DNA from: Terriglobia bacterium
GTDB lineage: Bacteria > Pseudomonadota > Alphaproteobacteria > Acetobacterales > Acetobacteraceae
DNA length: 47,801 nt
Reading direction: 5' to 3'
Assembly: GCA_023511585.1 (NCBI GenBank)
Contig: JAIMBF010000016.1
Location: forward strand, 1-47,801
Below are positions 1 through 47,801 of this stretch, piece after piece. Both the position numbers and the translations under genes were made by a program. The notes under the pieces were generated by a model. That model saw only the letters and a program-made list of their open reading frames with translations. It was not told the DNA's origin and searched no databases. Within the stretch, counting starts at the first letter, position 1. Every line of letters starts with the position of its first letter.

Positions 1-248
1 TGCAAATGCATCATGTTGGGAGGGAGCCCTTCCGCATCGATGGTGATTGTGAGCTTATCCCCTTGAACAACAAATCGCGCCTCGCCCCTCGTTTCAAGCC
101 CTGTGACATTGCTATTGAGGGGCTGAAGCTCAGCCGTATACATCGTCGTAGACGGGTTAGCGGCTTGTCCCGGCTGCGCCTTAAGGGCAAATTCTCCTAC
201 GCTGGCAATTCCGACGATGACAAGCATGCGAACAAGTTTTGTCGGCAT
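1..248 (-). CDS. Secreted CHRD / Cu-Zn SOD-like protein (3' end cut by window)
   Basis: The reading frame begins at an ATG at 248 and stays open to the window edge, so only about 82 N-terminal residues are seen. The start has a strong GGGAGG ribosome site close upstream. Residues 1-30 form a signal peptide: MPTKLVR, a hydrophobic run, then an AQPGQAA cleavage zone. The mature part begins with YTAELQPLNSNVTG and continues through a beta-rich stretch to EGLPPNMMHL. From memory, this pattern occurs in small periplasmic proteins with a CHRD or Cu/Zn superoxide-dismutase-like fold, where the downstream histidines matter; those lie outside the window. Family assignment is an inference; export is well supported. 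Confidence 0.6.
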   Translation of the reverse strand, partial: MPTKLVRMLVIVGIASVGEFALKAQPGQAANPSTTMYTAELQPLNSNVTGLETRGEARFVVQGDKLTITIDAEGLPPNMMHL

Positions 249-357
249 GGCGAACCTCCCTTTACTGCTTGGCGGCATGATTTGAAGAATTATACTATGT
301 ATATCTTATATTATGCTGTTGCGGAAATCAAGGCCTCTGATGGGGCGCCGGATCTTT

Positions 358-729
358 CTATCGGTGGAGCAGTACCTCCTTGATCACCACCGCATTGTTG
401 TGGGCTTCGTCATGGGCGCTGAAGAGTAGGGTCAGCGGACGCTCGCGTGCCAAGCTGCGCAATTCTTCCAAAAGGTCTGCATGCCGGTGCAACTCTTCGG
501 TATAACGCCGGCGAAACTCGGGCCAGCGTTGTGGATCATGGCCGAACCATTGGCGAAGCTCCGTGCTCGGGGCAATGTCTTTCATCCATCGATCGATCAC
601 GGTATCCGCTTTCTTAAGACCACGCGGCCAGAGCCGATCGACCAGCACGCGCACTCCATCTTCCGGCGAAACGCGATCATAGACACGCTTAAGCTTAATG
701 TGGTCGGCTGGAATCGAATGGATAGTCAT
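358..729 (-). CDS. DUF488 family protein (YeaO-like)
   Basis: A 123-residue protein of usual length for the DUF488/YeaO family. It carries the family hallmarks RVLVDRLWPRGLKK near residues 27-40, a central W-F-x-H-D-P segment (QWFGHDPQRW), and a C-terminal FSAHDEAHNNAVV motif. The biochemical role of the family is unsettled; I assign none. The ATG at 729 follows AGGAGA at good spacing. The gene starts 27 nt after the stop of the GltD-like gene on the same strand, so it is probably the third gene of the fdxA operon. Confidence 0.85.
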   Translation of the reverse strand: MTIHSIPADHIKLKRVYDRVSPEDGVRVLVDRLWPRGLKKADTVIDRWMKDIAPSTELRQWFGHDPQRWPEFRRRYTEELHRHADLLEELRSLARERPLTLLFSAHDEAHNNAVVIKEVLLHR

Positions 730-756
730 CGCATTCTCCTCTGCGCGAAAGCAGCT

Positions 757-2223
757 TCATGCCTTGGCCAAGGAGTAATCGCGGTTTGCAAGCATCGTGA
801 GAAATCGGTGGATGCCGCTTGCCGCCGTGCGGCCATCACGAATTGCCCAAACGGCAAGCGATGGCCCGCGGGCAAGGTCTCCGGCTGCGAACACGCCAGG
901 AATATTGGTCGCTCCCGTCTGAGATTCAACAATCAGCGCGCCTTTGTGATTGGTTGCGAGCCCCGGGGCGCCGTATTCTTCCGGCAAAGCCGGTTCACTG
1001 CCGATCGCCGCGATTAGAAAATCCGCCTCGATGCTCAATCTGCGCGCCTCTCGGCCGGCGTGAGCGTATTGGTCAATGAAAAGGGTTGCCATCGATCCGC
1101 CCACGCAGCTTCGCACATCTCCTTCGATCATCGAAATGCTTTGGCACTGAACGGCGCGCGTTTCCGCGTTCCAGAGAAATTTCACCCCTTCTTTTTCCGC
1201 TTTTTCCAGCTCACGCCGAGATCCGGGCCGATCCCATTCCCCACGCCGATAAATGCAGGTTACGCTTGCGGCTCCTTGTCGCAGCGCCGTGCGAAGACAG
1301 TCCATTGCCGTATCGCCGCCGCCGATCACCGCGACATGATGCCCCCGTGCATGCATTTTTGCATCTTTCGCCGCTGCCCCGGAGGGGAGCATGACTTCCG
1401 GCTCATCCATGCTGGCGAGCAAATATGAAAGCCCATCAATCACGGTCGTCTTTTCTGCACCGGCAAGATGAAGCCGTTTCGGGCGATAGGCTCCAAGCGC
1501 CAAAAGGACGGCGGCATATTCTTTTTGGAGATCGGCGAGCGCGGTTGTGCGCCCGAGTTCAAAGCCGCCGATAAAACGCACGCCGGCTTGTAAAATCAGA
1601 TCGGTACGGCGTTTGATAACGTCTTTTTCAAGCTTGAAGCCGGGAACGCCATAACGCAACAACCCGCCGGGTTCATGCTGGCGATCGAACAAGCTCACCT
1701 GATACCCTTTTGCGCGCAGCTCTTCCGCAGCGGCCATCCCTGCAGGGCCGGCACCGACAATGGCAACATGCTCGCTTCGCTCTTCCCTGGGCCGGCGCGG
1801 TTTCACCCACCCTTTCTCCCAAGCGATATCGCCGAGAAATTGCTCCACAGCGCCAATGGTTACTGTGCCGTGGCCCGCTTGCTCCAGCGTGCAGGCCCAT
1901 TTCGCTTCGCAGAGACGATCTTGCGGGCAAATTCTGCCACAAATTTCCGGCAGATTATTGGTGCTTTGGGCAAGTTCATAAGCCTCTTCAAACCGTCCTT
2001 CCGCGGTGAGCTTCAGCCAATCGGGGATGTTGTTATGCAACGGACAGAAATGTTGACAATACGGCACACCGCATTGTTCGCAGCGCGAGGCTTGCCGCCG
2101 GGCTTCCGCTTCCGTGAAGCGATCAGCAATTTCCTGAAAGTCTTTCAGGCGTTCCCGGACTTCCCTTTCCGCCGGGGGTTCTCGCGCGATCTCCACATAA
2201 CGTTGCATCGAACGGTTTGGCAT
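757..2223 (-). CDS. GltD-like NAD(P)H oxidoreductase (glutamate synthase small-subunit family)
   Basis: A 488-residue iron-sulfur flavoprotein of the glutamate synthase beta-subunit family, which passes electrons from NADPH through FAD and [4Fe-4S] clusters. N-terminal cysteines C48, C51, C56 and C60 plus a second set (CGRICPQDRLC) match the Fer4_20 domain. An FAD-binding VAIVGAGPAG and an NAD(P)-binding VAVIGGGDTAMD follow. An in-frame extension reaches 2349 but would overlap fdxA; the ATG at 2223 has AAAGGAA upstream and gives the usual N-terminus, so it is chosen. The large subunit gltB is not nearby. The ferredoxin gene lies 13 nt upstream, so a ferredoxin-linked role is as plausible as glutamate synthesis. 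Confidence 0.88.
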   Translation of the reverse strand: MPNRSMQRYVEIAREPPAEREVRERLKDFQEIADRFTEAEARRQASRCEQCGVPYCQHFCPLHNNIPDWLKLTAEGRFEEAYELAQSTNNLPEICGRICPQDRLCEAKWACTLEQAGHGTVTIGAVEQFLGDIAWEKGWVKPRRPREERSEHVAIVGAGPAGMAAAEELRAKGYQVSLFDRQHEPGGLLRYGVPGFKLEKDVIKRRTDLILQAGVRFIGGFELGRTTALADLQKEYAAVLLALGAYRPKRLHLAGAEKTTVIDGLSYLLASMDEPEVMLPSGAAAKDAKMHARGHHVAVIGGGDTAMDCLRTALRQGAASVTCIYRRGEWDRPGSRRELEKAEKEGVKFLWNAETRAVQCQSISMIEGDVRSCVGGSMATLFIDQYAHAGREARRLSIEADFLIAAIGSEPALPEEYGAPGLATNHKGALIVESQTGATNIPGVFAAGDLARGPSLAVWAIRDGRTAASGIHRFLTMLANRDYSLAKA

Positions 2224-2236
2224 GGGTTTCCTTTCG

Positions 2237-2614
2237 CTACCGATTGGAGCCTGCTTTGCCTTCCGCAAGGGAGGTGGCTTCCTCGCGATGGGGTTCGGGG
2301 GAGAAGAAGCGTGCGAACTTGTTGGGGACATCCTTCCATTCATCGGCATCTGCAGGAGGAGTTCCTTTGCGGGTGAGATTTGGCCATTGATTGGCGTAAG
2401 TACGGTTCAGCTCAAGCCAAGAGGCGGCAGCAGGGTCGCTATCGGGCACAATCGCCTCAGCTGGGCATTCCGGCTCGCAGACCCCGCAGTCGATACACTC
2501 GTCGGGGTGGATGACCAGCATGTTGTCGCCCGCGTAAAAGCAGTCCACCGGACAAACTTCGACGCAGTCCATATATTTGCACTTGATGCACGCTTCGGTT
2601 ACCACATAGGTCAT
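2237..2614 (-). CDS. fdxA: Seven-iron ferredoxin FdxA
   Basis: A 125-residue ferredoxin carrying one [3Fe-4S] and one [4Fe-4S] cluster, a soluble electron carrier. Cysteines at 9, 17 and 50 fit the three-iron ligands, and those at 21, 40, 43 and 46 the four-iron ligands, in the pattern of Azotobacter ferredoxin I shifted by one residue. The C-terminal half (about residues 60-125) lacks cysteines and matches the extended tail of alphaproteobacterial FdxA. It is first in a minus-strand operon with the GltD-like reductase and DUF488 protein, and is divergent from the AhpD-like gene. Confidence 0.93.
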
Positions 2615-2804
2615 TGCAATGCTCCATTCGTTACGCGCTTGGCGGCCTGCCGAGGCTCAAAGCACACCGGCTTTTTCGTCCGGACACCGTAGTATTAATG
2701 ATATATATGAATTATATCTTTGTGAACCCACCCGGCACACAGGACCCATGTGTTATTTTTAGGTCTGTATCGCGGCCTTCGGGTGAGAATGAAAGGAGAG
2801 CGAG

Positions 2805-3143
2805 ATGACGGAAACCCTCTATCCACAAGCCACACGCGAGATGCGGGAACAACGTCAGGCGCTTGCGCCTGCCCAATTGGCGGCATTTGAGGCCTTTAGC
2901 AAGGCAGCCTTCGCCGACGGCGCGCTTTCGGCGAAAATGAAACAGATCATTGCCGTGGCGGTTGCCCATGTAACGCAATGCCCATACTGCATCCGGGGCC
3001 ATACCAAGGCGGCGTTGCGGAGCGGTGCCACCAAGCAGGAGTTGATGGAAGCCATCTGGGTTGCGGCCGAAATGCGCGCTGGCGGCGCCTATGCGCACTC
3101 GGCCCTGATGCTGGATGCAGCGGCATCACAGCCGGAACGCTAG
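2805..3143 (+). CDS. AhpD-like / carboxymuconolactone decarboxylase family protein
   Basis: A 112-residue all-helical protein of the CMD/AhpD family. The redox motif C59-P-Y-C62 followed by H66 (CPYCIRGH) is the AhpD-type active site, used in peroxide defence or thiol relay. The upstream EQRQALAP..FEAF..A segment and the downstream GATKQELMEAIWVAAEMRAGGAYAHS helix are typical. The ATG at 2805 follows AAGGAGAG. It stands alone, divergent from fdxA. The natural reductant and substrate cannot be read from the sequence; general peroxidase or disulfide reductase activity is likely. Confidence 0.85.
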   Translation: MTETLYPQATREMREQRQALAPAQLAAFEAFSKAAFADGALSAKMKQIIAVAVAHVTQCPYCIRGHTKAALRSGATKQELMEAIWVAAEMRAGGAYAHSALMLDAAASQPER

Positions 3144-3175
3144 GCTGAGATATTCCGAACAACCCACGGAAAAAG

Positions 3176-3250
3176 TGGTAGCGGCGGGCGGATTTGAACC
3201 ACCGACCAAGGGATTATGATTCCCCTGCTCTACCGCTGAGCTACGCCGCC
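3176..3250 (-). tRNA. tRNA with CAT anticodon (Met or lysidine-type Ile2)
   Basis: Read on the minus strand, G1 is at 3250 and the encoded CCA ends at 3176 (75 nt). A 7-bp acceptor stem (GGCGGCG with CGCCGCT, including one G-T pair), a D arm GCTC/GAGC, an anticodon stem GGGGA/TCCCT with loop ATCATAA, and a T arm with TTCAAAT are all present. The anticodon is CAT. Loop base A32 resembles alphaproteobacterial elongator tRNA-Met, while the TGGTC variable loop resembles tRNA-Ile2, whose C34 becomes lysidine. I leave the amino acid open. Confidence 0.93.
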
Positions 3251-3381
3251 CCAGCTCGCAAAAAGCGAGATAGCGTTTTGCCCCGATGACGTCAATTCCG
3301 CCGCACCCGCGCAAGGGGAGCAAAGTGGCTTGCTGCCTGCGTGGGCATGCGCTAAAGCCCCCCAATTCTAACCGCCCGCAC

Positions 3382-3463
<82 letters not shown>

Positions 3464-3506
3464 CTAGCTCCGAATCTGGACATAAAAATGAGGACTTCCT
3501 AACCCG

Positions 3507-4844
3507 ATGCAGGTAATCGAGACGCTCTCGGAGGGGCTTAAGCGCGCTTTTACCGTCGTTCTTCCCGCGGCGGAACTGGAAAGCAAACGTGCTGCGCGTA
3601 TCGCTGAACTGGGCAAGACCATGCAACTCCCGGGTTTCCGCCCGGGCAAGGTGCCGCTTTCGTTAATCCGGCAGCGTTTCGGCACCGCCGTTGCTGCCGA
3701 GGTGCTCCAGGAGAGCGTGGATGAGGCCACGCGCGAGGTCATCTCCAGCCACGGTCTGCGCCCCGCCGTGCAGCCCAAGATCGAGCTTCAGGGCGCCGAG
3801 CCGGATCAGGATGTGACCTTTTCACTAGCCCTGGAAGTACTTCCGGAAATTCCTCTTCCCGATTTCTCCACGATTTCTCTCACCCGGCTCAAAGCCACCC
3901 CTACTGAGGAAGCCGTGGAAAAAGCCTTGGCGACGTTTGCCCGTCGCCAGCGCAAACTGGAACGCCCCGCCGAGCCGCGGCTTTCCCGGGCGGGAGATGT
4001 GCTGACGATCGATTTTACCGGCTCTGTGGACGGCGTGCCTTGGGAGGCGCTCAAGGGAAGCGATGTCAACGTCGAGGTGGGGCCATCCGAAGACTTTCCG
4101 ATTCCCGGCTTTGCCGAACAGCTGGAAGGGCTCGGCGAGGGGGATACGCGGACCATCACGGTGACGCTGCCGGAGGATTACCCGCTGAAAGAGGCGGCCG
4201 GCAAAACCGTGTCATTTGAGGTCACGGTCAAGGCTCTGCGCGAGCCGATTTTGCCGACAATGGATGACGCGTTTGCGCAAGAATTCGGCTTTGAGAACCT
4301 CGCTGAGCTTCGGGAGGCGATTCGCCGGCAGATTCAGCGGGAATACGACCAAATGTCGCGGCTCCGCCTGAAGCGCGATCTGCTGGATGCCTTGGCGGCT
4401 CGGGCGGATTATCCGGTTCCGGAAACGCTGGTGGAGGCGGAGTTTGCCCAGATCTGGGCGCGCGTCGAAGCCGATCGTGCCGCGGGGCGGCTGGATGAGG
4501 AGGACCGCAACAAAGACGAGGCGGCGTTGCGCGAATCCTACCGGGCGATTGCCGAGCGCCGGGTTCGGCTGGGCTTGTTGCTGGCGGAGGTCGGCCGCGC
4601 CAACAATATCACCGTGAGCAAAGATGAAATGGGTCGGCTCGCATGGGCCGAGGCAAGCCGGTATCCTGGACAGGAAGGCAAGGTGCTGGAGTTATTCCGG
4701 AAAAACCCGGAAATGCTTGAAGCCTTGCGGGGGCCGCTCTATGAGGACAAGGTGATCGACTTCATCTTAGAGTTGGTCAAGCCCGCCGAGCAGGACGTCT
4801 CTGCGGAAGAGCTTCGGGAATCGCTCGAGCGTGAGACGGTTTGA
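3507..4844 (+). CDS. tig: Trigger factor, ribosome-associated chaperone / prolyl isomerase
   Basis: A 445-residue protein of full family length. The ribosome-docking signature GFRPGKVP lies near residues 43-50 in the N-terminal domain. The FKBP-like isomerase domain (about residues 150-240, starting [14 protein letters not shown]) and the helical chaperone arms follow. Trigger factor meets nascent chains at the exit tunnel. The gene leads the tig-clpP-clpX-lon row, a common alphaproteobacterial arrangement linking folding and proteolysis. The ATG at 3507 gives the standard MQVIET-type N-terminus. Confidence 0.96.
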
Positions 4845-4945
4845 ACCGCGCTTGCAAGCTCCTATCTAAAAAGACGGATTTGTGGCATGATGGGTGCCGA
4901 GGCGCGGGCAAGCTGCGTTTGGGCGTCCAAATTAGGGAATTCGGT

Positions 4946-5593
4946 ATGTTCAGGGAGCGTGATCCGGTTGAAGTCTACGGCAATACGTTGGTGCCGATGG
5001 TGGTTGAACAAACCGCGAGAGGGGAGCGTGCATTTGATATCTACTCCCGCCTGCTCAAGGAGCGGATTATTTTCCTCACGGGGCCTATTTTCGACCAGGT
5101 GAGCGCGCTTCTCTGCGCCCAGCTTCTCTTCCTGGAAAGCGAGAATCCTACCAAGGATATCGCTTTTTACATCAACAGCCCCGGCGGGGTGGTCTCCTCG
5201 GGTCTCGCCGTCTATGACACGATGCAATATATCCGTAGCCCGGTAAGCACCGTCTGCATCGGCCAAGCGGCTTCCATGGGAAGCCTGCTCTTGTGCGCTG
5301 GCACGAAGGGCAAGCGGTTTGCGCTGCCGAATGCGCGCATCATGGTGCATCAGCCCTCCGGCGGGGCGCAAGGACAGGCGACCGACATCGAAATCCAAGC
5401 CCGCGAGATCCTGACCCTTAGGCGCCGTTTGAACGAAATTTATGTGCGCCATACGGGGCAGCCTTTCGAGGCGATTGAACGCAAGCTGGAACGCGACACT
5501 TATATGTCGGCCGAAGAGGCGCGCGACTTCGGATTGGTGGATCAGGTGGTGGAAAGCCGCCCGGTTGCCGCCGCCGAGGCGACGCGGAGCTGA
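4946..5593 (+). CDS. clpP: ATP-dependent Clp protease proteolytic subunit
   Basis: A 215-residue serine peptidase of the ClpP family. The triad is visible: Ser110 in QAASMGS, His135 in MVHQPSGG, and Asp184 in ERDTYMS. ClpP assembles as a double heptamer that degrades substrates unfolded by ClpX or ClpA. An in-frame upstream extension reaches 4841, overlapping tig, but its 35 residues do not resemble ClpP. The ATG at 4946 gives [12 protein letters not shown], the expected start, and is chosen. clpX follows after 176 nt. Confidence 0.96.
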
Positions 5594-5769
5594 GACGGTA
5601 GGGTCGACCTTGCGCGTCGCCTCAGCAGCGCTGCTCTGCGAAGACCTGGAAGGCCTGCGGGCTTCGCCCACGGCTCTGGCTGGCAAGGCAAAAAGGAGTG
5701 GAAGTCCTTGTTTCAGACGGTAAGGGTGGATAGATTTTTTACATGCGCCCCCCCTTCAGGGAGGCAGGG

Positions 5770-7029
5770 ATGACCATGACCAAGACCGGCGACACCAAAA
5801 ATACCCTTTACTGCTCGTTCTGCGGCAAATCTCAGCATGAGGTGCGAAAGCTGATCGCCGGCCCAACGGTGTTCATCTGTGATGAATGCGTTGAGCTGTG
5901 CATGGATATCATTCGCGAGGAACACAAAACGCACCTCGTGAAATCCCGTGACGGCGTACCTACACCGCGGGAAATCTATAAGGTGCTGGAAGATTACGTC
6001 ATCGGGCAAGACCAGGCAAAACGGGTGCTTTCGGTTGCGGTCCACAACCATTACAAACGGCTTGCCCACGGCCAGAAAAACAACGACGTCGAAATCGCGA
6101 AATCCAACATTCTGCTGATCGGCCCGACGGGATCGGGCAAGACCTTGCTGGCGCAGACGCTGGCGCGCATTCTCGACGTGCCGTTTACCATGGCAGACGC
6201 AACGACACTGACGGAGGCGGGCTATGTCGGCGAGGATGTGGAGAATATCATCCTGAAGCTTCTGCAGGCGGCCGACTACAATGTCGAACGGGCGCAGCGC
6301 GGCATCGTCTATATCGATGAAGTGGACAAGATCAGCCGCAAGTCGGACAACCCCTCCATCACCCGCGATGTTTCCGGCGAGGGTGTACAGCAGGCTTTGC
6401 TGAAGATTATGGAAGGCACGATCGCCTCTGTGCCGCCGCAGGGCGGACGCAAGCATCCGCAGCAGGAATTTCTCCAAGTGGATACCACGAATATTCTCTT
6501 TATCTGCGGTGGTGCTTTCTCCGGGCTGGAAAAAATCATCTCCGCCCGCAGCAAAGGCTCCAGCATCGGTTTTGGCGCTGAAGTGCGTGGACCGGATGAG
6601 CGGCGTACCGGCGAAATTTTGCGCGAAGTTGAGCCCGAAGATTTGCTGCGCTTCGGCTTGATCCCGGAATTCGTCGGCCGCCTGCCGGTGGTCGCAACGC
6701 TCGATGACCTGGACGAACCTGCTTTGGTAGACATCCTGACCAAACCCAAGAACGCTCTGGTGAAGCAGTTTGCGCGGCTGTTTGAGATGGAGGGGGTTAA
6801 AATCTCCTTCACCGATGATGCGTTGAAGGCGATTGCGCATCGGGCCATTGCACGCAAAACCGGCGCACGCGGATTGCGCTCGATTATGGAATCCATCCTG
6901 CTGGATACCATGTTCGAATTGCCAAGCCTTGATGGCGTGGAGGAAGTGGTGATCAACCGCGAGGTTGCCGAGGGCCGGTCTCCCCCGCTTTTGCTCTATG
7001 GCAAAGAGCGCGCGGAGGGCACGGCCTAG
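5770..7029 (+). CDS. clpX: ATP-dependent Clp protease ATP-binding subunit ClpX
   Basis: A 419-residue AAA+ unfoldase, partner of ClpP. The N-terminal zinc-binding domain has C15, C18, C37 and C40. Walker A is GPTGSGKT at 118-125 and Walker B is [18 protein letters not shown] pore-loop region and a RGLRSIMES sensor segment are present. An upstream in-frame ATG at 5743 exists, but the ATG at 5770 is preceded at about five bases by AGGGAGG and gives the usual MTKTGD start. A 16-bp perfect palindrome follows the stop codon. Confidence 0.97.
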
Positions 7030-7033
7030 ATCC

Positions 7034-7049
7034 TTTTCCGGCCGGAAAA
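7034..7049. repeat. 16-bp perfect palindrome after clpX
   Basis: TTTTCCGGCCGGAAAA is its own reverse complement, with no spacer. It begins four bases after the clpX stop. Without a loop it makes a poor terminator hairpin, so a protein-binding site or chance are both possible. Confidence 0.6.
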
Positions 7050-7090
7050 ACCGGGCCTTCTGCCGGATTGGCAAGAGTTGGCAAACGGGT

Positions 7091-7119
7091 CTTGTGGAAA
7101 GGAAGATTACTTCCGATAT
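7091..7119 (+). promoter_or_regulatory. Possible heat-shock (sigma-32-like) promoter of lon
   Basis: CTTG at 7091-7094 and CCGATAT at 7113-7119, 18 bases apart, loosely fit the CTTG / CCnATnT pattern of alphaproteobacterial sigma-32 promoters. A GGAAG-atta-CTTCC dyad (7101-7114) lies in the spacer. It is about 150 nt upstream of lon, a gene commonly heat-induced. Pattern match only. Confidence 0.3.
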
Positions 7120-7268
7120 GCGGCTTAGGGTGCCAGCGCGAGCGTGACGCCGAAGAGTAAGCCGAGAGGCTCATCACGAGGCAGAGACTTTATCAGAGCG
7201 AACGCTGTACCCGCCGGCGTGTGTTCTCGGCGCGAGGAGCGCGGAGATTGAGCGAATAGGAGGGTTTC

Positions 7269-9713
7269 ATGTCTGAACCTGATCGGCCTGAAAAGGGTCT
7301 TCCGGAGCAGCAAGGATCCGGCCCTGTCCGGGCCGAGGTTCTTCCGGTATTGCCGTTGCGGGATATTGTTGTGTTCCCGCACATGATTGTGCCGCTTTTT
7401 GTAGGGCGTGAGAAATCCGTGCGTGCCCTGGAAGCGGTGATGAAGGAAGAAAAGCAGATCCTTTTGGTGGCGCAAAAGGACGCAGCGCAAGACGACCCTT
7501 CCAAGGACGATATTTACCGAGTCGGAACGATTTCCAAAATCCTGCAGCTTCTGAAGCTGCCCGACGGCACCGTGAAGGTTTTGGTGGAAGGCAGCCAGCG
7601 CGCCCGAATTGTGGGTTTCAAGGAAACCGAGGCGTTTTTCGAGGCGTTTGTCGAGCACCTGGCCGAAGAGTTCGGCGAGCCGCGCGAGCTGGAAGCGCTC
7701 AGCCGCACGGTGATCTCGCAGTTTGAGCAATACATCAAGCTCAACAAGAAAATCGCGCCGGAGGTGATGGTTTCGATCAATCAGATCGAAGACCCGAGCA
7801 AGCTTGCGGATACGGTTTCCAGCCATCTGACTTTAAAGATTGCCGAGAAGCAGGAGCTTTTGGAAACCACCAATGTCGCCGAGCGGCTGGAGCGCGTATT
7901 CGGCCATATGGAGGCCGAAATCGGCGTGCTGCAGGTGGAAAAGCGTATTCGCAACCGCGTCAAGCGGCAAATGGAGAAGACGCAGCGCGAATATTATTTA
8001 AATGAGCAACTGAAGGCGATTCAGAAAGAGCTCGGCGAAAGCGAAGACGGAAAGGATGAGATTGCCGAGCTTGAAGAGCGCATCAAAAAAACCCGCCTTT
8101 CCAAGGAAGCGCGTGAAAAAGCGCTGTCCGAGCTCAAGAAGCTTCGCACCATGAGCCCGATGAGCGCCGAGGCCACGGTGGTGCGCAATTATCTCGACTG
8201 GCTGCTCGGCATTCCCTGGAAGAAGCGCAGCAAGATCCGCAACGACATTGCGGAAGCGGAAAAAGTTTTGAATGCGGATCACTACGGCTTGGAAAAGGTC
8301 AAAGAGCGGATTTTGGAATATCTTGCCGTGCAGTCGCGCAGCGAGAAAATCCGGGGCCCGATCTTGTGTTTGGTCGGCGCGCCCGGGGTGGGCAAGACCT
8401 CGCTCGGAAAATCGATTGCGCGAGCCACTGGCCGAAATTTCGTTCGGATGTCGCTCGGCGGCGTGCGGGATGAGGCCGAGATCCGCGGGCATCGGCGGAC
8501 CTATATCGGTTCGTTGCCGGGCAAGATCATTCAGGGGATGAAGAAGGCGAAAACCTCTAACCCTCTGTTTTTGCTGGACGAGATCGACAAGCTGGGTGCC
8601 GATTGGCGCGGAGATCCTTCCTCGGCGCTTTTGGAAGTCTTGGATCCCGAGCAAAACTCCACCTTCAACGACCACTATCTGGAGGTGGATTACGATCTTT
8701 CCGAAGTTATGTTCGTGACGACTGCGAATACCTTGCGTATGCCGCAGCCGTTGATGGACAGGATGGAGATCATCCGTATCCCCGGCTATACGGAGGATGA
8801 AAAGGTTGAAATTGCCAAGCGCCACCTGATTCCGAAGCAAACGGAGGCGCATAACCTGAAGCCCGATGAATGGTCGATCAGCGAAGATGCGTTGCGCGAC
8901 CTCATTCGCTACTACACGCGTGAAGCCGGCGTGCGCAATCTGGAACGAGAGATTGCCAATCTCGCACGCAAGGCGGTAAAGGAGATTGTCACGAAGAAGG
9001 CGAAAAAAGTCGTCTTCACCCGCAAGAATTTGGAGAAATACGCCGGCGTGCGACGGTTCCGTTTTGGCGAAACCGAGGCGGAAGACATGGTCGGCGTGGT
9101 GAGCGGCCTTGCCTGGACGGAGGTGGGCGGTGAGATCCTCACCATCGAAAGCGTGCTGCTTCCGGGCAAAGGGAACGTGAAGCAAACCGGCAAGCTCGGG
9201 GATGTCATGCAGGAAAGCGTTCAGGCGGCGCTGAGTTATGTGCGCAGCCGGGCGATCAGCTTCGGCATCAAACCGACGCTGTTTGAGAAGCGTGATATCC
9301 ATGTCCACGTGCCGGAGGGCGCTACCCCCAAGGATGGGCCGTCGGCGGGCATTGCCATGGCAACCAGCATTGTCAGCGTGCTGACCGGCATTCCGGTGCG
9401 GCGCGATATCGCAATGACCGGGGAGATCACTTTACGCGGGCGGGTTTTGCCGATCGGGGGGCTGAAGGAGAAATTGCTCGCCGCGCTTCGGGCCGGGATT
9501 ACCACCGTCTTTATCCCGAAAGAAAACGAGAAGGATCTGACGGAGATCCCGGACAACGTGAAGAAGCACCTGAAGCTTGTCCCCGTTTCGCACGTGGATG
9601 AAGTGATTGCGCAAGCCTTAGTGCGAAAGCCCGAGCCGATTGAATGGGAGGAGCCGCCCGAACCGATTTCGGCGCCGACGGCCGAACCGGCAGGAGCTTC
9701 ATTACCCCATTAA
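7269..9713 (+). CDS. lon: ATP-dependent protease La (Lon)
   Basis: An 814-residue LonA protease of full length. The N-terminal substrate-binding domain begins [15 protein letters not shown]. The AAA+ module has Walker [10 protein letters not shown] at 370-378 and Walker [10 protein letters not shown]. The C-terminal peptidase carries the catalytic dyad Ser692 (DGPSAG) and Lys735 (GLKEK). Lon degrades misfolded and selected regulatory proteins in the cytoplasm. The ATG at 7269 follows AGGAGG. A 239-nt gap after clpX contains a possible heat-shock promoter, so lon is probably transcribed separately. Confidence 0.97.
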
Positions 9714-9723
9714 AGGGAGAGCA

Positions 9724-9760
9724 CCCTGTGGCCATGGGAGCGTTTTCCACGGCCACAGGG
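9724..9760. terminator. Hairpin between the convergent lon and ABC ATPase genes
   Basis: CCCTGTGGCC (9724-9733) pairs perfectly with GGCCACAGGG (9751-9760) around a 17-base loop, ten bases after the lon stop. No clean T-tract follows on the plus strand, so it may be a terminator or an mRNA 3'-end stabiliser. The remaining 153 bases to the next gene show nothing recognisable. Confidence 0.6.
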
Positions 9761-9913
9761 CGACCCCCAAAAGCGGGTGCCGGCTGCACTTTCGATCGCC
9801 GCCGGTATGCTCACGAAAACTTAAAAAGCCTGTGAGCGGCGGAAAGGCAACCTGAGCGGTTTCAAGCGCGCAAGTCCCACGACCGATGCGCTACCCGTGC
9901 CCTGTGCAGCGTG

Positions 9914-11074
9914 TCAGCTCAACGCCGTTTCCAGGCGCGGTTGCGCAGTTGAGGCTTGCTCATCTCCCTCAAGCCGATGCACGTCTTCCATTTTCCAGTT
10001 CGCGAGCACGGGCTGGCCGATTTCCAACGGATCAACGAAATAGGCGCCATCGGAGACGTTCGCGACAAACTCCTCCAACCCCGGAACATCGACCGTCACT
10101 TTGACGTAAGATCCTTGATATTCGATGGCATGCACCGTACCGCGGACAAAATTCGGTATTGTGCTCGATGTTTCATTTTCAACGGCACGCGAGAGACTGA
10201 CGCGGTCACGGCGGATGGCGAAATAAAGGCGAGAGCCGAGCGCGGGCCGACTCCCATTCGTGCGGATGGCGAAACGCGCGCCTTGGTCGCCTTTGAGCAG
10301 CGTGATGTCATCGGCAACGCTTTCGACGATGCCCCCCAAGACGTTTTGACCACCGATGAACCGTGCCACATAGGGGCTTCGCGGCTGGTCGAAAATCTCA
10401 CGCGGGCCGCTCGCCTGCTCAATTCGGCCTTGATCCATCACCACAAGCATATCCGCGACTGCGATCGCTTCCAGCTGCGTGTGCGTCACGTGGATGAACG
10501 TGATGCCGAACTCGCGCTGGATGCGCCGCAGTTCTCCGCGCATGCGCAGGCGGAGATATTCGTCCAGTGCAGAAAGCGGCTCATCCAGCAAAAGCACGCG
10601 AGGATTGGTAATCAAGGAACGCGCGAGTGCAACGCGCTGTTGCTGGCCTCCCGAAAGCTGTGCTGGCAAGCGTTCGGCAAAGCGCTCCAATCCAACTTTG
10701 CTGAGTATCTCGCGTGCCGCTGCATGCCGCCTATCGCGATCAAGACCGCGCATTTTCAGGGGAAAAGCGACATTGTCCAAAACGCTCAAATGCGGAAAAA
10801 GCGCATAGCTTTGAAACATCATGGCCGTGCCGCGGCGCACAGGCGGCTGACCCACAACGGAACTGCCGCCAATCCGAATATCTCCGGAAGTGGGCGTCTC
10901 GTGCCCTGCGATCATACGCAATATGGTGGTTTTCCCGCAACCACTGGGCCCCAACAGGCAGCAGTAGCTCCCGTGCGGAATAGTCAGGTTGACTCCGGCG
11001 ACGGCGACGGTTTCGCCATAGCGCTTCGTGAGGTTGACAAGCTCGATTTCGCCTGTCTTTCTCTCCGCATTCAT
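9914..11074 (-). CDS. ABC transporter ATPase, polyamine/iron type (PotA-like)
   Basis: A 386-residue import ATPase. The nucleotide-binding domain has Walker A GPSGCGKTT, Q-loop MMFQSYALFP, signature LSGGQQQRV, Walker B VLLLDEPLSALD and switch histidine in FIHVTHTQLEA. A C-terminal TOBE-type region (about residues 250-370) follows, as in PotA and FbpC. It starts directly after the TAA of the upstream permease, so translation is coupled. It completes a four-gene operon: binding protein, two permeases, ATPase. The cargo is unknown; the neighbouring hydantoinase and amidase genes suggest a small nitrogenous compound rather than a polyamine. Confidence 0.92.
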   Translation of the reverse strand: MNAERKTGEIELVNLTKRYGETVAVAGVNLTIPHGSYCCLLGPSGCGKTTILRMIAGHETPTSGDIRIGGSSVVGQPPVRRGTAMMFQSYALFPHLSVLDNVAFPLKMRGLDRDRRHAAAREILSKVGLERFAERLPAQLSGGQQQRVALARSLITNPRVLLLDEPLSALDEYLRLRMRGELRRIQREFGITFIHVTHTQLEAIAVADMLVVMDQGRIEQASGPREIFDQPRSPYVARFIGGQNVLGGIVESVADDITLLKGDQGARFAIRTNGSRPALGSRLYFAIRRDRVSLSRAVENETSSTIPNFVRGTVHAIEYQGSYVKVTVDVPGLEEFVANVSDGAYFVDPLEIGQPVLANWKMEDVHRLEGDEQASTAQPRLETALS

Positions 11075-11935
11075 TTAGTCTTCTCCGATTGTCCGTTCGG
11101 CGGCGCTGATTCGACGCAACCGGCGGCGTTCGATCAGAGCAATTGCGGTTAACGCCGCGGCAATGACGATAAAGGAGACGATCGTCGTCACCGTGCCAAC
11201 GGCGTACAGGGCGGGGGAAGTGACGTTGGTGGTCATCGCCCAAATTTCGAGCGGCAGCGTGTTCGTGCTGCCGGCAGCGAGCAGGGTGCGTGGAAATTCG
11301 TCATAAGAGAGTGTAAACCCGAAAAGTGCCACGCCAATGATTCCTGGCAGTACGATTGGCAGCGTCACTTGTGTCAGCCGCTGCCAATTGCTGGCACCGA
11401 GATCGGTTGCCGCTTCCTCGTATGCGCGGTTGAACCGGCCGAGCACGGCAAACATAATAAGCAGACCGTACGGCAGTGTCCAGGTTAGCTGCGCGCCGAG
11501 CGCCGAAGTGTACCAAGCAGGGGCGATACCAAGCATTTGAAAGCCAATACCGATACCCAGGCTCACAAAGAGCCCGGGCATAATAAGGCTCGCGATCGCC
11601 ATGTAAAACACGAAACTTGCGCCGCGAAAACGCCGGCGAAAGCCGAGCCCCGCCATGACCGACAATAAAACCGTCAGTGCGCCGACAATGCACGCCAGCA
11701 CCAGCGAACGGCGGAACGCGCCGGCAATATCCCCGGTGCGCTCCTGTTCAATAAGTGCTTTGAACCAGTGTAGCGAAAAGCCGTTTATCGGGAATGTCAT
11801 GCCGCCGTTCGGCCCCTGAAATGAAAGCACATAGATAACAATCATCGGGCCATAAAGAAACAGCACGAACAATGCGAAGAATGTCGCCAATGCATAAAAT
11901 GTCCAAGGGCGCGGACCGTGTCGGAGGCTTGCCAT
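11075..11935 (-). CDS. ABC transporter permease (PotC-like)
   Basis: A 286-residue inner-membrane permease with about six hydrophobic segments, the first at roughly residues 13-38. The cytoplasmic EAA loop reads EEAATDLGASNWQRLTQVTLPIVLPGI near residue 180, the typical ATPase-contact motif of PotC/CysW-like permeases. It starts 12 nt after the sister permease stop and abuts the ATPase gene. It forms the channel with the PotB-like subunit. Confidence 0.92.
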   Translation of the reverse strand: MASLRHGPRPWTFYALATFFALFVLFLYGPMIVIYVLSFQGPNGGMTFPINGFSLHWFKALIEQERTGDIAGAFRRSLVLACIVGALTVLLSVMAGLGFRRRFRGASFVFYMAIASLIMPGLFVSLGIGIGFQMLGIAPAWYTSALGAQLTWTLPYGLLIMFAVLGRFNRAYEEAATDLGASNWQRLTQVTLPIVLPGIIGVALFGFTLSYDEFPRTLLAAGSTNTLPLEIWAMTTNVTSPALYAVGTVTTIVSFIVIAAALTAIALIERRRLRRISAAERTIGED

Positions 11936-11947
11936 GTTTCGTGTTCT

Positions 11948-12865
11948 TTAGCCGGTCAATTCTTTACGCACATCAACAAGACGAAGAATTGCAGAGACGA
12001 TAAGCGCCACAATGACCACAAGGATAACGGAACTTGCGGCAGCCGGCGGGTATTGCAGGCTTGCGATCTCGGTGGATAAGGCGGAAACGACGGTCGAACT
12101 CTGCCCTCCGCTCATGACTTTCACAACAAAGAAGTCTCCCATCACCAAGGTGATGACAAAAATCGAGCCGAGCGCAATTCCGGTTTTCGACAGTGGGAGA
12201 ACGATTTCGCGCACAACGCGTAACCGCCCGGCACCTGCGTCCGAAGCGGCCTCCAAGAGGCTCGGATCAATGCGCGCCATAGAGTTGAAAATCGGCACGA
12301 TCATAAAAAGTGTATTAAGGTGCACATAAGCGACGATGACGGCAAAATCCGAGAACAGTAAGAATGATAGGGGCTGGTGAATAAGGCCAACTGCCATCAG
12401 CGCCTGATTAAACACCCCGTGCCGCCCCAGAAACGGAATCCAAGAGATCATCCGAATGATATTCGAGGTCCAGAACGGCACCGTGCAGAGCAAAAACAGC
12501 CCAATCTGCCAAAGCAGACTTCTTACGTGAAAGACGAGAAAATACGCAACCGTAAAGCCGATCACCAGCGTAACGGCCCAGACGATTACCACGTATTTGA
12601 GTGTTGTGAGATACAATCGCAGAGTTAGGCTTGAGGTGAAAAGTTCGATATAATTGTCGAAAATGAACGCCGGGATCATCTGCACGCGTCCATAATCGAA
12701 AAAGCTGACCCCCAGCACGATCAGCATCGGCACGCCGAAGAACAGCAGTAGAATCAATGCCAGCGGCCCGACCTCAAGCCATGATATAATTTGTGGCTGA
12801 AGTTTGGCGAGCCGACGCCAACCAGACATCGCGTCGGGTGCCGCCGTGTCTAAACTTTGATTCAC
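11948..12865 (-). CDS. ABC transporter permease (PotB-like)
   Basis: A 305-residue inner-membrane permease. A soluble N-terminus of about 30 residues precedes the first membrane segment (LALILLLFFGVPMLIVLGV). The EAA-type loop is LEAASDAGAGRLRVVREIVLPLSKTGI near residues 200-225. It lies 7 nt after the binding-protein gene and 12 nt before the PotC-like gene. The order binding protein, PotB-like, PotC-like, PotA-like is usual for alphaproteobacterial polyamine-type importers. Confidence 0.92.
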   Translation of the reverse strand: MNQSLDTAAPDAMSGWRRLAKLQPQIISWLEVGPLALILLLFFGVPMLIVLGVSFFDYGRVQMIPAFIFDNYIELFTSSLTLRLYLTTLKYVVIVWAVTLVIGFTVAYFLVFHVRSLLWQIGLFLLCTVPFWTSNIIRMISWIPFLGRHGVFNQALMAVGLIHQPLSFLLFSDFAVIVAYVHLNTLFMIVPIFNSMARIDPSLLEAASDAGAGRLRVVREIVLPLSKTGIALGSIFVITLVMGDFFVVKVMSGGQSSTVVSALSTEIASLQYPPAAASSVILVVIVALIVSAILRLVDVRKELTG

Positions 12866-12872
12866 GTTATGC

Positions 12873-14180
12873 TCAGGCAGATACGAATTCGTTCCAGCGC
12901 CGCACCATATAGCGATCTTCGTCCATCAATGTGTTCCAGCAGGCCACGTTACCCATGCGCTGCCAGAAGCTGCCGCCATCGCGCACGCGGCCGGCTTTTT
13001 CCATGAGATTGCCATAGGGGTCTTTGATATCGTGTTGCGCCGGTTTGCCTTCGTACCAGTAGCCCCACTCATCATCGGTGAGGAATTTCCTGGCGGTTTC
13101 CGGTACCGAGCTGTAGTAACCCTGTCGCGCGATAAAGGCCCCCTGCCAGCCGGAGTTATACCAATTGATATATTCAAAAGCGGCATCGAGCTTAAGTCCG
13201 CTGAGATGCGCCATCGGCGCGATGCAGCTGGCCCAAGCACGATAACCCTCCTTCAGGGGTACGTAGTAGCAGCTCATCCCGCGCGATTTCACTGCCGTCA
13301 CCGCGGGCGACCACATGGACTGAATGACTACTTCGCCCGAGGCCATCAGGTTCACGGATTCATCAAACGTGCTCCAAAAGGCGCGGAACTGCCCCGCCTT
13401 CTTCGCCGCAGTGAGGATGGCGATGGTTTTGTCAATTTCCTCCCGGGTCATATTTCCTTTATCGCCGTATTTGAGGTCACCACGCGATTCGATCGCCATA
13501 GCGGCATCCATAATGCCGATCGAGGGGACATCGACAATGGCCGTCCGCCCCTTGAACTCGGGGTTGAGCAGTTCATACCAATGCTCAATCGGGCGGTGAA
13601 TGAGATCGGGACGGATGCCGAGCGTATCGGCATTAAACACGGTGGGCACGCCGCTCAAAAGATCCGTCGGGTGTTTCGCGAAAGTCTTGGCGTCACGCGA
13701 TTCCAGATACTGCACTTTGTAGGGAAGGGTACCCTGCCGGGAGACTTTGCGGCCGTCGGGGTACTCGCCTTTGGTAAAGATCGGAACCGTTTTATCCCAC
13801 CATTTGTATTTGCTGAGCGGGATTGGTTGAATGATGTTGCGGCCGATCAAGTAGTTCTGAAAATAATACTCGATATCGGCGATATCGATAGTCCGAGGCT
13901 CATTAATCAAGCGGTTGAGCAATGATACCTCGTCGGCGGTTTGCATCTCCACCTGAAAACCCAGGTCCTTGGTCGCCTGCTTGGCAATGTCAATGATTGC
14001 CGAATACGAGCCGCCCACCTGAATAAGTTTGATATTCTTGAGGTTCTGCGCCCAGATCGTCGGAAACCCCTGCACAACGCCGGAACCGAGTGCGAGCCCG
14101 GTGCCTGCGGCGGCGGCCTTCATCACGTTGCGCCGCGTTGTTCCCTTGCTATTTGTTTCGGTTTTTGCGTTCATTGTCAT
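12873..14180 (-). CDS. ABC transporter substrate-binding protein (PotD-like, Tat-exported)
   Basis: A 435-residue periplasmic binding protein of the extracellular solute-binding family 1/PotD type. The N-terminus has a twin-arginine signal (TTRRNVMKAAAAGTGLALG, arginines at 16-17) and a likely cleavage site after IWAQ. Export of a folded protein is therefore expected. The rest reads like the PotD family: IDIADIEYYFQNY, then a C-terminal FEYINWYNSGWQG segment near residue 340. It is first in the operon, divergent from the dihydropyrimidinase gene. Substrate is not decidable from sequence. Confidence 0.9.
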   Translation of the reverse strand: MTMNAKTETNSKGTTRRNVMKAAAAGTGLALGSGVVQGFPTIWAQNLKNIKLIQVGGSYSAIIDIAKQATKDLGFQVEMQTADEVSLLNRLINEPRTIDIADIEYYFQNYLIGRNIIQPIPLSKYKWWDKTVPIFTKGEYPDGRKVSRQGTLPYKVQYLESRDAKTFAKHPTDLLSGVPTVFNADTLGIRPDLIHRPIEHWYELLNPEFKGRTAIVDVPSIGIMDAAMAIESRGDLKYGDKGNMTREEIDKTIAILTAAKKAGQFRAFWSTFDESVNLMASGEVVIQSMWSPAVTAVKSRGMSCYYVPLKEGYRAWASCIAPMAHLSGLKLDAAFEYINWYNSGWQGAFIARQGYYSSVPETARKFLTDDEWGYWYEGKPAQHDIKDPYGNLMEKAGRVRDGGSFWQRMGNVACWNTLMDEDRYMVRRWNEFVSA

Positions 14181-14499
14181 TCCATTTCCCTAAACCAGTT
14201 TTTGCGCCTGCCGGCATAAGCTTGATAATTTCCGCCAAGTAAAGAAAGAAAAAACTCCGACGGCAAAGAACCAAGAGCCCTGCAAGCTCATCACGTGCTT
14301 TGCAAATGAGTACGGCAAATTTTTCGGCAAGTCAAGAAGTTGCCTACGCAAACCAAGGGGAAAACTGCAGGCGCAAACTGGTTCTTCTGGAGTGCAACCA
14401 TTAGACAGGAGTGAAGAAAAACTATGGACGGAACCTCGCAGAGAAGACAAAAATAGCGCTTGTGTTTTTGCGGACCGAACAAGGGGGGGATCAGCGGAT
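14181..14499. promoter_or_regulatory. Divergent intergenic region between the Pot-like operon and hydantoinase
   Basis: This 319-base A/T-richer stretch separates two divergent starts and should hold both promoters. For the minus-strand operon, TTGACT (14335-14330) and TACTCA (14312-14307) are 17 bases apart, a weak sigma-70 match. I saw no riboswitch and no operator that I could defend. Confidence 0.4.
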
Positions 14500-15909
14500 A
14501 TGCCAACAACCCTGATCAAAAACGGGCGTATTGTAACGGCCGTCGATGACTACCGGGCCGATATCCTGATCAAAGATGGTCGCATCCATACGATTGGGCG
14601 CGATCTCAGCGTCGGAGCGGAGGTGGCGGTCCATGATGCCGCCGGGCTTTTGGTGCTACCGGGCGGGGTGGACGTCCACACGCACCTTGATTGGGAATTC
14701 GGCCCCTCGAGAACCGTGGATACCTTCGCAACCGGCACAAAGGCCGCGGCATTCGGCGGCACCACAACCATCGTGGACTTTTGCAACCAGAGCAAGGGCG
14801 AAAGCCCGCTCAAAGGCCTTGAGGATTGGCATCGCCGCCGGGCGTCTGCTGCGGTCGATGTCGGCGCGCATATGATTTTGTTGGACGTCAATGCGCAAAC
14901 CCTGGCCGACATGAAAATCCTCATCGAACGGGAAGGCGTGAGCAGTTTCAAATTGTTCATGGCGTATCCGGGCGTTTTGATGGTCGATGACGGAGCGCTC
15001 TTTCAAGCAATGCGCGTCGCTGGGGCAAACGGCGCCATGATCTGCGTGCATGCCGAAAACGGCGCGGTGATCCAGGTCTTGGTGCAGGAAGCGGTGGCGG
15101 CAGGCCATACCTCGCCGAAATACCATATGCTTACCCGGCCGTCCCTGATGGAGGGCGAGGCAACGCATCGCGCGATTCGGCTTGCGGAGCTTGCGGATAC
15201 ACCGCTCTATATCGTGCATCTCTCTGCAGCCGAGGCGTTGGCGGCGGTGACCGAGGCGCGCGATCGGGGCATTCACGTGCACGCCGAGACCTGCCCGCAT
15301 TACCTCTTTTTGACGGACAAAGAGTACGACCGCCCCGAATTTGAAGGAGCGAAGTTCGTCATGACCCCACCGCTTCGCGATGCGCATCATCAGCATGCGC
15401 TTTGGCGCGGGCTGAAAACCAACGATTTGCAGGTGATCTCGACGGATCACTGCCCGTTCTGCTTCAACGAACAGCCTTACGGGCTCAAATACTCAAAGCA
15501 GCTTGGACGTGAAGATTTCAGCAAAATCCCGAACGGGGCGCCGGGAATCGAAACGCGTCTGCCGCTCGTCTATGACGGCGGCGTTGCCAAGGGGCGTCTC
15601 TCGCTCAACCGCTTTGTGGACATTACGGCGACAACACCGGCCAAACTCTTCGGTCTTTTTCCACGCAAGGGCACGATTGCAGTGGGATCGGATGCGGATC
15701 TCGTGCTGTTCGACCCGAACGAACGTTGGACAATCCGCGCGGCCGAGCATCACAGTCGCGTGGATTACAGCCTGTTCGAAGGGCGCGAGGTGACCGGGCG
15801 CGTGAAGAAAGTCTTTCTGCGCGGAGACTTGATCGTGGATGGGGATCGGTGGCTTGGCCGCGATGGCCAGGGGGAGTTTCTGCACCGACCGAGCTCCGGC
15901 CGGCTTTAA
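14500..15909 (+). CDS. hydA: Dihydropyrimidinase / D-hydantoinase
   Basis: A 469-residue amidohydrolase-superfamily enzyme that opens dihydropyrimidine or hydantoin rings to N-carbamoyl amino acids. Metal ligands fit: H60 and H62 in DVHTHLDWEF, Lys151 in FKLFMAYPG (the carboxylated lysine), later histidines in VHAENG and VHLSAAEAL, and Asp in STDHCPF. A longer frame reaches 14392, but the ATG at 14500 gives the family start MPTTLIKNGRIV and follows AAGGGGGGGA. It is divergent from the Pot-like importer and convergent with the cobW/imidase operon. No carbamoylase is seen in the window. Confidence 0.93.
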   Translation: MPTTLIKNGRIVTAVDDYRADILIKDGRIHTIGRDLSVGAEVAVHDAAGLLVLPGGVDVHTHLDWEFGPSRTVDTFATGTKAAAFGGTTTIVDFCNQSKGESPLKGLEDWHRRRASAAVDVGAHMILLDVNAQTLADMKILIEREGVSSFKLFMAYPGVLMVDDGALFQAMRVAGANGAMICVHAENGAVIQVLVQEAVAAGHTSPKYHMLTRPSLMEGEATHRAIRLAELADTPLYIVHLSAAEALAAVTEARDRGIHVHAETCPHYLFLTDKEYDRPEFEGAKFVMTPPLRDAHHQHALWRGLKTNDLQVISTDHCPFCFNEQPYGLKYSKQLGREDFSKIPNGAPGIETRLPLVYDGGVAKGRLSLNRFVDITATTPAKLFGLFPRKGTIAVGSDADLVLFDPNERWTIRAAEHHSRVDYSLFEGREVTGRVKKVFLRGDLIVDGDRWLGRDGQGEFLHRPSSGRL

Positions 15910-15918
15910 GTTTCGTCT

Positions 15919-15950
15919 CCGGTAGCTTAGGCGTTGTCTTAGGCTACCGG
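15919..15950. terminator. Bidirectional hairpin between convergent hydA and cobW
   Basis: CCGGTAGC (15919-15926) and GCTACCGG (15943-15950) are perfect inverted arms around a 16-base loop. It starts nine bases after the hydA stop and overlaps the last codons of the cobW gene, so it can serve both strands. Confidence 0.65.
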
Positions 15951-17006
15951 CTCCGCCCGGCGGGCGCGAACGCCGAGAAAGGTTGCCAGCGAACGCTCGA
16001 TCTCGCGACGGTTCAGCCCTTGCACGATGAAGACCAGGCGCGATCGCCGATCCGCATCGGGCCAGGACCTCAGATGCACGGGCGGATGCACCAAATGCTG
16101 CACGCCATGCACCGCAACCGGAGTTTCCTGACCCGCGATCTGCAAAATGCCCTTCACACGCAGGATTTTCTCACCGTGCCGATTGAGCACCATCGTCAGC
16201 CAGACGCCGAAAGAAATCCAGTCCAGCTGTGTATCGAAGGTGAGGGCAAAGGCTTCAATATCCTTCCCGTGCCGGTTGGGATCGGAGGCCCCATGAGCAC
16301 TGTGGCAATGGTCTTCCTCCGCTTCCCGTAGCTCCGCGGCAAACCAGATTTGCGCGGCTTTGCTTTTGCCGGCAAGATCGTAGGCATCTCCGGCCAAGAG
16401 CAGTTCGGCATTGAGAGCATCCTCAGCCGCGCGTAGCAGCAGGGCGGTCGGGTTGATGGCACGAATACGCTCCGCCAGACGAGCCGCTTCCGCAGGATCG
16501 GCGATATCGGTTTTGGTCAGCACCACCCGATCCGCCGCCGCCAATTGCTTCACGCTTTCGCTGTAGCGCTCAAGGTGCCGGGCGCCGTTGACGGCATCGA
16601 TCGTGGTGATCACGTTGCTCATGCGGAAGTGATGCTTGATCACCGGCTCCGCATGGATGGTTGTCAAGACCGGGAACGGATCTGCAAGCCCCGTGCTTTC
16701 GATGGCGAGCCTGCGGAAGGGGGGCACGGCGCCACGTTCCCGTCTTGAATGCAAATCCCTGATCGCTTCGGCAAGTTCGCCGCGGATGGTGCAGCAAAGA
16801 CAGCCCGATTGCAGCAAGACCGTGTGTTCGTCGATTCGTTCCAGGAGATGATGATCCAGGCCCACTTCGCCAAATTCGTTGATCAGCACCGCAGTATCGG
16901 CAAGGTGGGGATCAACGAGCAGGCGGTTGAGCAGGGTTGTCTTTCCGGACCCGAGAAAACCCGTAATCAGGTTTACCGGTGTGAATTGTGGGATTTGCTG
17001 GCTCAT
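15939..17006 (-). CDS. CobW / COG0523 family GTPase, probable metal chaperone
   Basis: A 355-residue G3E-family GTPase. The P-loop GFLGSGKTT is at 16-24, the metal-site CxCC motif (C69-L-C71-C72) follows, and ESTGLADP and TKTD guanine-recognition segments are present. A histidine-rich stretch (EEDHCHSAHG..NRHG, about 230-250) precedes the CobW C-terminal domain (ending ERSLATFLGVRA). Family members deliver zinc or another metal to client enzymes using GTP. Its start overlaps the stop of the small CxxC protein by ATGA. The neighbouring imidase-like and hydantoinase enzymes need metal and are natural client candidates. Confidence 0.9.
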   Translation of the reverse strand: MSQQIPQFTPVNLITGFLGSGKTTLLNRLLVDPHLADTAVLINEFGEVGLDHHLLERIDEHTVLLQSGCLCCTIRGELAEAIRDLHSRRERGAVPPFRRLAIESTGLADPFPVLTTIHAEPVIKHHFRMSNVITTIDAVNGARHLERYSESVKQLAAADRVVLTKTDIADPAEAARLAERIRAINPTALLLRAAEDALNAELLLAGDAYDLAGKSKAAQIWFAAELREAEEDHCHSAHGASDPNRHGKDIEAFALTFDTQLDWISFGVWLTMVLNRHGEKILRVKGILQIAGQETPVAVHGVQHLVHPPVHLRSWPDADRRSRLVFIVQGLNRREIERSLATFLGVRARRAEPVA

Positions 17007-17329
17007 GCCCCGCTTTCAAGCCAATTCAAAAGCGCGGGATCCAGCGGGTCACAAAGCCGGCCGGTCAGCTGTTCCGCCACTGACCAGAGGTGGGAGAGAT
17101 TATCCACAAGCTCGCTTTTTCCCGTCGCCGTGGAGAGAATGTAGGTCGTGCCCTGCCAATCCGCCAAGTGCAGACGATAAAACGAGAGGATGCGGTTTGC
17201 CGCCTGCACCCGCCGCATCCGCTCGCCGCGTCGTGCTGCAGCACTGGTGGCGGGCGAACCGAGACCAGGACGAGAGGCCGCCTCTGTCCAATGGTCCGAT
17301 CCGCCCAAGACGCCACACAATGCGCACAT
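17003..17329 (-). CDS. Small conserved-looking protein with N-terminal CxxC, next to CobW
   Basis: A 108-residue protein I do not recognise. It begins MCALCGVLGGSDHW, with a C2-x-x-C5 pair and a nearby histidine that could bind metal. The middle (about 35-60) is basic and then reads ILSFYRLHLADWQG; the C-terminus reads LSHLWSVAEQLTGRLCDPLDPALLNWL. The frame overlaps cobW by ATGA and starts 15 nt after the imidase-like gene, so it is translated within this operon. A link to metal delivery by CobW is an inference from position and the cysteines. Confidence 0.8.
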   Translation of the reverse strand: MCALCGVLGGSDHWTEAASRPGLGSPATSAAARRGERMRRVQAANRILSFYRLHLADWQGTTYILSTATGKSELVDNLSHLWSVAEQLTGRLCDPLDPALLNWLESGA

Positions 17330-17344
17330 CGGAAAACGCCGTGC

Positions 17345-18229
17345 TTAGCTCTTTTTGCGAGGGAAACGCCGCGCGAAATCGTCCGCCATTTCGTTCATGG
17401 TCACAAACTTCACACCGGGATGACGGATCATGTGATGATAAAGACGCTCCAGCATCATCAGCACGTGCGGACGGCCCGAGACATCGGGGTGGATGGTCAT
17501 CGGGAAGACGGCATAGTCATATTCGCGATAGACCCAGTCGAATTGATCGCGCCACATTGCCTCGATGTCGTAGGGGCTCACGAAACCGTGGCTGTTGGGC
17601 GCTTTCTTGATAAACATCATCGGCGGCAAATCATCCAGATGCCAGCTTGCCGGAATTTCGATCAAATCGGTTTCCGTGCCGCGCTTCAACGGTACCATCC
17701 ATTCGCTTGGCTTCTTGGAATAGTCGATTTTGGTCCAACTATCGCCCACGCGGACGTAATAGGGCTGAAAGTCGTGGTGCATCAGCGAGTGGTCGTATTT
17801 GATGCCTTTTTTCAGCAGCAACTCGTTGGTTACCCGCGAGAATTCCCACCAAGGCGCCACATAGCCGGTCGGCCGCCGCCCGGCAAGCTTGGTGACAAGC
17901 TCGATGCACTTGTCCAGAACTTCCTCTTCCTGTTCCGGGGTCATCGCGATCGGGTTCTCGTGGCTGTAGCCGTGAATGCCGATCTCATGCCCCGCAGCGG
18001 CCACGGCAGCCATTTGCTCGGGAAAGGTCTCGATCGAGTGGCCGGGGATAAACCAGGTTGTCTTGATCCCGAACCGTTCGAAGAGTTTCAGAAGCCGCAG
18101 CGAGCCGACTTCGCCCGCAAACATGCCGCGCGAGATGTCGTCGGGGCTGTCTTCTCCGCCGTATGAGCCGAGCCAGCCTGCGACCGCATCCACATCGACG
18201 CCGAATCCGCAGAGAATTTCCTTAGGCAT
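17345..18229 (-). CDS. Polysaccharide-deacetylase-fold hydrolase, imidase/allantoinase-like
   Basis: A 294-residue NodB-fold protein. It keeps the metal triad: Asp14 in [10 protein letters not shown] and His86/His90 in [10 protein letters not shown]. No signal peptide is present, so it acts in the cytoplasm, unlike most sugar deacetylases. Length and the [18 protein letters not shown] start resemble, as I recall, the 293-residue cyclic imide hydrolase of Pseudomonas putida YZ-26 and, more distantly, PuuE allantoinase. A C-N ring-opening activity on a cyclic imide or ureide is therefore more likely than sugar deacetylation. It sits between asparaginase-like and CobW genes in one operon; hydantoinase lies next door. 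Confidence 0.85.
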
Positions 18230-18264
18230 TGTTCACTCCTGTCTTCTGACCCAATCCTTATTAT

Positions 18265-19242
18265 TTACCCGCCAAGTTTGGCTATGTGCTCGGCGATCAT
18301 AGCGTGTGAAGCTCCGGCGCCGAGCAGCACCGAGAGCAGCACCCGGGCTTTCACTCCGGTGAGATCGCCGGCGAAGATCGCGCCGGCCGCTGCGAGATCC
18401 TTGCCGCCGCCATTCCCGTAAATCGGCTCCACGCGCCCCTGCGGGCAGCGTGTGGTGATGACCACCGGCAGTCCCGCGGCAATAGCCTCCCGTACGCCTT
18501 GAAGAACCGAGAGCGTTGCGTTGCCGCGGCCGAACGCCTCGAGCACAAGGCCCTTGGCTCCGCTTTGTATTGCCGTGCGAAGGAAACGTGCATCCGACCC
18601 CACGACCAATTTGATGAGATCCACAAAGGGCTCGATGCGCTGGGTTCGGATGGTGCTGCGCCGCACGGGGCGGCGGTGCAGCACAATGCGTTCGCCGTCG
18701 ATCTCGCCCAGCATCCCGTGGCCCATCGAACTAAAGGCGCCGACGCGGTAAGCGTGTGTCTTGGTTGCGTCGCGCGCGGCGTGAAATTCTTGGTCGAAGA
18801 GGATGACGGTGCCGAGCCCCTCGAGCCCCGAAGCCGCAAGCCGAATGGCATCGCCGAGATTGCGCGGCCCGTCGGTGTCCGGCTCTTCCGCATAGCGCTG
18901 CGCCCCCGTGAACACCACCGGCTTTTCCGAAGGCACCACAAGGTCGGCCAGAAACGCGCTTTCTTCCATAGTGTCGGTACCATGCGTCACCACGGCGCCG
19001 GCCACCTCCGGCCTTGCCAGATGCTCTGCGATCCGCTGGGCGAGACGAAAGGCGATGTCCAGGTCGAAGTTGAAACTGCCGAGGTTACAGAACTCATCCA
19101 CTTCAATGGAGAGCTCCGACGGCCGCTCGTGCAAGGTTTGCAAGAGTTCGTTCCCGCTGGCGCTGGCGCTGACCCATCCGTGGGTGGGATCAAAGCGTGA
19201 AGCAATCGTTCCACCGGTGGTGATGAGAACAACGCGCTTCAT
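18265..19242 (-). CDS. Asparaginase-family amidohydrolase
   Basis: A 325-residue enzyme of the bacterial L-asparaginase family. The two signature blocks are present: ITTGGTIAS with nucleophile Thr12, and VVTHGTDTMEES with Thr89-Asp90. The following KPVVFTGAQR..DGPRNLGDAI matches the family core. It lacks a signal peptide, so it is cytoplasmic. It hydrolyses a side-chain amide to acid plus ammonia. In this operon it may act on half-amides such as those released by an imidase, because succinamate is asparagine without its amino group. Gene starts 2 nt after the regulator stop and is 35 nt before the imidase-like gene. Confidence 0.9.
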   Translation of the reverse strand: MKRVVLITTGGTIASRFDPTHGWVSASASGNELLQTLHERPSELSIEVDEFCNLGSFNFDLDIAFRLAQRIAEHLARPEVAGAVVTHGTDTMEESAFLADLVVPSEKPVVFTGAQRYAEEPDTDGPRNLGDAIRLAASGLEGLGTVILFDQEFHAARDATKTHAYRVGAFSSMGHGMLGEIDGERIVLHRRPVRRSTIRTQRIEPFVDLIKLVVGSDARFLRTAIQSGAKGLVLEAFGRGNATLSVLQGVREAIAAGLPVVITTRCPQGRVEPIYGNGGGKDLAAAGAIFAGDLTGVKARVLLSVLLGAGASHAMIAEHIAKLGG

Positions 19243-19244
19243 CT

Positions 19245-20084
19245 CTACACTCGCTTTTCCGCAAGCGTAACAGCCGACGCCGCGTGCCCGAGCATCGCGC
19301 CCCGGGGTGTTTCCACAGCAGGCGGGGGTGTGTCGCTCAGTGCGATGCCGACACGTCCTGCCGCGCGCGTGATGTGGAGGCGCATATAGTATTCAGCCCC
19401 GTCCGGATCATGCTGGGTGATTGCTTGAACGAGTTTTTCGTGCTCGTCCACAGTTTCCCATACCCGCTCGTGGCGAGCAACCGGCACACGCTGGCTTTCC
19501 AAGAAAATCGCGCGGTAGGTCTCGTGGAGATCCGCAAAAATGCGGTTCTTGGAAAGTTTCATAATACGGTGATGGAGCTCGAAATCGGCCTGTGAAGAAG
19601 CGACAAAATCAAGCTGCCGTGTTGCTTCTTTGTGCTCTTGAACGATCCTTTGCAATTCCGCCACTTCGTCATCGGTGGCAGCCATGGTTGCCAGGCGGGC
19701 AGCATAGCTTTCGTTCAAAAGCCGGAACTGATAAACTTCCTGCAAAGTGTAACGGCTTGCGAAACGCCAGATGGGCGCCGGGACCAGCGCCGCTGTTTGC
19801 CTCGCCTTTTCTGAACTTGCATTGTTGGCCGAGGCTTCTTCGACCACAAACGTGCCGCGATGTGGCTCGATCCGCACAATGCCGAGGGTGGCGAGAATGG
19901 AAAGCGCTTCCCTCAGCGATGCGCGGCTTACCGAAAGCTGCTGGGCGAGTTGCCGTTCGGAAGGCAGGCGTTGACCGCGCCCGAACGTCCCGTTGAGAAT
20001 CATCGCCTGAATACGGCTGACCGTAGATTGTGAGATAGGTGCTCGCAAGCTCTGGCTCGCTTCCCCCTGATGTGGCCTGACCAT
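19245..20084 (-). CDS. GntR-family transcriptional regulator, FadR (FCD) subgroup
   Basis: A 279-residue regulator. The N-terminal winged helix (about 25-95) has the GntR core RLPSERQLAQQLSVSRASLREALSILATLGI..PHRGTFVV. The C-terminal FCD ligand domain follows, with the metal-binding histidine pattern in DFELHHRIM and the later HEKLVQAI and RLHIT segments. A TTG-started extension to 20189 exists, but its start overlaps the candidate promoter; the ATG at 20084 has AGGA eight bases upstream and is chosen. It leads the amidase/imidase/cobW operon and is divergent from a peptide-type transporter. A TGGT-N3-ACCA operator lies in the shared region. Confidence 0.92.
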   Translation of the reverse strand: MVRPHQGEASQSLRAPISQSTVSRIQAMILNGTFGRGQRLPSERQLAQQLSVSRASLREALSILATLGIVRIEPHRGTFVVEEASANNASSEKARQTAALVPAPIWRFASRYTLQEVYQFRLLNESYAARLATMAATDDEVAELQRIVQEHKEATRQLDFVASSQADFELHHRIMKLSKNRIFADLHETYRAIFLESQRVPVARHERVWETVDEHEKLVQAITQHDPDGAEYYMRLHITRAAGRVGIALSDTPPPAVETPRGAMLGHAASAVTLAEKRV

Positions 20085-20160
20085 TTTGTCTATCCTGGCG
20101 CTTGGCGCGGCCCACAGTGGCGCCGAGCCGTCACCGAAGAGCGTTGCATGTTCCTTCGAG

Positions 20161-20232
20161 ATATGCCTTAAAATTTCGGCGCTCGTCAATACTTACTTAC
20201 TATTGACCGGAACCACGCTCTCAGGCTATGGC
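20161..20232. promoter_or_regulatory. Back-to-back promoters sharing a 23-bp dyad
   Basis: GTCAATA (20185-20191) and TATTGAC (20201-20207) form a perfect 7-bp inverted repeat around nine bases. Each arm supplies a -35 box: TTGACC for the plus strand (20203-20208), with a weak TATGGC -10 at 20227, and TTGACG for the minus strand (20189-20184), with CATATC/GCATAT near 20165. So the dyad may be two divergent promoters, an operator, or both. Confidence 0.5.
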
Positions 20233-20243
20233 TACGGCGATAA

Positions 20244-20254
20244 TGGTCTGACCA
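20244..20254. promoter_or_regulatory. Candidate FadR/GntR operator TGGT-N3-ACCA
   Basis: TGGTCTGACCA is a perfect palindrome of the form TGGT-N3-ACCA, the consensus recognised by FadR-subgroup regulators such as FadR and PdhR. It lies just downstream of the predicted plus-strand promoter and 53 bases before the transporter start, a position suited to repression. A second half-site-like CAGACCA occurs at 20278-20284. Confidence 0.6.
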
Positions 20255-20306
20255 CAACCTCCGGTAATCAACGCGGCCAGACCACCATAAGAAGGAGAGT
20301 TGTCCG

Positions 20307-21968
20307 ATGAGCGACGATAGGGGCAAACCCGGGTATGCCGGTCGACGCCGGTTTTTAAAGGGAGTAGCAGCGGCCGGGGCGGCAACAATTCTGCCTGATA
20401 CGATCGGTTCGCGAGAAACTTTTGCACAAACGCCGTCGAATACGTTGGTAATTGCTGCTCCGGCGACGCCGCAAGGGCTGGATATTGAATTTGACGTCAG
20501 CCTTGGCTCCATCGATACCCTGGGCGCACTTTATGAATACATGCTCGCGTACGAGAAAATCCCTGATCCACAAAATCCGGAAGTTTTGCGCGAAGATACC
20601 GCCGTACATCCCGATAAAAAATACGGCCTCGCTTTGCGTGGAAGGCTCGCGACCGATTGGGAAATCTCCAACGATGGTCGGAAAGCAACATTTAAGCTTC
20701 GCGAGGGCGTGCGCAGCAACTGGGGCAATCTGTTTTCGGCTGAAGATGTGAAATGGACTTGGGATCGAAAGTTCAATCTCAAAGGCCAGGGTATTTTTCA
20801 AACGTCCGTTCTTGGTTTGAAGCACCCGGACCAGGTGAAGATCGAAGGGCCGATGGTAGTTTCGTTTAATCTTGAAAAGCCAAATCCGATTCTTCTGAAA
20901 CAGCAATGCAATCTTGCTAATCCGATCTATGACAGCAAAAAAATCAAAGAAGTCGGCGGTACGGACGATCCTTGGGGAGTAAAGTTCTTACAAAACGAGA
21001 GCGCGGGCTTTGGCCCGTATCGGCTGCAACAAATTATCCGTGGGCAGATGGCGGTATTTCAGGCGCGCGATGATTATTGGGATGCCAAACCGTATATGAA
21101 AACGGTAATCATGCGCGAGGTGCCCACTTCCGCGGCGCGGCTTTCGTTGCTGCAAGGGGGGGCAGTAGACATCGCGCAGTTTCTACAGCCGCGGGAATAC
21201 ATGACGCTTCGCGGCAATCCGAACGTGACGTTTGATGCGGTGAACGCATCTTACATTATCTGGTTGGAGCTGAACGCAAAGATCAAACCCTTCGATAACG
21301 TTCTGGTCCGCCAGGCGATGAACTACGCCCTGCCGCAGGAAGAGATCATCCGTACGATCTATTACGGTCTGGCTGATCCCGAAAAGGCACCGATGCCGTA
21401 CATCTACCCGATGGCAAACTCGAGTTACTATCGTTATGGCTATAACCTTGAACAGGCAAAGAGGCTGTTGGCACAAGCCGGTTATCCGAACGGTTTTAAG
21501 ACGACTTTGAGCTATAACGCGGGAGACCCGACCCAAGAACCCATCGCCCTTCTCTATCAGACCGCGCTTCGGCAGATCGGTGTTGATATCGAGCTTGAGA
21601 AACTGCCGGCAGGTGTATTTTACGAGAATGTTACCAAGCGTCAGAAACCGATCATCTTCTATCTCGATTCACCGTGGACTCCGGACCCGGGTTATTCGAT
21701 GTTTCTTTATTTCCACAGCAAGAGTTATGTGGACTACAGCAACTATTACAACCCAAAGGTCAATCAGATGATTGAACAAGGGTTGGAGACCTTGGACGAT
21801 AGTCTTCGGAAGACAATTTACGACGAGGTTCAAAAGATTATTATGGAGGAGGCGCCGTGGGGCTTTATTGCGTATCCAAAATATGCGCTTGCGCGCAAGA
21901 CAAATTTGAAGGGCTTTACTTATTATACCTCAAATAATCTTCGGTTTCAGGATTTTAGGCGAGCGTGA
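20307..21968 (+). CDS. ABC transporter substrate-binding protein, peptide type (family 5), Tat-exported
   Basis: A 553-residue periplasmic binding protein of the DppA/OppA type. The twin-arginine signal RRRFLKG is at 13-19, followed by a hydrophobic run and a likely cut after TFAQ. The family body is clear: LRGRLATDWEISNDGRKATFKLREGVRSNWG, and the late DDSLRKTIYDEVQKIIMEEAPWGFI. The ATG follows AGAAGGAGAG. It is the first gene of a binding protein / permease / permease / ATPase / ATPase / dehydrogenase operon. Family members carry peptides but also opines, nickel and other amides; cargo is unknown. Base composition appears lower in GC than the housekeeping genes. Confidence 0.93.
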   Translation: MSDDRGKPGYAGRRRFLKGVAAAGAATILPDTIGSRETFAQTPSNTLVIAAPATPQGLDIEFDVSLGSIDTLGALYEYMLAYEKIPDPQNPEVLREDTAVHPDKKYGLALRGRLATDWEISNDGRKATFKLREGVRSNWGNLFSAEDVKWTWDRKFNLKGQGIFQTSVLGLKHPDQVKIEGPMVVSFNLEKPNPILLKQQCNLANPIYDSKKIKEVGGTDDPWGVKFLQNESAGFGPYRLQQIIRGQMAVFQARDDYWDAKPYMKTVIMREVPTSAARLSLLQGGAVDIAQFLQPREYMTLRGNPNVTFDAVNASYIIWLELNAKIKPFDNVLVRQAMNYALPQEEIIRTIYYGLADPEKAPMPYIYPMANSSYYRYGYNLEQAKRLLAQAGYPNGFKTTLSYNAGDPTQEPIALLYQTALRQIGVDIELEKLPAGVFYENVTKRQKPIIFYLDSPWTPDPGYSMFLYFHSKSYVDYSNYYNPKVNQMIEQGLETLDDSLRKTIYDEVQKIIMEEAPWGFIAYPKYALARKTNLKGFTYYTSNNLRFQDFRRA

Positions 21969-22060
21969 CTTTGCTCGTGTTTTTTGTAGACACTTGTTCG
22001 GCTGGCAGGTATGTCCTCATCTTTGCTGAGGCTTCTGCCCCTAAGGAGGAGGGGCGTTAG

Positions 22061-23026
22061 GTGCCGAAGATTCTTGACTTTCTGAAACTTGTTGTCCGGA
22101 TTGCTCAAGTTCGACCGCGCTTCTTATTGGGCTACGCCATTGTCCTTGTCGCAATCCTGGCCGGGCTCATGGCGCCGCTTTTTTCAGCCTATTCACCGGT
22201 TACGGCTGATTCGAGCCACTTCCTGCAAGCGCCGAGCAGGGCACACTGGTTTGGCACGGATGCGGTAGGCATGGATATCTTTACCCGCACAATCTATGCC
22301 CCTCGTATCGACCTTACAATTGCGGTTACCGGCACGCTACTTTCCGCATTGGTTGGCTCATTTATCGGTGCTTTTGTCGGCTATTTCAGTGCGGGACGCG
22401 GCGTTCGCGTGCATCTTTCCTACGCTGTGATGCGCGCGGCCGATGTGCTGCAGGCTTTCCCGGTATTCGTTTTCGCAATCGCTTTGGTGGCGAGCTTCGG
22501 CCAAAGCATCGAGACGGTCGTGCTGGCCATTGCCTTCGTTAATGCGCCGATCTATCTGCGCTTGATGCGTGCGCAAGTAATGGCGATCCGCGAGATGCGC
22601 TATGTTGAAGCCTCTCTGGTCGCAGGCCTTTCGGATTTTAAGACGATTTTGCGCCACATAATCCCGAACGCCATGACCCCGGTGCTGGCACAGCTTTCGA
22701 TCAATGTCGGCTGGGCAATTCTTCTTACCGCAGGCTTAAGTTTTGTCGGCGCCGGCGTGCGCGCGCCGACCCCAGAGTGGGGCAGCATGATCGCGATGGG
22801 CTTTCAAAATATGGTGACGGGGCAGTGGTGGCCGTCGGTGTTCCCTGGTCTTGCGCTTGCGGTAACGGTGTTTGGGTTCTCTTTAGTTGGGCTCAGCATC
22901 GAGGTATTTGCCGATCCGATAAAACGCCGCGCACTTGTCCGTGATCTTGAAATCGCTCGGCGGCGTGCGCCGCCGGCTGCTATGTCCGGCCCGGAAGGGG
23001 TACTTACTGCCGGGGAAGCGCCGTGA
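22061..23026 (+). CDS. ABC transporter permease (DppC-like)
   Basis: A 321-residue inner-membrane permease starting at GTG 22061 after AAGGAGGAGGGG. The DppC features are present: an N-terminal membrane segment, the periplasmic HWFGTDAVGMDIFTRTIYAPRIDL motif near 65-85, and the cytoplasmic EASLVAGLSDFKTILRHIIPNAMTPVL loop near 185-210. The PPAAMSGPEG tail is not conserved. It overlaps the next permease by four bases. Usually DppB precedes DppC; here the order is reversed. Confidence 0.93.
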   Translation: MPKILDFLKLVVRIAQVRPRFLLGYAIVLVAILAGLMAPLFSAYSPVTADSSHFLQAPSRAHWFGTDAVGMDIFTRTIYAPRIDLTIAVTGTLLSALVGSFIGAFVGYFSAGRGVRVHLSYAVMRAADVLQAFPVFVFAIALVASFGQSIETVVLAIAFVNAPIYLRLMRAQVMAIREMRYVEASLVAGLSDFKTILRHIIPNAMTPVLAQLSINVGWAILLTAGLSFVGAGVRAPTPEWGSMIAMGFQNMVTGQWWPSVFPGLALAVTVFGFSLVGLSIEVFADPIKRRALVRDLEIARRRAPPAAMSGPEGVLTAGEAP

Positions 23027-24033
23027 GGATAATTCTCTATATAGGGCGCCGGCTGCTGTTCATTGTCCCGCAGCTTCTCGGCATCGTTTTAGTAAGCTTC
23101 CTTTTGGTGAAATCGATCCCAGGCGACCCGGCAGTGTTGATGCTTGGGCCAACGGCAACGCCGGATGCCATTGCATCGTTGCACAGAAAACTCGGTCTGG
23201 ATCATTCATTGCCTGTGCAGTTTTGGATTTATTTGAAGAATTTGGCTCACGGAGATCTCGGCACATCGTGGCAAACAACGCGTCCAGTTCTTGAGGATTT
23301 GATTCAGCGTTTTCCCGCCACCCTCGAACTTGTATCACTCGGCCTGTTGCTCGCCGTTTTGATCGGTGTTCCGCTCGGTCTTGCTTCAGCTTTCAACGAA
23401 AGGGGTTGGCTTGCTGGAATTGCGAATTTCTACGGCCTAGGCGCAGGATCGCTGCCGGATTTTTGGCTTGCTTTGGTGCTTATTTTTATTTTCTATACCA
23501 CCCTACAATGGGTGCCAGCTCCGCTCGGGCGCATCGACCTTACAATCGTGCCGCCGCCTCCGGTAACCGGAGTGCTTACCGTGGACGCGCTCCTCGCCGG
23601 GGACTGGCAAGCATTCCGGTCGGCCGCCGGGCATCTCGTTTTACCTGCTCTCACCTTGGGGCTAATTAATGCGGGGCCAATTCTAAAAATGACGCAGTCA
23701 TCCATGGAGAAAATGCTGCAATCCGACTTTAGTCGTTACGAAGTGTTATGCGGCATGCCGCGCCGGTTAGTGGTGCGGCACGCGCTCCGTAACGCTTTGC
23801 CTTCCGTGGTGACGATTATCAGCGTGCTTTACGGATTTTTGATTGGCGGGGCGGTGCTTGTTGAGATCGTATTTAGCTGGGGCGGCGCTGGCCAATACGC
23901 CGTGCAAGGCGTCTTGAATTCCGATTTTTATCCGGTACTGGGATTTGTGTTGTTTTCGGCCATCTTCTCATTGTTCGTGTATCTTGTGGTTGATCTGATC
24001 TACTTTGCAATCGATCCACGCATCAGTCATTGA
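23023..24033 (+). CDS. ABC transporter permease (DppB-like)
   Basis: A 336-residue permease starting at GTG, overlapping the upstream gene by GTGA. DppB hallmarks: RRLLFIVPQLLGIVLVSFLLVKSIPGDPA at the N-terminus, a LGLDHSLPVQFWIYLKNLAHGDLGTSW periplasmic region, and the EAA-like loop FSRYEVLCGMPRRLVVRHALRNALPSVVTI. In the loop, EVLCGMPR replaces the commoner VRTARAKG, a mild deviation. It pairs with the DppC-like protein to form the pore. Confidence 0.92.
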   Translation: MRIILYIGRRLLFIVPQLLGIVLVSFLLVKSIPGDPAVLMLGPTATPDAIASLHRKLGLDHSLPVQFWIYLKNLAHGDLGTSWQTTRPVLEDLIQRFPATLELVSLGLLLAVLIGVPLGLASAFNERGWLAGIANFYGLGAGSLPDFWLALVLIFIFYTTLQWVPAPLGRIDLTIVPPPPVTGVLTVDALLAGDWQAFRSAAGHLVLPALTLGLINAGPILKMTQSSMEKMLQSDFSRYEVLCGMPRRLVVRHALRNALPSVVTIISVLYGFLIGGAVLVEIVFSWGGAGQYAVQGVLNSDFYPVLGFVLFSAIFSLFVYLVVDLIYFAIDPRISH

Positions 24034-25061
24034 AACGCCCGATGCCTGCTTTCGCGCAATCAATTGGACTCCCTCCTCAGAACTCGGCGGCTGTCGCGCT
24101 CTTGGTCGAACGTTTGAGAGTGGAATTCCCAGTACTGCGTGGCAAGCCGAAAGTAGCAATCCGAGACTTGGATATTTCCATTCGTCCGGGTGAAATTCTT
24201 GGGCTTGTTGGTGAGTCAGGGGCCGGCAAAACGACCTTAGCCCGCGCGATCCTTAATCTGCCGCCTGCACCGGGGCGTATTACCGCCGGTGTGGTACAAT
24301 TCGATGGCGTCGATCTGCTTCGTCTATCCGAGGGCGAGCTTCAGCGCATTCGCGGCCGCGATATCTCGATGGTGGTTCCGAACCCGCGGGGCGAACTGAA
24401 TCCTTTGGTGCCTGTCGGCGTGCAACTCGCGTCCATTGCCCAGGTGCACCTTGACAAGGACAGGCATTCTGCCCGTGCCATGGCGCTAGAAATGCTGCAG
24501 GCAGTTCAGATCCCGGATCCCGAACGACGCATGCGGGCCTATCCTCATGAGCTGTCGGGTGGTATGGCTCAGCGCGTTGTCATCGCCATTGCGCTCATGT
24601 GTTCGCCGCGCTTCATCATTTCGGACGACGCGACAAGCGGCCTTGACGTGACCGTTCAGGCGCAGATTCTGGAACTTCTTCGCCATCTCGTGCGCAAGCA
24701 AAGCAGTGCTATGCTGTTTATCACCCGTGATATTGGCATAACCGCGCATTTCTGCGATCGAGTTGCTGTGATTTATCGGGGCGAAATCATGGAAATTGCG
24801 CCGCGCGAAAGTTTCTTTTTGGCGCCCCGCCATCCTTACACAATGCTGCTGTTGGCGGCATTCCTGCACAACCCGCAACTCCGCCGGGCATGGACGCCCC
24901 CGGATGCATCGGTACGTGCTAACGTCGATACGGAGATCGGCTGTGCTTATACCGACCGTTGTCCGCGAGCGCGTAAAATTTGTCAAACTACCAAGCCGCT
25001 GCTGGCTGAACGGATCTCTGGCCATTTCGTGCGTTGCCATTTCCCGCTGGAACGAGAATGA
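24030..25061 (+). CDS. ABC transporter ATPase (DppD-like) with degenerate catalytic residues
   Basis: A 343-residue ATPase. Start is TTG 24030, overlapping the permease stop, or possibly ATG 24042. Walker A GESGAGKTT (61-69) and signature LSGGM (175-179) are normal. Three catalytic positions are altered: the Q-loop reads MVVPNP (Pro117 for Gln), Walker B reads ISDDATSGLD (Asp200 for Glu), and the switch reads ITRDIG (Arg233 for His). The C-terminus holds the Opp-type cysteine motif CAYTDRCPRARKIC. It likely binds ATP but hydrolyses it poorly, working with the canonical OppF-like partner encoded next. Confidence 0.92.
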   Translation: MKRPMPAFAQSIGLPPQNSAAVALLVERLRVEFPVLRGKPKVAIRDLDISIRPGEILGLVGESGAGKTTLARAILNLPPAPGRITAGVVQFDGVDLLRLSEGELQRIRGRDISMVVPNPRGELNPLVPVGVQLASIAQVHLDKDRHSARAMALEMLQAVQIPDPERRMRAYPHELSGGMAQRVVIAIALMCSPRFIISDDATSGLDVTVQAQILELLRHLVRKQSSAMLFITRDIGITAHFCDRVAVIYRGEIMEIAPRESFFLAPRHPYTMLLLAAFLHNPQLRRAWTPPDASVRANVDTEIGCAYTDRCPRARKICQTTKPLLAERISGHFVRCHFPLERE

Positions 25062-26131
25062 GTCCGATTTTGGAAGTAGAGGACCTTTACAAGAGATTTC
25101 CGATCAGCGGGTCGCGCCGTTACGTGCAGGCTATCAATGGGGTGACGTTTTCTGTGGGCGCCGGCGAAACCTTGGGGCTGGTGGGCGAATCGGGCTCCGG
25201 CAAAACAACGGTGGGTCGCTGCATTGTGGGACTCACCGAGTTATCGGCAGGGCGCATTCGGTTTAAGGGGGAAGATATTTCCAAGCCGCGTGCGCGCTGG
25301 CCGCGCCATTTGCTCGGCAAAATCCAGCTTGTTTTTCAGGAACCCGGGGAATCGCTCGATCCGCGCATGCGCATCGGGCGCTCAATCGAAGAACCACTTT
25401 TGGCCTTGAAAGTTCCTCCTTCCGAACGGCGTGCGCTGGTGGCTGAGGCAATCGAACGGGTCGGGCTCAGCCGTGAGATGCTTGAACTCTATCCGGCCGA
25501 GTTGAGCGCGGGACAACAACAGCGCGTTGCTATTGCCCGCGCAATGATCACGTCTCCCGAGCTTGTCGTGCTCGATGAGCCCACGTCCGCACTGGATCCC
25601 ACCGCGCGCGCCGAAATCATTGCGCTTCTTATGAAGATCCAGGCCGAGCTCGGCACTGCGTATCTGTTTATCTCGCACGATCTCAGCACTGTTCGCTTTA
25701 TCAGCCATCGGGTTGCGGTGGTGTATCTTGGTATGATTGTCGAACAAGGGGATGTGGGCGAAGTTTTTGCCGCGCCACGCCATCCCTACAGCGCAGGACT
25801 TCTATCGGCCGTGCTGCTTCCGCATCCACACTTTTCGCTAGAAAGCAGTATTCGTCTGGAAGGCGAAATTCCGAGCCCGATCAATTTGCCGCAAGGCTGT
25901 TTTCTGGCTTCGCGCTGCCCACTGGCAATCGCGCGCTGCCGCCAAGAAATGCCGCCGCCCGATAATCTGGGCGGTGGGCACATGGTGCACTGCTTCCGCC
26001 ACCGTGACGTTGCTAGCATGGACCATGCTTCCGACACGTTTGCAGAATTCCAGCGCGAGGCCGAGCGGATTCTTGCAGGGCAAAAGACAGCCGGGCCAGT
26101 TTGCAACTTAGGGGGAACATCAAATGGATAG
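25058..26131 (+). CDS. ABC transporter ATPase (OppF/DppF-like)
   Basis: A 357-residue ATPase with a complete catalytic set: Walker A GESGSGKTT (43-51), Gln94 in LVFQEP, signature LSAGQQQRV, Glu174 in VVLDEPTSALD and His207 in FISHD. The C-terminal oligopeptide-type motif with four cysteines (CFLASRCPLAIARC and HMVHC) is present. An in-frame start at 25034 exists, but ATG 25058 overlaps the upstream stop by ATGA and gives the usual N-terminus. It supplies the working hydrolysis site of the heterodimer. It overlaps the following dehydrogenase by eight bases. Confidence 0.93.
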   Translation: MSPILEVEDLYKRFPISGSRRYVQAINGVTFSVGAGETLGLVGESGSGKTTVGRCIVGLTELSAGRIRFKGEDISKPRARWPRHLLGKIQLVFQEPGESLDPRMRIGRSIEEPLLALKVPPSERRALVAEAIERVGLSREMLELYPAELSAGQQQRVAIARAMITSPELVVLDEPTSALDPTARAEIIALLMKIQAELGTAYLFISHDLSTVRFISHRVAVVYLGMIVEQGDVGEVFAAPRHPYSAGLLSAVLLPHPHFSLESSIRLEGEIPSPINLPQGCFLASRCPLAIARCRQEMPPPDNLGGGHMVHCFRHRDVASMDHASDTFAEFQREAERILAGQKTAGPVCNLGGTSNG

Positions 26132-26870
26132 GCTCATCGGGAAGAAGGCGCTTGTCACAGGCGGCGGGCGGGGGATAGGACGGGCGATCGCACTCGCCTT
26201 CGCGGGTGAGGGAGCCGAGGTTGCGGTTTTGGATTTGCGTCCTGAGTTGGCCGAGAAGGTGGCCAGGGAGATTGCCGATCTTGGCGCGAGATCGTTTTCC
26301 GTTGTTGCTAATGTGAGTGACGAAGCCGCGGTAAAGTCTGCCGTCGCTGCGACAGAAGCGGCACTCGGGCAGATCGACATCCTCGTAAACAATGCCGGTA
26401 TCGATACAACTTCCCGCCTCGTCGATATGCCAACCGAAATGTGGGATGAAATGATCCGCGTAAATCTGCGGAGCGTTTTCTTGTGCACGCGCGCGGTATT
26501 GCCAGGGATGCTGCAGCGCAAGTGGGGCCGCATTATCAATATCAGCTCCCAACTTGCGCATAAGGGGGCTGCGGAGATGGCCCATTACGCCGCAGCCAAG
26601 GCAGGCGTGCTCGGGTTTACGCGTTCGCTCGCTTATGAAGTGGCGCGCAGCGGCATCACCGTAAACGCGATCTGTCCGGGACCGATCGATACCGAATTAT
26701 TCCGCAACATTCCCGAGGGCTGGCGGGAGAACAAGCTTGCCGAATTACCGATCGGCCGAGCCGGGACTGTGGATGAAATTGCCCCAACTGCCGTGCTGCT
26801 CGCTTCCGATGAGGGGTCTTATTATCTAGGCGCATCGCTTAATCCTAACGGCGGCGATGTCATGATTTGA
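26124..26870 (+). CDS. Short-chain dehydrogenase/reductase (FabG-like)
   Basis: A 248-residue classical SDR. The nucleotide motif TGGGRGIG is at 12-19, NNAG at 89-92, and the catalytic Ser141/142, Tyr155 and Lys159 are in place. Asp37 after the second beta strand (VAVLDLR) suggests preference for NAD(H). The start overlaps the ATPase gene by eight bases, so it is the last gene of the transporter operon. Oxidation of an imported hydroxy or keto compound fits; substrate is not readable. It resembles FabG but is outside any fatty-acid cluster. Confidence 0.93.
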   Translation: MDRLIGKKALVTGGGRGIGRAIALAFAGEGAEVAVLDLRPELAEKVAREIADLGARSFSVVANVSDEAAVKSAVAATEAALGQIDILVNNAGIDTTSRLVDMPTEMWDEMIRVNLRSVFLCTRAVLPGMLQRKWGRIINISSQLAHKGAAEMAHYAAAKAGVLGFTRSLAYEVARSGITVNAICPGPIDTELFRNIPEGWRENKLAELPIGRAGTVDEIAPTAVLLASDEGSYYLGASLNPNGGDVMI

Positions 26871-26895
26871 AAACGGCAGAACTGAGCATCGGTGC

Positions 26896-28446
26896 ATGAG
26901 AGCCTCTGAGCCTGCTCTTGAGGTGCGTGCCGTCGGCAAACGCTACGGCGCAACCGTGGCGCTGGAGGATGTTTCCTTCACGCTTCGCGCCGGCGAAGTT
27001 TGCGGGTTGTTGGGCGAGAACGGTGCCGGCAAATCTACGCTGGTAAAGGTGCTCAGCGGTGTCGTCGTGCCGGATTCAGGCGAGATGTGGATCGGCGGTA
27101 CGGCCTACCGTCCACGTAACATCACTGACGCACGCACCCACGGCGTTGCGACCGCGTTTCAGGAATTGAGCTTGGTGCCGACGCTCTCCGTTGCGGTGAA
27201 TCTGTCTCTTCCGCATCCCGCCGGCAGCCGCTTCGGACTTGTCCGGCTGCGTCGCTTGGAAGAAGAGGCCGCGCGTATTCTGCATACCTACGGCGTTGCC
27301 GATGTCCATCCCGGAGCTCTGGTCGGCGAGCTCTCGCTCGGTGTGCGCCAGCGGATCGAGATTGTGCGGGCGATGATGCGTGCACCGCGGGTTTTGCTGC
27401 TCGATGAGCCGACCTCCGCCCTTTCCGATCGCGAATGGCTCTTTGCGCTTATTTCCCGTGCGCTCGATGGTGGCACGTCCGTGCTTTATATCAGCCACAA
27501 ACTGGATGAAATTCGTCGCATCTGCCATCGCTGCGTAGTGCTGCGCAACGGCCGGAAAGTGCTGGACTCGGCTGTTGCCGTGCTAAGCGATGCCGAGATT
27601 TTCAGCAGCATGGCGGGCCGTTCCCTGGTCGAGGCTTTTCCGGTTGCCTCCTCTACAGTCCAACCCGGACCGCCGGCGCTTTCCGTGAAGAACCTCTCGG
27701 CGGAAGGCATCGCGGATGTGGATTTTACCCTCGCGCGGGGGGAAATTCTCGGTGTTGCGGGTTTGGAAGGGCAAGGGCAATCAAGCCTTTTCAGGGCGTT
27801 GGCGGGGCTTTTGCCGCTGCGAGACGGCAGTATCGAGGTGGCGGGCCGACGCCAGATATTTCGCTCACCGCGTGCCGCCCGCCGCGCCGGGGTGGTGCTG
27901 GTTCCCGAAGATCGGAAAGAGGAGGGAATTTTCAAAGATCTCACCGCGCTTGCGAACATTTCGCTTCCGATCATCGGGGAGTGTCACCGTCTGCGTTTTA
28001 TCAACCGCCGCGCCGAGCGGGCTCGCGTGGAAGAAGTTATCCCGATCGTTGAACTGGCCGAGCGTTATTTGCCGCAAAATATCGAAGCCTTATCGGGCGG
28101 CAACCAGCAGAAGGCCGTTCTCGCGCGGGCGCTGATTGCAGGAGCGCGTTGCCTTTTGCTGTTTGACCCGACCCGCGGTGTCGATGTCGGCGCCAAGCAA
28201 AGCATCTATCGCCTGATCCGACGCTTTGCCGAAGAAGGGGGCGCGGTGTTGTTCTATTCCACCGAGCTCGATGAACTTGTGCACCTGTGTGACCGGTGCT
28301 TGGTGATCTACCGCAATCGCATTGCCGGCGAACTGTCGCGTGCCGCATTGAGCCAGGAGCGGATCCTGGCCATCGCGTCCGGTCACTCCTTACCGCAAAG
28401 TGCTCAGCCGGAGCCTTTTGCGGAAAACTCGGTGACCGCGCGATGA
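26896..28446 (+). CDS. Sugar ABC transporter ATPase, two-domain (RbsA-like)
   Basis: A 516-residue tandem ATPase of the ribose/xylose importer type. Domain 1 has Walker A GENGAGKST (40-48), signature LSLGVRQRI and Walker B VLLLDEPTSALS. Domain 2 has the usual weakened P-loop GLEGQGQSS, signature LSGGNQQKAVLARAL, and LLLFDPTRGVDVGAK in place of a standard Walker B. I recall the last variant from other members of this family, so it need not be inactivating. It begins 25 nt after the dehydrogenase and overlaps the next permease by ATGA, starting the sugar-type operon. Confidence 0.93.
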   Translation: MRASEPALEVRAVGKRYGATVALEDVSFTLRAGEVCGLLGENGAGKSTLVKVLSGVVVPDSGEMWIGGTAYRPRNITDARTHGVATAFQELSLVPTLSVAVNLSLPHPAGSRFGLVRLRRLEEEAARILHTYGVADVHPGALVGELSLGVRQRIEIVRAMMRAPRVLLLDEPTSALSDREWLFALISRALDGGTSVLYISHKLDEIRRICHRCVVLRNGRKVLDSAVAVLSDAEIFSSMAGRSLVEAFPVASSTVQPGPPALSVKNLSAEGIADVDFTLARGEILGVAGLEGQGQSSLFRALAGLLPLRDGSIEVAGRRQIFRSPRAARRAGVVLVPEDRKEEGIFKDLTALANISLPIIGECHRLRFINRRAERARVEEVIPIVELAERYLPQNIEALSGGNQQKAVLARALIAGARCLLLFDPTRGVDVGAKQSIYRLIRRFAEEGGAVLFYSTELDELVHLCDRCLVIYRNRIAGELSRAALSQERILAIASGHSLPQSAQPEPFAENSVTAR

Positions 28447-29420
28447 AAATCGCGGTGAAAATCGGGCGTGCGCTCGGCGGCGGGGCGCCGTTCGCCACCG
28501 TTGTCTGCCTTGTCATGTATGCCGTTTATGCCGCGCGGGCGCCCAGCGCGCTGAGCATATTCGGCATCACCAACGTGCTCAACGATGCTGTGGTGCTTGC
28601 GATCGGTTCCGCTGGCCTCACGCTTGTGATTCTTGCGGGCGAATTCGACCTCTCCGGTGTGGGCGTGATTGCTATTGCCAATGTGCTGGTTGCAACCACA
28701 AGCGGGGCGAGCGGGTTTGGTGCGCTGGGCAGCTTGGCGCTTGTGCTCGCGATCGGCTTGCTGGTTGGGACGGTGAACGGTGTGCTTGTCGCGTTCTTTC
28801 AACTGCAGTCCCTGGCTGCCACCATCGGCACCATGATTGCGTGCGAAGGCGTGGCATTGCTGATTCTGCCCGCTCCGGGCGGGGAGGTTTCCGATAAAAT
28901 CGCAACCGGCCTCACCGGAGATCTGGCAGGCGTGATCCCGGTTGCTTTGCTTATTCTCGGGGGTTTTGCGGCAGCCTGGTTCGTCTTCAAGCGCACATCG
29001 CTCGGAGTGGCAATTTACGCAACCGGAGCCGATGCCCAGGCTGCGCGCCTTTCCGGGATTGACCTCCGACGCACCCGGCTGGCGGCGTTCATGCTTGCCG
29101 GACTTTGTTACGCCTTCGCCGGCTACATGTTAAGCGCGGAGACGGGCACGGGAGATCCCCGCGTGAGCAGCGCCTTGTTGCTTTTTATGTATGCGGCGGT
29201 AGCAATCGGCGGCACTTCGCTCAGCGGCGGAAAAGGCGGCGTATTCGGCAGCCTTGTCGGGGCGGGGATCCTCACGGTGTTGCAAAAGATGTTGTTTGCG
29301 CTCGGCGTTGCTGAGTTTTACACGAATATTTTCAACGGAATCGTTATGATCTTCGCGTTATTGTTCGGCAACATTGTCTCTTCGCTTGCCGGTCCGCTGC
29401 GGCGTCAGGTAGCGAAATGA
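28443..29420 (+). CDS. Sugar ABC transporter permease (RbsC-like), first copy
   Basis: A 325-residue permease with about nine hydrophobic segments. Family features include LAGEFDLSGVGVIAIANVLVA near residue 65, YATGADAQAARLSGIDLRRTRLAAFMLAGLCYAFAG near 195-230, and a glycine-rich VAIGGTSLSGGKGGVFGSLVGAGIL stretch. The upstream in-frame extension to 28296 lies inside the ATPase gene; ATG 28443 overlaps its stop by ATGA and is chosen. It also overlaps the second permease by ATGA, indicating tight coupling of a two-permease system. Confidence 0.93.
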   Translation: MKIAVKIGRALGGGAPFATVVCLVMYAVYAARAPSALSIFGITNVLNDAVVLAIGSAGLTLVILAGEFDLSGVGVIAIANVLVATTSGASGFGALGSLALVLAIGLLVGTVNGVLVAFFQLQSLAATIGTMIACEGVALLILPAPGGEVSDKIATGLTGDLAGVIPVALLILGGFAAAWFVFKRTSLGVAIYATGADAQAARLSGIDLRRTRLAAFMLAGLCYAFAGYMLSAETGTGDPRVSSALLLFMYAAVAIGGTSLSGGKGGVFGSLVGAGILTVLQKMLFALGVAEFYTNIFNGIVMIFALLFGNIVSSLAGPLRRQVAK

Positions 29421-30379
29421 GCGCAATTTCCTTGCGCCAGCGTTTGCCGGAGGGGCTGGGCATTCCGCTTATTGTCTTCGCATCTACCGCTTTCTTGGTA
29501 GCTGTTATCAAGCTGATCAGCCCTGGCTCCGTGCTTGCCCAGCAAATTGAAGCCATTTTGGTCACGGCGATCTTTCTTGTTATCGCGTCGTTTGGGCAAG
29601 GCCTTGCCATTCTTCTCGGCGGCATCGACCTTTCCATCGGCGTGGTGATGGGGCTTGCGGGGATGATGATTTCGGGCCTCACCAACGGCGCGGACGCCGC
29701 ATTGGGCTGGGCGGTTCCGGCCACTCTTGCAAGTTGCGCCGCGATCGGGGTGTTCAACGGCCTTGGCATTGCTCTGGCCGGGATCCCTCCGTTCATTATG
29801 ACTCTGGCCAGCGGCTCGATTTTCTTCGGGGTCGGCTTGGGTTTCACGGCCGGCGCCGCACAACGGCCCGTGGCGCCGGCGTTGCAAAAGCTGATGAGCG
29901 GGCATTTCTTCGGCTTGCCTTTGCCGGTTTTGCTTTTGGCGGCTTTCGCGCTTGCAGCGATGGCGTTTCAAAACGGCAGCGTTGAAGGGCGCAGGCTCTA
30001 TGCCATCGGTTCTAACGCGAAGGCGGCGCGGATCGTTGGGTTGCCGATCTACCCGCTGACGGTTGCTGTTTACGGAATCAGCGGCCTCTGCGCGGGAATC
30101 GCGGGGGTGCTGCTGGCCGGTTATGCTTCCGCGGCGACGCTGGATATGGGCGACCCGTTTCTGATGCCGACCATTGCTGCGGTGGTCATCGGGGGCGCGC
30201 GGGTGACCGGCGGGCGGGGACTTTACCTCGGAACCTTTGCGGGCGCGCTGTTTCTCAGCGTTTTGGAAACGATTATCACAGTGCTCAGCCTTTCGCAGGG
30301 GCTGCGAGATATCATCGAAGGCGCGATCATTGTTATTGCGCTGCTTTTGCAGACTGCACCCGCAAAAAAACGATACTAA
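29417..30379 (+). CDS. Sugar ABC transporter permease (RbsC-like), second copy
   Basis: A 320-residue paralogue of the preceding permease. It has LLGGIDLSIGVVMGLAGMMISG near residue 70, RRLYAIGSNAKAARIVGLPIYPLTVAVYGISGLCAGIAG, and VVIGGARVTGGRGLYLGTFAGALFL. The start ATGA overlaps the upstream stop. Two distinct permeases with one tandem ATPase is common in the CUT2 class and implies a heterodimeric channel. Confidence 0.93.
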   Translation: MSAISLRQRLPEGLGIPLIVFASTAFLVAVIKLISPGSVLAQQIEAILVTAIFLVIASFGQGLAILLGGIDLSIGVVMGLAGMMISGLTNGADAALGWAVPATLASCAAIGVFNGLGIALAGIPPFIMTLASGSIFFGVGLGFTAGAAQRPVAPALQKLMSGHFFGLPLPVLLLAAFALAAMAFQNGSVEGRRLYAIGSNAKAARIVGLPIYPLTVAVYGISGLCAGIAGVLLAGYASAATLDMGDPFLMPTIAAVVIGGARVTGGRGLYLGTFAGALFLSVLETIITVLSLSQGLRDIIEGAIIVIALLLQTAPAKKRY

Positions 30380-30407
30380 CCTGCACAACAGAGGAAAGGA
30401 GACGCAT

Positions 30408-31625
30408 ATGTTATTCGGAACAAAACAAAAAACGCTGCTTGCAGGCGCAGCCGCGATGCTTCTCGCCGGTGCCGTGCAGCAAAGCGCGGCAGAGGAACCA
30501 CATTACAAGGTGTTCCTGGATATGAGCTATAGCGGCAACATTTGGCAGGCAGCCGCGGCGAACGGAATCAAAGCGCTGGCAGCAACTCCGCCGTATGATA
30601 AGGAAGTCGAATTCAAAACGATCATTTCCGGCACCGATGTGCAGCGCCAGATTTCCGATATCCAAAGCATGGTGGCTGCCGGGGCGAATGCGATCCTGAT
30701 CTATCCGCTTTCACCGACGGCACTTAACCGGGTGATCCGCCAAGCCTGTGCGCAGCATGTCTTGGTCTTTACCTACGACAGCACGGTTACCGAACCTTGC
30801 GCTTATAACGTCAGCAATATTACCGCGCGTTATGGCGCCAATTCCGCGCAATGGATGGTGAACCAATTAGGCGGCAAAGGCGAGCTTGTTATCAATCACG
30901 GGGTTGCCGGAACCGCCGTCACCAAGACCTACGACGCGCAAGCATTACACATCTTTAGCCGTTATCCGGGGATCAAAATCGTCGGCGAGTTCTACGGCAA
31001 CTGGAATGACGCAACCTCGCAAGAGGGCGTATCCAAAATTCTTGCGGCGCATCCCAATCTCGACGCAATCTGGACGGTGGACGGTACCTATGGATCGCTG
31101 CAGGCGGTCATGAAGAATCGACCGGACCGGCTGGTGACGATCGCCGGGCAATCCAACAACGGCTATCGTCTCATGATTGCGGATCCGAAACTCCAGGCGA
31201 AGGGGCTTCGAGGGCTTTCCTCCAGCGCCGGGCCCGCGGTCGGGCCGTATGCCTTCAAGGTGATGATGGAGGTACTGACCGGGCAGTTGAAACCAACGCA
31301 ACACAATATCGAATATCCCCTTCCGTGGGTTCCGTATACGGATGTGAAACTCTGCACCGGGGATCGTTTTGTCGGCGGTTGCAACACCTTCCCGGAAGGG
31401 AAAGTGCCCCCGCTCTTTATTGATACCTCCTTGAACGGCGATTTGCTTCCTGAGTTGAGCCTTACCGCGGTTCAGGAAGGCAAACCCACGCCGGGTGCGC
31501 GGATCCAAAAGCTGCCCGAAATCCACTATGCGGAGAACCTTCCGGGAATTAACTGCGAAAACTGCACGGCACCGCCTGATGCGATGGAGCCCAACTTGGT
31601 CAAGCCCATTCCTGTGCCGAAATAG
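30408..31625 (+). CDS. Sugar ABC transporter substrate-binding protein (RbsB-like) with C-terminal extension
   Basis: A 405-residue periplasmic protein. A signal peptide (KQKTLLAGAAAMLLAGAVQQSAA) is followed by the periplasmic-binding fold: KVFLDMSYSGNIWQAAAANGIKALA, ISGTDVQRQISDIQSMVAAGANAILIYPLSPTAL, and the ribose-family end at about 330. Roughly 75 further residues follow, rich in proline and with CxxC (GINCENCTAPPD), much longer than RbsB (about 296). ATG 30408 follows AGGAAAGGAG; a longer frame lies inside the permease gene. It ends the operon before a strong hairpin. Ligand unknown. Confidence 0.92.
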   Translation: MLFGTKQKTLLAGAAAMLLAGAVQQSAAEEPHYKVFLDMSYSGNIWQAAAANGIKALAATPPYDKEVEFKTIISGTDVQRQISDIQSMVAAGANAILIYPLSPTALNRVIRQACAQHVLVFTYDSTVTEPCAYNVSNITARYGANSAQWMVNQLGGKGELVINHGVAGTAVTKTYDAQALHIFSRYPGIKIVGEFYGNWNDATSQEGVSKILAAHPNLDAIWTVDGTYGSLQAVMKNRPDRLVTIAGQSNNGYRLMIADPKLQAKGLRGLSSSAGPAVGPYAFKVMMEVLTGQLKPTQHNIEYPLPWVPYTDVKLCTGDRFVGGCNTFPEGKVPPLFIDTSLNGDLLPELSLTAVQEGKPTPGARIQKLPEIHYAENLPGINCENCTAPPDAMEPNLVKPIPVPK

Positions 31626-31639
31626 CCTCGATACCACGG

Positions 31640-31684
31640 ACTGCGGCGTTGCCGGTTCATCAACAGCACCGGGAGCGCCGCAGT
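31640..31684 (+). terminator. Two-stage hairpin after the sugar transporter operon
   Basis: ACTGCGGCG (31640-31648) pairs perfectly with CGCCGCAGT (31676-31684), enclosing a second stem CCGGT/ACCGG (31652-31656 with 31668-31672). No T-run follows, so it may act as a terminator with Rho or protect the mRNA end. Confidence 0.6.
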
Positions 31685-31765
31685 ATGCGGAAATATAGCA
31701 TATCTGTATTGCAAATTTGTAATAGATTTGGAGAGGTTCAGAACGCTCAAGCGGCGTGTGTGGTA

Positions 31766-31849
31766 TGCCCGCCGGGGGAGTCGAACCCCCAAAGGCCGAA
31801 GCCCCACGGATTTTAAGTCCGCTGCGTCTACCGGTTCCGCCAGGCGGGC
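31766..31849 (-). tRNA. tRNA-Leu (TAA anticodon)
   Basis: On the minus strand, GCCCGCC (from 31849) pairs with GGCGGGC. The anticodon stem GCGGA/TCCGT has loop CTTAAAA, anticodon TAA. A long variable arm (GGGGCTTCGGCCTTT) and GGTTCGACTCC T arm are typical of leucine. The discriminator is A, followed by TACCA, so the CCA is not in register and must be added. It marks the boundary between the accessory block and the grpE region. Confidence 0.95.
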
Positions 31850-31995
31850 GGCTTGGAGGTTTTGGGGTATCTCCCCAATTCTTGTCCAGGGGGAGAAATC
31901 ATTCAGCTTCTTGCTCCCAGCGCTTGCCCCACCTAATTCCTGCCAGGACTGGCAATAGGACGAGATCTTCGATCGCACAAGAATAGTTGAGACCA

Positions 31996-32625
31996 ATGCA
32001 AACAGCCCCCGAAAACGATCCCAAACCCACGCCGAATCCCGAGTCCGCACCGAAAACGGAGGCGGCCGAGCCGCAAACGCCCGACGAGCTGATGGCGGCA
32101 GCCACCGAGCGCATTCGTTCGCTCGAACTCGAGCGCGACGAGCTTAAGGACCGGTGGATGCGGGCCGAGGCCGAGCTTGCCAATGTCCGCGCCCGCACCA
32201 AGCGGGAAGTGGAGGACACTCGCCTTTTTGCGATACAGAAATTCGCTGCGGATGTGGTGGAAGCGGCAGAAAACCTCCGCCGCGCGATCGCGAGCCTGCC
32301 GCCGCCCGAGCCGGGTGAGCCGCCCATTCTCGCGCGGGTGCGCGAAGGATTAGCCGGAATCGAGCGCAACCTTCTCTCTATTTTGGAGCGCAACGGCATC
32401 CTTGCCGAAGACCCCACCGGCGCTCTCTTCGATCCCAACCGGCATGAGGCGATGAGCGAGCAGGAAACCGACGAGCATCCCCCCGGTACCGTGCTGCAGG
32501 CCTGGACTCGTGCATGGACCTTGCATGGGCGTTTGTTGCGTCCGGCCATGGTGGTGGTGGCAAAAGCCCCAGCGCCGGAGTTGCCGCAGCCGAACGAGGC
32601 CGCGCGCCTCAACACGACCGCATGA
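31996..32625 (+). CDS. grpE: Nucleotide exchange factor GrpE
   Basis: A 209-residue GrpE. An acidic, proline-rich N-terminus precedes a long coiled-coil (ERIRSLELERDELKDRWMRAEAELANVRARTKREV, about 40-75). The C-terminal beta domain keeps LFDPNRHEAMSE, PPGTVLQAW and LLRPAMVVVAK. GrpE exchanges ADP for ATP on DnaK. A TTG nine bases upstream is in frame; ATG 31996 is chosen. dnaK follows after 135 nt. Confidence 0.94.
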   Translation: MQTAPENDPKPTPNPESAPKTEAAEPQTPDELMAAATERIRSLELERDELKDRWMRAEAELANVRARTKREVEDTRLFAIQKFAADVVEAAENLRRAIASLPPPEPGEPPILARVREGLAGIERNLLSILERNGILAEDPTGALFDPNRHEAMSEQETDEHPPGTVLQAWTRAWTLHGRLLRPAMVVVAKAPAPELPQPNEAARLNTTA

Positions 32626-32652
32626 AAGAAAGGGCTGGAATTCGTGTCGAAG

Positions 32653-32670
32653 ACCCTTGCCCAAAAGGGT
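32653..32670. promoter_or_regulatory. Small dyad between grpE and dnaK
   Basis: ACCCTT (32653-32658) and AAGGGT (32665-32670) form an inverted repeat. The CTTG inside it (32656) followed by CCCTCAATACAT could also be a heat-shock promoter for dnaK. Weak evidence either way. Confidence 0.3.
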
Positions 32671-32760
32671 CACCCTCAATACATCGGTAGCAGTTCATTC
32701 CATTTGGGGGCGCGGGCGGTGCCTCGGGCCGCTTTCGCCCGCTGCTAAGGAGCAAGTCTT

Positions 32761-34677
32761 ATGAGCAAAGTCGTCGGCATTGATCTTGGCACCACGAACT
32801 CCTGCGTTGCCATTATGGAAGGCAAGGAAGTTCGGGTGATAGAAAACAGCGAGGGTTCGCGAACCACGCCAAGCATGGTCGCCATCACCGACAGCGGCGA
32901 GCGCCTGGTGGGCCAGGCCGCGAAGCGGCAGGCGGTGACCAACCCCACCAACACGATTTACGCGGTCAAACGCCTCATGGGGCGCCGGTTCGATGACCCC
33001 ATCGTGCAGCGCGAAAAGGCGCTGGTGCCCTATAATATTGTTCGCGCCGATAACGGTGATGCCTGGGTGGAGATGCGCGGCCAGCGCTATTCGCCAAGCC
33101 AAATCAGCGCGTTTATCCTCACCAAGATGAAGGAAACGGCGGAGGCGTATCTCGGCCAGCCGGTTACCCAGGCGGTGATTACCGTGCCCGCCTACTTCAA
33201 CGACGCGCAGCGCCAGGCAACCAAGGATGCGGGCCGCATTGCCGGCTTGGAAGTGCTGCGGATTATCAACGAACCGACCGCAGCCGCCCTTGCCTATGGG
33301 CTCGATAAGAAAAAGAGCGGCACCATCGCCGTTTACGACCTCGGCGGCGGTACCTTCGATATTTCCATTCTCGAAATCGGCGACGGGGTTTTTGAGGTCA
33401 AGTCTACCAACGGCGATACCTTCCTCGGCGGCGAGGACTTCGACAAGCGCATCATCGACTATCTCGCCGGCGAGTTCCAGCGCGAACAGGGCATCGACCT
33501 CCGGCGCGACAAGCTCGCCCTGCAGCGCTTAAAAGAGGCGGCGGAAAAGGCCAAGATCGAGCTCTCTTCCGCGAAGGAGACGGAGATCAACCTGCCCTTC
33601 ATTACCGCGGATGCAACCGGGCCCAAGCATCTGGTCATGAAGCTGACCCGCGCCAAGCTGGAGAGCCTGGTGGACGACCTGATCCAGAAGACTTTAGACC
33701 CCTGCCGCGCGGCACTGAAGGACGCCGGCGTCACCCCTGCCGAGATTTCGGAAGTGATTCTGGTCGGCGGCATGACGCGCATGCCCAAGGTGATTGAGAC
33801 GGTAAAGCAGTTCTTCGGCCGAGAGCCGGCCCGCAACGTCAACCCGGACGAAGTGGTGGCGGTTGGTGCGGCGATTCAGGCTGCCGTACTCACGGGCGAA
33901 GTGAAGGATGTCTTGCTGCTCGACGTGACGCCGCTTTCGCTCGGCATCGAGACCTTGGGCGGTGTCTTCACGCGGCTCATTGAGCGCAATACCACCATCC
34001 CGACGCGAAAATCCCAAATCTTCTCCACCGCCGAGGATGGCCAGACCGCGGTCACCATCAAGGTCTATCAGGGCGAACGCGAAATGGCGGCCGACAACAA
34101 ACTGCTTGGCCAGTTCGACCTTGTCGGCATTCCGCCGGCCCCGCGTGGCGTGCCGCAGATTGAAGTGACGTTCGACATCGACGCGAACGGCATCGTCTCG
34201 GTCTCGGCGAAAGACAAAGCCACCGGCAAAGAACAGCAGATCCGTATCCAGGCCTCGGGCGGGCTGACGGAAGCCGAGATCCAGCGCATGATCAAGGAGG
34301 CCGAGGCGAACGCGGAGGCCGATCGCAAGCGGCGTGAATTCGTCGAGGCGAAGAACCACGCCGATGCATTGCTCCATCAGGTTGAGAAGAATCTGAAGGA
34401 GAACGAAGACAAGATCGCGGCGGCCGATAAGAGCGAGGCGGAAGCGGCCATGAGCGCTGTGCGCTCGGCGATGGAAGGCAACGACCTCGCCACGCTCAAA
34501 CAGGCAACCGATCGGTTAAGCCAAGTTGCGATGCGGATCGGCGAAGCCATGTATCGCGCTCAGCAGGCGGAACCCGGCGCGCAGAGCTCCGCGGCAGGCG
34601 GCGCGGCGGCCGGCGATAAAGTGGTGGACGCCGAATTCGAGGAGGTGGACGAAAACAAGAAAAAGAAGTCCGCCTAA
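32761..34677 (+). CDS. dnaK: Chaperone DnaK (Hsp70)
   Basis: A 638-residue Hsp70 of full length. The ATPase domain starts [14 protein letters not shown] and contains [22 protein letters not shown] and [16 protein letters not shown]. The linker [16 protein letters not shown] (about 380-395) joins the peptide-binding domain. The tail ends with the acidic [14 protein letters not shown]. The ATG follows AAGGAG. DnaK folds proteins in the cytoplasm with DnaJ and GrpE, both encoded next to it. Confidence 0.97.
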
Positions 34678-34807
34678 TCGCAAGGAGAAAACTGACGCAT
34701 GCGGAAACGCGTCCAAAATCGGCAGAAAAAGGGCGCGTTCCGCTGCGGCGCGGAGGGAGGGGTTTTGATATTGGCTGCTTCCCGCCCGGCGGCCCAAGAG
34801 AATTGAA

Positions 34808-35944
34808 ATGGCGAAAAACGATTATTACGCAACACTCGGTGTTTCTCGAAACGCCAGCGTAGAAGAGATCAAACGCGCCTATCGCAAATTGGCGATGCAA
34901 TATCATCCGGACCGCAATCCGGGTGACAAATCGGCCGAAGCCAAGTTCAAAGAAATCAACGAGGCTTACGACGTTCTGAAAGACGAGCAAAAGCGCGCGG
35001 CCTATGACCGTTACGGCCATGCCGCCTTTGAGCACGGCGCAGGCGCGGGGCCGGCTGGATTTGACTTTGGTGCCGGTGGGCTGGGCGATATTTTCGATCA
35101 GATGTTCGGCGAGTTCATGGGTGGAACGCGCCGCGGTGGCCGCGGCCCACGGCCCGGCGCCGATATCCGACAAAGCGTTGAGATTGACCTGGAAGAAGCG
35201 TTTAGCGGGAAAAAGGTGCAATTGCGGGTGCCGACTCGCGTCGTCTGTGAAGCCTGCCACGGATCCGGCTCCGAGGATGCCAGTCGCGGCGCCGATACCT
35301 GTACAACCTGCGGCGGTATGGGCAAAATTCGCGCCCAACAAGGATTCTTTTTGATCGAACGCACTTGCCCGAACTGCGGTGGTTCAGGCCGAGTGATCCG
35401 CAACCCTTGCCGCATTTGCCACGGCACCGGCACGGTGCCGCGCGAGCGTACGCTGCAAGTCACGATCCCCGCCGGGGTCGAGGACGGCACGCGCATCCGC
35501 CTGGCGGGGGAGGGCGAGGCGGGAAGCAACGGCGCACCTCCCGGCGACCTTTACGTGCATGTCCATATCCGCCCGCATCCTCTCTTTCAACGCGACGGGG
35601 CGAATCTGTTCCTCCGCCTGCCGGTGCGCATGACGCTGGCCGCGCTCGGGGGCGAAGTGGAGGTGCCGGTGATCGACGGCAGCCGCGCGACCATCAAAAT
35701 TCCGCCGGGAACCCAAAGCGGCGATCAATTCCGCATTCGCGGGAAAGGCTTCTCGGTGCTTCGCAGCACCGCCCGGGGTGATATGTATATTCAGGTTGCG
35801 GTCGAAACCCCGCGACATCTGACCCGAAAGCAGCGCGAACTCTTGGAGGAATTCGAGGCGGAGGAGGAAGCGCATGCCAAGGGTAGCCCGGAAAGCGAGG
35901 GCTTTTTTGCCAAGGTCAAAGAGTTTTTTGAGGGGCGGGGTTGA
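34808..35944 (+). CDS. dnaJ: Co-chaperone DnaJ (Hsp40)
   Basis: A 378-residue type I DnaJ. The J domain (1-70) contains the HPD motif in [14 protein letters not shown]-rich linker (about 75-115) follows. The zinc domain has four CxxCxGxG repeats: [24 protein letters not shown] and CRICHGTG. The C-terminal substrate domains and dimerisation tail are complete. DnaJ stimulates DnaK ATP hydrolysis. It lies 130 nt after dnaK. Confidence 0.97.
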
Positions 35945-36237
35945 TCTCGCGGCTTCGCTAGCGCCGGCAGGCCTTGCTCTCGGCAAGCGAACTTAGGTCT
36001 GCCCGGTCCCAGAGCAATATCATGACGCAGCACCGATGCTGAAGCGATCGAAAGCCATGCGAAAATAATCAAAGAAGATATCATAATATCAACACTTGTA
36101 ATTGAGCGGAAACCGAAGCATATGCCGGCGGAACTGGTTGGCCGTGGTTCTTCCGCTGCTTTGCTGGACGTGAAATTCGCTGGAACGCCGTAAGGCGCGA
36201 AGCCGCCTACGCCTGATGTGTGATGGAGGTTTATTCC
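35945..36237. other. Intergenic region between dnaJ and the EF-G gene
   Basis: This 293-base stretch holds no convincing gene. The middle is A/T-rich (a GATAT-cata-ATATC repeat near 36078) and probably contains the EF-G promoter. A hairpin with stem CGT(a)AGGCG / CGCCTACG at 36189-36211, with one bulged base, lies just upstream of the ribosome site and could affect translation. Confidence 0.4.
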
Positions 36238-38319
36238 GTGTCTCGTACGCCTTTAGAACGGATTCGTAATATCGGCATTACCGCGCATATCGATGCCGGC
36301 AAAACGACCACCACCGAGCGTATTCTTTATTATACGGGTGTTTCGTATAAGATCGGCGAGGTGCATGAAGGCACCACTACCACCGATTATATGGAGCAGG
36401 AACGCGAAAGGGGCATCACCATCACCTCGGCGGCGGTGACCTGCGAGTGGAAGAACCATCGTATCAATATTATCGACACTCCGGGGCATATCGATTTCAA
36501 TATCGAGGTCAACCGCAGCCTTCGGGTTTTGGACGGCGCGGTCTTCATTATCGAGGGTGTAGCCGGCGTGCAGCCGCAGTCGGAAACCAATTGGCGGCTT
36601 GCAGACCGCTATAACGTGCCGCGCATTATTTTCATCAACAAACTGGACCGCGTCGGGGCCGATTTTTTCCGCGCCTGCAACTCGCTTCGCGAAAAGCTCG
36701 ATATCGTGCCGCTGCCGCTGCAATTGCCGATCGGTATCGAGGATTCCTTCCGAGGCGTGGTGGACTTGGTGGAAATGAAGGGCATCGTCTGGGAAGGCGG
36801 CGAACTGGGCGCCAAGTACCACGACATCGAAATCCCCGAGGAGTTGAAGGAGCAAGCCAAGGAATACCGGCAGAATTTGTTGGATACGGCGCTTTCCGTC
36901 GATGATGCCGCGATGGAGGAGTATTTCGAGAAAGGGGACGTGTCGGTCGCCACGCTCAAACGCTGCATCAAGGCCGGGACCTTGAGCGGGGCATTCCGCC
37001 CCGTGCTCTGCGGGAGCGCCTTCAAGAATAAGGGTGTGCAACCGCTTTTGGATGCGGTAGTGGATTATCTCCCTTCGCCGGTCGACGTGCCGGGGATTAA
37101 AGTTGCGGCAGCCGAGGGCGAGGACGAAGCCTCGGAACGGCGCCGCATCAAAGCCGATCCTAACGCGCCGTTTGTCGGCCTTGCCTTTAAGATCATCAAC
37201 GACAAATACGGCACTCTGACATTCGTCCGCGTTTATGCCGGCACGCTGCACTCCGGCGATACGGTCCTCAACACGACCAAGGGGCACAAGGAGCGCATCG
37301 GACGAATGTTCCAGATGCACGCCGACAAACGGGCGGAGATCAAGGAGGTCTCGGCAGGCGACATTGCCGCTTTTGTCGGCCTGAAAGATACCGCAACCGG
37401 CGATACTCTGGCCTCGCCCGAGGATCCGGTGGTGCTCGAGCGCATGGCATTCCCGGTGCCGGTGATCGATATTTCGGTCGAGCCGAAGACGAAAGAAGCG
37501 ATCGAGAAAATGTCTATCGGGCTGCAGAAGCTGGCAGCGGAAGATCCCTCGCTACGCCTGCGCACGGATCAGGAGACGGGCCAGATCATTCTCTCCGGAA
37601 TGGGCGAGCTGCACCTGGAAATTATTATCGACCGCCTCAAGCGGGAATACGGTGTCGAAGCAAATATCGGTGCTCCGCAGGTCGCCTATCGAGAGACGAT
37701 TACTCGAACGCATACGGAAACCTATACCCACAAGAAACAAACGGGCGGCGCCGGCCAATTTGCGGAGGTGAAAATCACCTTCGAGCCGTTAGAGCGAAAC
37801 GGCGGCGTGGTGTTTGAAAATCTTGTCGTCGGCGGAGCGGTTCCCAAGGAGTACATCCCGGCTGTCGAAAAAGGCATTCGCAGCCAAGCCGAAACCGGGG
37901 TTTTGGCCGGCTTCCCGACGGTGGATTTCAAGGCTTCGCTGATCGATGGCAAATACCACGATGTCGACTCAAGCGCCCTGGCCTTCGAAATCGCGGCCAA
38001 GGCATGTTTCCGGGAGGGCATGAAGAAAGCCGGCCCGATCATTCTGGAGCCGATCATGGATGTGGAAATCACCGTGCCGCAGGATCACGTCGGAGATGTG
38101 GTCGGAGATCTGAACCGCAGGCGCGGCATGATCCAGAGTCAGGAAAGCGCGGGCTCGACGGTGATTGTGCGGGCGCATGTTCCGTTGAAAGAGATGTTCG
38201 GCTATATTTCGGATCTGCGGAGCATGACCAAAGGACGCGCGTCGTTTACCATGCAATTCCACCACTATGACCCGGTGCCGCGAAATATCGCCGACGAAAT
38301 TCTCGCGAAGAGCGCGTAA
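36238..38319 (+). CDS. fusA: Elongation factor G (possible paralogue)
   Basis: A 693-residue EF-G, the GTPase that moves tRNA and mRNA through the ribosome. G motifs: AHIDAGKT (16-23), [14 protein letters not shown] and NKLD (134-137). Domains II-V are complete, ending [12 protein letters not shown]. An ATG at 36223 is in frame, but GTG 36238, eight bases after GGAGG, gives the standard N-terminus. It is not in a str operon with rpsL/rpsG/tuf. The [11 protein letters not shown] and [16 protein letters not shown] segments look closer, from memory, to mitochondrial-type or second-copy EF-Gs than to the main alphaproteobacterial FusA. Confidence 0.93.
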
Positions 38320-38347
38320 ACGATGGCGAGGGGAGGGCGCAGAGCCG

Positions 38348-38665
38348 ATGCAGCCGTCGCGTTTGCACTGGAAGCGCGGGCGAACTGCTGAGCAGGCAGG
38401 CGGGACTTGCACTGTTGAGTGGATCGGCTGTGATGAAGGGGGCAAGCCTATTGCTCGCGTCGTTCGAATCATGGGCCCGCTCTATGCGGACTGGCGCCGT
38501 TACCTCGCCGTGGCACTGGACCGGGAGGCACGGATTATCGAGCTGAGGCCTCCGGCTCCCGAAGGGGCCGAATGGCTCGCTTATGTCGGGAACCGCGTGG
38601 TCGGCCGGGCGGCTTGGCCATTGCAGGCGGTCCGCCGGGTAGAGGCGGCGCTCGCGATGATGTAA
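38348..38665 (+). CDS. Hypothetical protein, 105 aa
   Basis: A 105-residue frame that I do not recognise, downstream of EF-G on the same strand and convergent with the lipoprotein gene. It reads as a small soluble protein: CTVEWIGCDEGGKPIARVVRIMGPLYADWRRYLAVALD, then ELRPPAPEGAEWLAYVGNRVVGRAAWPLQAVRRVEAALAMM. A GGGAGG lies about eleven bases upstream of the chosen ATG. The in-frame extension to 38267 is inside the EF-G gene and rejected. Composition resembles coding sequence, but existence is not certain. Confidence 0.5.
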   Translation: MQPSRLHWKRGRTAEQAGGTCTVEWIGCDEGGKPIARVVRIMGPLYADWRRYLAVALDREARIIELRPPAPEGAEWLAYVGNRVVGRAAWPLQAVRRVEAALAMM

Positions 38666-38678
38666 GGCTTCGCGCGTC

Positions 38679-39275
38679 CTACACGCCGGCGGCGGCCAAG
38701 GCGTTGCGTACGTCCTGTAGCAGCTCGGCCGCAGCATCTTGCAGAGCTTTCACCATCGCCGGGGCATCCGTTCCATGCACGGGCTCGGTGCGGGTAAAGT
38801 CTTTTTGCAAGACAATGGGGCGATTTTCGTTGGCCCTAAAGAGAACGACTCCGAGACTGACATGGGCACGGTTGTCGCGCGTGTCTACCCAAAAGGCGTC
38901 GAGCTCGCTTTCGAGGATAAAATCTGCCGGGAGCCTGCTGCCGGGGGCGACCACCGCACCGAAAAGCCCGCTTACCTGAAGCTGTCTGCGCAAGCCATTC
39001 TCAAGCGCTTCCGCCGGAGGTACGAGCCATTGTTCATAGAGACTTTGCTCTATGCTTCCGTCTTTATGCACGATCATCAACCCGCGACCCGAAAGGCCCG
39101 GAGCGGGTACTACGGTTCGCACCAGCAAAACCGGGCCGGCGCGCACCGGCGCATCCGGTTCGGATCCTTCCAGGCGAAGCGGCCATTGTCGCCGAGCAAG
39201 GTAAGGCCTTTCGGGGATCAAGCTTCCACAGCAAGCAAGCGCAAGCGGCGCAAGGAGCACGAACCGACGGAGCAT
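38679..39275 (-). CDS. ABC-type transport auxiliary lipoprotein (PqiC-like)
   Basis: A 198-residue protein with a short hydrophobic leader and a LALACC lipobox-like site (Cys15 or Cys16). The body resembles PqiC/DUF330 auxiliary lipoproteins: VLLVRTVVPAPGLSGRGLMIV, EQSLYEQWLVPPAEALENGLRRQL, and VSLGVVLFRANENRPIVLQKDF. Such proteins sit in the outer membrane and help MCE transporters move lipids. It follows the MCE gene with a one-base overlap and ends the operon. Confidence 0.85.
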   Translation of the reverse strand: MLRRFVLLAPLALACCGSLIPERPYLARRQWPLRLEGSEPDAPVRAGPVLLVRTVVPAPGLSGRGLMIVHKDGSIEQSLYEQWLVPPAEALENGLRRQLQVSGLFGAVVAPGSRLPADFILESELDAFWVDTRDNRAHVSLGVVLFRANENRPIVLQKDFTRTEPVHGTDAPAMVKALQDAAAELLQDVRNALAAAGV

Positions 39276-40294
39276 CAGGGTTGGCCGGGCCTTCGAGGGG
39301 GTGGGGCGCCGAACAAGACTTGACCCGGACTTTGGCGCAACATTTCGGAAGTATCACGCAAGTTTTCGGCTGCAGCGCGAATATCCCGAAGAGTCGGGGC
39401 CAATTCCTGCTCGAGGTCTGCTGCCGAGGCATCGGCACGTTGCGCGGCGCGTGAAAGCGCTGCAATCAAGCCGGGAAGGCGCTCTACGGCTACGGAAAGG
39501 CGGGAGGTGGCTTCCGCTGTTTTCGCAAGAATCACCTTCGTTTGCGGCCCTTGCGCAAATCCCCTTACCGACTCGGCGCTTGCCTGAAGCTCCTTGCTTA
39601 ACGTGGGCAAATCCGCTCGCAGCAGCTCGGTCTGCACTGTTTTTAAGGTTTCCGAAGCTTGCAGGAGTGTCGTATGCAAGTCTCCTTTCTCGAGTGTTAC
39701 CCGGATATCTCCGAGCACCTCTTCGAGTTCCTTCGAAAGCCCCACGATATCCACCTCGGCTAGGTTTCCGAGAAACGTCTGGATAGCATCTTGCACTTGG
39801 GCAATCGTGCTAGGCACCGAGGGAATATAATAACTTTTGGGTTTCCACGGGACCGAATGCGGAGGAAACTGCTGAGGATCGTAAAAATCAAGTTCGATAT
39901 AGGTCAACCCGGTTAAACCTTGGGAGGCGAGGCGTGCCCTGAGCCCAAGCTTTACGGCATTCTCGGGGTCGGGTTGCCCACCAACCCGGGTGATATTGAT
40001 GCTGTAGCGCACAACCACCAGGCGCGAAGCCGGCTCTTGCAAATCAAACGGACGTTTGAGCCCGTATTCGGCCCGCGCCAATCCGATTTGGGTCACACGC
40101 CCGATGGCGACGCCGCGGTAGCTGACGCGCGCTCCAACCTCGAGCCCTTGTACCGATTCGGAAAAATAACTCTCTGCCAAAGCCTGTCGGCCAAACCGGG
40201 TTCCCGAAAAAAATAAAATCAAACCGATGAGGCCCAGAATCCCGCCAAGTAAAAGCAGCCCTACTCTGAAGAAGTGCCGCTGTTCCTCGGTCAT
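39275..40294 (-). CDS. MlaD/MCE family lipid-binding protein
   Basis: A 339-residue protein with one membrane anchor (about residues 9-30), then an MCE domain beginning FSESVQGLEVGARVSYRGVAIGRVTQIG. A long helical C-terminal part (about 165-320) repeats ELxxxLxxLRxTL-type heptads and resembles the MCE needle helices of larger members. MCE proteins form hexamers that carry phospholipid across the periplasm. Its ATG overlaps the ATPase stop by four bases. Confidence 0.92.
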   Translation of the reverse strand: MTEEQRHFFRVGLLLLGGILGLIGLILFFSGTRFGRQALAESYFSESVQGLEVGARVSYRGVAIGRVTQIGLARAEYGLKRPFDLQEPASRLVVVRYSINITRVGGQPDPENAVKLGLRARLASQGLTGLTYIELDFYDPQQFPPHSVPWKPKSYYIPSVPSTIAQVQDAIQTFLGNLAEVDIVGLSKELEEVLGDIRVTLEKGDLHTTLLQASETLKTVQTELLRADLPTLSKELQASAESVRGFAQGPQTKVILAKTAEATSRLSVAVERLPGLIAALSRAAQRADASAADLEQELAPTLRDIRAAAENLRDTSEMLRQSPGQVLFGAPPPRRPGQP

Positions 40295-41031
40295 CTCACC
40301 TCGCGATGAAAGAACGCGCGGACAACGGGATGGTCGCTGTGCGCTTGAAGCTCCTTCGGATTCCCCTCTGCGATCACACCGTGGGCTTTGCCGTCCAGCA
40401 TGAGGCAGCGGTCTCCAATCGCAAGGATTGAGGCAAGCTCGTGGGTGACGACCACAAAAGTAAGGCCGAGATCGCGGCGAAGGTTCAAAATGAGCTGGTC
40501 CAACTCTGCGGAGGTGATTGGGTCGAGGCCAGCCGATGGTTCGTCAAGAAACAAAAGCGGCGGATCGAGTGCAAGGGCCCGTGCCATCGCCGCCCGCTTG
40601 GCCATGCCGCCAGAAACCTCTGAAGGCATGAGATCCGCAGCCTCCCCAAGCCCAACCAGCCGAAGTTTCACTAAGGCTAATTGGGCGCGTGCGGAGGGGG
40701 GAAGGTCGGTGTGCATTTCCAAGGGCAGCATGACGTTCTCAAGTAGGGTCATCGATCCAAAGAGCGCACCCGATTGAAATAAAACGCCAATCGATGAAAG
40801 CACACGCGTCCGTTCACGCGGTATTGCCCAGCCCAAGACCTCGATTTCCCCTTCCGTGGGGGGAAGCAACCCGATCAATTGTCGCAAAAGGGTCGATTTC
40901 CCCGAGCCGGAGCCGCCCAAGATCACAAAGATCTCGCCGCGATGAACCTCCAAGCTCACGCCCTTGAATATCACTGTTTCGCCGAAACTCTGGCCAAGGT
41001 TGGTTGCTCTGACCACGACTGAATTGGTCAT
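40291..41031 (-). CDS. MlaF-like ABC transporter ATPase
   Basis: A 246-residue ATPase of the lipid (MCE) transporter family. Walker A GGSGSGKST, Q-loop VLFQSGALFGSMTLLENV, signature VSGGMAKRAAMARAL, Walker B LLFLDEPSAGLDP and switch VVTHELAS. The Q-loop SGALFGSMT and signature SGGMxKR are specific to MlaF/TtgA2 proteins. It overlaps its neighbours by four bases on both sides, giving a tight operon. Confidence 0.94.
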   Translation of the reverse strand: MTNSVVVRATNLGQSFGETVIFKGVSLEVHRGEIFVILGGSGSGKSTLLRQLIGLLPPTEGEIEVLGWAIPRERTRVLSSIGVLFQSGALFGSMTLLENVMLPLEMHTDLPPSARAQLALVKLRLVGLGEAADLMPSEVSGGMAKRAAMARALALDPPLLFLDEPSAGLDPITSAELDQLILNLRRDLGLTFVVVTHELASILAIGDRCLMLDGKAHGVIAEGNPKELQAHSDHPVVRAFFHREVR

Positions 41032-42161
41032 ATGCCCAGCTGGTAGAAGATGAGAGCGAAAATACCGTCAAGCACGAGGATTGCGACAATCCCACCAACC
41101 ACCGCGCGCGTGGCGGCTTCTCCCACCGCCCGCGGCCCTTTGCCCACGGTAAGGCCGGACTGGCAGCCAATCGCCGCAATCGCTAGGCCAAAGCAGCTTC
41201 CTTTGAACAACCCTCCAAGCAAATCGCGCACGCTAGCAAAGCGCAAAGCCTCGTTGATGATGGCAGTAAATGGGAACCCGAAACCCCGCATTGCGACAAG
41301 CATTCCGATCAGTGCCGAGACGTCGAGCACGAGTGTGATTGCCGGCATAACGATAATCACCGCAATTAACCGGGGCAAAACTAGAAAGGTGGCCGCATCG
41401 AGGCCCATGGTAACCAACGCATCGAGCTCTTGGTTAATTTTCATGGTACCGACTTCGGCCGCAAACGCGGAGCCGGTGCGTCCAGCCAGAATCACCGCTG
41501 CCAACACGGCGCCGAGCTCTCGCAAAACCGCGACCGTGACGAGGTCGGCCACAAAGAGTTCGGCCCCGAATTGACGCATGGGGAGGGAACCCTGAAACGC
41601 CAGGATCACGCCGAGCAGAAATCCGACCAAGATCGTAAGGGGAAGGGCTTGGACGCCTGCCGTGTCGGCGAGCCTCAGAAGATCGCCGGGACGGAGCATG
41701 CGCAGCCGCCGATGCAGGTTGATTAGGGCGGTGGCCACCTCACCCAGAAAGGCAACTCCCAAAACGGCAGCAGCCGCAGCTCGCGCAAACCCTTTTTCTT
41801 CCGGCTTTTTTCTTCCTCTTACGAGGGGGGACGCGCCGGGTGGAGGCAGAACCCCGCGTACGCGCTTCAAAAACTCCCAAGTTTCCGAAGAGGCGCCCAG
41901 CACCTCGGCGGCCTTGCCATATGCTGCTTCGGCTGCCGCCAACAGCGTGGCTCCGGCGGTGTCGCAGACTTCGACGGCGCTCAGGTCGAGCTCCAGCTTC
42001 CGTTCGTGCGCGCGCTCAGCGGCAGCCACTGTGGGGAGCCAGATTTTGCCCACGCCGACAGCGTCAAGCCGCCCTGAAAAAACCAATCGAACGGTGCCGG
42101 GATCGGGCTCGGCGACTTTCATATGAGCTTGCGCGTCCTTTGCCTTTGCTTCGCCCCACAT
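41028..42161 (-). CDS. MlaE-like permease with N-terminal STAS domain
   Basis: A 377-residue fusion. Residues about 15-105 form a STAS domain (VRLVFSGRLDAVG and LELDLSAVEVCDTAGATLL, the MlaB role). The rest is an MlaE/YrbE permease with five or so membrane segments: LPLTILVGFLLGVILAFQGSLPMRQFGAELFVADLVTVAVLRELGAVL and the GSAFAAEVGTMKINQELDAL loop. A longer frame to 42224 overlaps the upstream gene; ATG 42161 has GGAAGG close upstream. In E. coli MlaB and MlaE are separate; the fused form is known in other bacteria. Confidence 0.92.
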   Translation of the reverse strand: MWGEAKAKDAQAHMKVAEPDPGTVRLVFSGRLDAVGVGKIWLPTVAAAERAHERKLELDLSAVEVCDTAGATLLAAAEAAYGKAAEVLGASSETWEFLKRVRGVLPPPGASPLVRGRKKPEEKGFARAAAAAVLGVAFLGEVATALINLHRRLRMLRPGDLLRLADTAGVQALPLTILVGFLLGVILAFQGSLPMRQFGAELFVADLVTVAVLRELGAVLAAVILAGRTGSAFAAEVGTMKINQELDALVTMGLDAATFLVLPRLIAVIIVMPAITLVLDVSALIGMLVAMRGFGFPFTAIINEALRFASVRDLLGGLFKGSCFGLAIAAIGCQSGLTVGKGPRAVGEAATRAVVGGIVAILVLDGIFALIFYQLGI

Positions 42162-42201
42162 GAACCTTCCCGTGCGCGTTTCTGCCTGCCGATCCGCGTG
42201 C

Positions 42202-43320
42202 CTAGTGCTTGAGCCAAGCCTCAAAACGTTGCCGAAGACGCGGCAAATTCTCTCGCCAAAATGTCGGATCTATCCCCAAAGCATCGCGTAAATTAGAGGC
42301 AGAACTCGGCGAAATTGCCTGTTCTGCGGGGGGCAACCGGTCATTTGCGCCTTTCACAAGCCCGCCCACGGCAAGAAGCTTCGGAAATTGCGCTTGTCGT
42401 GCCGGGTCGCCGAAAAACTGCAGGAATCGTAGCGCCAAAGCCACATTCGGGCTGCCTGCCATGATGGCCCAGCTTTGCACCCAAAATAGGCTCCCTGCCC
42501 ACTGCACGCCGAAATGCTTCCCACCTTCCCCATCTGCGAGCGCCACTTGATTATTCGGTGCGCTGCTCATCAAGACCTCTCCGGAACGAAGGATCTCGAC
42601 GGCCTGCGGGTCATCGTGCCACCACACAATGTAAGGCCGGAGCTGGTCAAGCTTCCGAAATGCGCGGCGCACGCCGTCTTCGGTACGGAGCACCGAGTAG
42701 ACGTCATTCAAAGGCACCCCATCGGCAAGCAACGCAATTTCCAAATTGCCCACCACGTCTGCGCGAAGCCCGCGTTTGCCAGGGTATTTCGCAATATCCC
42801 AAAAATCTGCCCAAGTGGGGCTTCCCTGGAGCTTGCTGCGATCCCAACTCAACACAATGCTTTGCATATACGCGCCCACACCGCACTCGCTTACGGCTTG
42901 CGGCAAGTAATGCTCATGCCCTCCGATCGCCGCAAAGTTCAGTTTCTGCAACCATCCGCGAGTGCAGCCGACCGTCAACTCCTCGGGATTCACCAGCACC
43001 AGGTCCCAATTTCCGCCCCCGCCAGCTTCCGCCGCGAGACGCTCCGCCCCGCCGCGCCAGAGCAGGGTGTCCACCGCAATCCCGGTTGCTTGCGTGAAGG
43101 GAGCCAGAAAAACCTCTTGCAGAACAGGAAGGAACGGCCCCGAACGGACCACGATCGAGAGATCACGCCCGGCAGCTTCCGCCCCAGGCAACAAGATGGC
43201 TATCAGCGCCAAAGCGATCAGTTTGGCGGTGCCCCCGCCCCATGCACGGAAGGGGTCGACCCAGATCACCCGAGCAAAAAGATTGCAGACGCGCGTCATT
43301 GACGGGAGCATGCGTATCAC
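42202..43320 (-). CDS. Orphan extracellular solute-binding protein (PotD/Fe-type)
   Basis: A 372-residue secreted binding protein with a long basic N-terminus before the hydrophobic core (AKLIALALIAILLPGAEA). Start is uncertain: GTG 43320, ATG 43311 or ATG 43299. The body is of the family-1/PotD type: LSIVVRSGPFLPVLQEVFLAPFTQATGIAV, SPTWADFWDIAKYPGKRGLR, IVWWHDDPQAVEILRSGEVLM. No permease or ATPase of matching type is adjacent. The gene ends 40 nt before the MCE operon on the same strand, so it may be transcribed with it. Confidence 0.88.
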   Translation of the reverse strand: MIRMLPSMTRVCNLFARVIWVDPFRAWGGGTAKLIALALIAILLPGAEAAGRDLSIVVRSGPFLPVLQEVFLAPFTQATGIAVDTLLWRGGAERLAAEAGGGGNWDLVLVNPEELTVGCTRGWLQKLNFAAIGGHEHYLPQAVSECGVGAYMQSIVLSWDRSKLQGSPTWADFWDIAKYPGKRGLRADVVGNLEIALLADGVPLNDVYSVLRTEDGVRRAFRKLDQLRPYIVWWHDDPQAVEILRSGEVLMSSAPNNQVALADGEGGKHFGVQWAGSLFWVQSWAIMAGSPNVALALRFLQFFGDPARQAQFPKLLAVGGLVKGANDRLPPAEQAISPSSASNLRDALGIDPTFWRENLPRLRQRFEAWLKH

Positions 43321-43415
43321 AGGAAAAGATTTCGCGTTGGAGTCTGAGAGAGATCAGTCTGTAATCCAGCACGTATCGGCCTGCACGGAAACCCTATCAA
43401 AGAGGAGCAGACGCC

Positions 43416-43679
43416 ATGTCCAATACCGAAACCCCGGAAACCGCGGGTGTGCGCGACGAAATCGCCGAGCTCCGCCGCCATCTCGAACGGCTGCTGAGCG
43501 AGCGGGTTGAGCCGCAGCTGGCGCGCGCGGCCGATACCGCCCGGACGGCGGCAGAAGCGGCGGGAAATGTCGTGAAAAGCGATGTTGAAGCCATTCTGCA
43601 ACAGGTGCGCGCCCACCCCGTGGCTGCGTTGGCCGTTGCGGCGGGGCTCGGCTTTCTTATCGGGCGTGTTTGGCGCTGA
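43416..43679 (+). CDS. YqjD/ElaB-like (DUF883) small membrane protein
   Basis: An 87-residue protein. A long amphipathic helix (GVRDEIAELRRHLERLLSERVEPQLARAADTARTAAEAAG) leads to a C-terminal membrane segment HPVAALAVAAGLGFLIGRVWR. This plan matches ElaB/YqjD proteins, which anchor to the inner membrane and have been linked to ribosome binding in stationary phase. The ATG follows AGAGGAG. The next gene starts on the same A as the TGA stop. Confidence 0.8.
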   Translation: MSNTETPETAGVRDEIAELRRHLERLLSERVEPQLARAADTARTAAEAAGNVVKSDVEAILQQVRAHPVAALAVAAGLGFLIGRVWR

Positions 43680-44065
43680 TGGCGCGGGAGCTGGCGCTGC
43701 TGCTTTTGGTCTTGCGAATCGAACGACTGCGTCTGCAGCGCGCTCGTCGGAAGGCCCTACAGCGTCTCGCCTACGGTTTAACGGCGGCCGTATTTCTTTT
43801 TGCCGCGGCGATTTTTGCGCATCTTGCCGCATTCTTCGCTCTTGTACCCCCCTTCAGCCCCGCAATTGCAGCGGCAATCGTGCTCGCTGCGGATCTCGCT
43901 CTTGCCGCACTGCTTTTCTTGTTCGCTTCCCGCAATCGGCCAAGCGCTGCCGAGCAAGAGCTAGCTGCCCTAAAGAGGCAGATTTGGCAAGAACTTGCGC
44001 TCAGTGAGATGTGGCGACGGTTGCTTGGCCTTTTGCCCGGTTCGCCCGAACAACCACGCGGGTAG
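43679..44065 (+). CDS. YqjE-like / phage-holin-III-type membrane protein
   Basis: A 128-residue membrane protein with two hydrophobic segments (about 34-60 and 68-92) between basic ends (RIERLRLQRARRKALQRLAYG at the front). The tail reads LAALKRQIWQELALSEMWRRLLGLLPG. It overlaps the YqjD-like gene in a TGATG arrangement, as yqjD/yqjE pairs do. Function is unknown. A TTG start nine bases upstream is possible. Confidence 0.75.
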   Translation: MARELALLLLVLRIERLRLQRARRKALQRLAYGLTAAVFLFAAAIFAHLAAFFALVPPFSPAIAAAIVLAADLALAALLFLFASRNRPSAAEQELAALKRQIWQELALSEMWRRLLGLLPGSPEQPRG

Positions 44066-44338
44066 GCCGAGGAAAACCGCGCTATCTTGGCTTTTGAGGG
44101 GAGTTGGCAAACTGCCTGGGCGCCGAGCGAGGAGGCTGCTGCCATAGAAGGCAGACTGCGAATGTTACCAGATCGTTTTATCCTGAGCCGCCAAGTCCCA
44201 TGAGGGGGCAGCAACACGCAACCCGCCAGGCCATAGGGTTCGAGGGAAGTGGGAAAACTTGGAAATCAGCTAATCGTTCGTTGGTGCTTCAACCGAGTAA
44301 CGGGAACTCTACGCAAGAAACAGTTGAGGTGTCTACCT
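44066..44338. other. Unexplained 273-base gap before the korB 3' end
   Basis: No convincing gene was found. A short hairpin CTGCC-atagaa-GGCAG sits near 44148-44163. Two short frames (38 and 84 residues) cross it without family resemblance or good start sites. The composition seems to differ from the neighbours. It could be an RNA, a decayed insertion or ordinary spacer; korB and the YqjE-like gene converge here. Confidence 0.4.
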
Positions 44339-45394
44339 TCAGCGCAATGACTGGTTGAGAGCTTCCAATGCCTTCGCCCCGGGGCAAAGCACATCTTCTT
44401 CCAGTTCGTTCAAGGGAGCCTCGACGGTTTGCAAATGCGTGTGAAGGTCCTCGGCCTCGGGATCCACGTAGAGCAAGCCGGTGACGATCTCTCCGGCATT
44501 TCGCCGCGCAGCCAGAAATGCCAGCGCTGCCGCTCGGTCCCGAATATCGTAATCGGCAGCAAGCTTGCGGAGCTGCAAGACGGTGCCGTCATGCTGGGTC
44601 ACCGCCACCGTTTCTCCGGGAGCATATTCCACCGTAATCGGTTCTCTGGGCAAAATTACCTCGACCCGGTTTACTGCTTCATTATGCGCGCGTACGTAGT
44701 CGTAACTTTTCGTCGATCCGGGATGGTTGTTGAAGGCAACGCATGGGGAGATACAATCGATAAAGGCGGCGCCCGGATGTAAGAGAGCGGCTTTCAGCAA
44801 TGCCACGAGTTGGTTCTTGTCGCCGGAAAAACTGCGCGCCACGAAGCTAGCCCCGAGTTCCAGCGCCAATCCTGTCAAATCGATCGGCTGGTCGCGGTTG
44901 GTCATGCCTTTTTTGCTTTTGGCACCCAAATCCGAAGTTGCCGAGAATTGCCCCTTGGTAAGGCCGTACACCCCGTTGTTCTCAACGATATAAACCATAT
45001 TGACGCCGCGGCGTATGGCGTGCGCGAACTGGCCGAGCCCGATGGATGCGGAATCCCCGTCACCGGAAACCCCGACGTAAATCAGATCTCGGTTGGCCAG
45101 ATAAGCGCCGGTGAGCACCGAGGGCATTCTGCCGTGAACGGAGTTGAAGCCATGGGATTGCCCCAGAAAGTATGTCGGCGTTTTGGACGAACAGCCTATG
45201 CCGGAAAGTTTTGCAATGCGATGCGGAGGCAGCGCCAATTCGTAACATGCTCGGATAATTGCCGCACTGATGGAATCATGCCCGCAACCGGCGCATAAGG
45301 TTGAGACCGCGCCTTCGTAATCTCTTCGTGTCAGGCCAAGAGCGTTGCGAGGGAGTTCGGGATGGTGCAGTTTCGGTTTTGGCAGAAATGTCAT
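44339..45394 (-). CDS. korB: 2-oxoacid:ferredoxin oxidoreductase, beta subunit (KorB-like)
   Basis: A 351-residue thiamine-diphosphate subunit. CAGCGHDS (34-41) begins the catalytic domain, GDGD (111-114) and NNGVYGLTKGQ (139-149) form the Mg-ThDP site. The DQPIDLTGLALELGASFVARSFSGD stretch and the SPCVAFNNHPGSTKSYDYVRAHN end favour 2-oxoglutarate-type enzymes. An in-frame extension to 45529 lies in the alpha gene; ATG 45394 overlaps its stop by ATGA. With the alpha subunit it decarboxylates a 2-oxoacid to acyl-CoA while reducing ferredoxin. Confidence 0.92.
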   Translation of the reverse strand: MTFLPKPKLHHPELPRNALGLTRRDYEGAVSTLCAGCGHDSISAAIIRACYELALPPHRIAKLSGIGCSSKTPTYFLGQSHGFNSVHGRMPSVLTGAYLANRDLIYVGVSGDGDSASIGLGQFAHAIRRGVNMVYIVENNGVYGLTKGQFSATSDLGAKSKKGMTNRDQPIDLTGLALELGASFVARSFSGDKNQLVALLKAALLHPGAAFIDCISPCVAFNNHPGSTKSYDYVRAHNEAVNRVEVILPREPITVEYAPGETVAVTQHDGTVLQLRKLAADYDIRDRAAALAFLAARRNAGEIVTGLLYVDPEAEDLHTHLQTVEAPLNELEEDVLCPGAKALEALNQSLR

Positions 45395-47232
45395 GGCAGT
45401 GCTTTCCGAAGCGGAACGACGCGGGAAAAGGTAATCTTTTCGGCGATCGTCTCGGCAATAAAACGGGCCGTGATCGGCGTGCCGTCGTAATGCAGGACAC
45501 GGATCAGTTTGCGGGGATCGGCATCGCACTCAATGAGAAGCAAGCTTCGCATTTGCGCGTCACGATTCTGTTCGATGACAAAAACGAACTCATGCTCGTC
45601 GATGAAGCTTTTCACGGAGTCGTCGAACGGAAACGCCCGAATGCGCATACGATCAAGCGTGATACCCTGAGCGGCGAGCATCTCGGCGGCTTCCTCCATC
45701 GCCGGGCTGGTAGAGCCGTAATAGAGCGCGCCGAACCGGCTTTCCTGGGAAGCGCGATGGAGCACGGGCTTGGGCACAAGAGTCTTAGCCGTTTCAAACT
45801 TGCGCAGCAACCGTTCCATGTTTTCGACGTAGGGCGCACCCTCTTCCGTGTAGCGCGCAAACGCGTCCTTGGTGGTGCCGCGGGTGAAGAAGGCGCCATA
45901 TTTCGGGTGGGTGCCGGGATACGTCCGCCAGGGGATGCCGTCTCCGTCAACGTCCAGATAGCGGGCGAACTCCTTGCCGGCGTCCAAATCCTCAAAATGC
46001 AGCACCTTGCCGCGATCGTAACGGCGGTTCTCCCGCCATTGGAACGGTTCGGTCAGGCGCTCGTTCATGCCGATATCGAGATCAAGCATGACAAAGACAG
46101 GAGTTTGCAACCTTTCGGCGAGATCGAACGCATCAGCGGCGAACGCAAAACATTCCGCCGGATCTTCCGGGAACAGCAAAATATGTTTGGTATCGCCGTG
46201 CGAGGCGTAAGCGCAGGCCAAAATATCCGCCTGCTGGGTACGCGTGGGCATGCCGGTGGAAGGCCCGCCTCTTTGCACATCGAAGATCACGGCGGGGATT
46301 TCCGCGAAATACGCGAGGCCGAGAAATTCTTGCATCAACGAAATGCCGGGACCGGAGGTTGCGGTAAACGCGCGCGCTCCGTTCCACCCTGCTCCGATCA
46401 CCATGCCGATGGCGGCAAGTTCGTCTTCCGCTTGAACAATGGCGAAACGATTCTTGCCTTTTTCTTTATCGACGCGAAACCGCTTGCAGTAGCGCTCGAA
46501 TGCCTCGGCAAGCGAGGTCGAAGGCGTAATAGGATACCACGCGGCAACCGTTGCGCCTGCATAGACTGCGCCCAATGCCGCCGCGGAATTGCCGTCGATG
46601 AAGATCCGGTTGCCGACGGTTTCGGCGCGACGCACCCGTAGCCCGATCGGGCAGGACCAATGCTTGTGCGCGTAATCCCGGCCAAGATGAAGGGCGTGAA
46701 CATTCGCTGCAATCAGCTGCTCCTTGCTCTTGAACTGCTCCGAGATAAGCTTTTCAAGTTCTGCCACGTCGATATCGAGCAAAGCCGAAAGCGCGCCGAC
46801 ATACATGATGTTTTTGAACAACAGTCGCTCGCGCGTATCCGAATATTCCTGGTTACACAGTGCCGTCAGCGGCATGCCGATTACGGTAATATCATCGCGG
46901 AATTTTTGCGCCGGGATTGGCCGGGTGGAGTCATAGAAAAGGTACCCCCCCGGCTCGATGGAGGCGACATCCTTATCCCAGGTTTGCGGGTTCATGGCTA
47001 CCATCAGATCCACCCCGCCCCGAGCACCGAGATGGCCGGATTCCGAAACCCGCACTTCATACCAAGTCGGCAGACCTTGGATGTTGGAGGGAAATATGTT
47101 CCGCGGCGTCGCGGCTACCCCCATGCGCAAAATGGCCCGTGCGAAGAGACGGTTTGCGCTTGCGGAGCCGGATCCGTTGATGTTTGCGAATTTTACGACG
47201 AATTCGTTTACGCGAACGAGGGGCTTCGGCAT
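45391..47232 (-). CDS. korA: 2-oxoacid:ferredoxin oxidoreductase, fused gamma-alpha subunit (KorA-like)
   Basis: A 613-residue fused subunit. The N-terminal gamma domain (about 1-190) begins VRVNEFVVKFANINGSGSASAN. The alpha part has YPITPSTSLAEAFERY, ATSGPGISLMQEFLGLAYFAEIPAVIFDVQRGGPSTGMPTRTQQADI, and a C-terminal FVIEQNRDAQ segment. The length and the gamma-alpha fusion match KorA of aerobic bacteria such as mycobacteria. ATG 47232 overlaps the upstream flavoprotein gene by 25 bases; the longer frame is rejected. It should form an alpha2beta2 enzyme with KorB and feed electrons to ferredoxin. Confidence 0.92.
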   Translation of the reverse strand: MPKPLVRVNEFVVKFANINGSGSASANRLFARAILRMGVAATPRNIFPSNIQGLPTWYEVRVSESGHLGARGGVDLMVAMNPQTWDKDVASIEPGGYLFYDSTRPIPAQKFRDDITVIGMPLTALCNQEYSDTRERLLFKNIMYVGALSALLDIDVAELEKLISEQFKSKEQLIAANVHALHLGRDYAHKHWSCPIGLRVRRAETVGNRIFIDGNSAAALGAVYAGATVAAWYPITPSTSLAEAFERYCKRFRVDKEKGKNRFAIVQAEDELAAIGMVIGAGWNGARAFTATSGPGISLMQEFLGLAYFAEIPAVIFDVQRGGPSTGMPTRTQQADILACAYASHGDTKHILLFPEDPAECFAFAADAFDLAERLQTPVFVMLDLDIGMNERLTEPFQWRENRRYDRGKVLHFEDLDAGKEFARYLDVDGDGIPWRTYPGTHPKYGAFFTRGTTKDAFARYTEEGAPYVENMERLLRKFETAKTLVPKPVLHRASQESRFGALYYGSTSPAMEEAAEMLAAQGITLDRMRIRAFPFDDSVKSFIDEHEFVFVIEQNRDAQMRSLLLIECDADPRKLIRVLHYDGTPITARFIAETIAEKITFSRVVPLRKALP

Positions 47233-47801
47233 GCGTGCTCCACTTGTGCCACATTGAGCAGAAAGCGCTGCATATCCCATGCGCCGGTCGGGCAACGTTC
47301 GGCGCACAATCCGCAATGCAGGCAGAGGTCTTCATCCTTGACCATAATCCGGCCGGTGCGCAACGCTCCCGATACATAAAGCGATTGCGACCAATTGGGC
47401 GCCGGGGCATTCAACCGCTTTCGCAGATCGGCCTCTTCACCGTTTTGCGTGAACGTAATGCAGTCCATTGGGCAGATGTCTACGCAAGCGTCACATTCAA
47501 TGCAAAGCGGGTCGGTGAATACCGTCTGAACATCACAATTCAGGCAGCGTTCGGCTTCGGCAAAAGCAAGCTTTTCGTCGTAGCCGAGCTCTACTTCCAC
47601 GCCGATATCGGTTAACGCTTCGGTTATTTCCCTATGCGGAACATGATAACGGCGGTCGTTAGAAATAAAGTTGTCGTAGCTCCACTCATGGATGCCCATC
47701 TTCTGGCTTGTCAGTGAAACTTTCGGCGGAGGACGTTGATCGAGGTCGAGCCCGCGGCAGAGAAGATCGATCGAAACCGCGGCTTCATGCCCATGCGCGA
47801 C
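47208..47801 (-). CDS. GltD-like flavoprotein with C-terminal 2x[4Fe-4S] ferredoxin domain (5' end cut)
   Basis: The frame is open to the window edge: the visible 197 residues begin VAHGHEAAVSIDLLCRG, the end of a pyridine-nucleotide flavoprotein domain, and pass through the internal ATG at 47699. The ferredoxin part has CIECDACVDICP and CLHCGLCAERCP, ligating two [4Fe-4S] clusters, plus an upstream CLNC. It overlaps korA by 25 bases, so the three genes are co-translated. It probably moves electrons between ferredoxin reduced by KorAB and NAD(P)H. Confidence 0.88.
   Translation of the reverse strand, partial: VAHGHEAAVSIDLLCRGLDLDQRPPPKVSLTSQKMGIHEWSYDNFISNDRRYHVPHREITEALTDIGVEVELGYDEKLAFAEAERCLNCDVQTVFTDPLCIECDACVDICPMDCITFTQNGEEADLRKRLNAPAPNWSQSLYVSGALRTGRIMVKDEDLCLHCGLCAERCPTGAWDMQRFLLNVAQVEHACRSPSFA

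Follow-up and report, generated by a model that had tools for sequence, protein, structure and literature searches.

A candidate cyclic-imide operon carrying a NodB-CxxC-CobW gene cassette

The window analysed here is the whole stretch of 47,801 nucleotides, from a member of the acetic-acid-bacteria family. It contains a five-gene operon on the minus strand (20189-15939). In order of reading, the genes encode a FadR-type regulator with GntR and FCD domains (19245..20189, assigned by domain match and with an uncertain TTG start), a cytoplasmic amidase with the N- and C-terminal asparaginase domains, proposed to be a half-amidase (18265..19242), a NodB-fold enzyme that matches Pfam Polysacc_deac_1 and is proposed to be a cyclic imide hydrolase of the HP0310/HxnM family (17345..18229), a small CxxC protein of 108 residues from an undescribed family with a conserved N-terminal motif (17003..17329), and a CobW/COG0523 GTPase with CobW and CobW_C domains, the proposed metal insertase (15939..17006). 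The intergenic gaps along the five genes are 2, 35, 15 and -4 bp, the last being the overlap of the CxxC and CobW genes. A D-hydantoinase-type dihydropyrimidinase (14500..15909, plus strand), only loosely associated, is convergent with the operon, with 30 bp from stop to stop. The initial annotation had described a tight operon facing a dihydropyrimidinase, and the gene calls with the Pfam and NCBIfam matches confirm the coordinates, strands and families throughout. Beyond the dihydropyrimidinase lie the four genes of a Pot-type ABC transporter (9914..14180, minus strand; domain matches and copies in the loci of relatives). On the other side, the regulator is divergent from a Dpp/Opp-type ABC transporter (117 bp start to start, as listed), which consists of an SBP_bac_5 binding protein (20307..21968, domain match) and four permease and ATPase genes (22061..26131). 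An SDR dehydrogenase (26124..26870, named by its match to the imidase-side SDR of other bacteria) and a sugar-type, Rbs-like ABC transporter (26896..31625) follow, all on the plus strand; the Dpp/Opp-type permeases and ATPases and the Rbs-like transporter were named by reading their translations.

The strongest new result is that NodB, CxxC and CobW form a near-obligate cassette in Proteobacteria. Among 385 alphaproteobacterial genomes, the NodB gene was found in 22, the CxxC gene in 23 and both in 21, with 11 family codes represented (P = 2.5e-31, treating genomes as independent despite their kinship). In further Proteobacteria, NodB was found with CxxC in 9 of 9 cases. A set of 80 named loci was collected by the N-terminal pattern of the CxxC protein, which is thus present in them by construction, and the motif is not judgeable there; this set overlaps with the numbered one (e.g. 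L031/L110, L036/L166 and L071/L092). Neighbours in the named loci were counted from tblastn matches; the GC-based gene caller was rough and missed CxxC in many loci. CobW adjoins CxxC in 79 of the 80, usually overlapping it or within 500 bp. The initial annotation's view of CobW as an operon partner is borne out by this near-constant companionship, and the grouping does recur in other genomes, with NodB, CxxC and CobW together in Alpha-, Beta- and Gammaproteobacteria. NodB is absent from the sequenced stretch in 7 of the 80 CxxC loci, four to five of which are contig ends. L151 and L123 are CxxC loci without NodB that are not simply contig ends, and G509 carries amidase-CxxC-CobW without NodB on a 10.5-kb contig. 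Conversely, members of the NodB family stand without an adjacent CxxC or CobW gene in stretches from Rhodococcus and Haladaptatus, and therefore the CxxC-CobW pair is not universally needed.

The CxxC protein consists of a flexible N-terminal tail, MCxLCG..HW, and an ordered domain (residues ~30-108). A C-x-x-C at residues 2-5 is present in 57 of 57 CxxC proteins found independently of the motif (55 MCxxC and 2 VCxxC; 63 loci were scanned through whole-protein or profile searches, 58 had a match, and the count leaves out one N-terminal fragment and one frame-shifted duplicate row of L185). Two further candidate loci, G038 and G087, were the weakest matches (E 1.5e-4 and 6.4e-4) and were dropped when the A1 profile did not recover them. 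The protein matched no Pfam and no NCBIfam family at E<=0.001, and a PDB sequence search was empty at E<=10; the search for fold relatives gave 950 matches in the PDB at E<=10, but not one at E<=0.001. The constancy of this protein, equal to that of CobW, had been missed in the earlier interpretation, as had the recurring transporters and SDR. The CobW protein shares the Walker motif (GxxxxGKT), the CxCC motif (here CLCC) and the CobW_C domain with the COG0523/CobW GTPases such as YjiA (1nij), and it differs from them in being almost always paired with one enzyme fold and a small CxxC protein. ZNG1 is another metallochaperone GTPase of this class. In the open-access literature, we found no work that links CobW/COG0523 with an imidase or with a NodB-fold (polysaccharide deacetylase) partner.

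The gene pairing suggests that CxxC and CobW may be a metal-insertion pair for NodB-fold hydrolases, because CxxC and CobW also stand beside a 31%-identical NodB of a second, distant subfamily (L157, L170 and L189). The pair might instead serve another client, such as the asparaginase, the hydantoinase or the SDR, or answer a general zinc scarcity, with NodB as a hitch-hiker. COG0523 proteins are commonly found in zinc-scarcity regulons, and a few CxxC-CobW pairs (L123, L151 and L190) have no nearby NodB. We regard this as unlikely: NodB is constant while amidase, asparaginase, hydantoinase and transporters vary, the pair follows a different NodB subfamily as well, and the operon that holds it in the window is headed by a catabolic regulator gene. 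It is similarly doubtful that CxxC handles no metal and instead serves the imidase as a subunit, stabiliser or redox switch; its ordered C-terminal domain has no metal motif and NodB is present in 21 of the 23 CxxC genomes, but no gene stands beside it more constantly than that of the CobW GTPase, and its constant tail is of the metal-binding kind.

The NodB protein aligns with Helicobacter pylori HP0310 (HpPgdA; 3qbu and 4ly4) end to end and ungapped over 293 residues (506 bits), including the 161-185 arm. The site residues D12, D14, H86, H90 and H247 are kept (metal ligands D14, H86 and H90; base D12), as are the gate residues Y23, W127, W128, W196 and L201. The alignment with the cytoplasmic HP0310 starts at residue 1 of both proteins, and reading it revealed neither an N-terminal extension nor an export signal. 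According to the published accounts, HxnM of Aspergillus is an enzyme that opens a cyclic imide and shares 64.2% identity with the Pseudomonas putida imidase AAY98498; the closest structure known for it is that of HP0310. Judged from sequence, the enzyme belongs with the HP0310/HxnM/P. putida imidase family and not with the secreted deacetylases. The kinship with cyclic imide hydrolases that had been claimed for it thus holds on the full-length HP0310 match, the HxnM link and the kept residues. Through HP0310, the P. putida YZ-26 imidase (EC 3.5.2.16) and A. nidulans HxnM fall in the same cytoplasmic NodB-fold family, but the portions of their accounts available mention no CxxC or CobW partner, whereas the window has both. 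PuuE allantoinase has in common the NodB fold and a small cyclic substrate; this identity was rejected, with TIGR03212 at 72.9 against a cut-off of 424.6 bits and HP0310 inactive on allantoin.

The Pfam match and the RefSeq label of the relatives, 'polysaccharide deacetylase', would also fit a deacetylase or acetyl-esterase acting on peptidoglycan, chitin or small acetylated molecules, in an operon that salvages acetylated amides. HP0310 was published as a peptidoglycan deacetylase, unlike our imidase reading of the window enzyme, and one account reports activity on chitin, chitosan, acetylated xylan and pNP-acetate. These esterase and deacetylase data are a serious argument against the imidase reading and go in the direction that the initial annotation had named as refuting. 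Another group, however, found HP0310 inactive on GlcNAc, chitotriose, N-acetyl polyamines and N-acetyl dipeptides, and its active site closed. Every curated NCBIfam deacetylase model is far under its cut-off for the NodB protein (best 58.6 bits against 276.2), the N-terminus matches a cytoplasmic enzyme, and the surrounding genes are for amidases, SDRs and solute transporters rather than for the cell wall. We consider a deacetylase quite improbable here.

For the second step of an imide pathway, the product of 18265-19242 has the asparaginase fold with the catalytic Thr, Thr-Asp and Lys; T12, T89-D90 and K161 occupy what we take to be the asparaginase catalytic positions. It stays below the curated asparaginase cut-offs (TIGR00520, 181 against 314.3; TIGR00519, 154.4 against 260.5), and no other PF00710 gene was found in the source genome. 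A 64% relative is adjacent in G543, and an asparaginase directly adjoins NodB in Rhodococcus and in the haloarchaeon Haladaptatus. A half-amidase lies near the cassette in 29 of the 80 named loci, of the amidase-signature type in 18 and the asparaginase type in 11, with both types in none; neither of the types searched was found in 51. On the NodB tree, the fewest changes were 13 for amidase and 9 for asparaginase; contig ends were scored 'none', which inflates the changes, the method was quick with 34 of 92 branches open, 14 rows of L180-L193 were unlabelled, and nine plasmid loci were labelled by hand from annotation. A search of 100 Acetobacteraceae genomes, 11 of which have the cassette, gave 60 asparaginase matches; 3 of these are no more than 2 kb from a CxxC gene, against about 0.02 expected by chance (a rough estimate with ~4 Mb per genome). 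The pairing of imidase and half-amidase proposed earlier is therefore upheld in relatives, where an asparaginase- or amidase-type gene recurs beside NodB.

The locus probably includes the SDR and the ABC transporters (9914-31625) as well. Of all proteins in the genome, this SDR is the best match to the one that other bacteria encode next to their imidase. In other Acetobacteraceae-type loci (L038, L161, L165 and L169), copies of the Rbs-like transporter, 63-81% identical, adjoin the cassette, PotD and PotB share 82% identity with their counterparts downstream of the L138 cassette and 47-57% with those in Burkholderiales loci, and a Dpp-type transporter is also near the cassette of Lichenicoccus roseus. 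An NCS1 permease of the cytosine/uracil/allantoin type occurs in 5 of the 80 named loci. As for an oxidase or reductase that makes the imide, none was found close by, and the best OYE match (32%) is on contig C142. The fungal hxn lower nicotinate pathway combines imidase, amidase, SDR and an OYE-type reductase, the partners of HxnM being the amidase HxnN and the SDR HxnW. The window has an asparaginase-type amidase instead, and a full bacterial copy of this pathway in the genome is not supported, with imidase, amidase and SDR present and no close OYE.

Hydantoin had been part of the theme in the initial annotation, and this part was not supported. A pathway for hydantoins or dihydropyrimidines, with the hydantoinase at its centre and NodB as a second ureidase, is very unlikely: the dihydropyrimidinase does pass its curated cut-off (TIGR02033, 591.7 against 393.25 bits) and NCS1 permeases lie near some cassettes, but hydantoinase relatives are found in only 4 of the 80 named loci (identities 76, 60, 59 and 42%; the 76% relative directly behind CobW in L124, the 59-60% relatives ~5.6 kb away in L141 and L147), neither the operon nor its surroundings have a carbamoylase, the gene that exceeds the cut-off (TIGR01879, 441 bits) being on contig C65, and HP0310 does not act on allantoin. 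A hydantoinase relative is also present in L181. Hydantoin was thus rejected as the main reading.

Taken together, the reading that we find reasonably probable is an operon for cyclic-imide catabolism that brings along its own pair of metal-loading proteins. From the gene content, gene order, conservation and kept residues described above, we infer the substrate, the order of reactions and the metal transfer as follows. An imide, or a hydroxylated lactam or imide first oxidised by the SDR, would enter the cell through the neighbouring transporters. In the cytoplasm, the NodB-fold zinc enzyme would add water across one ring C-N bond to give a half-amide, from which the asparaginase-fold enzyme would release the remaining amide nitrogen as ammonia, leaving a dicarboxylate. 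With the small CxxC protein as its guide, the CobW GTPase would load the NodB metal site. A wider and more tentative proposal, to which we give somewhat less than even chances, is that CxxC is the founder of an adapter class that assigns a COG0523 GTPase to one fold. Its N-terminal cysteine pair would carry the metal, its ordered domain would recognise NodB-fold hydrolases and CobW would drive the hand-over, and operons of this kind, in which half-amidases, SDRs and transporters are interchangeable, would represent a widespread and misnamed bacterial cyclic-imide route.

Relatives of the NodB enzyme carry the annotation polysaccharide deacetylase, and the H. pylori member has been discussed as a peptidoglycan-modifying enzyme with a disputed substrate. 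The imidase-amidase pairing, conserved across phyla, offers a concrete alternative to the deacetylase annotation. If the CxxC-CobW pair loads the imidase, this would be a COG0523 GTPase with a client that can be named from gene order alone, and with a small adapter that lies outside Pfam and NCBIfam. How such a GTPase finds its client would therefore become directly testable in easily grown rhizobia.

The genes and families listed in the initial annotation were confirmed at their positions in the window. On the minus strand, a FadR-type regulator (19245-20189), an asparaginase-fold protein (18265-19242), a NodB-fold enzyme (17345-18229), a small CxxC protein (17003-17329) and a CobW GTPase (15939-17006) follow one another at spacings of 2, 35, 15 and -4 bp; the CobW gene begins inside the CxxC stop. 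A hydantoinase gene (14500-15909, plus strand) converges on these five, with 30 bp between both stops. The source genome is a 3.14-Mb draft of 201 contigs, and the window is one entire contig. The locus had been read as an operon for cyclic imide and hydantoin degradation; the core of this idea is well supported by comparison, and the hydantoin part is weak. The most interesting outcome is a near-obligate NodB-CxxC-CobW cassette, which is unreported: a search of an open-access library turned up no paper tying CobW to an imidase.

In the PDB sequence search, HP0310 of H. pylori is the outstanding relative of NodB (506 bits over 293 residues, ungapped), the second-best match reaching only 111 bits. 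NodB retains the metal ligands D14, H86 and H90 and the residues around the water, D12 and H247, all named in PMC3084791, and the site-closing side chains Y23, W127, W196 and L201, as well as W128, are all present. According to PMC3084791, HP0310 is a cytoplasmic tetramer that lacks a signal peptide and does not act on GlcNAc, chitotriose, N-acetyl polyamines, N-acetyl dipeptides or allantoin; its authors favour a small substrate. They also place polyamine importers near HP0310 homologues, which fits the Pot-type transporter in the window. HxnM of Aspergillus opens a hydroxylated glutarimide, as shown via mutants and metabolites, and is 64.2% identical to the P. putida imidase (PMC9304392), which also serves as the reference enzyme in PMC8478523. 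The contrary data come from PMC3688963, where HP0310 is reported to act on chitin, chitosan, acetylated xylan and pNP-acetate; that paper labels it an acetylesterase and peptidoglycan deacetylase. Allantoin is the sole imide-type substrate tried on HP0310 in the available text of PMC3084791 and PMC3688963.

The cassette recurs in every sample. In the family sample, CxxC is matched in 20 of 200 genomes (18 once the two weakest are dropped), and the stretches L027-L044 carry CobW in 18/18 (fragmented in L041) and NodB in 15/18. Among 20 NodB loci inspected in the class sample, 18 have both CxxC and CobW; in L089 CxxC is present but CobW gave no hit, and L090, with a NodB of about 40% identity, has neither. 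Across 385 alphaproteobacterial genomes (NodB at E<=1e-60, CxxC at E<=1e-8), NodB is found in 22, CxxC in 23 and both in 21. The exceptions are G289, which carries the 40% NodB; G366, where CxxC and CobW adjoin a 31% NodB; and G509, with amidase-CxxC-CobW and NodB absent from its 10.5-kb contig. In the phylum sample, NodB occurs in 10 of 398 genomes including the source genome, and the other nine have CxxC (9/9) with CobW nearby in every stretch. In 80 named loci, fetched by a CxxC N-terminal pattern and thus containing CxxC by construction, CobW is present in 79, no more than 500 bp away and in the same orientation in 78 of these; the one remaining stretch ends 23 bp past CxxC. NodB is present in 73 of the 80, in 65 of them with that spacing and orientation; Halomonas and Marinobacterium carry it divergently, a few kb off. 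The cassettes of L115, L124 and L125 are on contigs assigned to Solirubrobacterales, Rokuibacteriota and Verrucomicrobiota, where NodB identities of 78-91% suggest mis-binned or mislabelled contigs.

The CxxC protein has no family in Pfam or NCBIfam and no sequence match in the PDB, and its relatives, where annotated in RefSeq, are named 'hypothetical protein'. C-x-x-C stands at residues 2-5 in all 57 CxxC proteins found independently of that motif. The predicted structure (60 alignment rows; pLDDT 77.8, pTM 0.65) falls below pLDDT 50 over residues 1-27, the remainder being predicted as an ordered helix, three strands and two helices; this fold has no PDB match at E<=0.001.

The half-amidase is more variable. 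The asparaginase-fold protein retains T12, T89-D90 and K161, which we take to be the asparaginase catalytic positions, scores below the curated asparaginase cut-offs, and is the only PF00710 gene product of its genome. It is matched (E<=1e-60) in 3 of 385 alphaproteobacterial genomes: its own, G543 (64% identity, directly before NodB) and G479 (40%, outside the NodB genome set). A search of 100 family members gave 60 PF00710 matches, and in three cases (G000, G085, G058) CxxC is at most 2 kb away. The 80 named loci contain an amidase-signature gene in 18, an asparaginase in 11, both in none and neither in 51; of the 48 whose stretch extends 5 kb or more to either side of CxxC, 19 have one or the other. 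Amidase presence alone is less telling because amidases are common, with nine in the source genome and one or more in every one of 100 relatives. A quickly built tree of 96 NodB proteins, with 34 of 92 branches unresolved, requires a minimum of 9 changes for asparaginase and 13 for amidase; 14 rows of L180-L193 carried no label, nine plasmid loci were labelled by hand from annotation, and contig ends were scored 'none', which inflates these values. In L128, the nearest NodB by identity (92%), an amidase precedes NodB in place of the asparaginase; Rhodococcus erythropolis has the order asparaginase-NodB-MFS-SDR-SDR-OYE, and Haladaptatus has asparaginase and NodB as a divergent pair. From these cases we read that one half-amidase has been replaced by another across NodB loci.

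The unit is likely to span about 9.9-31.6 kb, as judged from an SDR match and conserved transporters. A Klebsiella plasmid operon has the order amidase-NodB-MFS-SDR-SDR-CxxC-CobW, and within the source genome an SDR from it scores best at window positions 26139-26864 (230 bits, 49%), the runner-up (149 bits) lying elsewhere. Copies of the Rbs-type transporter (26896-31625), 63-81% identical, adjoin the cassette in L161, L165 and L169, where asparaginase is also present. For the Pot-type transporter (9914-14180), identity is 82% with the L138 copy and 47-57% with those of Burkholderiales loci. As read from translations, the catabolic and transport genes at 9914-31625 are flanked by two groups of housekeeping genes, trigger factor/ClpP/ClpX/Lon and GrpE/DnaK/DnaJ/EF-G.

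Other neighbourhoods differ in content. In Rhizobium johnstonii 3841 (pRL12, L197 1988-14866), a tractable strain, the complete operon comprises a transporter, two SDRs, NodB, CxxC, CobW, an amidase and a cyclase-family protein. Leisingera has, roughly 7 kb away from its first cassette, another NodB-amidase pair (L203 16420-18870), accompanied by a urea carboxylase-associated gene. After the marine-type alphaproteobacterial cassettes (L129-L132, L134, L136, L137, L139) come HyuA/HyuB genes of the 5-oxoprolinase type and a 199-residue protein family (cluster 12) that is unnamed and has no Pfam match. Plasmid pLRE138 of R. erythropolis R138 (L200 7989-18521) carries LacI, asparaginase, NodB, MFS, two SDRs, OYE and an FAD-dependent oxidoreductase. 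This gene set closely resembles that of the lower nicotinate pathway (hxn) of fungi, and neither CxxC nor CobW occurs in the stretch.

From gene order, we infer that CxxC and CobW form a metal pair for NodB, because CobW is the steadiest neighbour of CxxC, because NodB stays while half-amidases, transporters and regulators vary, and because the two also accompany a second NodB subfamily. The latter, at 31% identity and with 3rxz rather than HP0310 as best PDB relative, adjoins CxxC and CobW at L157 8943-11469, L170 9007-11457 and L189 ~8661-10132; Rid-family and BenC-like reductase genes also occur in the neighbourhood in L157 and L170. Since no CxxC was found in the Rhodococcus and Haladaptatus NodB stretches, the CxxC-CobW pair is not required by the chemistry; it is a proteobacterial addition.
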